Shown one piece after another: positions 1 through 64,000 of a stretch of 64,000 bases of DNA. The first letter of the stretch is position 1; each line of letters opens with the position of its first letter. Under the pieces are notes generated by a model. The model saw only the letters and a list, made by a program, of their open reading frames with translations, did no database searches and was not told the origin of the DNA. Both the position numbers and the translations under genes were made by a program. This DNA comes from Antedon bifida (lineage: Eukaryota; Echinodermata; Crinoidea; Comatulida; Antedonidae), in NCBI GenBank assembly GCA_963402885.1, contig OY727100.1, positions 20,431,665-20,495,664 on the forward strand, given 5' to 3'.

Positions 1-3000
1 TGTACAGTAAATATTAAACAATGCAGCAGTGCAAAAATAGTCATGGTCATTTTATAATTAATAAGTGAATTTTTGAAATAATACTGAGATTGGTAATTTT
101 TTCCCTTTTTTTAAGCAAATACATTTCATTAAAGCATTGTACTCAAGAGTTAGAATCAATTTTAAATGTGAATTTTTAAAATAAACTTTAATAATCTTTT
201 TAGGCAATACAAAATTAAATTACTACTGTATTTTCATTTCCTAATACCTTGTATCTTTTTCATGTAAAATAACTCTTGATTCTTCCCATTCAATCCAACT
301 CTTCTTGTTCATCTTTCCTCTTCTCATTATTACATCTGAGTTGTTTTTCATACAAAAGACAAGTAAATGGGAATTCAGAAAGACTACCGCAGGGTGTCTA
401 TAAACCAAGAAAAAAAGAAAGATTGAAAATGGGAAATAAAAAAAGTCTTGTAAAGTATAACGAGAAAAACAGCAACAATTTACAATTATGGAGATCAACA
501 AACCAATCATGCAGTTTTAAATGCTTTGGTTTTTAGAATCATGCTGGTAATAAATATTAAGGCAATTACCTGTATGTGTTACCTAGTTCATCAGGTCCAG
601 TAAACACATCAACTACAAAAACAAAACATATTATTGTATAAGGAACTTGACTTACTTACTTACTTTAAAGTAACAAGACAAACCATTAAATTTCAAACTG
701 ATTTGTGCTTTTAATTGGGTATATTTGAAATCAACATTATAAACATTTTGAAAAATATCTATCTTTTTAATTTTATGTATTGAACTGATTTTTGTTAATA
801 AATGGCCGAATGGCACAAGAGAAAAACATTTATTAACAAGTACAATAAACACATTTAGATCACATGGTTTACATACTGTTTAATTGATTATAATGGCCAG
901 TCTATAGGTATAAAATAGCCTATAATGCCCCTCAATACAGTCAAAATAAATATCTGTTTTTATGGAAAATTAAATATTTCAAAATCTACTTACATTGTAC
1001 AGACAAGTTTGCTAATTTGGTCATTGGTGTACAGCGTTCAATCTCAAGTTCACACATGTACTCTCCAGCATCAGTTACCGACACTTGCTCAAACTCTAAG
1101 CTTGTTTCATTATCCTTAAAAGTTGCTTTATATCTTTCTGGTACATTTGCTATCTTTTGATTGAATATATCAGAAGTAAATATCATCTTGTCTTCACCAA
1201 AAGTCTTCTTATACCAATTGACAGCTTTTACTGGATTCTTAATTTGATACCTGCAAGTTAAAACAGCTTTATCTTCGAGCGTCACAAGACAGTCATTTAG
1301 TGTCATATCTGAAAGTAGGAATATACAATTAGTTTTCACTATTATTGTTAATCTCTCGTAGAAAACACCACATTTGCCATTTCTTTTCCTTAAACATATT
1401 ACTTAAGGTTGTATTAGTAGTGTAATATTTTATTCCAGCAAAGAAATGTACAAGATATACCTTGAACTGTTAAAGTTCCAGAACAACTGTATGTTTTCTG
1501 TCTTCCTGCAATTTTCACTTGACATATGTACTTTCCTGCATCATCAAATTCAACATTGCTGATGTAGATATATACATTGCTCTGACCCACAAATCCCATT
1601 TCATAGCGTGATGTTAGATCAGGTGACTGTGATGATGTTGGATCAGGTGACTGTATGGATGTTGGATCAGGTGACTGTATGGATGTTGGATCAGGTGACT
1701 GTACTGATGTTGGATCAGGTGACTGTATGGATGTTGGATCAGGTGACTGTGCGGATGTTGGATTAGGTGACTGCCATGATATCAGCTCTTTTGCTTCACC
1801 TTCAACCTGCTTAAACCATGTGATATTAGATATTTCAGCAGACTTATCAAAATATGTAAGTTTCAAGGACAACTTATCACATTCCACACCTTTATTGGTT
1901 ATGACATCAGGAATATCCATTTTTATAGGACCTACAAATACAAACAACATTTAATTAAAAACAAACATTTTGTCACCATACAGTATCTGCAACTTGTAAG
2001 AGTGGCTTACTTTTTTGGGAGTAGGCCCCTAATATGTCTATATATAAAAAAGAATCAACTCATGTAATGATACCATAATGCGAACACACTTAATGACCAA
2101 ATATTTGAATTCATACCAAAAAAACTACCTAAGAAATTCTTTTGTTTTTTAAAGCATGCTGTGTGTGTGTGGGAAAATGTTGTTTACATTTTCAAATTTA
2201 CAGTATGTTTGATTTGGATTTACAATCAAATTTCAAGAATTTGCAACCTCAAGTATTCCATATTTTAATTTGGCAGCATATGCATTACCTTTAACTGTTA
2301 GCCTTCCACAACATCTGTACATTTTCTGTCTTTCTTTAACTTCTACTTCACATATGTACTCTCCTTCATCTCCAGGTTCAACATTGTTGATATTAAAACA
2401 AACGCTGTTCTTTGAATTTGAATCCAAATATTCACATTCATAGCGTGAATCAGGTGATGTCAGCAGCATAATTGCTTCACCTTCACCAAGCTTATACCAT
2501 GTGATTTTTGATATGTTAGCAGAATCATCAACATATATTATGTTTAACAACAATGCAGCACTTTGGAAACCCTCATAGATATTAACATCAGGAATCTCTA
2601 AATTGATAGCATCTATAAAAACAAATTGTCAGCATAAAATTCCATTAAACAAAATGTTTTCATCACCATAATACAGTATTTGACATTAGAATTTGTTAAA
2701 TAAATGACAGATCACAAATATGCATATATTACACAGAACAAACAAACATTCCATATATTATCATAAAGAATAAAATATTATACAACAATGTGTGTAATCT
2801 GTGGTTTTAAATGTTTTTTTTATTAATGAATTAAAAAAAAACAGTTTATATTCTAAAAGTGTTTCTTCAGGAAATATTTGGCAAACTGAAATTGGCAAAC
2901 TTAAACAAGCGCAAGCTAAACGTTGCTTAAATTCCCCATCAATTTTACTCAAGACAGTTAAGATGACACATTGTAGCAGTGTGTAAACAGACCTTACTTT

Positions 3001-5923
3001 ACTATCACTGATACTCACTATTATCAACATTACTGTTAGTTAAATGAGAAACAATTAATACTTTACTAGTATTTCAATGTATTTCATAGTGCTTTATTTT
3101 CTTTTATCTCCATTGAATAATTTTCAAATTTCTCACTGCTGGGTGTGATTGTAAAATATAATAAATACATTTAGTTTCTCATCAAATATAGAAGAGTACA
3201 CACTTATAAACGAATATTATGTAGAGAAAATTAAATAAAATATAATTAATACCTTTCTTAACTATTAGCTGTGTAGTATCTTCCAGCTTCTTTTCTCCAT
3301 CAACTGGCTTCACTTCACATTGATACTTGCCACTATCACCAGGTACAACATTCTTTATCTTCAAAGACAGAATGTTATTTTGGTAACTTGTTACTTCAAA
3401 TCTAGAATCTTTAGAACAATCCTCAATCTCTGTTGTGCCATCTTCCTTAATCTTCTTCCACTTGTAACCTGTTAATGGCATACCTGCTGGTCCATGTCTA
3501 CACTTCATTTCAAAATTACTGATACCTTCTTCTGTTGAGTACTCATGATTTTTCCTCTCAATCCCTTTAAAAAAATATACAATCTGATGAAATTTGCTCT
3601 TAAGCTTTGTCTACACTATCAAACTTTACAAAACAATGTGATGTGCCCATATATGGACATGATGGTGTTATATCACTACTGTATTTGAGCATATCACTAC
3701 CATATTTTGGAACATCACACTTTTTTTGTCAAACTAGTTTAATAGTGTCAACAGAGCTTTACATTGTTATAATTCATTTTACATAGATGAAGGAATGGTG
3801 GCCACTACTTATCCACTAGATAGATAAAAATTATGAACTTAACACATGGAATTGAACAGTTAAATAATAACATTTAACTTAAAAAAGTATTTAATACATT
3901 ATTTAATTGAAATCTTATCTGACATGGTAGAGTGCAGTGATTGAAAAAAGATTACAAATAATACAATAAATCATTTATAAAACTCACAATAAACAGTTAC
4001 ATTGTTGACACTTTGACCTTGCTGTCTATTGCCCTCTATGTTGCAGTTGTACTCTCCTGAATCAGATCTCATAAGATTTGAAACCGTTAGGCTGATTTTC
4101 CCTCTACCATTTGTAAACACTGAAAAGTAAATATATATTAATTGCAGATGATTTAACTTCAAGTTGAAAGTAAAATATTAATTTGATATTCATCATTCAA
4201 TAATAAAATGGGCTTTTGTAAATTTCCATGGAGTATAGATCAATGAATAAAATACTGGTATATTGATATACACAAACGCTCCTATTCTACTTAAAACAAA
4301 CTTCATCTTTTATGAAGGAATCAGCTTTAAATAAATGTAATGTCACTTTGTAAATGTCATATTAAAAGAAAATATCATGGTTTTTACTTACTTGAGTACT
4401 TATCAGATCTAAAAAAAAAGAAAGAATGAAGAAAGAATTAAAACTTAAAACAAACAATAACACATGGTAATTTACTAAACCATTGAATGTAAAATTTAAA
4501 GGTTATTTGTAGGAACTTTTTTCATCTTATACCACACAAAGTGGGAGTATAAAATACAGTGGTATAAAAAAAACAATATACCACGAAAAGTAAGTTCACC
4601 AAAGATTTACAAATAAGCGCAGCAAAGATTCCAACAAACACAGAGTGAAGATTCACTAAATTAAGCATATTGAAGATCACAAAGTATGCGACGAAGATTG
4701 TAACTTTAGAGCAGAGAAAAAAAAAGTTAGGAATCAGAATTCAGATCAAAATCAGTTATGTTTATAAACCAAAATACATTGTTGGTGTTTGTAGATGTAG
4801 CACACAAAATAGAAGCTTGTGGTTTAAAGGTGCTTGATGCACATAGTGTATTTTATTTAGATTTCAGTTAACAAACAAATATTGGCAGATACAGCTGTAC
4901 TACACAGTAACTAATAAACAGAAGAATAAAAGTAGAAAATGATTAGGTAAATAAGATGATAGATAATATTCTGATGTTTTAAGTTGTCAACATAAATAAT
5001 CTAAGCAATTAAAGCAAAAAATTAAATAAGCTTTTCTGGCTATAGTACCACAAACCGTTACCTTTCATTTGAGTCTTTTGCTAAAACAACATAAAAACAA
5101 CAACAATACAACTTAGTCTTAGAAAAATTATACAGAATCTGTTGAAGGGCAAAAATATTATAGGAAACATGCTTTTTAAAAATAAAATCCAATTGAGTAG
5201 TAGCAACAAATATTGTACATAAATAAAATCTTAATATAAATTGCATGTAGATGTCCTCTAGCCTTTTTTCTTGTGGTTTCAGCTTCAGTCAGGTTCGGTA
5301 ATCTTTATTTCTACTTTTTCATAAGTAAAGGTTACACAGTAGACAATATTGTAATACAATGGAAATGAGTATCCCTAACTTTTACATGAAAAAGTACAAA
5401 GAAACAAAGGGAAAAATAAGGTAGATCTTAAAAATCAAAGGCAGTGTTAGAGTACTTAATTAATGGTTGCAAATGTTATAGAATGTATATATAAACCTAG
5501 AAACGAACATTTCATTAAAATATTTAGCCAGAAATAAACTGTATATAACAATGAACCACTGAATTGGAATACCAGTTTTTAAAAACAAATAACAAACAAA
5601 ATCTTGTTGAGAGATGCTGCTACATGCATTTCCTCTGCTCTATGTTTGTTTGAGCAAACCTAGAGAATATTCTATTTGCAAAAAGGGTTTGTCTATAAAT
5701 TAAAAAGAGCCTGTAATTATCTTTCACGTGTTAATTTTTTTGATGATTGTTAAAAGCCAATGAATTAAAAAACCCAAGAAACATTATCAAATAATATCCT
5801 ATGCATAGTTAGGATTTATAGGATTAGAATTGGAAGTGAGAAATGATTTTCAAAATTGAGGCCTCATTCTAAAGCTTTTATGTTAATAAATTCTTACTGT
5901 ATGATTGTTGCCGAAATGTCATC
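1..5923 (-). CDS. Gene A downstream module: Ig domains spliced to a NEU-like sialidase domain (partial, runs off the left edge)
   Basis: Minus-strand exons, in order: 5923-5898, 5074-5062, 4408-4392, 4119-3988, 3564-3253, 2612-2289, 1931-1461, 1308-994, 612-570, 397-248. All have AG/GT borders and agreeing phases. The first four give the last half of a V-type Ig domain (RISLTV-like strand, then SDSGEYNC). The next four each give one Ig domain ending in a D.G.Y.C motif. In the second of these (2612-2289) the usual first cysteine is replaced. The last two exons begin a sialidase fold: the motif TYRHP, split across the junction 570/397, matches the (F/Y)RIP motif of animal NEU sialidases, and RRGK.....IEW matches the next NEU strand. 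The rest lies left of base 1. Exon 1931-1461 contains a 24-base in-frame repeat. No signal peptide is seen, so this may share its 5' exons with the receptor upstream or start elsewhere. Domain calls are firm; the extent of the transcript is not. Confidence 0.75.
248..612 (-). other. Start of the sialidase-like domain in A (TYRHP motif)
   Basis: Exons 612-570 and 397-248 give a peptide reading GNTYRHPAVVF, with the arginine codon completed across the intron, then a strand ending in MRRGK and IEWEESRVIL. In animal NEU proteins the corresponding stretch is TYRIPAL.., ..LRRG.. and .VQW.... The Arg of this motif belongs to the arginine triad that holds the sialic acid carboxylate in active enzymes. 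The intervening segment is shorter than in NEU enzymes, and no equivalent of the acidic catalytic Asp is evident. Confidence 0.7.
1609..1777 (-). repeat. In-frame 24-base minisatellite coding QSPDPTSx
   Basis: About seven tandem copies of a 24-base unit lie inside the Ig exon 1931-1461. They encode eight-residue repeats of the form QSPDPTS followed by I, V, A, S or R, and are inserted between strand C and the RYE strand of the domain. The paralogous exon in gene C (60461-60111) has only about two degenerate units (KSPEPTLV, QSHDPTSR), so the array has expanded in A. It makes a Pro/Ser/Thr-rich loop of roughly 56 residues. Confidence 0.9.
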
Positions 5924-6497
5924 CTTTTAAACAAAGAAAATAAAAAGTACTTTACTGATCAGTAGTATTGAGTTTGAGATTTATCAAGCAAAACGTAAAC
6001 AAAATTGATTAATTGATTAATAAAATATAATTATAATGATTTTGATTTCAGACTTGTAAAAATAGAGCAGAGAGAAAGAATTGAATTTTAATATCAGAAA
6101 CATTTCCCATCCCACATCATGAACTCATATTCAATAAATCTTGCCATCTACAGCTAATTAATCTATTTTGTATTGTAGGTTGGAGGTGGTCAGGTTTGTT
6201 AAAATTCTACCCATAATTCAATATACTGTACACAATATATAGTGCAAATAGGATTATATATCTTTTGATTTGCTCATGTGTTTAACATTTTAATATGTCA
6301 TCATGTTTTTATTACATCTGAAAAAGAATTCTAAAGTCACTCTGTTCATATTGACAATAAAAGTATCAGGTAATATCGAATTTACTTTATCAAAATGGAA
6401 ACCTCAGCTTTGAGAATACATTATTTAACAACAAATGTGTAACATTTCCCCTACCAAATACTAAAAAAGTATTCTAGAAAATAATAAAAAAGTTTAC

Positions 6498-9400
6498 CTT
6501 CCTCTTCAGAAATTTCAGAATTTCCACCAGATGTTGCTTGATGTTGTGCTAAAAGTTCATTATCTTCATAATCTGGATTTGTCTTTGAAAAAACAATTAT
6601 ATTTTGTTAATATAGTAAAACCCATAAGGGTCACATTTGGCTCACAATAAGGTTGGCCATAGTGTTACAATATAATAAAAAATGCGTCTCATTCATTTCA
6701 CAGGGAAGTGTCCCCTTAATTGGGGTGGCCCTTGAATAGAGGTGTCCCAAAGAATAGGTTTTACTCTAATTAGAAAAAAAGAACATTTTATTGTAAAAAA
6801 CAGAATTTAAGTACCAAAGAGGAATCAAATTGTCAATCAAAATATCCTTTTCGAAACACCACAAAACACACAATACTTTAACAAACATGTCTTTTTTCTT
6901 TTTTATTTTTGTAGCTTTGTACTTTCAATTCAAGGAATGAAGGATTTAGTATTTTCACAATACCTCTGAATTTTGTTCAGATTCAACAGAGGCTGCTGTT
7001 GGTTGTTGTACAGCAGTTTCGTCAGTTGTTGTATCCTTGTTAGGTGATTGTATTACAACAGCAGGTACCTCTGCACCATCAGGACCTTTTCTTTCATTGA
7101 CCATCATCTGATACTCTTCACCACCTCTATTGCCACTGCTATAGGGAACACAATACAAGATAATATTAAACTACAACAAGAGGGACCTATGCATCACCAG
7201 GACGATCTCTTTTATTCACCATAACCTTTCAATAAAATTTGTAATTAGCTAAAATATAATAATCAAAATAAATCACACCAATGTTACAAACTCAACTCAC
7301 CTCCTTCCATGTTTCTTTTTATCTTTATTGTTGTATTTAACTATTAAATAAAAATAAGAAAATATTCATCTAATGTACAGGTATAATGAACAGAAATCGA
7401 CAGTAAGCCATTAACAATGATATACAAATAATGTATCATTCTCCCAGCAGAATAAAGTAAAAAAGTGCTGTATTTAAAAACTTTTATATATCAGTAATAA
7501 CAACATCATCAGACTCCAAACTTTTAGAACTGTCAGAAATGATGACTTGAGAAACAATGACCTACTAACAAAATTAAAATATGTAACTTACCTTTATTTA
7601 TGCAGTATTCAATACAAACAAATCCACAAAAGTAAGCACAACAATAACAGACAAACTGACAGACTGTTTTCCAACTACTGAATTGCTGTTGATTTGAACC
7701 AAGCACCTTGTTGTCTTTCTTTATTTCAAAAGTCTTGAACCTTGCAATACTTGGACGGTATTTAAAACTCATCATAATTGATTTACCACCTTCAACTGTT
7801 ACTATATCATTATCTTGATTGCTCCACTCAATGTTCTTGTAAAAAATAAAATCTAAAACAAAATAAATTTTTTAAATTAAAATAAATCCTATTTGGTCTA
7901 CCAATATACTGTACAAGCAATCTTTTTATCAATATCATTATGAAATATTATGTAATCTATGTCCATGCAGTATTTATTTCATTTCATTACTCATTAAACT
8001 ACAATTAATAATATTAATATTAATAATCAAAATCCCAAAAATAAAAAATTCTAAATAAAAACATTCTAATAAATATAGTATATCATTTATAATAATTTGT
8101 ATAAAATATTAGAAGTACTCCATGTAAATAACCCTAAAATAGTTGAGGGTTTCAAATTTGTGAATACTGTTATTAAAATTCACTGAAATAAAAAGGGCTT
8201 GTGCCAAAAGTGGCATTAAGTAATACAGTACATGATACTTACAAACAAGAAGAATTAACCATGTCAATAAACCAACAAACAAAATAATCAGAATGATGAT
8301 GTATGATGATCCTGAATCTTCTGAAATAACTGTTAACAACAAATTTATTTTCAATTATAAACAATTATCAAAACAAAGTCATTCCAATGGAAATACATCT
8401 CATCGTTTAAAAACCTCTATCAATGTTTTAATGAATACACATTACAGTTAAATATCCTGCAGCCGCATTTACTTGAATTATTGGATTCTTCAACTGACCA
8501 CAATGTTATAGAAATGTTTTCTATTTCTGGTTAAGAAGAATGGCTGTGGCAATTTCCAGTCTTACTGGTGTTCTGTTTTGAGATATTGTGTTAACTGCTA
8601 ATGAGGAAGGTTGGATGTTTCATGGGGAAGATGGAAAAGGCAGAAGCATGTTGTGATAGGGTAGTTACTTAGTAGTTAAAGGTTTTTGTCTTGATGAACA
8701 TGAAATAAAGCAATACTTTGAGATGTTAATCATCATATTATTAATGTCTGCGATTGTATTGTTTCAAATCAAAACAAAAAGGAGTGTGTAAAGAGCAATG
8801 TATTTTGGTGATACAGTAGGTGATCTACTTGGTATATCCCACTTTTATTTCATTATCTTTTAAAATATTGAAATACATTGCACGTAATAAATAAAATCAA
8901 TGAATATAAATATCAATAAAATATTTTATAGTGCTATACAATAGCTAAAATTATTTTTCAACCTATTTTTTTTTCTCTTATTTCATTTCCATATCCGTGA
9001 AATAACATATTCTCTACTGTTCAACATTGTTTTCTTTTAACACTCATTTTCTTCTACACATTAACATTGTTTTTATGCTATTTTCTATTTTATTTGTTTA
9101 CTCATATTAATTGACACATTTTTTTAATAATTTTGTTTTTTCTCATAACTTTCTTTCTCTTTGAGACATCACCATGATGATTTATTAATCCTTAAACAAT
9201 GGTTGGTTGCATTTTACATTAAACTAAATACCAACATGTATCGCTCAGCCACTAACCTAACCTACAGTATGGCGACATACCTTTCAAATTGCCTGTAGGC
9301 CCATCTGTAGGCCCATTTGTAGGCCCATCTGTAGGCCTGCCTGCTTTGGGTCTACAGTCCAGTGTGGCTGTGTCATTAAGGTTTCCATTCTCTGCATAAC

Positions 9401-11239
9401 ATATAAGATTTGATTGACATATCTCATCATTAATTACTATAGTTGCTGTATTTTCTCCTTTCTCAACCACTTCTCCATCTTGTAATATCAATACAGATGA
9501 TGGCTTGGGATGGCCCTCTGCTGTACATGTTGCTAAACCAGCATCAGGTTTAAAAGTAACAGCAATATCTAAAAAGACAAATTTAGCTCATGTTAATGCT
9601 GTCTCTATAGATCTGAACTAAATCACATAAATCGTACTTTTACCAAGACAATTATTATTAAAAGTAATGTGTACATACAATATCCAATTACAGTCAACTG
9701 TTTTCCTTCACTTGTCTTAGCATCCTCTCCTTTAAACTGATCACTTTCTGCTTTACACGTATATCTCCCACCATCTTTTTCAGTAACTGATTTAATCTTA
9801 AGAACTGACTCTGTACTGCTATTTGCAATCTCATATTTAGAAGGGTTGTCAGTGTTGACTGTCTGTCCATCTCTATACCAAATAATGTCAGGAATAGGAT
9901 CACCATCAGGTTTACTACAGGTAAAGGTCAATGATTGACCTTCGTAGACAGTACTTGCTGAGGCATCAAGAAGTGGTTGATTTAAGTCTGATTATCAAAA
10001 GAAAGAAAATATAAATTGTATTTTAAGAATACATTTTCTAGAGTAAAGATCATCAATGTTGTTAAATCATTTTGCTTATATATTTATTCTTTATGCAGAA
10101 GATATTACGCTTCTCTACATTCTGCTATATACAAAAGCATGTTGTTTTGTAGACTAGCACTCTTCAAATCAACACCATGCATTTTTGTTATAATTATTTA
10201 TTATTTATTAGCATTTTTCATTGCACGCTCATTGAGTTTGTGCACTCTTTGTGTTCATAATCATTGTACCACGTCCAACAAAACTGGTTCAAGCTATATA
10301 ATAATTGTGAAACCTGAGCTGCACTGACAAGATCTAAGATCAAAATAGTACTGTCTGCAGATTGGATATTTTTATTCTTTATACTTTTAGCACTTTCATT
10401 ATTAGTGTACTATATTTTTCAGATAAAAAATTGATAGAACAGAAAAATAATAATAAATAAAGTCAATAAATTCCAAGTTTAAATGAAATTTCTAGGTGCA
10501 GCTAAAGGTCCATTGTCTAAAATTTGTTCACCTCAGTCTCTTACACCCCTAAAATCCCCAAGACTCTATCTACTAAAAAGGTTAACTTCTATTGAGGTGC
10601 AATATTGTATTGCATCAGAAATAGTGGTATCTACAGTACTCACAATATACAGTTAGAATAGATGGATTTGATAACTGAATATCTCCACTGTTTGTTTTTA
10701 TCTGACATTGAAATATTCTTTGAGAATCGTTTCTCAGCGGTTGTGACATCACCAGACTAGCTTTACCAGGAGCAGTGTCTAACCTGAAACGTCCATTTTG
10801 TACCTTATTAGTATTTACAATTCCTGGGTTAATATTTACTCCACCAGCATTTAGTTCATCCCATTGTATTGCATAAGGTGTAGTTGAAGTAAATTGTGAA
10901 TAATCACAAGTAATCACTACTTCAGCATCACCTTCATTAGCTTCCTGGTCAGATGATGTCACCAACTGGCAATGGGCCTCTAGAAATGAAAGAATATATT
11001 AGGTTTAAAGTATAAAAAAAATATTTATGCTTTTTTATTTGTCTTTTTGTGTGGCTTACTTATTTTCATCCTTCATGTTAGTGATGATTTTGAATATTGC
11101 TTAGATACACCAACTATTACAGATAATAATACTTTTAATCACAAAAAAAAGCATGAAGTATAAAACTGTATTGACATAAAATACAGTACTTACCATTAGT
11201 AAAAACCAGGAGTATGACTACACCTACTAGTAAATGCAT
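6498..11239 (-). CDS. Gene A receptor: three-Ig type I membrane protein with Cys-rich second hydrophobic segment
   Basis: Exons: 11239-11194 (signal peptide starting MHLLVGVVILLVF), 10979-10644 (Ig 1, EVVITC...QCQI), 9987-9679 (Ig 2, I-set-like, VTFTCSKP-type and GRYTCKAES), 9568-9281 (short Ig 3, ATCTAEGHPKPSS, then a TDGPTNGPTDGPTG stalk), 8329-8243 (membrane helix), 7852-7592 (about 60 residues, then a Cys-rich hydrophobic run), 7340-7301, 7138-6964 and 6582-6498 (hydrophilic tail). Phases agree throughout, giving about 542 residues. The tail has EEYQMM, a YxxM motif of the PI3-kinase SH2-binding type, and a DYEDNELL stretch. Splicing from 6498 into the next candidate exon (5923) gives an immediate TGA. 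The gene is divergent from D. The start was chosen because the ATG follows a 3' splice site by two bases, as in D and E. Role inferred: surface immune-type receptor. Confidence 0.82.
7592..7852 (-). other. Exon with SFKYRPS segment and Cys-rich second hydrophobic stretch (A)
   Basis: This phase 1-1 exon follows the membrane-helix exon directly. It codes about 60 residues resembling the front half of a V-type Ig domain (VTVEGG, then SFKYRPSIARFKTF, with Phe where the first Ig cysteine would be) and ends in a hydrophobic run with about eight cysteines within 25 residues (VCQFVCYCCAYFCGFVCIEY). It is strongly conserved in gene B (36712-36458). As a symmetric exon it could be skipped without changing frame. 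The function is unknown; a second membrane segment or an acylated membrane patch are both possible. Confidence 0.75.
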
Positions 11240-11644
11240 CTCTGTATTAAAATAATATAAAACAACAATGAATAAAATTGATTTAATCATGTCAAGAGAT
11301 ACATATTTATGTAACCTGGGTATTCTGACATTGGCAAAATTCTTGTGATTTTATAAGATATATATCATTTGTTTATAACTTTTATTTATTTGTCAGGGTT
11401 TACAGTACAGTATGTTTCTGCTGGCAAGAAAAACTGATCTTAAAAATGTATTTTGTCTCTAAGATTAGAAATGGCATTATACTAACAAAAACGGTTTTCC
11501 AATTGACAAACAAAGCTTATTGTATCCCATTCCATTTTCCCAATTTTGCTCTGTATTGGTCTATTCTTTGGAATGAAAATGTCAATGAAAAGCGAAACTA
11601 AATTCCACAATAGTAAACACACTACTGACTGTAGTACTACAGGC

Positions 11645-11823
11645 CAATTTACACAGACGAGCGGTAATAGTAATACAAATATAGAATCTATATGTTATTC
11701 CTTATGACTATTTACACACAACACAGAGTAGACAGGCGGTTTTCAGGATAGATTCAGTAAGATTCTACGTGAGACAACCTACATGGTTTTTGGCTTACTG
11801 TTACCCCATGTCTGTGTAAATTG
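11645..11823. mobile_element. MITE with CAATTTACACAGAC termini
   Basis: A 179-base segment opens with CAATTTACACAGAC, followed soon by GGTAATAGTAA, and closes with the inverted equivalents (TTACTGTTACC, then GTCTGTGTAAATTG). There is no coding capacity. The termini and size fit a short non-autonomous DNA element. The superfamily was not identified and the target duplication is not clear. Confidence 0.65.
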
Positions 11824-12458
11824 ACTATAAAGCTTCCATTACAGTACCTACGAGTTGTGTTTGAACAGGTAGTTAGGTGACTGGTGTTCAATCAATCAAA
11901 AATGCAATGAAATTTGATTTACATTTCAAAAGCAATCAGTAGTTGCTAGTTGTTTTTCATTATACAGTATATAAGTAGCATATTTTTTACCAAAAAAAAA
12001 CCAATGTGTACATTGCACATGAGAGTGTTTTGTACTTTGAAACATTCTTAATTACTACAGAAATTAAAGATATACGGAAATATAAATATATATTCGGTAT
12101 CAATCATATAAAAATATACATAAATATATACAGTACTAGCATAACCTCTCAAATTTCCCATTAGGGATGATGGGAGTCTCACGATATTTCAAGTCTCCTG
12201 CTAAAATGCAATTTCTAGTCTTTCTCAAATTTTGGATAAACCAAAAAATTCTCCCGATATGTATGTAGCATTGATTTATATTACTTTAGATATTGATAAG
12301 AGAATATAAAAGATACTAATCACTATCATTCGATATAAGATATTTATATAGCCTAATCCATTCATGAGTTTATATATATGAATTGAAGTAATGAGCTGGC
12401 ACCCTATTTTCTGCCTTCTGGATGCCTGAAATACACACATTAACAATTGCAGATGACA

Positions 12459-12696
12459 ATTGTCGTATTCGATTGGGAACTTTCGTTGTTAACGTAAAGA
12501 TTCGTTGAGTACTTTTTTGTCAACAGAAAGTCAAGCGAATAGAAAACGTTGACAACGAAAGCTTTAGAATGACAACGAAAGCTTTAGAATGACAACGAAA
12601 GCTTTTTCGTTAAGAACAATCTAAACGTTCAAAATACTCCGTTAAATAAGTACTCAACGGAAAAACTACTCAACGGTCCAAACGAATACGACAAAT
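12459..12696. mobile_element. MITE with TTGTCGTATTCG termini and internal 20-base repeats
   Basis: The terminal inverted repeats are ATTGTCGTATTCGATTGG on the left and, inverted, ATTTGTCGTATTCGTTTGG on the right. Inside, the 20-base unit GACAACGAAAGCTTTAGAAT is present about two and a half times in tandem from 12569, and shorter matching words on the other arm (GTACTCAACGG against TCGTTGAGTAC) make further inverted pairing. Non-coding, about 238 bases. Confidence 0.7.
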
Positions 12697-13879
12697 ATTT
12701 TTAGGTTTTCCATAGCACACTTTATGGTTTGATATATTATTTTAGCGCCCTCTATAGTTTTTTAAACCTCCCGATATTTCATTTTTTTCAAGTTGAGAAT
12801 AAAATTATGGGAAATCCCTGTCTGGCTAAACACAATTTGCAAAACAAAATAATTTTGGACAAATCAATAATACACCCCACAAAAATGAAAATCACTGTTT
12901 CTGGGTTTTCCCCCGACAAAATTAGCGTGGGTGGTAGACGCTTAGCTAGCCTAACTCTCTAACTAAATAAAACCCACTAAAAACTAGGCCTAAGCACTAC
13001 TGGCCCCCATTTCGTTAGCTGCTGGTTGTAAAGGCTAAATCTAATCTCCTTAAAATTAAGTAGAATGGGGCTATAGTTACCCCTCCTCTTCTGAACAGGT
13101 ATTCCTTCTGCTTAAATAAACTGGAGCTTCTATAAATTTGTAGGCGACTTGGGAAATCGGATACACCCACTTTTTTTAAACATCCCTGAACTGCAAAAAT
13201 AAAATGTTATGGAACGCCTGAAGTGCCAAAAAGGGTAATTACGTGACTCTTGTTTTTCATTTTGTTAGTATATACAGTGAAGATTGTTCTTATCATTAAT
13301 AATGCATACACCAAAATAATACTAAGATGTATAGTCACCAAAGAACATGAACAATTAAGATTAATAAAATCAGATTTTGAATAGGCCATTTTGTAGTTTT
13401 AATAAAGTCACCCGCATAAAAAAAAAAACTAAAACAAATAATGTTTTCACTTATAAAGACGACATAACGCGGTTAAATTCAACCCAAAATCCATTATTGT
13501 CTGGCAGCCAAATTCACTACTTTCTTGCTTTAAAACAGGCTCTGCATGTAAATAATTGTTTTTCCCGATCAATTTTTTGGTCAAAGTGAATAATTATTAT
13601 GGAACATTAAAATTAAAATGGCATATTCAACAACAAAAATGTTAAAATTTATTTTTCCAGGGAGACATGATACATCTTTAACGGTATTCGCTATGATCAT
13701 GTACACTATTTTCTGGAAGATGATATTTTGTATATAACATCGAACGGGAATTAGGCCTACAGTTTATGCCGACGTAATCCTCTATAACCTACTATAGTAG
13801 CAATAATAAAGAATAAGCCGAGAGTGATGGCTGCCTATAAGAATACAACATATTTAAGCCTGACACAAGATCGTTGTAG

Positions 13880-13911
13880 CAGGGAAGAGTTAACAATTTA
13901 ACTCTTCCCTG
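13880..13911. repeat. Perfect 32-base hairpin CAGGGA...TCCCTG
   Basis: Two 14-base arms beginning CAGGGAAGAGTTAA are exact inverted copies around a 4-base CAAT loop. A second palindrome with the same CAGGGA/TCCCTG ends lies at 22769-22792, inside another element. It may be a tiny terminal-repeat-only element or excision remnant. Confidence 0.7.
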
Positions 13912-14385
13912 GTTGTAGTGACCAGCGGCCATGCAATAGTATTATTAACAGAACATATAATTGATTAATCTGTAAATAATGGCACTGCATTATATCAAAA
14001 ATCAACCAATCATCAGTTTAAATATCAATGTCATGATGGATTACGTCCTTGAATGCGATCGAAAATGAAACAAAAAAGTACAATTTTATTAAAATAATAA
14101 CGAATACTAATAATCGACACAGTGTTAATTTCTTGACAGAGAAGACAAAGGTAAGTAGCTTAACCATAACTAATTATAAATTTTAAAAAAGAAGACGAAG
14201 GAGAGATTGAAAAAATATTATATAATTGTTTCATTGATTGTGAAGATGACTATTATGATAATAAAGATAACTAAATGAAACGAGCCGACAGCGACGAAAA
14301 CAAAACTCATAATAGACTGAGATATCGAAGAAGAATCTTGTAAGAGATATATAACTTGTATTTATGTTAGGTATAAAAATGCTAA

Positions 14386-14507
14386 ATTCACACTTGTTCC
14401 GTTTCACGAAAAGGATCACGACGCCGCATTGTTAATAAACAATGGAAAATGTATACAGAATTAGAACGGCACTGTCTGCGGTTCCGTGAAACGGAACAAG
14501 CGTGAAT
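14386..14507. mobile_element. MITE with ATTCACACTTGTTCCGTTTCACG termini
   Basis: A 122-base element has near-perfect terminal inverted repeats of 23 bases (opening ATTCACACTTGTTCCG, closing with its inverse, one mismatch). It lies about 190 bases upstream of the D signal-peptide exon, so it may sit in the promoter or first intron of D. Non-coding. Confidence 0.7.
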
Positions 14508-14694
14508 GTATAGCTTTACTCTTTTGAAATAGATTTATCCTTCTGTTCTAGTTTGTTAGTTGTTAACGATTATTTACGATGATGATTTCATTATAGATAA
14601 TATCAACTTTATTCATGGAAGAAATATATAATAGATTTCCTCCATGCTGTAAACCAATATTACTAAAAAGTTTTTTTCTCTATTTTTTTTTCAG

Positions 14695-17600
14695 ATGGGT
14701 TTGAAGGGAATTTTATTTATTGTATATATACAATCTTTAGTCGGTAAGATAATTAAAATATAATTAAATATGATAATCAACAACTAAACGACAAATACAC
14801 TTTTTATTCAGCCAGTTACTATTGAACTATTTTTCAATAACCATTGATTACAAACGCATGAAACTAAAAACAGTTGGTTGAGAGCAGTTTTATTCTTTTA
14901 CTTGTTTGCATTATCTAGAATATATATTTTTTTAGGTTGAGACAGTACAGTTTTGAATTATCATTGGTAAAATATAAACAGTAGGATATGTTTGATATTT
15001 TAAAGCACATGGTCAAACGACCTTTAATCAGACAGCTAAAGAAGGCGATGCTGAAGTGGTGATAACTTGTGATTATTCACAATTTACTTCTACACCTGAT
15101 GCAATACAATGGGATGAACTAAATGAAGAAGTAACAATCAACCCAGGAATTGTGAATGATAAAAGGATGGAAAATGGACGTTTCCAGTTACACACTGCTC
15201 CTGGTGAAGCTAGTCTGGTGATCTTACATCCTTTGAGAAACGATTCTCACAGAATATTTAGATGCCAGATACAAACCGCAGATGGATTGATTAAATTATT
15301 AAGTCCATCTATGCTAACTGTATATTGTGAGTATAACAGATAATCATGATGTAGCCTGAAAAAAAAACACATCATAAACCGACATTCTTAATGAATTTAA
15401 AAAAAAATTGTAGGCCTATAATTGTAAATGTTCCCACGTCACGCCAATAGTATAACTCCGGAATTAGAGTTACATTTTCTTGAGTACCAATAGGCATAAT
15501 ACAATTTTTTTACACTTCTTTTTGTTGTAATTTGTGTTGACTACATCTTTATTTGTCTGCTGTCTAATTTGTTTTATACCTTTTCTCAGACTTGGATCAA
15601 CCACGTCTTAATGCCTCAGCAAGCACTGCTTATGAAGGTGAAACAGTCACATTTACTTGTAGTAAACCTGATGGTGATCCTATTCCTTACATTACTTGGT
15701 ATAACGATGGACAGAAGATAAATACCAACGGCAATGCCCTTAAGATTGAATCAGCCACTATGGATGACAGTGGTATATACACATGTAAAGCCGAGAGTGA
15801 TCATTTTAAGGGAGTTGATGCTAAAACTAGTGCCGGAAAACAGTTGGAAGTATTTTGTATGTAGAAAATATATGTTGTGGTATATTTGTTTGTATCTAAT
15901 GATAGCCAACTATTAAAGATATGAGCCGATCAAAAATATAGTTTTTATGTAATATACGGTAGTAATCTGAAGTTTCGATAAGTTGAATTAGAAAAAAATA
16001 CCACTGTTTGGTTTTCCTTTGTTTTGTTTTCTTGTAAAAATAAACTTTCTGTATCTATATTCTGAATACTTAAATTTTGAATATCCTTATTATTTTTTCT
16101 GCCCCTACTCCTCCACCTCTTGAATGTTTCATTTACTTTTATAATTTGCTTTGTTTATTAATAGTTTTCTTGTTCATCATTTACCATATATTGTACTGTA
16201 CTTCTAGAAAGGGTCCCATAATTAAAAATAACTTTTTGAATTTGCTTTGTTTATTAATAGTTTTCTTTCTTTCGTTTCTTTTTCTTTCATTTAGAGTCCT
16301 GTGGGTCTTCTTCTGTAAGGGCCCAGATATATTCATAACTAAATAAAGGTGTGATAAACTGAATCTGTAATAACAAGCTTAATTTTCTTGCTGTTAGGCC
16401 TACATCGATTCCAAAAGAATATTCATTTTCTTAAGCTTTAAGCTTTATCTTCCCTCATTAGATATGATCGCAACATTCAATCATGAAGATTGTTTTGCAA
16501 CCTGTACAGCAGAGGGCCATCCCAAGCCATCATCAGTATTGATATTACAAGATGGAGAAGTGGTTAAGAAAGGAGAAAATACAGCAACTATAGAAATTAA
16601 TGATGAGATATGTTCATCAAATCTTACATGTTATGCAGAGAATGAAAAACTTAATGCCTCTACATCACTTGAGAACTGTAGTCCCAAAGCAGATATGCCT
16701 ACAAATGGGCCTACAGAAAATTTGAAAGGTATGTCACCATACTGTATTTACCAAGTAATATGTGTTAGTGTCTGAATGATTACATTTCAACTTGTTAATC
16801 ATTCACCACTTTAGACAGTATTGAAAATAAATATTTGCAATGATTTCACAACCAAACTAACGGTTAATTCTTTTCTAAAGTTTTAGATGATTCGTTTCAA
16901 GTGGGTACGGTAGGCCTACTAATTGTGGCTATCATCATTGCATTCATTCTTGGTTCTGTTCTTACATGTTATATTGCTGTAAGTACTTTTTGTTTACAGT
17001 TTTAAGTCAAGATGATGAATAAACATTCCTTTAAGCACCCAACGAACAAACTAATACTTTTTATTGAAATTGTTTCTTTAGCAAAGACGATTAAGAGAAG
17101 TCCATTCAAAATATAAAAATCTTCAATGCCAAGTGAAAACTCAATCCAATGTTGACGTTTACAGCGAGCTCAACAGAGTCCAATTTAGGACAAGAACACA
17201 GGTAAAAAAACCTAAATACATTAATACTGAACTGATTTACAATCAATTTTGACAACTCTGTGGTTTGACGCTGTTGAAGTATTCCAACAAAACAGAATCA
17301 ATTGGAGAGTGAAATCATAATTTTCCAATATTCTATTGTTGTATCATGGATAAATTCCTCTATGGTTGTACTCAATAAACGTCTAAGTTGTTTTTGATTT
17401 GACAGAGTGAACAGCGGGAAAAAATCAACAACACGTTGCATCCAAGTGGGAATTAAGCTTAACAAAAAATAACGTTCAGTGTAGGCAAGATTCTGTTGAC
17501 ATTAATAAATATACCCAGTATATTTAATTATATCATAAGCAATCTAAACTTGTTTTTAAGTACCATGAATTTGTTAGTGACTAATAAACCTTCTTATATA

Positions 17601-17819
17601 CGACATAGCACATACATTGATAACATTTTACAATTAATTATTATTGCTATTGTTTGTTTGTTTTTTTAGGAAAGAAAAGAGATTGAAACCGAATGTCAAA
17701 CTCCTGAAAGTCCTATTTCTTCAAGTCAAGAGGTCATTTATGAAGAGCCTCGTGATTGTATTAAGTCACAGAAAGAAAGGGTTGCAGAACCACATTATAG
17801 TGAACAGTTATACGACTAA
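14695..17819 (+). CDS. Gene D: three-Ig type I receptor with tyrosine-motif tail
   Basis: Exons: 14695-14743 (signal peptide MGLKGILFIVYIQSLVG), 15006-15326 (Ig 1), 15590-15856 (Ig 2, VTFTCSKPDGDPIP, IYTCKAES), 16462-16728 (short Ig 3 and stalk), 16881-16978 (membrane helix GLLIVAIIIAFILGSVLTCY), 17082-17201 and 17670-17819 (tail), ending in TAA. Phases agree and give 423 residues. The Ig exons are close relatives of those in A, B and E. The tail carries YSEL (YxxL type), IYEEP and PHYSEQLYD, plausible SH2-binding sites if phosphorylated. An alternative terminal exon 17406-17456 (SEQREKINNTLHPSGN then stop) would truncate the tail and remove the last three tyrosines. Divergent from A, tail-to-tail with B. 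Role inferred: signalling immune-type receptor; ligand unknown. Confidence 0.86.
17406..17456 (+). other. Alternative terminal exon of D
   Basis: After a GACAG acceptor, phase 0 with the exon ending at 17201, this reads 16 codons and a TAA. Splicing here gives a shorter tail that keeps YSEL but lacks the IYEEP and HYSEQLY segment of 17670-17819. It is an inference from frame and acceptor only. Confidence 0.45.
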
Positions 17820-20321
17820 ACGTTCATCTCGAATAAGTGTTTAAGTTACAAATTAATGAATAGTAAAATTAGGGCCTAAGATAAGATAACCATGATTAAG
17901 TATGGTTGGTAGACATAGAAATTTGTAATTTGGAAGAGGTGAGCGATACCATCTTCTCTGTTAGACCTGTTTATTTCGAACCATGGAGGAAAAAATAAAA
18001 ATATTTTTTCCTCCATGTTCGAACAGACTGATTACAGACTGATTGTTATCGATAATTACTGCATTTTTTTTTACAAGTAGTTAATTAATGAAAACAAATT
18101 TTCAAATGAAGATCTGTTAATTGATAAAGTTTAAAACAATTCTTATGTAAATGTAACTTGTAGTAATAGAAACTGTATAGAAAGTCACACTGAAAACATC
18201 TTATGCAAATGAAAACAATAACTATTTTGTTCATCGTACCTTTATGATGATACAAGATACGAGGCCTACTCTGTGTAGTACAGGCGACTCATTTAAAGTT
18301 CTTTGTTAATACATATAACAACCAGTAGCATTCGAAATACTGTAAAACAGTGATGAACGCTGCTTACAAGTTACCGAGGTCTCAGCGCGGTTTATAATTC
18401 TGTGACAAATATGATGCTTTGTTACAGTATTTTGATAGCAATTATGTTACTGCTGCAACATAAACAAGTTGAAGAAGATTAGAAAAGTGTTATGTAAAAT
18501 ATTAATAGAAAGTAGTAGATACAGTAGTAACTTTAAACTTTCTCTCGCATCTTACATGCTTAATTCTACTTTGTTAACACATAAAACTATTATTGCAATT
18601 TATTAAAATGTTACTGATTGATTAACCTACTTATAGGCTCATCTGGCTAATTTGAAAACCTGTTCGTGTCGGGCCTTTTTAGGTTATATTGTATTGTATT
18701 ATGTTGATACTGGTCAAATAAACGAAACGAAGGACGAAAAGTCACACCGAACGATCGATTATGCAAACAAAGCTATACTTGTTTTCTTAATAGAAACTGT
18801 ATGAAAAAGTATGTGTTGTTGTACAGGCAACAAATGGCAAAAAATGGTATGTTGTTTAAATGTAATAAACAGTACCGTATTTTTCAGATATTTTATTAGT
18901 ATATCTAATGTTTTTTAGAAATCAATAGCTTTCCATTATTATACACTTTGTTTCTGAAACATGTGTAAACAAAATGTCGAAAGCTAACCGAAAATGAGCC
19001 CCGGAAAAATCTGACATAACAATCCGCAAATAAAAAAAAATATTGATATAAAAATGGAAAAACTTCAATGAACATCCAATTTCGTCGTTAATTATTCATA
19101 TTTCTTGTTCAATTTTATAAGCAATGCATTACTTTAAAATGTAGCATTTTTTACATTAGTGTACAGTACTGTAGGCCTACAAACCAACCTAAAACATTCC
19201 TTCAGGACGTTGAAGCTGCTGTAAACTGTGAAATCAACGACTTTGATACAAACACCTTAAAAATCAGCGCAACAAAACGTAAAATTAACTCGAAACGTAA
19301 ACATCAACAAAAGACGTTAAAAATCAACGAAATTTTCTTTTTTCACGATTAACGCTCTGCACTACTGTATTACAAATAATATATTATTGGCTGGCGTAGA
19401 AGTGAGACAACTTCCTTATATAAACAAAACTAAGCTCGCTTTGTGCAAATCGTACCGACATACAATAAAGTATTGTGTACTACTTTTGGGGCACATAAAC
19501 TAATACAATAAAAGACAATGACTATAGTATAATTTATTAATGCAAAATGAAATGAAGTACAGTGTAGTATACTATTCAATTAAAGACACAGATTCCTTAA
19601 ACTCATATGTGATGATGAAAAGTGTTTGACGAAAGCCTTGCGGTGGTAAAAACAGTTTCTATGTTTCAATGTTAGGCTTTACTTGGTCATATTCAAACAG
19701 ACTGAATTTCACTGTGGACAATTATAATGTTTAACATAAATGCGACATTTCTAATAATCTGTTTCCGGTATACATTAGTTATTTACTAAAATGTTGTAGT
19801 ATTCATCAGAACCAAAAAAGGTAGACTTTACTTTACTTTACTGTTCACATTTTATAAAAATATTACATCATAATAACAAGTATTTCAAAATGCATAAATA
19901 CAGAGAATTTTTTTCAACATTTTCTTTGATTTCAAGCACACAATTTGTATTAGTGATTTATTATTACTATAATTATTATTACTCTAATTATTATTAATAT
20001 ACTAATAAAAACTAATGAATGAATACATTATTATGGTACATTAACCTATCATAGACAAGTACATTATTAAGCAAGTCACTGGATTAAAAATAGTATTATA
20101 GTACACATTAAAATCAACATTCTAGATTTTACTGAAGAGTCTAAACTACTTGCTTCTCTAAAAACAATATTATTTTAATTATCTGTATTACAAATCAAGC
20201 AGTTTTTGTCACATGTATAACTCAACAACTGAAATTTGTCATTGATGTTATGTGGTTAATACAACACAAAAAAGAAAAAATACGATCTCCACCCCCACCC
20301 AACTTTCTCTTATCAGAATTT
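17820..20321. other. Tail-to-tail interval between D and B; no gene seen
   Basis: This holds the 3' ends of D (plus) and B (minus). There is a hairpin at about 17969-18026 with arms reading GAACCATGGAGGAAAAAA and its inverse around an A-rich loop. Near 18700 a stretch reading GGTCAAATAAACGAAACGAAG looks like a short LINE-type tail. Around 19220-19340 words such as AAAATCAACG recur. Nothing here looks coding. Confidence 0.5.
17969..18026. repeat. Inverted repeat about 160 bases after the D stop codon
   Basis: CTGTTTATTTCGAACCATGG and GGAAAAAAT on the left are mirrored by ATTTTTTCC and TCCATGTTCGAACAG on the right, with an A-rich loop. It lies within the probable 3' untranslated region of D, next to AATAAA-like sequence. 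It may be a small foldback element or part of the transcript end. Confidence 0.6.
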
Positions 20322-20630
20322 TTATATTTCTGTTTGCTTAATTTCTTTCTTAGAAATCAACTGCATTTCAATATTATACCCCTTTGTTTCTGAACCATAA
20401 TTGTAAACACACACTATTCCTTCTGCTTCTTCTTCCCCTTCTTTTACACTGTAGTAAGCTAGGTCAGATTCTTCTGCATTCACTGCACCTAGTGTGTACA
20501 ACTGAGACCAGGTTTTACAACCATCTTTACTTAAGTAAAGTGTAAGATCCTTATTTGTCTCATTTCCATGACTTGTCACTGCTACTTGGTAGAACTCATC
20601 TGTCTTGGTTGGTAAAAATACAATACCACT
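20322..20630 (-). other. Last sialidase exon of B (Asp box SKDGCKTW)
   Basis: After a TCTAG acceptor this reads 102 codons to TAA. SGIVFL aligns with the CQGSV.SF strand of NEU proteins, NKDLTLYL with RADLGAYL (the third triad arginine position is not Arg here), ESDLAYY with YSDL (the catalytic Tyr position is Glu), and the last strand VCVYNYGSE..NIEMQLI with the closing NEU strand. The same exon, with a frame-breaking change, ends gene C. Confidence 0.75.
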
Positions 20631-23600
20631 CTAGAAAATAAACAATTTAAAATGACATTTTAAAGCCAAATACAGCAGAAATAGTCTGGCAGCCAAATCT
20701 CTAAGAGATTTTAAATGACACCGTAATTTATGTACCATAAATAAGGCAAATATAGTTTAAATAATCATTGTGTATTGATAAATGCGAGTAAAAATAAGAC
20801 TATTAATTTATATACTATTTAAATATAAATTACTAAAAGTGCACATAGAAAGCGCAAATCTCGATCTATGCCTAGGCAACATAACCTCTCGTGTTTCTGG
20901 TGGAGGTAACACATACAATGTGTACGAGTGTAATGCATAAAGTAGTAGTGCTTTATAGAATATGACAAAGAAATGACAGTAGCCACTAGAGATACAAAAT
21001 AACATCGCATACCTGGCATTCGAGATTTGTCTCTTCTTTCTCATTCACAACATCAACTGTTTTACATCCATCCTTGCTGTTTATAATAAAAAGATGTGTA
21101 CTATCATCTTCCAATGTACAGATGATGTAAACTTGATCTTGACCATATTCAACAACCTACAGGTAATAAAAATCGTTATACAAGGTGTTAATTAAAAACA
21201 TTTTATTGTATGAAAAGAGAATTCACTCGTATTCTTACTTGTGTATGTATTCCTGATGTAACTTGTAGTTTAATAACATGTTCAATGTTACAGTTGTCAC
21301 CATCATCAGTACTTATTATTACAAGTAGGCTTCCTACAAAAACAACACAAATAATTTATATTTCTTATGACTGTTAATAGCTCATGACAGATGCAAAATT
21401 ACATCATATGTATTTTCATATAAAAGTATTAATGCTGGCCCAACAAAATATTTTCTGAATCATGTTTACTTTTCTGACAAATGTCCCAGTGTATACAATT
21501 TTTTGTGATATTACATTGAGTGTGAGTGTTTGGAAATGAAAAACACAACTTATTATTTAAAGACCCATTCCCTACAATTTGTGACGTTTTGTAAAAATAA
21601 TGCATATATATAACTTTAAAAACATTAAACCAGGTCATTCCTTGTCTTAAATGTAGCTCACGGTAAATATCCTCTCGTGGACGGTCTTTAGGCCTAGCCT
21701 AGCTAGGCTTAGTTTTGTAGGCCTAGCTGGTAAACATTGGTAATGTACGAACATCGTATGCTAGCTATAGGCCTAGCCTGACGTTGTATAGTTGCTGCAT
21801 TGATTGTCTTTCTGTTTTTGCCAGAATCCGTTGATATAAATTGGGGAAAACCGGTACTTTCACTGAAAAAGTCTTCCATTGTTTTGGCCTCACGATCAAT
21901 TGAAAAGTGGGTGAATTACAGAAGAAAAACGAAAATATCAATCTGTACACAATGCATGTTGGGATTTATAGCGGGACGCTAAAATTATTAGAATCCACTT
22001 ATTTTTCACATTTTTAAACGTTTAAAGACGAAAAAAGTTATCTCAATAGGACCATTTAGTATTTACTTTTACATTAAATGTACTTAGTGACCTTAAATGA
22101 GATAAAAAAAATGTAGGGAAGGGGACTTTAAACCAGGGTCAGGATAATTCTATAAAGAAATAGATTCTATTATTCAATAGCCTATTTTTATTTCTATAAA
22201 AAGTATTTATAGAAAATATGTGTGTTAAAATAAGTGAATGTCATGTGTAATGCCAGGGTCTGTTATAAAAAGCTAATACAATACAAGTACAGTCAACTCT
22301 CCCAATACCGGACTCTCCCAAAACCGGAATTCACGAAAAACCGGACTTTTTTGGAGGGCCCAATTTGTCCCTATTCTAAATGTACTGTAATTTATTATGA
22401 AAACCGGAATACCCAATTCCGGAATCCGGACAAATTATGAAGTACAAAACACGAAAATTAGCGTCTGAAAACCGGACGGACAGTTAAAAAACTCCAAATA
22501 TTTACGAAAACAACGTAACATCGTCGTCGCTGACTCTGATTCAATACATTCACAATATACAAAAGCTTTTAACCATACCCTGACCATGAAGTGCGCGACG
22601 TTTCGCGGGGTACGATCAAATAATGTTGCCATGGAGCGCTACACTGTGATTGACAGGTCAGTTCATTGTTAACCCACGAGGCGGCAATTGCTTTGTTCCG
22701 TATCGAACTGCGGTGGGCTAGGGCTTTTTCACATCGAAGCGCTATGTCTTAATGTCTATTGTTTTTAGCAGGGAGTTGTTAACAACTCCCTGTTTTTTAG
22801 CATATGAATTGTTCAAGTTCAATTTACATTCCACTTTGTGTCTTTGTTTTGTTTAAATTATTGTTAAATTCACAATTGCAATAGGACTTTAAAAAGGAAT
22901 GTTTCACTAAAAATGTGCATCATTATAAATTTGGAAATCATTATGGCAAAACGTAAACGGAATGAACTTGACTTAACTAGTGTTAATAAACTTTGAAATG
23001 TTACCAATTAATTATTGTGTCATTATTGCTTGGCTCGTTTACCTAATCAATTTTCATCATTGCTATCAAATTACGTCAAAATAAAGGAGCTTAAAAAACA
23101 TGCGGTCCAGGTGTGGGCGTTTTTATTTGATTATGACACCTCTGCACATGCACATCAATCAAAGCCCCGCTTTGCTATTTTTATCACCCATGCTGCTGGC
23201 TGCTAGCTAGCTCACGAAAAAAAAACAATAAACAGACCGAAATTATGTTCACCGTACGTACGTAGGCCTTTTTGCCGTTAAAAACACATTGAGAAACAAT
23301 AATTTACTATTGTAACATGTTTTATTGGTACAGTAAATAATGTAACTTTTAAAAAAGGTAAATTGAATCAGCTTAATATTAATAAAGTAGGCCTAGGCCT
23401 ATCAGTATTTATTTAATTAAAACTAGCTTGACACAATCATAGCCTAGGCCTTCCCTACGCTAGACCGCACCGGGCAGCATTCCGAACGGTGATTCAAAGC
23501 ATTTTCAGTGACAACGTGATGACTTTAAAAATATGTTTTCAGGAAACCGGACTTTCGAAAAACCGGAAAATATATGCCCGTCCAAGGGTGTCCGGTATTG

Positions 23601-26600
23601 GGAGAGTTGACTGTATAAATAATAATATTCAAATTTCCTAAATAATTACTTTCTTTACTGCCATTATTGTCGATATTGCAAACTCCTGCAAGAACCAGAT
23701 TCCCTGACTCTAAGCAAACACCATCAATGCCTAAAAAAAATGTATGTGTATAATATATGTTAAAACAAAAAGATAAAAATTTACTTTTATAGTTTGTAGT
23801 ACTTTTATTTAATTTTGGTATTTTTTAAAGAGATCAGATGCTGCTTAAACTTAAACTAACAAAATACTATTTTGGAGAAAAAGAATAAGTGATATTTTCA
23901 AATTATTAGTTTTAATTGCATTATTCTTCTTTATAGATTATCAGGTTAGTCAGTATTTGATTGTAATTTAAAGTAGGAAAGTACAATTACTGTAGACATT
24001 CAATAGATAATATTTACAATTATCAAAAACATTTTACCAGCACATTAATGGCAGAAAAGAACATTTTTATATTTGAAATTCAGTGACATTCATATGCACA
24101 GCTCAGATATTATGCACAGCATAGCCAGTTTAGCCATGGCAACTCCCAAAACTAGCAAATTTTATACAAGCCATGAATAGGTCATGCCTATACTCACATA
24201 GGAGGGATGTAACTTCTTCGATTTTTGATGGAAAGTTTACATAAAATGGTTCTTTCCAATTGTCTCCATAATCATCAGTTTCTATCTTTATTGTTTTCCA
24301 GTCTTTTGTGTTTTTATTTTGTTTAACACACATTAGAATCACCTTTCTGTTGTGTGTTACAATTGGTACTAGATTCTGAAAGCTGTATGGTAAATAGTAT
24401 AAGTAAAAACAAACACACACTTGGCATATTTTAATCATTTTCATGTTTCCAATTTTTTGTTTCTACTTAAAAATATTGGAAACCTTCAAATTCCAATTCC
24501 AAACTTCATTCACATCATTTTCTTTACATACATAGCACACACATATGGATTGTGGATAGCCAAAAAAAAAAGTGTTTCTATTAGTGTTTCTTACATAGAA
24601 TGAATAAAAAAATTAGAAATATTTGTATAGTACAGTAGGCCTATGTTTGTAAATCATTGCTCTGAAAGGCTGAATTTCCAGATGGCTAAGCCTAAGATTG
24701 TTCACAAAGTATTTAATTTATTTAATTATTAATTAAAATCCATGGTGTGTTCCCCAAACCCACCCTTGCTGTTAAAAAACCCAACTTTTTAAAGACAAGA
24801 TATTACTGTCATACTCAAATGTAATACCTTGTATCTTCTTCGTGTAAAATAACTCTTGATTCTTCCCATTCAATCAAACTCTTTATGTTCATCTTTCCCC
24901 TTTTCAATATTACATCTGAGTTATTTTTCTCAACAAAGACAAGAACATGAGAATTTATAAAAACTACTGCAGGACGTCTATAAAATAAGAGAACAAAATG
25001 GATACAAATTAACAGTATACTGCAGTAACCTGTTTTTTAAATATGTGGTTATATACTAATGTGCATGGGATGAGTAAGTATAATATAAGTGCACTCCCCC
25101 CTGATAAATTAGGCCACCCTTTCCTCGAACTTTCAATCTTCACTCTTTCCTAGATTCTGTAAACTTTGGAATGGTCTTCCCTCTGATTTAAGAGACCTTG
25201 CTCTCCTTAGCAGGTTTCGAGATTTTGTGACTAGTCTTCGCCTATTTCCATTCCTGATTTCTCCTCTCATTGCCTCTCTTCCTTTTGATTTGAGTCTTAG
25301 ATTTTAATTTAACCATTTTTTTTTCTTTATTTTGCTTTTTAAATATTTTTTTTTTTTTACCGTCATTTAGCCTATATTATATTTATATTATATTTTATTT
25401 ATGTTAAAGGAAAGTCTTTAAACAGTGTTGGGTTCGCTTATGACAATCCTGGCTTTTTGTTTCATTATATATTTTTATGTTTTCTGTTGTAATTGTAATG
25501 AGCCGATATTGAATAAATCAAATCAAATCAAATCAAATCAAAGTACTCTGACAAATTATTTAAAAAAAAACCAATATATATTACGGTTTTTTTTAAAATA
25601 ATTCTGCTTGATGACAAAGCAGATGACCTATTAGACCACTAGGGCTTTCATGGTATTGTTCAAAACCAATTGGTTAGCAACACTTTAACATTCAACTTAA
25701 AGAACCATGCATTTACCTGTATGTGTTATCGTGTTCATAATCAGCTGCAGCTGCAAAATATTTATTAAAATATTATTGAATATGCAGTCATAAGTGTCAT
25801 AATTTGTTTACTCAGCAACACAGTTACCAAAGTGATATAGTATTTTAAATTTGAAAATAAAGCATCTTAATAAATGATTTAATTTAAATAGAAAATAAAA
25901 CTTACAATAAAAAGATAAATTGTTAACACCTGGATACTGCTGTCTACTGCCCTCTATGCTGCAGTTGTACTCTCCTGAATCAGATCTCACAGGATTTGAA
26001 ACCGTTAGGCTAATTCTTCCTCTACCACTAGTAGACACTTAAAAACACAAAAACAAACAAAACTAGAATTTAATTCGTCACTTTGACGAATTATAGGTGA
26101 TAATTTTTATCATTTTACTGAAATTAATTTTTTTTAAACATGTACGTACGTTAACATGCGATCGGAAAATGTTGATGTATGGCATCCTATTATACGCTTA
26201 TAGTGCTGAGTTCTGCCTATTATGCCATATACAATATGTACAGTATATACTGTATATCTATATACAGTGTAGCATAGGTGAAATTACGGGTTACACATCA
26301 TGTTCTAATTTTTTGGTATGATGGAATTATCAAAATAAACTTGAAGATAGTCTAGGACCTGGGTCAGATTTGTATGCATTTAATTTAGGAGAGAATATCT
26401 CAACTGTTATAGGATAATTTGACCCCAACGAACAACATGGAATGTGTGCCAAATTCGCTATCCGGGACGAACATTCCCAAAATCGGGGTCAAAGGTTAAA
26501 AATGTGTGGTTCTTATATCTCGACAACCACTTGTCGTACAGATTTGCTTTTGGTGTCACATTGTTCAGAATATACATATTTATATTCGTACTAACACAAC

Positions 26601-29600
26601 CTTTAGCGAAAAAATGACCGGAAATGCTTTTACTGACCTTTGACCCAAAAATGACCAAAAAACACTTTTTTGGGTTAAATTATTCTTTAAAATGCCAATG
26701 GAAAAACTGTATGGTATCAAATGAAAGCATACACAATATGCTACCTATTGCTATCCAACTTGTATTGAAAATGTTTAATTACGAAACTAATTGTATGGAA
26801 AATGTGCATATTTTGATTATTTTTATGCAAAAAATGAATATTTGGTAGCGTAATTATTATGTTTATTTATATAATATTAAATAATTTAAGTGTTTGGAAA
26901 ACTATTTGGTATCAAATGAAAGCCCATAAAATATTCTATCCATTGCTACCCAACTTGTATTAAAAATCTGTAATTATGATGCTAATTTTGTTTAAAATGT
27001 GCATATTTTATTATTTTTTTACTAAAATTAGTATATTAAATAGTGTAAATTTATTTTGGTTTATTTATAATATTAAATAATTCAAGTGTTCTTTTGGTCT
27101 CAAATTGTTCAGAATATACATATTTATATTCGGTCTAACACAACTTTTAGCGAAAAAATGACCGAAAATGATTTTACTGACCTTTGACCCAAAAATGACC
27201 AAAAAACACATTTTCGGGTTAAATTATTCTTTAAAATGCCAATGAACAAACTGTATGGTATCAAATGAAAGCATACACAATATGCTACCTATTTCTATCC
27301 AACTTGTATTGAAAATGTTTAATTATGAAGCTAATTGTATGGAAAATGTGCATATTTTGATTATTTTTATACAAAAAATGAATATTTGGTAGCGTAATTA
27401 TTATGTTTATTTATATAATATTAAATAATTTAAGTGTTTGGAAAAACTATTTGGTATCAAATGAAAGCCCATAAAATATTCTATCCATTGCTACCCAACT
27501 TGTATTAAAAATCTGTAATTATGATGCTAATTTTGTTTAAAATGTGCATATTTTATTATTTTTTTACTAAAATGAGTATATTAGTGTAAATTTGTTTTGG
27601 TTTATTTATAATATTAAATAATTCAAGTGTTCTTTTGGTGTCAAATTGTTCAGAATATACATATTTATATTCGGTCTAACACAACTTTTAGCGAAAAAAT
27701 GACCGAAAATGATTTTACTGACCTTTGACCCAAAAATGACCAAAAAACACGTTTTTGGGTTAAATTATTCTTTAAAATGCCAATGGACAAACTGTATGGT
27801 ATCAAATGAAAGCATACACAATATGCTACCCATTGCTACCCAAGTTGTATTGACAATTTTTTAATTATGAAGCTAATTGTATGGAAATATTTAATTATTT
27901 TTTGATTATTTTTATACAAAAAATGAATATTTGGTGGCGTAATTGTTATGTTTATTTATATAATATTAAATAATTTAAGTGTTTGGAAAAACTATTTGGT
28001 ATTAAATAAAAGCCCATAAAATATTCTATCCATTGCTACCCAACTTGTATTAAAAATCTGTAATTATGATGCTAATTTTGTTTATTTTATTTTTTTTTTT
28101 TTTGTTTTTTTTTATATTATTTTTATTATTTTATTATTTTTTACAAAAATGAGTATATTAAATAGTGTAAATTTATTTTGGTTTAAATAATTCAAGTGTT
28201 TAGAAGATCTTGGTAAATTTACCAAGCATTTTGAACCCATTTTTACTGTTTTATCACTTTTAGATATTAATTATGTTTTTTTATATTTAGGCTGAGGGTA
28301 AATCAAATTATCCTATAACAGTTGAGATATTCTCTCCTAAATTAAATGCATACAAATCTGACCCAGGTACTAGACTATATGACATTAATTTTAACTAAAA
28401 ATATTATTCATATTGGATGTTACTTTGTCCAATATGTTACATTTTCCAAACATTTAAATTATTTAATATTATATAAATAAACATAACAATTACGCTACCA
28501 AATATTCATTTTTTGTATAAAAATAATCAAAATATGCACATTTTCCATACAATTAGCTTCATAATTAAAAAATTGTCAATACAACTTGGGTAGCAATGGG
28601 TAGCATATTGTGTATGCTTTCATTTGATACCATACAGTTTGTCCATTGGCATTTTAAAGAATAATTTAACCCAAAAATGTGTTTTTTGGTCATTTTTGGG
28701 TCAAAGGTCAGTAAAAGCATTTCCGGTCATTTTTTCGCTAAAAGTTGTGTTAGACCGAATATAAATATGTATATTCTAAACAATTTGACACAAAAAGAAG
28801 TCTTGAATTATTTAATATTATAAATAAACCAAAATAAATTTACACTATTTAATTTTAGTAAAAAAGTGATAAAATATGCACATTTTTAATAAAATTAGTA
28901 TCATAATTACAGATTTTGAATACAAGTTGGGTAGCAATGGATAGAATATTTTATGGGCTTTCATTTGATACCAAATCGTTTTTCCAAACACTTAAATTAT
29001 TTAATATTATATTAATAAACATAACAATTACGATACCAAATATTCATTTTTTGTATAAAATTAATCAAAATATGCACATTTTCCATACAATTAGCTTCAT
29101 AATTAAAAATGTTCAATACAATTCGGGTAGCAATGGGTAGCATATTGTGTATGCTTTCATTTGATACCATACAGTTTGTCCATTGGCATTTTAAAGAATA
29201 ATTTAACCTGAAAATGTGTTTTTTGGTCATTTTTGGGTCAAAGGTCAGTAAAAGCATTTCCGGTCATTTTTTCGCTAAAAGTTGTGTTAGACCGCATATA
29301 AATATGTATATTCTGAACAATTTGACACCAAAAACAAATCTGTATGACAAGTGGTTGTCGAGATATAAGAACCACACATTTTTAACCTTTGACCCCGATT
29401 TTGGGCATGTTCGTCCCGGATAGCAAATTTGGCACACATTCAATGTTGTTCGTTGGGGTCAAATTATCCTATAACAGTTGAGATATTCTCTCCTAAATTA
29501 AATGCATACAAATCTGACCCAGGTCCTAGACTAAGATGACAATTTCGAAAGATAATGAATTGACCAAATAAATATAAGAATTGAAAGAGAATTTGGCACG

Positions 29601-30414
29601 TAGAAGCACAATGCGCGCTCTTTGAAATTTGTATAACTAAAGAAATTTAAAAACTACTTTTTAACTTCAACTGGCCATATGATAACATCACAACATCCGA
29701 TAGGCTTAATTTTTATATGAATTCATATCTACATTTCATCAGCTTTTATAATAAGTTATAATCTTCAAGGTCACCTTTAATTCTGAAGAGCTGTAAAATA
29801 TTCAAATATATAGTGAAGGTGAAATCACAAGACCTAGGTTAATCAAGTTTTTACACGTGATAACGTCATCAAAATGAAAACGCTGACAACTCATGAGAAA
29901 GATAAATAATTAAGCAAGCACATACTGAAATTTGTGAGAAATTCGAGCACAAATAACCGAGATGCGCTCTGTTGAATGTGATAACCTACACAAAAAGATA
30001 ACAAATCCTAATTTTTAAATTTAAACATTAAATGAAGTCATCTAAAATTTAATTTCTTTATTTTAGAACTTTTAATTGTGAAAGTAAAAATAAATATATT
30101 TTCATTTATGTGCATTGTCCATGGGCATTGTCTAATGCATCACTACATTTACCATTTCACTAACATTTTATAATTTTCCTTCTAAAATTAAATTCATTAT
30201 TTTAATGGCTTCCAGAAATATTACTTTAACAGTTTTTCTAAAAAACAAATAATTCATTTTGCATCAAATTTTTTGTATTTAATAATTATATACCTTGGGC
30301 ATATGTATTAATTAAATAAATGTCCTAGGAAGAAGTTAAACAAATTATTGTACATAGTAAATGAAAATTGCATTAAAAAAAACATGTTACTTACTTGAGT
30401 AAGAAGTTTTAGAT
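20322..30414 (-). CDS. Gene B downstream module: V-type half-Ig spliced to a complete NEU-like (probably inactive) sialidase domain
   Basis: Exons: 30414-30395 and 26037-25906 (last half of a V-type Ig, ISLTVSN..RSDSGEYNC), then seven sialidase exons 25750-25717, 24977-24828, 24382-24198, 23730-23650, 21333-21239, 21156-21013 and 20630-20322, ending in TAA. All phases agree. The sialidase part is about 332 residues, slightly under a NEU enzyme. Visible in order: TYRRPAVVF (FRIP motif), LKRG..., NLVPIV, Asp-box TDDYGDNW, GVCLESGNLVLAG, Asp-box relic STDDGDNC, SKDGCKTV, ECQSGIVFL, KDLTLYLSKDGCKTW, SDLAYY, IVCVYNYGSE. This follows human NEU2/NEU3 strand by strand. By hand alignment, the catalytic Asp, Glu, Tyr and second and third Arg are absent, so binding rather than hydrolysis is likely. 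Joining exon 33595-33583 to 30414 creates a TGA, so the 5' start is unresolved. Confidence 0.8.
21558..22132. mobile_element. Non-autonomous DNA element with TAAAGACCCATTCCCTACA termini
   Basis: The left end AAAGACCCATTCCCTACAATTT and, inverted, the right end AAAGTCCCCTTCCCTACATTT form imperfect terminal repeats about 570 bases apart, in an intron of gene B. A related, shorter copy in the opposite orientation lies at about 61365-61550, sharing the AATGACCTGGTTTAATG block and the CTAGGCCT-rich middle. No transposase. Confidence 0.6.
22290..23613. mobile_element. Tigger/pogo-like non-autonomous transposon, TA target site
   Basis: The terminal inverted repeats are perfect over 24 bases (starting CAGTCAACTCTCCCAATA, then CCGGAC) and are flanked by TA on both sides (22288-22289, 23614-23615). 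Shorter CCGG-rich words repeat inside both ends. CAGT ends plus a TA duplication fit the pogo/Tigger branch of Tc1/mariner. The 1324-base interior shows no transposase frame. It contains a 24-base palindrome at 22769 and CTAGGCCTA-rich sequence. Lies in a gene B intron. Confidence 0.8.
22769..22792. repeat. Perfect 24-base palindrome inside the Tigger-like element
   Basis: CAGGGAGTTGTT is followed at once by its inverse. It is flanked by near-identical words GTTTTTAGC and GTTTTTTAGC, as if a very short terminal-repeat element had inserted with a target duplication of about 9-10 bases. Confidence 0.65.
25085..25542 (+). mobile_element. 5'-truncated LINE (3' end of the reverse transcriptase frame and pentamer tail)
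   Basis: A frame reads LWNGLPSDLRDLALLSRF.., with stop near 25306, matching the C-terminal end of CR1/jockey-type LINE polyproteins (W..LP..LR....F). It is followed by a 3' UTR and a tail of repeated CAAAT units ending at 25542. It sits in a gene B intron, opposite to the gene. Confidence 0.7.
26063..26098. repeat. Short palindromic repeat TTAATTCGTCA...TGACGAATTATAGGT, copy 1
   Basis: ACTAGAATTTAATTCGTCAC followed by TTTGACGAATTATAGGT. A nearly identical copy in the same orientation is at 31829-31865. The inner arms AATTCGTCA/TGACGAATT pair as a hairpin. The two copies bracket about 5.8 kb. Confidence 0.6.
26349..29532. mobile_element. Inverted-arm (foldback-like) DNA element with AAGAT target duplication
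   Basis: The ends are AGTCTAGGACCTGGGTC and its exact inverse, extending with few changes for about 300 bases, and are flanked by the direct repeat AAGAT (26344-26348, 29533-29537). The left arm holds three tandem units of about 530 bases (26640, 27170 and 27720 regions), and the right arm two inverted units (28690 and 29240 regions). A further internal copy of the right end lies at 28303-28373. Non-coding. The element sits in the intron between gene B exons 30414-30395 and 26037-25906. The superfamily was not recognised. Confidence 0.8.
29540..30390. other. Intron of B, no feature seen
   Basis: AT-rich sequence between the foldback-like element and the 20-base exon at 30414-30395. No coding frame with splice support and no clear repeat was found. 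Confidence 0.4.
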
Positions 30415-31828
30415 CTGAAAAACAAAAAAATATACACATTATAAAAAATTATGAAAAAATATAGGATTTAGAAATGGTGTTGAAATGATTGGCGTTTATT
30501 GGTCTTTCCCTCTACAATGTACTGTAATTTATTTATATTTGTAATAATTATAAATCATTTTTTAAAAAAGTACCGTATTAACATTTTATGAAAAAAGTGT
30601 GTAGCATTCCAGATATGGACTTACAGTGAAAGTAGTGATGTAATCTATATAATTTTGTTTCAAATTAAATAAATTCTATATTTGTAAAATTTGACTTCTA
30701 TCAATCAATCAATCAATAGTCAAAAGTTCCAAATTATACACATGATTATGTAAGATAAGGAATAAAAATGTATATTTATTATTTATGTTGCGGTAAATTC
30801 ATATAACAAAATTGCATTATTATTATGCAAATTACAATAAAATCTATAACTTGGTACTTGGTGGTTATCCTCTTTAATACTCCACTTGGAAGTCTAACAA
30901 AGAGGTAAGCTGATCTTTTGACATATACATTCAACAACTTTCCTCTTTGTAAATTGTTTCCTTTGATAATGGATGAAATCATACAAACGTTAAATTGAAT
31001 AAGGTGAAACATAAAATATACGTATTTATTTTCTACATAACACACATACTTTTCTAAAAATTATCTATTTAGAATAACATGCGATACAAGAAACATTCCC
31101 CTCATTCATAAACGTTGATTAGTTGTATACTATTTTAATAGGTTTTATAAATGTTTTAATATACAATAAAAGCAAAGCTTGTGTTTAAAATACTAAAGAA
31201 AATAAGATGCACCAAGCTAAAAATACCCAATTAAAGTTATAAAAAATGTAATTTATTATAAAATAATATTCAATAAAATAGACATATGGTAATAAGTTTT
31301 TAATGAAATAATAAAGAAACAAATAATGGCAAATAAAGAAATAATCTGGTAAATTTATGTATATATGATAATACATGATTCTGACTGACAATTAGTCACA
31401 TTAGAAACAATATAAATGAGCAGAATGCAACTAGCAAATGACAATATGTAAGTGTATTTTGTAGAAGACTACAACCAAAGGACAAACACAGACAGGCAAT
31501 GAAGGACAGTATATAATCAATAATAAATATAGCAAACCATGGTATGTAAGATATTATTAACAACAGTAGAATTGAAAGGAAAAAGGTAAACTACCAAATT
31601 AGTCAGGCAATTAAACCCTAAAACCAATAGATAAATTGTTACAAAAAAAAAAAAACTTAAAAACTAAAATTTTTAACTACACAGAAAGTAAAGTTTGTGT
31701 GCTAGGCGGTCACAATTGTTTGCCAAAGAAGGAAAATAGATTGCCCCTTCGCTGTTCTTCAACATTCGCTCATCAAGTGTTTTGTAAAAAGCATGCACAT
31801 GAATTAATCATAGAAGAATCCAATTCAA

Positions 31829-31865
31829 ACTAGATTTAATTCGTCACTATGACGAATTATAGGTT
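31829..31865. repeat. Short palindromic repeat TTAATTCGTCA...TGACGAATTATAGGT, copy 2
   Basis: Second copy of the repeat at 26063-26098, in the same orientation, differing at a few bases. It runs directly into AGGTTATATGCAT, the left end of the putative element at 31861-33234. Confidence 0.6.
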
Positions 31866-33234
31866 ATATGCATTGATTTAAATAAAGATAATTGATTTGT
31901 AAAAGATATATTGATTGATTGATTTTCTCAGAATCTTTAATTATTTATAATATATGATAGGATCTTGCTAACGCAAATACAATAGCCGGTACCACAATCC
32001 GATCAAAGATCCCTCTGCGTATAATGTCATAAACCACATTTGTTACATAATAATAAAGACATAAGTGACTTTTTATCTAGATTCTATTATAAATCATGTG
32101 TATAATCTATACACTAAGAAATAAATTTGAACAAACAATACGGATAATAAAAAAAAAATCTTACTTCGTTTCCCAAGGTGAGACTCGATCTCGGTACCTT
32201 GAATGCCATAGAAACGAGCACAGACCACCGAGCCATACACAACTGACTAAAAGAAATAGATTATTACATACCGCAATGAATTATAAATTTTTACTAAGAT
32301 GACATCTTTAAAAATGTAAAAAAATGATGCACTGTCAAACTATATACTTTTAACTTTAATATATGAACTTCTTAAGAAAGTTAATGTTAAGTTTGTTATT
32401 TCGGCCTAAGAAAATGTCATAATTTGTTTGATTGTCGAAATTATTTTTTTTAAATTTAATATGCAATTAATGATGACTTAATCAACTTTTGTTCTCTTAA
32501 TTTGATAATAAATCATACATATGATACATACACTTCAAGAAAATGAAATAAAAAATAGGTGTTCCCCAGCATTCTGACGATATATATTAATTTTAAAATT
32601 TAGCATATTTTCACCATTTTGTTAACTTATACATACGTAGCCTGTCACTTTTGACGTGCTCGTATAACGCAATTTCGAGTTGAAAAGTGAATCAAATATG
32701 ATGGTATTATTAAAGAAAGATTGTAAAATAGAAATTGGGCAAAAAGAGTGCGCATTAACTTTTAACGCGCAAAAATCTGCGCACTTATGGCAATTTTTTA
32801 AACGCTTAAAATTGCCTGAAACGTACTGTAATTTCATCGAAAATAAATTTTGACAATTTTTAACATTTTAAGCGCGCGTACGCAAGCGTTATATGCACTA
32901 CGCACATAATTGTATTGCCATATGATGAAATATGACCTGACATTTATGAGTACCAAATTTTGTATAATTGTGATTCATGCTTGTGAAGAAATGATTACAA
33001 ACGTGATTTCGTTAAATCGCGCGATTTTGATTGCGCACCATGAAAACATAACCACACCGACTCCTGGCCATAAGGAATATACTCTGAAAAATTGACTTAG
33101 CTAGATGAAACTGATATCAAGATAATTGACGGACAAAATAGTGCTAAGGAAAGAATAAATAAATAAATAAATAAAGAAATAAATAAAGATCCTGACAGAA
33201 TCAAGAGGTTATATGCATGATAATGCATATAACC
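31861..33234. mobile_element. Putative terminal-inverted-repeat element with AGGTTATATGCAT ends
   Basis: AGGTTATATGCATTGAT at the left is mirrored at the right by an inverse copy, and the right end is itself a perfect hairpin (33205-33234, 13-base arms around GATA). The interior includes a tRNA-like stretch at 32165-32240 and shows no transposase. Whether this is one element or chance neighbours is unsure. Confidence 0.4.
32165..32240 (-). repeat. tRNA-like sequence, probably a SINE head
   Basis: On the minus strand, GTGTATGGCTCGGTGGTC resembles a tRNA A box region and, about 35 bases on, GAGATCGAGTCTCACC resembles a B box. Pairing of a full cloverleaf is poor and no CCA or anticodon context is convincing, so a SINE remnant is likelier than a working tRNA gene. 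Confidence 0.45.
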
Positions 33235-33582
33235 TAATTATGTTTTTGCTGACCTGAAGAATCTGAAATCCTCCATTATTCATGGCTTGTAAATTATAAG
33301 AGGTTTTGGCAATTCTCATATAGGAAAAAAACTATAAGCATTTCAGTAACTTTGCATGGATGTAGATGTGTTGTACAAATCAGTGAAAGAAATAGAAATG
33401 GCTGTAGTAACTCTTTGGTCACATAGCAAAAAATACTTCATATAATAAATGAAGTTTTATATGTAAAAGGTTATTTTGTGTAATTTTGCATAATAATGGG
33501 TAAATATGAACAACAAAAAAGCAGTGTATTTTTATCATAAAAAAACCACAATAAATAAATATCAAATACCAAAAACTATTAC

Positions 33583-36500
33583 CATCCATTCAAGTCTTTA
33601 GCTAGAACATGAAATAAAAAATAACACAACACTTAAAGAATACAGCTGTGGTGATGGCATATAGCAAAAAAAACAAAAAAAAAACTATACTGTACAGTAA
33701 TTATTAGGAATTTGAGTTGTCATTGTCTTTGTTTTAACTATACCTAATACATACGTAATCTTAATTTACAAATAAAAATATATTAATTTATGTTTATACA
33801 ATATTGATACTTCTTCTATATCAACAATACATTTTTGTTCAATCAATCAATCAACCAACTTTAGAATATATAGAACCATAAAGAGTACTAAATGCTTTTA
33901 TGTGCTGATCACTTTAAAAAAAATGATTTAAAACAGACTAACATAATAATACAAATTCAATATTAGTTCATCTGTATGAATCTCTATAGCCAGCTTGCAT
34001 AACAGAAATAGGTTTAAAAGTAAAAAGCTGGAAATTACGAGAAAACACATTAGCATGACCTCCAAAATTAGATAGAACAAAAATTAAAAAACAAATTGTT
34101 GTTGTGAAAAGTGAGGCCGTATCAATTTGATCTCTGGTGCGTGTGCGTACAATTTAAGGACTATAGTGCTGTTTGGCTGTATCACACCAAGAGTGAAAGA
34201 GTCGCTATCCAATGGGGTTTGAACAATGCCATAAAAGCAGAAAAAAAAAAAAATCAGAATTGATGCATATGTCTTTACACAATTATTGTCATAGAAATTG
34301 TGATTGCATAACTTAAAAAATAGCTATAACAATATATATATTCAAACATTTTTTTGTGCATGCCACTGCGCTTTTTAAGTTTTTAAATAAAGATTCTTAC
34401 TGTATGACCGATGTTGAAGGGTCCTCCTTAAATAAAGAGAAAACAAACATAGATATTGTAACATTAATAACTTAATAACTTCTAATAAATAAACCTGTAC
34501 TTCATTAGCAATTTCTACAATACAATGATTTAATTTCTGAGACAGAATAGTTCGCTTGATTGAGTTTGGTCACCCTATTAATTACTCCCTTACCCAAACA
34601 AAATATTTAAGTTGATTGATTGATTGATTGATTGAAGTAAAAGGTATACATTCAACTCTATTGAAACAGGACTTTTTGGAATGAATATCAAGCAAAAAAT
34701 AAACTATTCATGTTCCACCTGAAGCTAAAAAAAAGTAATCAAGAGAATAAATAAATAGCAAAGTTTATACCCACCAGATGTTTCTTGATGTTCTGCTAAA
34801 AGTTCACTACCTTCATCAACAGGATTTGTCTTCGAAAACAAAATTGAAACAGATTTTACATTTAAGGATGTTTTAAAATACTGTAATGTTTAACACAATT
34901 ATTTAATTTTTTTTTTTCAATATGACAGTAAAATACATAGAATAATTCAATTTTTTTTTAAATCAACATTAATTGTTGGTTGTTTCATGTGGTAGGATAT
35001 TTCTTGCCTTGACAGTTGTAAAATAAGATGATTTTGAGATTGATAGAAAATTCAGAAACTGTAAATAAATAGCAAGATAGCTCGGCATAACATTGTAAGC
35101 ATATATGCTATATTTATTTATCTATTTAAGAATTTGTAGGAAAGTGAAAATTCAATATACTGTATATCAACATACAAAATAACTAGACATAATTTAATGT
35201 TAATGACTGGTAGAATAATGATGGTAGAATTAATTATTGACCTAGCATTTTAAGAGTAAGGTTTGGGAGTAGATATTTATATCCGACAGATATACCAATA
35301 TGATATACAATAGATAATTATTTATTATTTTCAAGTTAGTTGAGAATCAAAAGTTAGTTTTATACTATTCTCATATTACCAACCTCGGATGTTTCTCCAG
35401 ATTTAGGAAGTGCAGAAGTGTCAACAAGAGGAACATCTGCACCATCAGGATCTTCTCTTTCACTGCCGTTCATGCGAATCTCTTCACCACTTCTACTACC
35501 ACTGCTGTAGGGTTGACACAATAAAAGATAATATTACAACACAGGTACCTCTGTACAATCAAGACATTCTCTTTCATTCACCCTCAGCTAATACTCTACA
35601 CTCCTCTGTTGCAACTGGGTCAATATAATAAACAGTTTTTTTGTTATAAATTGAAATAAAATTTATTGTGAGAGTTTTCATACTTTGATTAAAATTTAAA
35701 AAAGTAAAAATAATGTATGTAATTATGTTAGGTAAAGGTAAGTCTGTCCAGTATTCAGTTCTGAACGTAGAGGAATGAGCTGTTAGGAGCTCATTGTACT
35801 AAGCCTCGGCATTATGTGGTAGGGTGGCCAGTTTCTTTCCACGCCGCCTTATCCTCTCTAGTATTTTCAACCAGGTACTCATTTACAGCTGAGTAGACTG
35901 GGAGTTGTCAGGAATAGAACCCAGGTCTCTCTGTATGACAGTCACGTGTCCTAACCACTCGGCTATCCAACTTCTTATCATTATGTTACAATGGTGAAAA
36001 AACCTAAACTAACCTGTGTTTCTTTTTATCTTTACTGTTGTATTCAACTATGACATAAAACAAAGAGTTAATGCATTTAATAGAATATATTGAAACAGAC
36101 AAATACAGTCAATGTATAAACTGTACATGAAACATTTTATTAAAAAGGAAAGTGAATCAATAAGGTTTTATTGTCCAAAAAAATACAATAAAAAATAATA
36201 ATTACATTAATTAACTGATGATTTGAAAAAAAATTGAAATAAAATAGTATGAAAAATAATAATACTTTAGGATAAATAAAAAATATGTAATAACTTCAAT
36301 TCAATTCAATTCAATTTCTTTATTGCTGCAAATGCCATCAAGGGCTAATATCCGCTTAAACATACTACATCATACAAACATATTTATACATATTTACATT
36401 TAAAATTTAAACACATAACATTTATAGGCATTACTACTGTAGTAGTTATTAACTTACATGATTTGAGGCAGTATTCAATACAACAAAATCCACAAAAGTA

Positions 36501-39500
36501 AGCACAGCAATAACAGATAAACTGACAGACTGTTTTCCAACTACTGAATTGCTGTTGATTTGAACCAATCACCTTCTCTTCTTTCTTTATTCCAAAAGTC
36601 TTGAACCTTGCAATACTTGGACGGTATTTAAAACTCATCTCAACTAGTTCACCACCTTCAACTGTCACTGTATCTTTATTACTCCACTCAATATTCTTGC
36701 AATACATAAAATCTAAAAGTAAAATATTATCCTTAATATTTAACATTGTTTTAATGTTATTATCAAACTTTATATATTATTTGAAAATAAATTATTCCAT
36801 CTAGAAAATTTGTTTGTTCTCTAGCACTGTCTGTGTAATATTTTCCAGAACATATCGAATTGGTTTTCAACAAGAATTTAAAATGGTGTAAACAAATAAA
36901 CAAAGAAGCTATTATCAATTATTATAATACATTGTACATTAATCATGGACATTCATTTTTTTACACAAAATCTGAATGAAGAAATAATAAAAAATGGTAT
37001 AAAACAGTATAATAAATAATGTTAATGAATGAATATTAAGAAAACTATATTTATTTAAATTCCATCTAAATACACATGCTAAATGCTATGAAATTTATAT
37101 AAATATTATTTAATTCACTGTGCAAATAAGAGCACTGAGGCAGACATACCTTATTGAATTCAAATGGGGCATTTAAAAATAAAACAATTAAGGGATAACC
37201 TTATATGCCATGCTATGCAAACGAGGCAAATATTTAAAAATGGGAGATGATACTTTACTTACAAACAAGAAACAGTAACCATAGGAACAAACCAACAACA
37301 ACAACAACAATCAGGAAGATGAGGATGAACGATCCAGCACCTGTTGAGCGTGTAAAAAAATATTCAAGACTTCCATTATTAAAACACAGATACATTTATG
37401 AAAGCTAAGGTATTGCTTAAAACAGAATTATTCTTATTATTTTATAATAATATTATTAAACTAACTTTTAAAACCAAAGCACTAAAATATTTTAAAATGC
37501 TGTCCAGAAAATCATCAACTCTTAGTAAGTCAAATATGATATTTTACATATATTAATCATTGATAATCATACAATTTTACATTTGTTAATTTTGTAGGTG
37601 TGGCTACTATAATACAGGAACTGTAGTACACTGTAATGTGTTTATTTTGAATCTATATACAAAAAAATCACAATGATTCAGGATGACCCAAATTAATACA
37701 GTACTAATAAAAATAAATATCTAACTAAATTGTTTACTTATCTAGAAAATAATAGGAAATTGAATAAAGGAAGTCACTCAGTAAGCCTAGTAAAACAATG
37801 TGGTAATACAGATGAATTTTCCACCAGTGGTGTATACCGACAATACATTATTTATCAATTTAAAATCACAATCAAATTCATTGAATTGAGTAATAATGTT
37901 CCAACAACCTCAAAAGTTGCACTAATATGCCTAGAATAGGATCATTTTGCTAGATGCTAAAATTTGTCAAAAATGTATGCTATGTTAAGAAAATGTATGC
38001 TACTACTAAGGTCTGATTTGTGATAGACAATCACATCGAACAGTCATTCCTTTAGGTATATATATCAATTCCTAAAAATGTATATCTGTGTTTACTGGCA
38101 TTAAATATTAGTATTTTACTGTGAATAATGGGTTTGTTAATTTACTTTGCATTTGTAAATTGTAACTTAAATATTTTCTAAATAAACATGTTTGAATGGG
38201 TGCCATTAAATTGTAATGAGTGGGTAGGTGAATAGCAAGTGTTAGCAACATGAATTTCATATAATGGATTGAGTGAAAGTTTGTATTTTTATTTATTTTT
38301 TTGGTTTTTTAGATATTTGAGTGAATTAATATACATACATTATTCTGATAAAAAAAAAGTTGATAGGAATTTAAAATATTTAGTGTACATAGAAACATTC
38401 TATTGTAAACTTTTCAGTTAATAAAAAAGTAGCTGTCAAAAGGGAGCACCATAATGTACATTATAATGCTGTAGCATTATTATGTTTGATTGGAACAATG
38501 CTAGTAGATTAGAACCACTGATAAATCCAAATTGAGATTGATATACATTTTGGCAATTTTGTACTCAGAGTTTAAATGGAACTTTGGAACTTTCTTTTTT
38601 GAGATGCAGTCAGTGTTTACTTCTAGTTTTTGCTTCTATACAAACATGGTATCCAATGTTTAAAATTATGCGCATGCAGTTAACACATACTGTATGATGC
38701 CACTGAAAAAACAGTGCGATATGCACAAATGCTATTAAATAAATGTTTACTAACGGTGTACACAAAACATTATACATGAAATTAAGAGATTTATTTAAAC
38801 GAAACATGAATGCCTACAGTATAGTAAATTACCTGTATCACAGTTCCCTAGTGTGGTTGTATCATTAAGCTTTCCATTCTCTGCATAACATGTAAGACTT
38901 GATTGACATATCTCCTCATTAATTTCTATAGTTGCTGTATTTTCTCCTTTCTTAACCACTTCTCCATCTTGTAATATCAATACTGATAATGGCTTGGGAT
39001 AGCCCTCTGCTGTACATGTTGCAATACCATCTTCAGATGTAAAAGTAACAGTGATATCTAAAAGGATTTAAAGATCAGTGTGAATGCACATCCCGTATAA
39101 TGTACTGATAAAAATAAATGTAAAGCTGACCACTTAAAAACTAGTTTTAGTTCATGTTTATAAACACCTCAAATTTCTGTATTCAATTCTTGATTTTTCC
39201 AGAAATTCACAGTAGGCCAACAGGATGACAATGCACCCTATACTAATAGTTATACTTTGCTGTGTTCTCATGAAACAACAGAAGTTGTTGATACATGAGT
39301 ACTAACAAACAATAAACTCATATCTTAACTGGTACAGATAGTACTGTTACAGGTTCAAGTAATTGTCTACATAGAGACATCTGCTAGCCGTTGGCATAAA
39401 GTTGGTATTAGGATTAATGCTACTTTTAAAGGCACAATATTTTGTTGAGTGTACCACAGACATTGCAGATACAAAATAAAAAATAATCCCACACTCCACC

Positions 39501-41382
39501 ACATCAAAATTTCACAACCGCAATATTTTATTTATAATTAATGTATGTGCACAGATTAGTTAATGTTTAAATAATGTTTTACATACAATGTACAATCAAG
39601 TTTTTTCCAACACTTGTTTTAGCATCCTGTCCTTTAAACTGATCACTTTCTGCTTTACATGTATATCTCCCACCATCTTCTTCAGTAGCTGATTTAATAT
39701 TAAGAACTGACTCTGTACTGCTATTTGCAATCTCATATCTAGAAGGGTTGTTGACTGTCTGTCCATCTTTATACCAAGTAATGTGAGGAATAGGATCACC
39801 ATCAGGTTTACTACATGTAAAGGTCACTGATTGACCTTCATAGACAGTGCTTGCTGAAGCAATAAAAAGTGGTTGATCCAAGTCTAAAATGGAAAGTACA
39901 AAATGAACTTGCTTTACAAAATTATATTTACTAAAAGTTGATGCTAAACATGGTATCAATAAAGAACTATATTGTTTGAAGGTTTGCATGGCGAAATCGA
40001 ATGTTGATATAAAGTTTGCGGTACACCACGTGTGTTAGTTCTGAAAAGAACTGTTGAGTTTCTCGACGTTTCGATCAATATACTTTGATCGTCCTCAGGA
40101 GTGAGATTCTCACTCCTGAGGACGATCAAAGTATATTGATCGAAACGTCGAGAAACTCAACAGTTCTTTTCAGAACTAACACACGTGGTGTACCACAAAC
40201 TTTATATCAATAAAGAACTAGTAAACATCCCTTTTTAGTTGCTTGTTCTAATGTTACTGTTTCTGCTTTGTCATGCACGCTAAACTCCATCCAAAAAAGC
40301 TTCATGAAAGAATATACTGTAGTATAGTTTCCATATTAACTGTAGACTAAAGTGCTATATAATTAATATATTATTATATATAGTCATAATCATAAATGGT
40401 TATGCGGTTCATGCAAAAAGAGCCATTTAAAGAAAATTTTCCTTGAATTGAAAATAGGTAGACATTAAAGTACTTTATTTTATATGTTCAGTATTATGCT
40501 AAAATGACTGTAGGTGGTATACCCAGACTGGTTAAATTGAGTAAGAAGTAGTGGTTTCAAAACCTTTATAATAGTTGTTAGTACAGTGAATGATATTAAT
40601 ATTTGATAAATTTAATTAAATAACAAATTTAGACATGGGAATTTATATAATAGTGATTTTAGAATGATTTATTTATGACTTAAATTAAAAATAAATCCAA
40701 ATACCAAATACTATAGTAGAAAAATTCTATTCATTTTTATGATATTATACTCACAATATACAGTTAGAATAGATGGATTTGAGCTTTTAATATCTCCATT
40801 TGTTGTTTGTATCTCACACTGAAATCTTCGTCCAGAATCATTTCTCATTGGCTGTGACATCATCAAGTCAGCTTTCCCAAGTGTTATGTTTAATTTAAAA
40901 CGTCCATGTTGTATCTTCTTATCATTCACAAGGTTTGTAGAGCCATCGTCACTTAGTTCATCCCATTGTATTTCATCAGGTGTAGTAGAATTAAATTGTG
41001 AATAATCACAAGTTATCACCACTTCAGCATCACCTTCTTTAGATGTCTCGTCAGACGTTGTCACCAACTGAGGATTTGCTCCTAGAAAAAAAAAACATAC
41101 AAAAAAACACCAAATCACAAGTTTAAACATAACACGAATATGATCTGTAAATGATAGTACCTTTTGCAATCTACTAATAACAAATGTATAGTTTTATATA
41201 ACAAAACATTTTTTATTGATACTGTATCCACACATCCAATTTGAGAGTTAAAGTACACATACACTTTGTCATTTTAACATTATGACAAATTAAAAAGATA
41301 AGACATTAAAACAGCTCATAAAATAGCTTTTACCTTGAATAATACTCAGCAATATAACAAGGAAACAGACAGCTTCTAAAGC
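33583..41382 (-). CDS. Gene B receptor: three-Ig membrane protein, paralog of A
   Basis: Exons: 41382-41334 (hydrophobic leader EAVCFLVILLSIIQ), 41081-40755 (Ig 1), 39883-39587 (Ig 2), 39057-38833 (Ig 3), 37340-37263 (membrane helix FILIFLIVVVVVGLFLWLLF), 36712-36458 (SFKYRPS and Cys-rich hydrophobic exon), 36047-36014, 35504-35384, 34829-34771, 34426-34401 and 33595-33583. Phases agree across all eleven, giving about 495 residues. The leader exon has no ATG, unlike A, D and E, so the start codon must lie in an unseen upstream exon or has been lost. The tail resembles A but the YQMM motif is gone (reads GEEIRMNG). Continuing from 33583 into 30414 creates TGA, which may be the natural end (…SYNLNG). 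Divergent from E. Confidence 0.78.
35730..35975 (-). repeat. tRNA-derived SINE
   Basis: On the minus strand it starts GTTGGATAGCCGAGTGGTTAGG (A box) with GGTTCTATTCC about 40 bases later (B box), then a core reading CTCAGCTGTAAATGAGTACC. That core is shared in form (GGTGTATAAAATGGGTACC) with the SINE at 57993-58275. It lies in a gene B intron. Confidence 0.75.
36295..36385 (-). mobile_element. LINE/SINE 3' tail with AATTG pentamers
   Basis: On the minus strand, CTTGATGGCATTTGCAGCAA is followed by TAAAGAAATTGAATTGAATTGAA. This 3' UTR plus pentamer tail matches the type of tail seen at 45020 and 62007, a short 5'-truncated non-LTR insertion. Confidence 0.5.
40004..40210. mobile_element. Near-perfect 207-base palindrome (foldback MITE)
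   Basis: Two arms of about 100 bases, one mismatch near the outer ends, pair around a 3-base centre: GATCGTCCTCAGGAGTGAGA, TTC, and the inverse. The same 16-base word TATCAATAAAGAACTA occurs just outside on the left (about 39956) and on the right (about 40205). It sits in the intron between B Ig 1 and Ig 2. Confidence 0.8.
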
Positions 41383-41929
41383 CTAAAAAATTAGAAAAAA
41401 GCAGAATATCAATTAGTTTAAATGTGTATGCTCACTTTACATGTCGTAATATGTCTAACTAAACATTTTATTGAATTGAAATTGAACATTAATGTCAAGT
41501 TTGAGGTTATATTGCTGATGGCTTAAGATTATGAATGTCTAAATGTTAATTTGATAAACAAATTAATTTCAAAGTTTTAAGGTCAATTGAAAAAAAAAGC
41601 CGATATTGGAGAAAAGCGCAAGATTTCAGGTGAGTGGCACGCGACCTTGAGGTTGGGTAAAAAGCATGAATGTGAGACTGGATATGCATGGACATTATTA
41701 GATTAGACGTACAGTACAATAGATACAGTATGTACTGAACTGGAGATGAAACGCCTACATACTGTTACATGCTTTTATATACTGTATAGTAGTACAGTGC
41801 TCTGTCTGGTGTTGTTTCATTCGTCGATGATACTCACTATTTTATTTAAATAATAACATTATTAATTTGTATAATAACTTTAATAGCGAATTAACAAAGA
41901 TTTGTGCTTTTGATAAATACTACTAAAAC

Positions 41930-42482
41930 CAATTATATTTTATTTAATTCACACCGTAGAAAGTCTAAACTTAAACTAAAAAATCTAAATATTTATCTTA
42001 ATGGCAATATCATCAAACAGCCATCAAAAGTATATTTGCCATAAAATATCCAAATATATTGGGATTATTAACAAACTGAAGCAGCCAACTTTACCACTAA
42101 TATCATGAAACGAGTTGTAAGAATTATTTTGTTATCTCATGTTATTGCTCATAGTGAACCTATTTAAGAAGTTGAACATTCTAAATATTTATGATCTACA
42201 TAACATAAGTTTTATCTATAATTTATAAATATGTAAATAATGTATTGCCCAATCTCTTTCTCAAACATGTCTTGTAAACATAACGTTATGTAACATTTAT
42301 CATCTTAGAAATACCAAAGGATTGGAAGTACCATTACGAGGCTAAACAAGACTCAATGTTTTGTTATAGTACCGTATATCATGGTCATAAGTTATGGATT
42401 GAACTGTATACAAAAATGACTTGCTGTAAAAAACTTAAATATTTTAAAAATCTGTTAAAAACATATATTTCCAAATACAAAT
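41930..42482 (+). mobile_element. LINE reverse-transcriptase fragment, copy 1
   Basis: Broken frames read YICHKISKYIGIINKLKQ, then KRVVRIILLSHVIAHSEPLF and YNLYKYVNNVLPNLFLKH, a familiar end of a non-LTR reverse transcriptase. The reading frame is interrupted by stops and shifts. Close relative of 44460-45260. Confidence 0.7.
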
Positions 42483-42964
42483 AATGTGCCGTAATTGATT
42501 TTTTATTTGTTTTCTTCCTGTGTGTTCGGACAGTAGTTAAATTGTGGTTTTCAGTGATGAATAACTATAACACTTCTAACAATATTACTTTATTGCTATT
42601 ATATTTGACATTAAGATGACCTTCAAAGGGAACATACAAAGAATACAATTTAATGTACCACAGACCGTCTGAATCAAATTATTCCGGTGGGGTGGATCCA
42701 GGGGTAGCGCTTGCTTTGCGATACCATTTTTGAAAATTAAAATTAGATACGAAAACAAATATAGACACGCCTCCGTAAAATGTTGCACAAAGGGAGCGCA
42801 CTTGGTCAGACTGTCTCCCTCCTCAATTACCTAGTTTCGTTTCGTTTCCTGCCTCGCACTTTCTTTTGGGAAATGATAAAATGATGCCTCGCATTTTTTG
42901 TTGATGGCAAAACGATGCCTAACATAATAATTTGACATTCCTCTTTCCTTTTTTTATTACACCT

Positions 42965-43310
42965 AGCTAGCCTAAGGCTACTATACTAAAAAGCCTAGCT
43001 AGTACCTACTACTACTATGCTAGCTAGGCTGGGAGGGCCTATCTAGCTAGGCCTATAGTAGGGACCTATAATATCTCTAGCCTATAGTGCTATACTATAG
43101 GCCTAGACTAGTAAGTACTACTACTACACTAGCTAGCCTCTCTACTAGGGCCTAGCTAGTCTAGTTAGTGTAGGGGCCTATACTAGATAAATTAGGCCCA
43201 GAAAAAGAAAGCGGAGAATCTTAAACCAAATTAAAAACTGCTTACTAACTTTATGTCTAGGTCCAGGCCTACTACTAATAGGAATAGGCCTAAAAGTAGG
43301 CCGTATAGTG
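42965..43310. repeat. CTAG/GGCCTA-rich tract
   Basis: Dense overlapping palindromic words (CTAGCTAG, AGGCCTA, CTATAGGCC, ACTACTACTA) fill about 350 bases with no period I can fix. The same words are scattered singly through the window, but are most concentrated here. Confidence 0.7.
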
Positions 43311-43548
43311 GGTCTAATGTTTAATGCCATCACTCTTCCACAAGTTAAAATCTCTGGTCGACTGCAAGAAATCATTTAATGAAATGTTAATATATCTAAA
43401 TAAATCAAACGTAAGCGTATTTTATGTGGGGAATTCCCCTTGTTTTTTTTTTCTACGTAGGGCGCCACCAGCGGACGTTTCAAAGTGTTTGTATCGATCG
43501 ATCAATATTGGAACTAGAAAGATGGAGGAACTCGGACAGTGCAGCATA

Positions 43549-43920
43549 TTATAAGTATAATTTCCCTACATATGATTTACCCCAAATTGTTTTGTTTTGT
43601 CTTAGTGCAGAGTGTGATTTGGGTATTTGCAATAAGAACTTTTTTTTACTATTTTATATTTATTATTTTTTATTCTTAATAATATTTTATATTGTAATTT
43701 CTTTTTTACTATGAAACTTGACGTTACCTTAAGACTTCTCTCCTATCTTTTAACACTAGCAGGTCTGAAAATAATAATAAAAAGTGGTGCAGGATTGTGA
43801 TCCTGGTCCTTGACTACATCTATATGTGGTTCAATTTGGTAACTGGCAAACTTGTTGAGTAATCCTACAAACAGACAAACAGTACAGACACACGCGATCG
43901 ACTACGCGGAGGTAATACTT
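43549..43920 (+). repeat. Direct duplication, copy 1
   Basis: Runs from AGTATAATTTCCCTACATATG to GATCGACTACGCGGAGGTAAT and recurs at 46848-47247 with small insertions and deletions. No coding content; possibly part of a larger dispersed element, since a further shared word (ATGCAAAGGGT..ATGCGAAGTTG) follows at 44300 and 48590. Confidence 0.7.
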
Positions 43921-44459
43921 ATGTTATCCATACTTAACCTTACACTTTAAATGGTACACACAAAAAAGGTGCAGCCATACTGTACATAAAAATGCATGAC
44001 ATCCAAACGTCAATAATATTTTGAATAGGCCTAATAGAGATCAATAATTATGTCTGCTTTTGAACATTCAGGGGTATGGTTTGGATGTATATGGTATATT
44101 TAACACACATTTAAGTAGGCCCCTATTGATATGAATGTATAAAAAGGATCTTATTTATAACTTTTTTATCACAAACTCTGTACACGGAAAAGAAAAGAGA
44201 AATATATTTCCTGAAATGAAATGAATGATGAACTTTAATAAACATTAATAAATTTAATGCTCTTTTATTAAAGGCATTACAATGTTATCACCAATGCAAA
44301 GGGTCAATGCGAAGTTGTATATACAACTAAACATTTTATTTAATTAATTATTTTGCTTAATTTAATTAATTTTAATAAATATTCTTCCTTATTTGCAATA
44401 TTGTAACATTATCTGGGCAGCCGACTTTAATACTACTATATGAAAATTCTTAAGTTACA

Positions 44460-45260
44460 GAAACGAGTTTTATTTTATTGCTCATAGTGAATCTGCTTTT
44501 TTTTGGTGTAATTACCCATGAAAATCTAAATTGGTCTAGCCATCAAAAGTATATTTGCAATAAAATATCCAAATATATTGGGATTAATAACATAATGATT
44601 ATAAACAAACTGAAGCACTTTTTCATATTTTGCTTAATTTATATAATTAATTTTAATTAAATATTCTTCCTCGTTTGCAATATTGTAATTATCTGGGCAG
44701 CCGACTTTACTACTATATGAAAATTCTTAAGTTCCAGAAACGAGTTGTAATAATTATTTTGTTATCTCATTTTATTGCTCATAGTGAACCTATTTAAGAA
44801 GTTGAACATTCTAAATAACATAACATACAGGTTTTATCTATAATTTATAAATATGTAAATAATGTATTGCCCAATCTTTACAGTATCTCAAACATCTCTT
44901 GTAAACATAACGTATGTAACATTTATCATCTTAGAAATACCAAAAGATTGGAAGTACCATTTACGAGGCTAAACAAGACTCAATGTTTTGTTATAGTATA
45001 TGGTCCAAGTTATGGAATGAATTCAATTCAATTCAATTCAAAATTCTTTAATCATCCCACATGGGGCAATTCAAATAAAAAGGTCTGGATTAAAATGATC
45101 TTACAAAATACACAATATATCACAATACACAAAACAGTACAATATAACAAGAGTTAAAGTTCAAGAATTTAAAAGTTGGATGAACTGTACTGAACTACAA
45201 AAACGACTTAAAATATTGTTAAAATCTGTTAAAAACATATATTTCCAAATACAAATAATG
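44460..45260 (+). mobile_element. LINE reverse-transcriptase fragment, copy 2, with nested insertion
   Basis: Frames read NWSSHQKYICNKISKYIGI and KLKHF, then the same KRVV..LLSH..AHSEPI segment as 41930-42482. At 45020-45180 a second short insertion starting with ATTCA pentamers (a minus-strand non-LTR tail) interrupts it at GGAATGA/GGATGA, a likely target duplication. Confidence 0.65.
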
Positions 45261-45454
45261 TGCCAGAATTGATTTTTTATTTGTTAAATGAAATATCTAA
45301 TAAATTTAAGAATTTTTTTAGGATTATAATAATAGATCGATAGAGCTAATGATTTGTCATGCAGTTGTCATAAATTGTTCTCTTTACGTAATTGTTTGCA
45401 TAATAAAAGACACAGATGAAGATTCGCTATATTATACAGATATTGCCTGCTTAG

Positions 45455-45605
45455 AGGTGAAATATAAGATTTGACATCCCCGAGGGAATGATAATGATAT
45501 TATGTTCGAGGGAATATATATATCCCGAAGCGGCAGCTGAGGGATATATAATTCCCCTAAAACATAATATCATCCCGAGGGGATGTTAAATCTTATATTT
45601 TACCG
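45455..45605. repeat. Long hairpin with AAATATAAGATTT arms
   Basis: Left arm AAATATAAGATTTGACATCC then CCGAGGGAATGAT and ATTATGTT is mirrored by AACATAATATCATCCC, GAGGGGATGTTAAATC and TTATATTT. The centre also pairs (GGGAATATATATATCCC against GGGATATATAATTCCC). About 150 bases, non-coding, probably a foldback MITE. Confidence 0.7.
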
Positions 45606-46069
45606 ATATAAAAGGCGATATCTGTTATATTATATAGCCAAGAACAAGTCTGCTGGGTTGGGTGAAGCTAGGCTAGGCCTCCTATAGTATTTGTATTGTA
45701 TGTAAACAAGCCTCCTGCCTAGACACCTTACCTTGCGAAGAATAATATACAGATAATTACTAATTAATGATTCCTTGGCAATAAAATATTCACTTAGGCC
45801 TAGGTCGTTTAAATTAACAGAAGAATTTCCATCAATAAGCCTATTAATAATAATATTATAATAAGGTAGGCCGAATAAACAATTCGTCGTCTTCTCTTCG
45901 AGGAGCCGAATCACCGGATGTTCAGCGCGTACTAGTTACTAGGTTACTACCGTGAGTATTGACCAATCACAAACGGTGTTTCATCACATTTAGGGAGGAC
46001 TAATAACAAATGAGGGCGCTATGTATGCATAGTTTAAATAGTTTAGATGATTAATTTCTTCAAGCAACT

Positions 46070-46140
46070 TCCGTGGCGCAGTGGTTCAAGCGTTGTCTTG
46101 CGATGTGACAATTCCACCCGAGTTTAAATCCAGTAGATGA
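46070..46140 (+). repeat. tRNA-like sequence, probable SINE head
   Basis: CTTCCGTGGCGCAGTGGTTC (A box) and GAGTTTAAATCC (B box) are about 40 bases apart. It does not fold into a good tRNA. Just downstream a 50-base word (GAAAATTAC.CAGTCAATATC and an ATCTCGAG-like end) is repeated directly at 46179 and 46250. Confidence 0.45.
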
Positions 46141-46847
46141 CTTTTGTTTATTTATCGGCGAACGCGAGTGTTGCCACACGAAAATTACACAGTCAATATC
46201 ATCGAACTCGAGAATGTATATGATTATTAACAGGGGACACGATAATTACGCGAAAATTACTCAGTCAATATCATCGTTCTCGAGGATATATACGATTTAC
46301 GATCCTCGCAGCGATAGTCATGTGACGCAGTTTCAACCAATCACGTTCACGTATTTACATAGGCTATGTAATATAATATATTAACTACAGTACATATTAT
46401 AAATAGAGGTAGGTAAATTATTATATGCATAATAGTAAATACAATATTATGCCTAATATAATATTTAAACGTGTTTAGAAATGGTCATTTTGAAAAGACA
46501 CAGTCCTTCTCCGAGACTCAAATTAATGATTGATAATAAATATTTATTAACCAATTAAAAAATATCCACATAAATAATCTAGTTCCTAAAAAATATCAAT
46601 TAAATTTATGAAGAAAATGTATATCCTGCTAGCATGCATCTCGCTCCATACAAAATAGCGCGACCGATTTCAAACGCGACCGATATCATCAAACAAAAGT
46701 ATAGGCTAGCTCTAGCGGCGCAACATACAAAATACCGGAAGTCGCGACCGATTTCATCGTAAACCCCTAGTACTAGCATCCATAGGCCTCTAGGCTCCTA
46801 ACTCCTAACTAGAGGGGGAACTCCGAAAGCGCATACCTACGCCTAAA

Positions 46848-47247
46848 GTATAATTCCCCTACATATGATTTCCCCCGAATTTTTTGTCTTAGTGCTGAAA
46901 TGTTGATAGGCCCATTCCAATAAGAACTTTTGTGTATTTATTTATTTTTTTTAAAATATTTTTTATTCTTAATAATATTTTATATTTTAATTTCTTTTTA
47001 GGTCTACTATGAAACTTAACGTTACCTTAATACTGCTCAGTACCAGATCGTTAGCTTTTGAAAATTTAACACTAGCAGGTCTGAAAATAATAATACATTA
47101 TAATAATAAGTGGTGTAGGATTGTGATCCTGGTCCGGATTGAGTGGTCCTTGACTACATATCTATCTGTGGTTCAATTTGGTAACTGGCAAACTTGTTGA
47201 GAATAATCCACAAACAGACACACGCGATCGACTACGCGGAGGTAATA
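46848..47247 (+). repeat. Direct duplication, copy 2
   Basis: Second copy of 43549-43920, ending in the same GATCGACTACGCGGAGG block. Confidence 0.7.
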
Positions 47248-47249
47248 CT

Positions 47250-49900
47250 TATTTATACATACAAAACAGTGTAAAGTAAATTCTACTACAAAAAGTATAA
47301 TTTTGTTATTATAAATATAATACAATTATTGTGTGTATTATAAATGTGGATGGGCGTTTATTAGAGATTATTATTCAAAGTGATGCTTTATTGAAGAGGC
47401 GTTTATTCAAATAAATACCATCCTAATAATTAATACATTATTTAATTTAAACATCTTTTGAAACTAACTTCCGCGACAGATTGGGCCGTTTCGGCCCAAG
47501 AAAGAAGACAATTTAGACGGCTTGCAACATGGGCAGACATCCCAATCCTAACGGGACATTCTTGAACTATGAAATGACGGATACTATAAAGAATATTACG
47601 TTTATAATTTACAGTTCCTTTCTTTTTTATTCAAAAAATAGAATAAAAGAATACTAAAATCAAACATTGAAAAGTCATAATATAAAATAATATATATAGT
47701 GTAATAATTTGGCCTTTGACCTAGACTCCAAAGGCAAAATTAATTTAGTTATTCTGAATTTTAAGGATAATGTTTGTATGTGTTTAAAACATTCTTTACA
47801 AAAAATTTGTGGTGGTTAAAGAGAAAATTATGGAAAAAGTTTTCAAATGGCAGCCATTTTAAATTTATGGAAAATAAGTAATTACTAATAAACAACCCAG
47901 GGTAGATTTTAGATACTAATATATTATATAGGCCTATATTTTAGTGTGTTTTAACAACAACAAAAAAACATTTTGGACTGAAAAAGCTATACCACCTATT
48001 TCTATATTACAAATAACATGAGAAAATGTAAATTTCAACCATTTATCTAGAAACACCACACAGAAATTACATGATTCCCCACGATAATTTTAATGTTAAC
48101 AGCAAGAGCAAGCTTTCAGCCAACCATGCCTGCACCATGGTTGCTTTTGAAGCGTTACCATCGGAGTTATAGCTCTTTGAAAAACATAAAAACATTCCAA
48201 TGTATGAAATTCCTGAAAACACCTCTAAGAAAAATAATGGTATCTCCTAAATTCAATAATTGATTTACCTAAATTTTTGTTTTACATTAGAGCAAGATTG
48301 GTACAAAAAGATTTCATAAAATCTATTCACAAATTCTTTTTCATAGGTTCCCTACCTAAATAAGAACAAAATTCACATGCCAATTCATGCCAAAATGGTA
48401 AAATCACACACCTGGTACCATGGCAACCATTCATTTTTTGTCCAAAATATTTCAGTTTTGTTATATATACCTAAAGTGTGATTAATTACCAAAGTATGAA
48501 GAAAATTCATTTTTTTGGCATTTGACCACTTCTTAATGAAATAGGTCGATATTTGTAGTCAATCGCTCTTAATATGCTATCACCAAATGCAAAGGGTTAT
48601 GCGAAGTTGTATATACAGATAGGGCAAAAGCCTATGTCTCTAAAATGCAAATCAATGTTTTTTACCCATCTATTTTGACTTATTTATATTATTTTACTTT
48701 ATTATATGTTGTCCTTCTGTTTACTCCAATAATTTTTTAGCCGCTACGAAACAAAAGATCTTTATTTAAGTTGTCCTACCAAACCGAAGTATGCATTTAG
48801 TATCGGCTACCAAAGAACTAGATATGACCGTAGCGTACTGCCCTCTTTATAACAAACTTTGTCATAAACTGTATTAATAACTAAATTGACAAACGATAAT
48901 AATAGTTATCTGATAATAGTAGCTACATGGTGATGTCATGATCTAATAAAGATCAAAACGTCGAATCATGGCTTCCCTCTTGTTATTATGAGTCAGTTTT
49001 TACTATAGCTAGTAGTAGTTTAGAACGACCATGTATATTACAAGCTTGTAAACATTCTTTTTAAAGTTAATAAATAAGGTTAGACGGCTGAGTGGAACAA
49101 CGTTATACATTAAAATGTTTTAGATAAACTGTTGAATAACTTTGCATAATAAATTCTGCTATCATGTACGGTTGCATAGTCACTGATGACCATTCATATT
49201 TTGTTTTATTAAATGCCCTTTATGTTAATTTAATTCTTACGTATTGTTGTTGCTATTTTCAGTACTATTTGTTCATACTGCATACAATGTATTTATTAGT
49301 ATGGGGCAAACCCTCGATTAGCGAAAGCAACATTTTCTGTTGGGTTGACATGGTTGTGTCCTGGGCGTATCACACATTTCACTGTCCTACAATATTTAAC
49401 CCTTGACAAAAAGGTATTTAAAAGTTAACGTTGCTAGGAGCATTTTAAACATTGAAAAGTAACATTCGTATTAAAATTCATCTATAAGGACTGCAGCACG
49501 AACGTAATCGAAACCTTGCGTGCATTAACTTTTATTACCTCACTCATTTTCTCTTTACGAGATCGAAACAAATAAAATATACATAGCATAAAGACTATGC
49601 CTGTAAATGGCAGTTTTACAGTCATAATAATAATAGTATGTTTATATAATTCAAAAATCGACATGCAGTATATGTTATATAATAACAGTGGTAAGTAGCC
49701 TAGTTTTTTTAAATAATTTATTTGAATAGGCCATATACATTTGTGACGATGGTGGTTATAACGATCACGTCAGATTAGGGCAAACAATACAACATTTTAT
49801 TTGATCGAGGAAAGATCGTATAAATCATTATAGGCCCTATACGGAAACAGTTTGATTGAGAGTCTTGGAGAGAAGCAATTAAACAGCATTCAAAGATGCC
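47250..49900. other. Intergenic, nothing identified
   Basis: AT-rich sequence. A word reading GATCAAAACGTCGAATCATGG near 48950 resembles the end of some inverted repeats, but no partner was found. No splice-supported coding frame was seen. Confidence 0.35.
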
Positions 49901-49960
49901 GTTGGTAATCTTTCATTTCGATATTTTATTGTCGTTATTTCCTATTTTTAATGTTTTGTA

Positions 49961-50627
49961 ATGAAAATAAACAAAAATGGTGAAGTTATCTTTAATAAAA
50001 CGTGTCCGGATTATTTAAGCTCACACTTCACACGTATTAGTGATACGCATGGATACAATACAAGGCAAAGTAACACAAATTTTAGAGTTCCTCATGGTAA
50101 TGTACATAATACATTTTATTACAATAGTATAAAATATTGGAATGCACTTCCCATTAATATTAAAAATTGCAATATTTAAATAGTTTTAAATATAATGTAA
50201 AATCACTTTTATCTGAAAGAATACCTGTGTAACAGTTTTGTACAGTATTTTATATATTTTTAACTTTAGGCAATTGTATTAGGTGCAATTAAACGTTTAA
50301 ACATTGCAATATTTTAACTACATTTTAAATTTTAAATATGTAAAATCACATTTTATTAAAATACTGTGTAATCCTTATCATGTTTACTGTACAATTTTTT
50401 AACCTTTTAGTAGTCATAGGGCGCTTTAAGTGCAATTATCAGTGTTATTTTTATGTCTGAGGACCCCAATAGAAATAAGTTTTCTTTTAAACTTTCTTGG
50501 GTTATTCCTCGGTTCATTCTATTATTATTGTTATCTTGTGCTTTTTTTCTGTTATGTTTGTCTTTGTATTGTGTTTGTATATATATGAACTGAATTCGAC
50601 GGCGACGATAAATAAAAAACTGTAGTT
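49961..50627 (+). mobile_element. 5'-truncated LINE, C-terminal end and 3' UTR
   Basis: A 72-residue frame reads HGYNTRQSNTNFRVP and YYNSIKYWNALPINIKN, typical of the end of a CR1/L2-type reverse transcriptase (NTR....F.V......Y..I..WN.LP..IK). It is followed by a 3' UTR and AATAAA near 50613. It lies 220 bases before the E leader exon. Confidence 0.7.
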
Positions 50628-50846
50628 TTTTATTCGTTTATTACATTTATTGTATATTCATCATGATGAACTTGATGGGGATTTAGTTACAAAACAATGA
50701 TATGCAACAAGCTACTGATAGTAAAATTAATAGAACGAAATTCTATTGAACAATATAATGCTTAATACAAGGAGAATTAGGCAGTAATTTCCGTTAGATC
50801 AAAATTAATAGTCCTATTATTGAAATTCCATATTTTCCCCTCAGAT

Positions 50847-53800
50847 ATGGCGTTATTGTTGGCATTATTTACACTCTCTTTAATCGGTAATGAATTATTT
50901 ATTAATATCTGTAATCTAGTGGGCTATATTAATCGTAATGTAGATATTTTTTAAATTTGTACCCGTTTAAAGAAAACCAAGATGTTGGTGGTGACAATGC
51001 ACTATTTTACTGAAACTAAAAAATAATCAACAGTGATTTTACCATAAATGTCCGTCAATCCTTATTCTAATATGTTACAATGTTTGGTCATGTTTTTACC
51101 AAGATCTTCTTCAACTTGTTTTGTGACGTAGCTACAAAATAAAAAGGTCTATAAATCATTAAAATTTGGTTAAAAATTAGTATCTACTTCACTACCTTTT
51201 AGCCTGTAACGTTTGGTATTCTTTATCCATTAAAAGCACTTTGTCAATCTGTGATAACTTCTGATCAGAAAGCCAAGGAGGGTGATACTGAAGTGGTTAT
51301 AACTTGTGATTATTCACAATTTACTGCTGATGCACCACCTTCAATACAATGGGATGAGCTATATGAAGATAGATCTACAACAAACCTTGTGAATGATAAT
51401 AAGATAGAAAATGGACGTTTCAAATTAAACATAAAACCTGGGAAAGCTGACTTGGTGATGTCACAGCCAATGAGATCCGATTCTAAGCGAAAATTCCAGT
51501 GTGAGATACGAACAACAAATGGAGATATTATTAAAAGCTCAAATCCATCTATCCTAACTGTTTATTGTGAGTACCGTACTAAATTAGAACGCCTTATTTT
51601 ATTATTCAATCTAGAATTAAAAAGAAAACAGATATTTGAATTTGAATTTTGAAAATTATTATAACAAGAAAAACTAAACATTAAATATGTTGTTAGGTTG
51701 CTGTGTTAGAAATTCTATTGTCTAATTATTGTAAATTAAATGTAATGCTTAAAAGAAAGATATATTTGAAAGAAAATAAAACTTTAAAAAATTAACTTCC
51801 TTAAACATTCTTGTGACGTACTGCCAAAAATATATCACATTGTAGTGAAAACAAATATAATCTGTTCTCAGATTTGAATCAACCACATCTTAATGTGTCA
51901 GCAAGTGGTATCTACGAAGGTCAATCAGTGACCTTTACCTGTAGTAAACCTGATGGTAATCCTATTCCTCACATTACTTGGTATAAAGATGGACAGACAG
52001 TCATCACAGACAACCCTTCTAGATATGAGATTGCAAATAACAGTACAGAGTCAGTTTTTAAGATTAAATCAGCTACTAAAGAAGATACTGGGAGATATAC
52101 ATGTAAATCAGAAAGTGATCAGTTTAAAGGAGAAGATGCTAAAACAAGTGCTGGAAAATATCTAAATATATATTGTATGTGAAAGTTTTAATGTTGATTT
52201 TCAATGAAAACCAACGATCAATTTCTACGAAACAGTATTTTAGTTTAATAATCAGTCACGTAAATAACTTACTTTTAATTAATATGTTGTATATGCTAAT
52301 AATTACTGTAAATATCGTAATGTTATGCCTTTCTAGATATCGTTGTAAAATTTACGCCTGAGGATGGTTTTGCAACATGTACAGCAGAGGGCCATCCCAA
52401 GCCATCATCAGTATTGATATTACAAGATGGAAAAGTGGTTAAGAAAGGAGACAATACAGCAACTTTAGGGACTAACAATAATATATGCCAGTCCAGTCTT
52501 ACATGTTATGCAGGGAATGGAAAACTTAATTTGACAGCAATTTTAGAGAACTGTAACGCATGTAATTTTATCATAACATTATTTTATTTATTTTAACAAA
52601 TAATGTTTTACGCAGTAGAAAATCTGTATGTGAAATTTAGGCCAGACTCATAGGTATATACTGTTTTATGCCAGTTCAGTAGACCGTGATTTAAAATGTT
52701 GTCTCACTTGTTTAGGCCTAAAGTATCTGTTATGTTTCATAATAACGAAGGTCTTATACGGCGAATCTTATTTGTGCTTCACTATCTTTGTTTTATAGCC
52801 ACATATAAAATGCAATCAAGCGATTCATATTAAGAAGGCATTATGAACAAAATAGTGAGAACTTTTGTTCTACTATGTATATTTCAACATTTTACATTTA
52901 CTTTTCTAGGTGGTTGTTCATATGCAATAATTACTGTGATTATAACTACAGCAATAACCGCAATTATTCTTGGCTTTGTTCCGATGTTTATAATAACCCG
53001 TTATGTTTATGTAAGTAGGCCTATTCAATCAATATGAGAGATATTGACTTTTGTTGAAACTTAACATAATAACAAAACCTAGAACTACTGTAGTATGCCT
53101 ACACACTTTCAATAGGTAATTACATGTTGTTACCTGTATCGTTTTAAGGTAAAGAGAATACAAGAAATCCGTTCCAAGTGTCAAAGTCCTCAACAATATC
53201 AAGCAATGCAATTTTCTTCAAATGCTGGAGCTTGCAAAGAGCTCAACAAAGGTCCTACAGTTGAGGCTAGTGCTACCAGGACGTCAAATAAAACTATATC
53301 CAGAACAAGCATACAGGTATACATGTTGTAATACATTTTAAACATTCTATACTAATGTGTAACAATTCAAACCTAAGTGTTCCCATTTTTGCAAACTGTT
53401 GTAAAGTTACAAAATAATATTTATTTATTTATTATTTCTTGTAAGAGATACATTCATGCAAACTATATAAAACCAAACATCAATGTTTACACAATCATCA
53501 TCTATTGTTTAACAGAGAGAAGTAAGAGAAATCGAACTTCACCACCATCAGTACCAAGGACTCCAAGGACTGCAAGTTTCGGAAAACTCTGATATCGCCA
53601 TAGATGACGAGGGATATGCCAAGGCCATTAGGGTATAATGACGTAGTATTATGTATCGCAAAGTTTGTTAGAGGGACGGGGGTTAAACATTTTAGTATAC
53701 TCAAGTGACACTATTTAAACGTATAGTCCCTAATATCCACATGACCAATAAAATGAGTTACAGAAGAAGTTACAGTACGTCTAATTGAGAGCGGGAAATA

Positions 53801-55186
53801 AAATCGTATCTTAAAGTCAATTGTGCTAGTTTAATTTTTTCTTCTTCTCATAATATAGGCCTATACAAGTACCACAACAACATCAATGTTACTAACAAAC
53901 ACTATTTTTCAGACAGGAGTAAGAGAGCATGAACATCAGTACCAAGATCTGCAAGTTAATTCGGCAAACAATGATGCCGACTTAGATGACGAGGGATATG
54001 TTAGACCCACGTCTAATAAAGTGGTATGTATCGTAAAGTAGGGTAAACATGTTAGTATACACGATACTTAACATTTAATAATACAAAAATAGGTGATCAA
54101 CTAAAATGGTTACCATTTAGCTATAAGAACCTATGTGTAGTTGAGCGAGATGAAAACAGAATCATAATTAAGCTTAATTGTGAGTTCCGAAGTCAAGTTA
54201 AAATTTAGTTTAGTTATGTTCTTATTTCTAAGACAAGTGACACACTTTTGTATGCAAAATATACAAATTAAACATGTTTAGGCCTAACAATCATGACCAT
54301 ATCTATTGTTTAACAGAGAGAAAGAGAATTCGAAAGAAGTCAACATCATCATCAGTACCAAGGACTGCACATTTCAGCAAGCTCTGATGTTGACATAGAT
54401 GACGAGGGATACGTCAAGCCTACGTCTAAAATAGTATGTATTTCAAAAGTACAATTAAACATTTTAAACGAACCATAGTACGTCACTGGGTATCGCCACA
54501 TAAGACGTTTAATAATACCTTTATAATTAACGACTAGGAATTACTTTTTTAGGAAAAGGAAGTCATAGAAATCGAATGCAAAAATCCCCAGTACCAAGGT
54601 GTGAAAGAGTCAGCAAGCTCTTACGTGGACGATGATGGATATACCAAGCCTACGTCTAATAAAGTAGTATGTATTTAAAAAATAAATGTGGGAACAAACA
54701 TTATCTTTCAGTAATAATATACAATAACGTCTACATACTATGAGCATCACCTAACATATTCCACAATATTTGATTTTAACTCAATTATTTTTGTAGGAAA
54801 GAGAAGTAAAAAATCCTCAGTATCAAGGACTTCAACATAGAAATAAAGATAAACACGTTACTAGTACGTCACAGAAAGAAGTGCGCAAACTGGAGGTAAA
54901 TATTTATAATAATTCTCAGTAAACGACGTGGTGTGGGCCTACATTTATGTCTTGAGTTTTTCACAAACAATATTGGTTGTTAAGTGTTTATCTGGTTTGC
55001 AGTAACAATCGATAATAATAATATTGTTATTAATGTTATTGTTTTTTTCAGAAAAGAGGAGGAAAGATTGAAGTAGAATGTCATAATCCCCAGTACGAAG
55101 GACATACGTCACGTGATAGTGTTACTAGTACGTCACAAAAAGGAAAGACTCTAGACCCACATTATTCTAAACAGTTCTATAACTAA
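50847..55186 (+). CDS. Gene E: three-Ig receptor with a repeated phosphotyrosine-module tail
   Basis: Exons: 50847-50886 (signal MALLLALFTLSLIG), 51237-51566 (Ig 1), 51872-52174 (Ig 2), 52337-52561 (Ig 3), 52910-53010 (membrane helix), then tail exons 53149-53316, 53516-53632, 53913-54023, 54317-54433, 54553-54666, 54797-54895 and 55052-55186 with TAA. All phases agree, giving 619 residues. Six tail exons are phase 0-0 and related: they carry HQYQGL, HQYQDL, HQYQGL, NPQYQGV, NPQYQGL and NPQYEG, and four also carry a second site, GYAKA, GYVRP, GYVKP and GYTKP. The end HYSKQFYN matches the D end HYSEQLYD. If phosphorylated these could dock SH2 or PTB adaptors (YxxL, NPxY, YxxP types). AATAAA follows at 55207. 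Divergent from B. Role inferred: signalling immune-type receptor. Confidence 0.86.
53516..55186 (+). repeat. Duplicated tail exons of E (tyrosine modules)
   Basis: Exons at 53516, 53913, 54317 and 54553 are each 111-117 bases and share the order acidic/basic lead, (H/P)QYQ(G/D)(L/V), about 20 residues, DD(E/D)GY. Exons at 54797 and 55052 keep the first tyrosine only. All begin and end in phase 0, so units can be added or skipped freely. Introns between them share short words such as CTATTGTTTAACAGAGAG at the 53516 and 54317 acceptors, indicating recent duplication. Confidence 0.85.
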
Positions 55187-55262
55187 ATTCTCAATCCTGA
55201 AATCTAAAATAAAAAAAAAACAATTTAATTAATAAAAAGAGAAAAAATGTAGTAGATAGATA

Positions 55263-57823
55263 AGAAGAAATGCTCTATGGATAAACAAACGAAAACGAGA
55301 GTGAGTTGATTTCTAAGTATCATAATTTGTATAATTATGAGTACCGTAATATTTCAATAACGAAAACAAAAGTATATGCATACATGCATGCAATAGAAAT
55401 TGAGAGCAAACGTAATTTATAAAAAGTTGGTTTATTGGCGTTATAATTATGATATAATTTGTCATTAGAGTCTTACTTATTAATATTATCATCTAGGCCT
55501 ATACGAATAGCTGTTGACGAAATCAGGTGATGATCGATCAAAACAGTTGTAGAATAAGGAGAAATTTTATATTCCACTTACATTAGTGTTTAAATAATCG
55601 ACAAATTTTAATGTCGTCTTGTTGCGCTGTAATTTTTGCATGTATTATAGCTTTTATGTATTATTATACATTAATTAAAACAAACTTTTTTAGTGTAACT
55701 TTTTATCTTAATGTTTTAACTTATATATATTTCATAAATTGTAACATTCAATCACAATTAATTGATTGTAATAACAGATTTTGAACTTTGAACTTTCAAC
55801 TAGGATTGAAATTTATTATAGGTATTAGTATAGTATAGGCCTATTATAAGCAATTGAACCAAACTCTACCATTTTCTAAATATCTGAAGGGTAAAGAGTC
55901 ACGTCCACACACAGTACCATCAGAATCATTAAACCCTCTCACTGCTGAAACATGCATATGTAATCAACATGCAATGTTGTGGAAACAAGACCCATCGTAT
56001 CACGTTCCCTTTTTTCAGAATTTTTCTGTGTTGTCCTCACTGCATAATTTTCCAGACTAAGCAGTAAACACACGCTATTACCGTCGCCGCCGCTGCTGCT
56101 TCTTTCTACCATTTGGTGATATACGCCATAATAGAATACAAATGTAGGTGTAAACACACGCTATTACCGTCGCCCCTGCTTCTTTCTACCATTCGGTAAT
56201 TATACGCCATAATAGAATAAAAATGTAGGTGTAATGCACTATGAAAAAAAGCACAATACAGGTATTTTATTCAATTAAAGAACACTTGTTTTACTCCGTG
56301 TTTAATTCTGTAAATGATAATTACATTTTCTTTCAGCGCGGAGCTTATTTTGACTGCTGTTTCTTCGCTTTGTTTTTTTTTATTTGGTTCATGTTCACGT
56401 GTAGTCTGTGACTTCATCACAAATTATGATACAACTTTAACGCGACATTTTAAAAAATAAAGTCAAATTATTATGCGATGACCGGAATGTGTACCTATAC
56501 AATAACTGTTGGCAAACATGCCATTATCAGAAGTTACTCATTTGGCGGAATACAACAAGGTTTGGTTTGGTCAACCGATTGCGAAGAAGAAGAAATGCTC
56601 TATGGATAAACAAACGAAAACGAGAGTGAGTTGCTTTCTAAGTATCATAATTTGTATAATTATGAGTACCGTAATATTTCAATAACGAAAACAAAAGTAT
56701 ATGCATACATGCATGCAATAGAAATTGAGAGCAAACGTAATTTATAAAAAGTTGGTTTATTGGCGTTACAATTATGATATATGTGTATTTAGTGTCTTAC
56801 TTATTAATATTATCATCTAGGCCTATATTAATAGCTGTTGACAAAAGCAGGTGATGATTGATCAAAACAGTTGTAGAATAAGGAGACATTTTATATTCAA
56901 CTTAAATTAGTGTTTAAATTTTCGACAAATTTTAATGTCGTCTTGTTGGGCTGTAATTTTTGCATGTTTTATAGCTTTTATGTATTATTATACATTAATT
57001 AAAACAAACTGTTTTAGTGTAACTTTTTATCTTAATGTTTTAACTTATATATATTTCAAAAATTGTAATATTCAATCACAATTAATTGATTGTAATAACA
57101 GATTTTGAACTTTGAACTTTCAACTAGGATTGAAATTTATTATAGGTATTAGTATAGTATAGGCCTATTATAAGCAATTGAACCAAACTCTACCATTTAA
57201 ATATCTGAAGGGTAAAGAGTCACGTTCACACACAGTACCATCAGAATCATTAAACCCTCTCACTGCTGAAACATGCATATGTAATCAACATGCAATGTTG
57301 TGGAAACAAGACCCATCGTATCACGTTCCCTTTTTTCAGAATTTTTCTGTGTTGTCCTCACTGCATAATTTTCCAGACTAAGCAGTAAACACACGCTATT
57401 ACCGTCGCCGCCGCTGCTGCTTCTTTCTACCATTTGGTGATATACGCCATAATAGAATACAAATGTAGGTGTAATGCACTATGAAAAAAAGCACAATACA
57501 GGTATTTTATTCAATTAAAGAACACTTGTTTTACTCCGTGTTTAATTCTGTAAATGATAATTACATTTTCTTTCAGCGCGGAGCTTATTTTGACTGCTGT
57601 TTCTTCGCTTTGTTTTTTTTATTTGGTTCATGTTCACGTGTAGTCTGTGACTTCATCACAAATTATGATACAACTTTAACGCGACATTTTAAAAAATAAA
57701 GTCAAATTATTATGCGATGACCGGAATGTGTACCTATACAATAACTGTTGGCAAACATGCCATTATCAGAAGTTACTCATTTGGCGGAATACAACAAGGT
57801 TTGGTTTGGTCAACCGATTGCGG
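55263..57823 (+). repeat. Tandem duplication of about 1.3 kb downstream of E
   Basis: The block starting AAATGCTCTATGGATAAACA at about 55268 recurs from about 56590, and both copies end in GGTTTGGTCAACCGATTGCG. Copies differ by scattered substitutions. Copy 1 alone contains an extra 85-base direct repeat (56065-56235, ACACGCTATTACCGTCGCC). A 67-69-residue open frame (55854-56060, 57178-57381; contains TAETCICNQHAMLWKQD) is kept in both but is not recognised. Confidence 0.85.
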
Positions 57824-57992
57824 CGCGTATTCATTCATCACTGTGATATAGAAATTCATGTTTTGAATAAGTAAATTAATTATTTCGAAGAACTATGCAA
57901 AACGTATGACGTTCGGTTTATGCACATCTTGGTCAAAATAGTCAGGCGATGTAGCACGAACACTCCAAAACAGAAAAAGTTGACATCATTAT

Positions 57993-58275
57993 GTGAGGGC
58001 GTGTGGTGCAGTGTGTTGGACGTTGGAATACTGATCGTGAGATCGTGGTTCTAATCAAACTCTCGCCGTATCCTTGTATCCATAGGCAAGACACTTTACT
58101 TACATTTGCCTCTCTCCACCCAGGTGTATAAAATGGGTACCGAATCAAGAAACAACTTTGCGCTGATTACTACAGTTGTATTATAATGAGAGTATGTTGA
58201 CATAAGTGTATGATCCCCAAAAATGACCGGGGTAATAATGTGCGCTATATAAGAATGAAATATTATTATTATTTA
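57993..58275 (+). repeat. tRNA-derived SINE with conserved core and ATT tail
   Basis: Begins with a tRNA-like head (GTGTGGTGCAGTGTGTTGG as A box, GTGGTTCTAATC as B box), then the core GGCAAGACACTTTAC...CCACCCAGGTGTATAAAATGGGTACC, and ends GCGCTATATAAGAATG with an ATT-repeat tail. The core form is shared with the SINE at 35730-35975; the tail resembles L2/CR1-type 3' ends. Confidence 0.75.
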
Positions 58276-58279
58276 TTAA

Positions 58280-59030
58280 TATTATTATTATCATGGAAAT
58301 GATTTAAGTATGAAAATAGTGGAGAAGATTTATAAATGGGACATGAACATCAATATTTACAACATGGCAAAAACAAGACTACAGAACACAGGAGAATTAA
58401 AAGAAAAGGAATGTTCAAAAATTATAATTATAATAATATAGTACTTATATTACTTTTCTTATTAATACTAATGTTAAAAGTTGGACCCCACTACAGATAA
58501 AAAAATCTAATAACAAAAAAAGGATATAAAATAATGTAGTTACTTAATATCCCAACCACATAAGATAGTGATTCGCGAATGACAGCTAATTTCTTTATTA
58601 GCAATTCTAATCAAATCTAAAGTTTAAAATGTTTGTATGACTTTTTTCGCACAATTTAGAATTCCAAATATATATTCTAAACTTCTAAGTAATTATAATT
58701 AGTACACTTGCTTCCTAACCACCACTGTAATACTACGGTCATATATCAAAATATTATACTTAATTTAATTAAATAATTCTTTCCAGACTATTTGCAGTAA
58801 GTTTTATATTCTATATACATGCGATTTTTGTAATGCAAATAAGCCAATTTGCTGTGAATTTGTTGAATAAATGAACCCACAAAAAAACAACATTTTTTTT
58901 TTAAGTTTCTGAAAATTCTGAATTATTCATAGAGAAAATAAAGCAAAACGTAAAGAGTCAAAAAATAATAAAATGTGGCCATGGCTTGGAAAGGCATTGA
59001 ACTTTTTCTGAATTTCTTTTTTCCGGCATA
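58280..59030. other. Intergenic, nothing identified
   Basis: AT-rich interval between the SINE and the truncated end of gene C. No coding or repeat structure was recognised. Confidence 0.4.
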
Positions 59031-61364
59031 ATTAATTATTTACCAAACATCAACTGCATTCCAATATTATGCCCCTCTGTTTCTGAACCATAACTGTAAA
59101 CACACACTATTCCCTCTGCTTCTTCTTTCCCTTCTTTTACACTGTACAAAGCTAGGTCAGATTCTTCTGCCTTCACTGCACCTAGTGTGTACAACTGACA
59201 CCAGGTTTTTACAGCCATCTTCACTTAAGTAAAGTGTAAGATCCTTATTTGTTTCATTTCCATGACTTGTCATTGCTATTTGGTTGAACCCATCTGTCTT
59301 GGTTGGTAAAAATACAATACCACTCTAGAAAATAAACAATTTAAAATGACATTTTAAAGCCAAATACAGCAGAAATAGTCTGGCAGCCAAATGACTATTT
59401 TTAAGGTTAGTCCATACAAGTACGAGTTTCTGGCTACATACAGGCCCTGTATTGGAAATATATAAGTAATGGATTGAAATCTGTATAAAAATCTACTTAC
59501 ACTTTACACACACTTTAGCTGTTATTGTTTTCTTCATTCTGTCGTCTGAAGAGAAATTTTGAATTTCACAGGTGTACTCTCCATCATCAGCTAAAGTTAC
59601 TGTCTCAAACTCTAAGCATATTTTATTATCACCTAAAAATGATTTGTATCTTCCATTAACTTCTTTTAATAGAGTCTTCTGTTTTGATTCATCGGAACAC
59701 CATATCAATTTCTCTCCATTATTAGTCTTCTTATACCAAATAAAATCAATATTTTCATCCTCCATTTGATAGTTGCAAATTAAACTAGCTGTTTCTCCAC
59801 AAGTTGCAAAACAATCATTCATGTCTAAACAATATAAAACAAAGTTATTAAGTAAAACAGCCAGAAAGAAGTGGAAAGCTTTAGGAAAACACTATTTTGT
59901 CAGTGTTATATGTAACAATAATAAAAATAATCATCTATTACAAGCATAGCAAAACATTTATTGTAATTCACCCCAATCAAAAGCATTGGTTTACGTAAAT
60001 GCAAATTTGTATTTTTATCTCCTTTTTTCCATTGGAGTGGAGCAGTAATTTGTAGCTGTACTGTATACAAATACAAATGTAGATCGGGTAGCTTTAAAAG
60101 ACATAATTACTTTTAACTGTTAACTTTCCAGAACAACTGTATATTTTCTGTCTTCCTTCAATTTGCACTTCACATATGTATTTTCCTTCATCTTCAGATT
60201 TAATTTTTCTGATTTCAAGATACCCCTCGTTCTGATCCACAAATCCACATTCATAGCGTGATGTTGGATCATGTGACTGCACTAATGTTGGTTCAGGTGA
60301 CTTTAATGATATCAGCCTCTTCTTTGCTTCACTTTCAACATGCTTAAACCAATCGATCTGGGATATTTTTAAAGAATCTTCAATCCATTCTATGTTTAAA
60401 ATTAATCGAACATTCGCACACTCATGTATAGAATCATCAGAAATCTTCATTTCTATAGCACCTATATTTTAAAAAATATATATATATATTTTCATTTGTT
60501 CAATAACACTTATTCAACAACAATTATCACCAAAATAGATAAAGGAAAAAATATAAAAAAAAAACAAAATAAAATATGAAATATTAGAAGTTTTAGTACT
60601 TGTCACATTTTGAACTTAAACAATACATAATAAAAACAAATTGTTTAATCAAAATAAAATGTGATTTGTAATGATACCATAGCAAAAAGGATTGGTGCAT
60701 CACAAACTTTAGCATACAACAATCTAAATCATCACCAAGAAAAATCATCATTATCATACATAAAATTGACTTTGAATGCACGGTGTAATAAAGTTTAATT
60801 AAGAACCTGTTATTGAAAAAAAGACAGATAGTTCACTATATTTGGCTATATGTAGATAGGAGAATCCAATTTGTTGTAAAGCATAAGTAAATAAACTATA
60901 ATCAATACCTTTTTTAACTGTTAGCTGTGTAGTATCTTCCAGCTTCTTTTCTCCACCAACTGGCTTCACTTCACATTGATACTTGCCAGCATCATCAAGT
61001 ACAACATTCTTTATCTTTAAAGACAGAATGCTATTTTGGTAACTTGTTACTTCAAATATGTTATCTTTAGAACAATCCTCAATCTCTGTTGTGCCATCTT
61101 CCCTAATCTTCTTCCACTTGTAACCTGTTAATGGCATATCTGCTGGTCCATATCGGCACTTCATTTCAACATTGATACCTTCTTCTGTTGAGCATTTCGG
61201 ATTTATCATCTTAATCCCTAAAAAAATAGACTTGAATTAATTAGAAATATTACACAATTGATGGAATTTGCTATTTGGAAATTGTGTTTTATACATAGTT
61301 TTTCCACAAATAATTGCCACTACGTTTTTAAAACAGACATCAAATCAGTTATCCTTATTAGCTA

Positions 61365-61550
61365 GGCTAGGCCTAGTCCACGAGAGGACATTCACCGCCA
61401 GCTACTTAGGTAGTGCATTGTTTCTCTCTTTTTATCATAATTTACCATAAAACGTACATTTAAGACAAGGAATGACCTGGTTTAATGTTTTTAAAGTAAT
61501 TTATGCATTATTTTTACAAAACGTCAACAATTGTAGGGAATTGGTTTTTA
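61365..61550 (-). repeat. Partial copy of the element at 21558-22132
   Basis: In inverted orientation it shares GGCCTAGTCCACGAGAGGA, the AGACAAGGAATGACCTGG block and the TGTAGGGAATTGG end with 21558-21700. It sits in a gene C intron. Confidence 0.6.
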
Positions 61551-62006
61551 AGAAGATATTATTATATTTAGATATAAAAGATATTATTACTATTTTAAAA
61601 TTAATGAAACTCACAATAAAAAGATAAATTGTTGACCCCTGGCTTTCTCCTGCCCTTTATGATGCAGTTGTACTCTCCTGAATCAGATTTTACAGAATTT
61701 GCAAAATTTAGGCTGATTCTTCCTCTACCATTTGTAACTACTGGAAAGAAAATATAAATTTAATTGTAGAAATTGTTTTTCATAAAAAGTTTAAATTTAT
61801 TTTTATTAATTGTATTTCTTTTTGTTACCCTGCAAACATTACATTATTATGATACCTGCACCATTAATTTATTGATATATTGCCTAGTGTACACATTCAC
61901 CACTTCAATGGAATTGGTGTTGTCTCATACCAATTAACTCCATTCTACAAATAGTACTTCAAATCAAACTTTATCTTTTATAACGTAATTTAATAATAAT
62001 TCAAAC

Positions 62007-62140
62007 ATTCAATTCAATTTTATTCAGCATAAGATACATCATTATATAATAACAATACATACAAGTTTTTTGTTTGCAGTAGAATTTTCTGAACTGGAGA
62101 AACTTAAATAAGCCCAAATGGCTTTAAGGCTACTTCAACC
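62007..62140 (-). mobile_element. Short 5'-truncated non-LTR element tail
   Basis: On the minus strand the sequence ends ATGCTGAATAAAATTGAATTGAA, a polyadenylation-like word followed by pentamers, as at 36295 and 45020. It lies in a gene C intron. Confidence 0.45.
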
Positions 62141-62257
62141 AGAAAAAAATGAGTAAAAAAGTGTATAAATATATATTTTCAAGAGTAGTCAACAAATACA
62201 TAAAAAGAAAAGAAAATACACTATTATGGTTTTTACTTACTTGAGTAAGATTCAGAT

Positions 62258-63200
62258 CTAAAAAAAAAAAATTAATATAATAATGATAGGAAAATACCTA
62301 TGATTTAGGAAGTGGATGCATCAACACTCTTTAAACATTAATATCGGGATGTACAATTACAGCACAATAATAATGATGTAAAATTGTATTTGTAATGCGA
62401 TTTACACAATAATACATTTAAAAAGCGCTGCAGATTTTTTTGGCACAGAAATAATTCACATTGATTTTGTATAGATAATACAGTGTATGACATAACTTTA
62501 ATACCTATTGAATAGTATAGACTGTTATGATGATGAATTGTAACTAGGTTTTAATTGTTCATTGTTAGTTGATTTTCATTTTTGTATAATAATTTTCAAA
62601 ACAGGTTTTCTTTTTTATCATGATTTATCAGGCAATGCAAAAAACATATAATTTACATACACATAGTATAATATTGTGATAAGAGATAGGTAACTAAAGC
62701 AAGCAGACGTAAGCAAACATCAGACAGTTGAGAATCATACTTTGTGTAAAAGATAGCAACCACCATATGAAAATATAATAAATAACATGTTGATAAGAAT
62801 GACATTTTATTAATAGCCTTTTTTCACAACATAGACAATAAACTATATTATAAATAACAAACTAAATCACAACTATTGTAAATGCAATTTTAGTTTAGTT
62901 TTAATTTTTATTTCAATAATTGACCAGTATTGTTTAAAAATTGTGTAAATATGTGCAACAATCATCTAAATTGGAGATGAGGGCGTTGATCAAGCTGCAG
63001 CCATCACGTTTTTCTTTTTCTTTCTTCGCTCTCTTCATTTTTTTTAGTGTGTTTTTTAGTTCGTTGATCCTTTTTGATGTAATTTGATGATTTTTGATGT
63101 TAGTAACTGTACCCGATTGTGCGGTCTCGTGTTTTTTAGTCTTGTAAACTGTTTTTTGCGTGTTATACTCTCCAACCAACAACTTGCAACATAGGCTAGG
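62258..63200. other. Interval upstream of gene C; no further C exon found
   Basis: I searched the minus strand for counterparts of the 13- and 26-base exons that precede this point in A and B and found none. An 82-residue minus-strand frame (63182-62934), rich in Lys and Glu, is open, but has no recognisable relative and probably belongs to the LINE 5' region. Confidence 0.4.
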
Positions 63201-63226
63201 CTACCCCGCTTCCGGCGACCGCTACA

Positions 63227-64000
63227 ATGTGCAAGCAGAATTCCACCGGCACTCGCTATGATTTAACAACATCTGGAAGCGTGTTCAGAGCTAGGCCTAG
63301 AGGAAGGAGAGCAGGGCGGAAAGCACGGCGAAGGATTCCTATCATATTTAATGTATTCCCGATTGAATCTAAACGGCCTCACATTATTAAGGGTAATAAT
63401 AGAACCCCTGTGAGAACTATTATTCATATTGCAATTTCACAGAAGCAGGATAACAATAGGCTAGCGATAGAGAAGAATAAGCAACAACTTTTGCCTAATT
63501 TTTTATTAACGAACGCCCAATCGCTGATCAATAAGCGTGATGAATTTCATCTGTTGATGAATAAGGAATCCGTTAATGTTGGTATAATTACTGAGAGCTG
63601 GTTTTCTACCACCCACCATCAAGACCAACTGGACATACCTGGTTATGCCCTATTCTCCAAATGTCGTGAAGACCGACGTGGGGGTGGAGTAGCAATCTAC
63701 ACCAAAGATGGCCTCAATGCTCAAGAACTTAAGGTTGCAGCCCCCCCTGAGTTGGAGATTCTTTGGATCAGACTAAGAGGCACCAGACTACCTAGAGGAC
63801 TATCGCAAATTGTAGTGTGTGGTATATATATAGTCACAGATTCACCACATCACACGGTCCCCAGATACCGGATTTTGCATAGCTGGTGATTTCAATCGTA
63901 TGGTGATTGGTGACATTCTTAAAGGCAACGATTTTCGTCAAATTGTTAAATTTAACACGCGTAATAATGCTGTTCTTGATCTAATCATTACAAATATGGA
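63227..64000 (+). mobile_element. LINE 5' part with apurinic-like endonuclease domain (runs off the right edge)
   Basis: A frame from 63227 reads a basic N-terminus (RGRRAGRKARRR), then NAQSLINKRDEFHLL, GIITESWF, IPGYALFSKCREDRRGGGVAIY and LWIRLRG, the order of motifs in CR1/L2/jockey-type endonuclease domains. Near 63830-63843 the frame shifts: the next motif, CIAGDFNRM, with the catalytic GDFN, is in another frame and sits too close, so a deletion of some tens of codons is likely. LDLIITN follows at the edge. The copy is therefore probably inactive. Confidence 0.8.

Follow-up and report, generated by a model that had tools for sequence, protein, structure and literature searches.

Immunoglobulin exons joined in phase to a sialidase-like domain in a duplicated locus of the crinoid Antedon bifida

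The question raised by this locus is whether immunoglobulin (Ig) domains and a sialidase fold are encoded as parts of one protein and, if so, what kind of protein this might be. The window, i.e. the whole stretch of 64 000 nucleotides that was analysed (GCA_963402885.1, contig OY727100.1, positions 20,431,665 to 20,495,664), is from Antedon bifida, and the crinoids are described as the sister group to all other living echinoderms (PMC11336682).

Gene B and the Ig-sialidase join

Eight minus-strand exons of gene B (26037-20322), joined in frame at GT-AG splices, encode 375 residues that comprise a half V-type Ig domain and a full-length sialidase-like domain. The exons, all with AG/GT boundaries and in frame, are as follows.

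25906..26037, minus: half V-type Ig exon (D to G strands, SDSGEYNC)
25717..25750, minus: linker exon, ending in the first Arg of YRRP; gene A equivalent 612-570
24828..24977, minus: sialidase exon 2; matches crinoid profile
24198..24382, minus: sialidase exon 3 (TDDYGDNW Asp-box); matches crinoid profile
23650..23730, minus: sialidase exon 4; matches crinoid profile
21239..21333, minus: sialidase exon 5; matches crinoid profile
21013..21156, minus: sialidase exon 6; matches crinoid profile
20322..20630, minus: last sialidase exon and stop; matches crinoid profile

AG/GT is found at every internal boundary and the joined frame is open until the stop at 20322, which bears out the proposal, made in an earlier note from the DNA letters, of seven in-phase sialidase exons (998 nt, approximately 332 residues). 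In exon 23650..23730, an alternative in-phase donor that alters a few residues was seen by eye.

A crinoid profile, built from four Antedon mediterranea proteins and run against the open reading frame (ORF) set of the window, matched six of the seven sialidase exons individually and in order (profile positions 4-56, 53-107, 118-141, 142-174, 174-227 and 224-321 in successive exons; weakest match 0.0024), and only the linker exon has no match, since its 34 nt fall short of the length admitted to the ORF set. The same profile gave no match at E<=10 to the reversed window, used as a chance control.

The sialidase-like domain is also carried by uncharacterized A. mediterranea proteins in NCBI/UniRef (P0001, P0002, P0003, P0005 and P0031), which were deposited without a function and vary in Ig number; for P0001-P0003 it shares 59-64 % identity with gene B. 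The same join is present in A. mediterranea gene models, P0001, P0002 and P0031 having both Ig and BNR_2 domains (BNR_2 at 46.8 to 71.6 bits for P0001-P0003). No animal relatives beyond A. mediterranea were found in protein searches that need shared 5-residue words and limit length, and absence from other animals carries little weight because of these two properties of the search. In a scan of genome contigs with the crinoid profile, none of the 71 matches to two peptide patterns encoded a relative.

The sialidase-like domain and its catalytic residues

The gene B domain matches Pfam BNR_2 at 9.6e-16 (58.4 bits, cut-off 31.4) and hence belongs to the sialidase superfamily. In blastp, human NEU2 can be aligned along the domain (E 8.6e-8 to P0002 and 0.002 to gene B, in a six-sequence database), and the alignment of metazoan NEU with the crinoid domain is collinear between the YRIP region and the SDL motif. 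However, the crinoid profile places a Bacteroides sialidase above NEU2, both in hmmsearch (34.2 vs 13.6 bits) and in hhalign (probability 98 vs 86), and descent from an animal NEU is therefore not demonstrated, with transfer as the alternative origin. The best matches in a PDB profile search were bacterial sialidases (2bf6, 1.9e-6), with NEU2 not among the matches listed, and the best non-crinoid proteins were 25 bacterial or metagenome sialidases (E 0.0014-0.0062). The C-terminal half of the P0002 structure model is poor (mean pLDDT 53.0) and the P0003 model is low (50.4); Ig proteins made up most of the best 50 Foldseek matches listed for the low-confidence P0002 model, and NanH sialidases took ranks 4, 7 and 8. 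Bacterial GH33 sialidases (NanI, NanH, Bacteroides) resemble the crinoid domain as best PDB profile matches and structure neighbours, but they are active enzymes and not animal Ig receptors.

The earlier note had stated that no described animal family is known to combine Ig domains with a NEU fold. A word search of the literature found no paper on an Ig and sialidase domain pair, and a word search of titles and abstracts on crinoid immune genes found no such family, but the combination has a bacterial counterpart, as the Micromonospora viridifaciens sialidase (Gaskell, 1995) is said to carry an Ig module. As far as its description goes, this protein is like the crinoid ones in having an Ig-type module and a sialidase propeller in one chain, and unlike them in being an enzyme that a bacterium secretes and that has a galactose-binding domain. 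We take its Ig module to be unrelated to the animal Ig superfamily.

Six residues, R21, D46, E218, R237, R304 and Y334, are given as fully conserved in metazoan sialidases (PMC3431349), and the corresponding columns were read from alignments in three MAFFT modes, in which a control, the Bacteroides protein P0011, had R21, R237 and R304 placed correctly and D46, E218 and Y334 off by at least one column. Arg21 is kept in all four crinoid copies covered and is the only one of the six that is clearly retained. The Asp46 loop is gapped in four of four, with an Asp near the deleted loop, and all five copies covered have L or F for Arg237, N, K or D for Arg304 and Glu for Tyr334. The Glu218 column, whose placement is unsure, holds Gly, with a Glu one column beyond in four A. 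mediterranea copies. The T/FYRI/VP motif appears as TYRRP, SYRHP, TYRHP and NFRRP, with the Arg and Pro kept and R or H in place of I/V. The full set of six that marks an active GH33/NEU sialidase is thus not present, and the crinoid domain is very likely a pseudoenzyme, judging from the aligned residues. As most of the residues for sialic acid cleavage have been lost, its function is probably to bind, as a head, and not to catalyse.

It is highly improbable that the Ig protein displays a sialidase that still works by means of an atypical active site: such an enzyme could draw on the collinear homology to GH33 enzymes, on Arg21 and on the shifted Glu and nearby Asp, but the Asp46 loop, Arg237, Arg304 and Tyr334 are gone from every copy covered and the position of the shifted Glu is taken by Ile in gene B. 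What survives of the NEU-like sialidase in the earlier note is therefore the superfamily and the alignment to NEU2, and not NEU specifically or activity. The domain differs from metazoan NEU1-NEU5, as far as these GH33 enzymes are covered in PMC3431349, in that five of the six catalytic residues are not retained or are unsure, in its fusion to Ig exons, and in a profile nearer to the Bacteroides sialidase than to NEU2. An inactivated sialidase is also found in GBS, where NonA, the bacterial orthologue of NanA, is a homologue without enzyme activity, with no Ig receptor in the description consulted (PMC4926279).

Receptor half, microexons and gene A

The in-phase splice between the half-Ig and sialidase exons was confirmed, but it forms the tail of a larger gene. 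In both genes A and B, more Ig exons, a transmembrane (TM) segment and a linker lie upstream of the join and in phase with it. The gene B exons, with AG/GT boundaries unless stated otherwise, are as follows.

39057-38833, minus: third Ig and stalk
37340-37263, minus: TM exon
36712-36458, 36047-36014, 35504-35384, minus: receptor exons
34829-34775 or 34829-34771, minus: receptor exon with two possible ends
33583..33601, minus: microexon 1 (19 nt); forms a stop when joined to microexon 2
30395..30414, minus: microexon 2 (20 nt)

Two further upstream exons lie outside the frame joined here.

41082-40756, minus: V-set-like Ig exon (V-set 20.4 bits, below cut-off 26)
39887-39585, minus: I-set exon (I-set 65.4 bits, cut-off 23.7)

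Gene A (248..9987, minus) consists of 16 exons, all AG/GT and in phase, encoding 1008 residues without a stop and running off base 1.

9987-9679, 9568-9281, minus: exons 1-2
8329-8243, minus: TM exon
7852-7592, 7340-7301, 7138-6964, 6582-6498, minus: exons 4-7
5080-5062 (19 nt), 4408-4392 (17 nt), minus: microexons, also encoded by P0031
4119-3988, minus: half-Ig exon
3564-3253, 2612-2289, 1931-1461, 1308-994, minus: four further Ig exons
612-570, 397-248, minus: first sialidase-part exons

The proposal that gene A makes this join as well, with four additional Ig exons ahead of it, is thus upheld. Its remaining sialidase exons would lie beyond base 1, outside the window.

Membership of the Ig superfamily is supported by V-set or I-set scores above the curated cut-offs for gene A exons and the gene B I-set exon. 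In gene A, V-set scores exceed the cut-off of 26 for the exons scored as 1315-995 (40.1 bits), 3562-3248 (29.6 bits) and 1932-1459 (30.0 bits), and the exon scored as 2613-2287 is below the curated Ig cut-off. The profile search suggested in the earlier note therefore recovered both BNR_2 and Ig exons, but the gene B half-Ig exon alone falls short (V-set 18.8 bits, Pfam cut-off 26). Joining gene A exon 7852-7592 to the half Ig did not identify the leading half of the split V domain: the V-set match covers only residues 53-108 of 115, and so this exon is not established as the missing half.

We give an even chance to a duplicating family of Ig-superfamily membrane genes, with a second Ig set and a presumed sialidase-family propeller at the C-terminal end as a putative binding head. 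The TM segments are strongly hydrophobic (KD 3.3 in gene A and 3.4 in gene B), and a second, Cys-rich hydrophobic segment (KD 1.85 and 1.77, respectively) precedes a basic run; an exon for a signal peptide was not established. If the protein crosses the membrane only once, the head would lie in the cytosol. This awkward topology for one protein would be avoided if a gene for a membrane Ig receptor and an adjacent, independent Ig-sialidase gene, which has a promoter and a first exon of its own, had been duplicated together. We consider this arrangement rather unlikely; P0031 and the in-phase microexons would then be the product of read-through or of a merged prediction. It is consistent with P0001, P0002 and P0004 beginning within the Ig-sialidase half and with the gene B route that includes both microexons, which stops at their junction, ahead of the half Ig. 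However, gene B is open in two of the four splice routes tried (both microexons skipped, or the second donor with microexon 2), gene A is open and in phase across all 16 exons, and P0031 shares 86 % identity with it over 865 residues, across both microexons. Moreover, no alternative first exon for the Ig-sialidase half was found among the matches listed in a noisy upstream comparison of A, B and C. The start of P0031 consists of residues read out of frame from a gene A Ig exon. If the genes are single, the two microexons between the halves may control production of the head.

Copy C, selection and possible roles

Copy C (59039..62257) has only one sialidase exon, and a search of the window ORFs with the crinoid profile did not find the others.

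62257-62241, minus: microexon
between 61738 and 59520, minus: four Ig or half-Ig exons
59324-59039, minus: last sialidase exon, frameshifted

Decay of a once functional fusion by drift, in which copy C has already broken and the other copies are following, is unlikely. It would account for copy C, for the divergence of microexon 1 in gene B, for P0031 and P0005 holding only part of the domain, and for dN/dS values across Ig exon pairs of 0.63-1.91 (most 0.63-0.87), figures that few changes underlie. Against it, gene B is open through its seven sialidase exons at 61-64 % identity to A. mediterranea copies, P0001 and P0002 span the domain in full, splice sites and phases have been preserved, and dN/dS is 0.32 over the 52 codons of the sialidase exon common to A and B, again from few changes.

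On the reading of a duplicating membrane family, the recruited propeller, held on Ig domains, would work as a putative glycan or protein binding module, and the locus would diversify via tandem duplication together with gain and loss of Ig exons. A putative immune role is suggested by Ig content and local duplication. The fuller proposal of a family of recognition receptors, diversified through tandem duplication and exon shuffling, with the dead sialidase as a ligand-reading head, a microexon head switch and a function in self/non-self or pathogen recognition, is doubtful. If true, the pairing of Ig domains and a pseudoenzyme derived from a sialidase would give a recognition head of unusual construction, and through the A. 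mediterranea copies the idea of an Ig-pseudosialidase receptor can be tested. Siglecs are also Ig membrane receptors in sialic-acid biology; with a V-set domain for binding and no sialidase fold, they stand apart from the crinoid genes.

So far, the Ig-sialidase family has been met only in Antedon-like crinoids. Ig exon content differs between the copies in the window, gene B being without Ig2-Ig5 and copy C without most of the sialidase.

The Ig-sialidase join in gene B

The eight exons of the reported join in gene B (the half V-type Ig exon and the seven sialidase exons that follow it) were located and spliced, with AG/GT at every internal boundary and a reading frame that starts in the half-Ig exon and is uninterrupted until the stop at 20322. 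The seven in-phase sialidase exons read in the earlier note are thus present, and the profile check it proposed gave a sialidase match, as the spliced product (375 residues) scores 9.6e-16 and 58.4 bits against Pfam BNR_2 (cut-off 31.4); scored one by one, the exons gave weak matches. A crinoid profile built from four Antedon mediterranea proteins was run against the window and the reversed window. It matched six of the seven gene B sialidase exons individually and in order, two pieces of the last exon of copy C and one gene A exon; the reversed window, used as the control, gave no match. An element at 22288-23615, in an intron between gene B sialidase exons, has perfect 26-nt terminal inverted repeats and looks like a small DNA transposon.

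Extent of the gene in the three copies

The gene is larger than the exons first described.

Parts of genes A and B
9987 to 248, minus strand: gene A, 16 exons, all AG/GT
Gene A, first exons in order: I-set; third Ig and stalk; transmembrane segment; second hydrophobic, Cys-rich segment; acidic linker
Gene A, remaining exons in order: two microexons (19 and 17 nt); half Ig; four Ig; linker exon; one sialidase
39057 to 34771, minus strand: gene B receptor exons, counterpart to those of gene A
33583-33601 and 30395-30414, minus strand: gene B microexons

Gene A as assembled reads through 1008 residues with no stop, and its in-phase chain contains the same join after four more Ig domains, as had been claimed; it stays open with both microexons skipped. 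Four splice routes leading to the half Ig were tried for gene B. Skipping both microexons, or pairing a second donor with microexon 2, leaves the frame open as far as the final stop; of the other two routes, one meets a stop where the microexons join and one goes out of frame. Joining both microexons gives a stop and skipping both keeps the frame, and the pair is a possible splice switch. Still farther upstream are V-set-like and I-set exons, not joined to the gene B frame. Gene B lacks Ig2-Ig5; its intron at 25905-25751 measures 155 bases. Copy C retains four Ig or half-Ig exons, and its sole sialidase exon, the last one, is frameshifted.

Upstream of gene B, 26400-29500 contains blocks repeated in both orientations, visible as peptides that recur among the listed ORFs. 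Two further Ig loci, 15604-16736 (+) and 51889-52409 (+), are related to the receptor halves of genes A and B; no sialidase exon was found near either with the crinoid profile.

Relatives and origin of the sialidase domain

A search of approximately 5.8 billion proteins gave four matches at E <= 1, every one from A. mediterranea. Among the uncharacterized proteins of this species, BNR_2 comes after Ig domains in P0001 (657 aa) and in P0002 (571 aa); P0003 shows BNR_2 but no Ig, and P0004 Ig but no BNR_2. A profile-based search brought in P0005 together with 25 weakly matching sialidases from bacteria or metagenomes, and P0031 (986 aa) was found using residues 325-650 of P0001. P0031 shares 86% identity with gene A over 865 residues and aligns to it exon by exon, starting inside the second exon; its microexon residues suggest that it is based on transcripts. 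At this level of identity, the window probably comes from an Antedon-like crinoid. Its first 11 residues (MYSGGPSQAII) are an out-of-frame reading of gene A Ig exon 9568-9281, and as the in-frame reading carries on an Ig domain, this NCBI model probably lacks N-terminal Ig domains. Gene A Ig exon 1931-1461 contains QSPDPTS repeats, of which P0031 has 16 more residues; hence, repeat number varies.

In blast comparisons (E values from a six-sequence database), residues 20-354 of human NEU2 are collinear with 230-529 of P0002 (8.6e-8), and NEU2 is also collinear with P0001 and P0031 (3.5e-7 each), P0003 (3.3e-4) and gene B (0.002). NEU2 matches the Bacteroides sialidase P0011 about as well (7.8e-8), the crinoid profile ranks P0011 over NEU2, and in PDB it finds bacterial enzymes only. 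Hence, assignment to the sialidase family is firm and descent from an animal NEU is not; the NEU-like reading in the earlier note stands as to family (NEU2 collinearity, BNR_2) but not as to animal origin.

Catalytic residues, function and selection

PMC3431349 gives R21, D46, E218, R237, R304 and Y334 as fully conserved across metazoan sialidases. In three MAFFT modes, which agree, Arg21 is retained in all four covered copies and the Asp46 loop is a gap in four of four, while in all five covered copies Arg237 is replaced by Leu or Phe, Arg304 by Asn, Lys or Asp, and Tyr334 by Glu, in a column anchored by SDL. The Glu218 column, an unsure call, holds Gly, with Glu one column further in four A. 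mediterranea copies and Ile in gene B. Because the control enzyme, P0011, had its Arg residues placed correctly and its Asp, Glu and Tyr misplaced, the calls for Asp and Glu carry less weight. These alignments make catalysis very unlikely and canonical carboxylate binding via the Arg triad unlikely.

The gene resembles an Ig-type membrane receptor that terminates in a dead propeller, which may serve as a binding head. There are two strong possibilities for the topology: this head would lie outside the cell if the two hydrophobic segments both cross the membrane, and inside if TM1, the strong hydrophobic segment of the receptor half, alone does so. Word searches of the literature found no publication joining Ig and sialidase domains, in keeping with the earlier view of an undescribed pairing, though a bacterial sialidase carrying an Ig module was already known (Gaskell 1995); here, one crinoid gene family combines an Ig receptor with a probable sialidase pseudoenzyme, each of a kind known before. 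A fuller reading seems rather improbable: recognition receptors that diversified by tandem duplication and exon shuffling, read their ligand with the dead sialidase, gain or lose this head through a microexon switch and act in self/non-self or pathogen recognition. It is made slightly less probable by the profile being nearer bacterial enzymes and by the unsure Glu218 column.

As Nei-Gojobori point values, each from few changes and without a significance test, dN/dS was 0.76 (A-B), 1.91 (A-C) and 0.63 (B-C) for the half Ig; 0.77 for Ig2, 0.87 for Ig5, 0.87 for Ig4/Ig3 and 0.79 for the I-set exon; 0.78 for the cytoplasmic exon; 0.76 and 2.84 for the last sialidase exon of gene B against broken copy C; and 0.32 for the sialidase exon compared between genes A and B.
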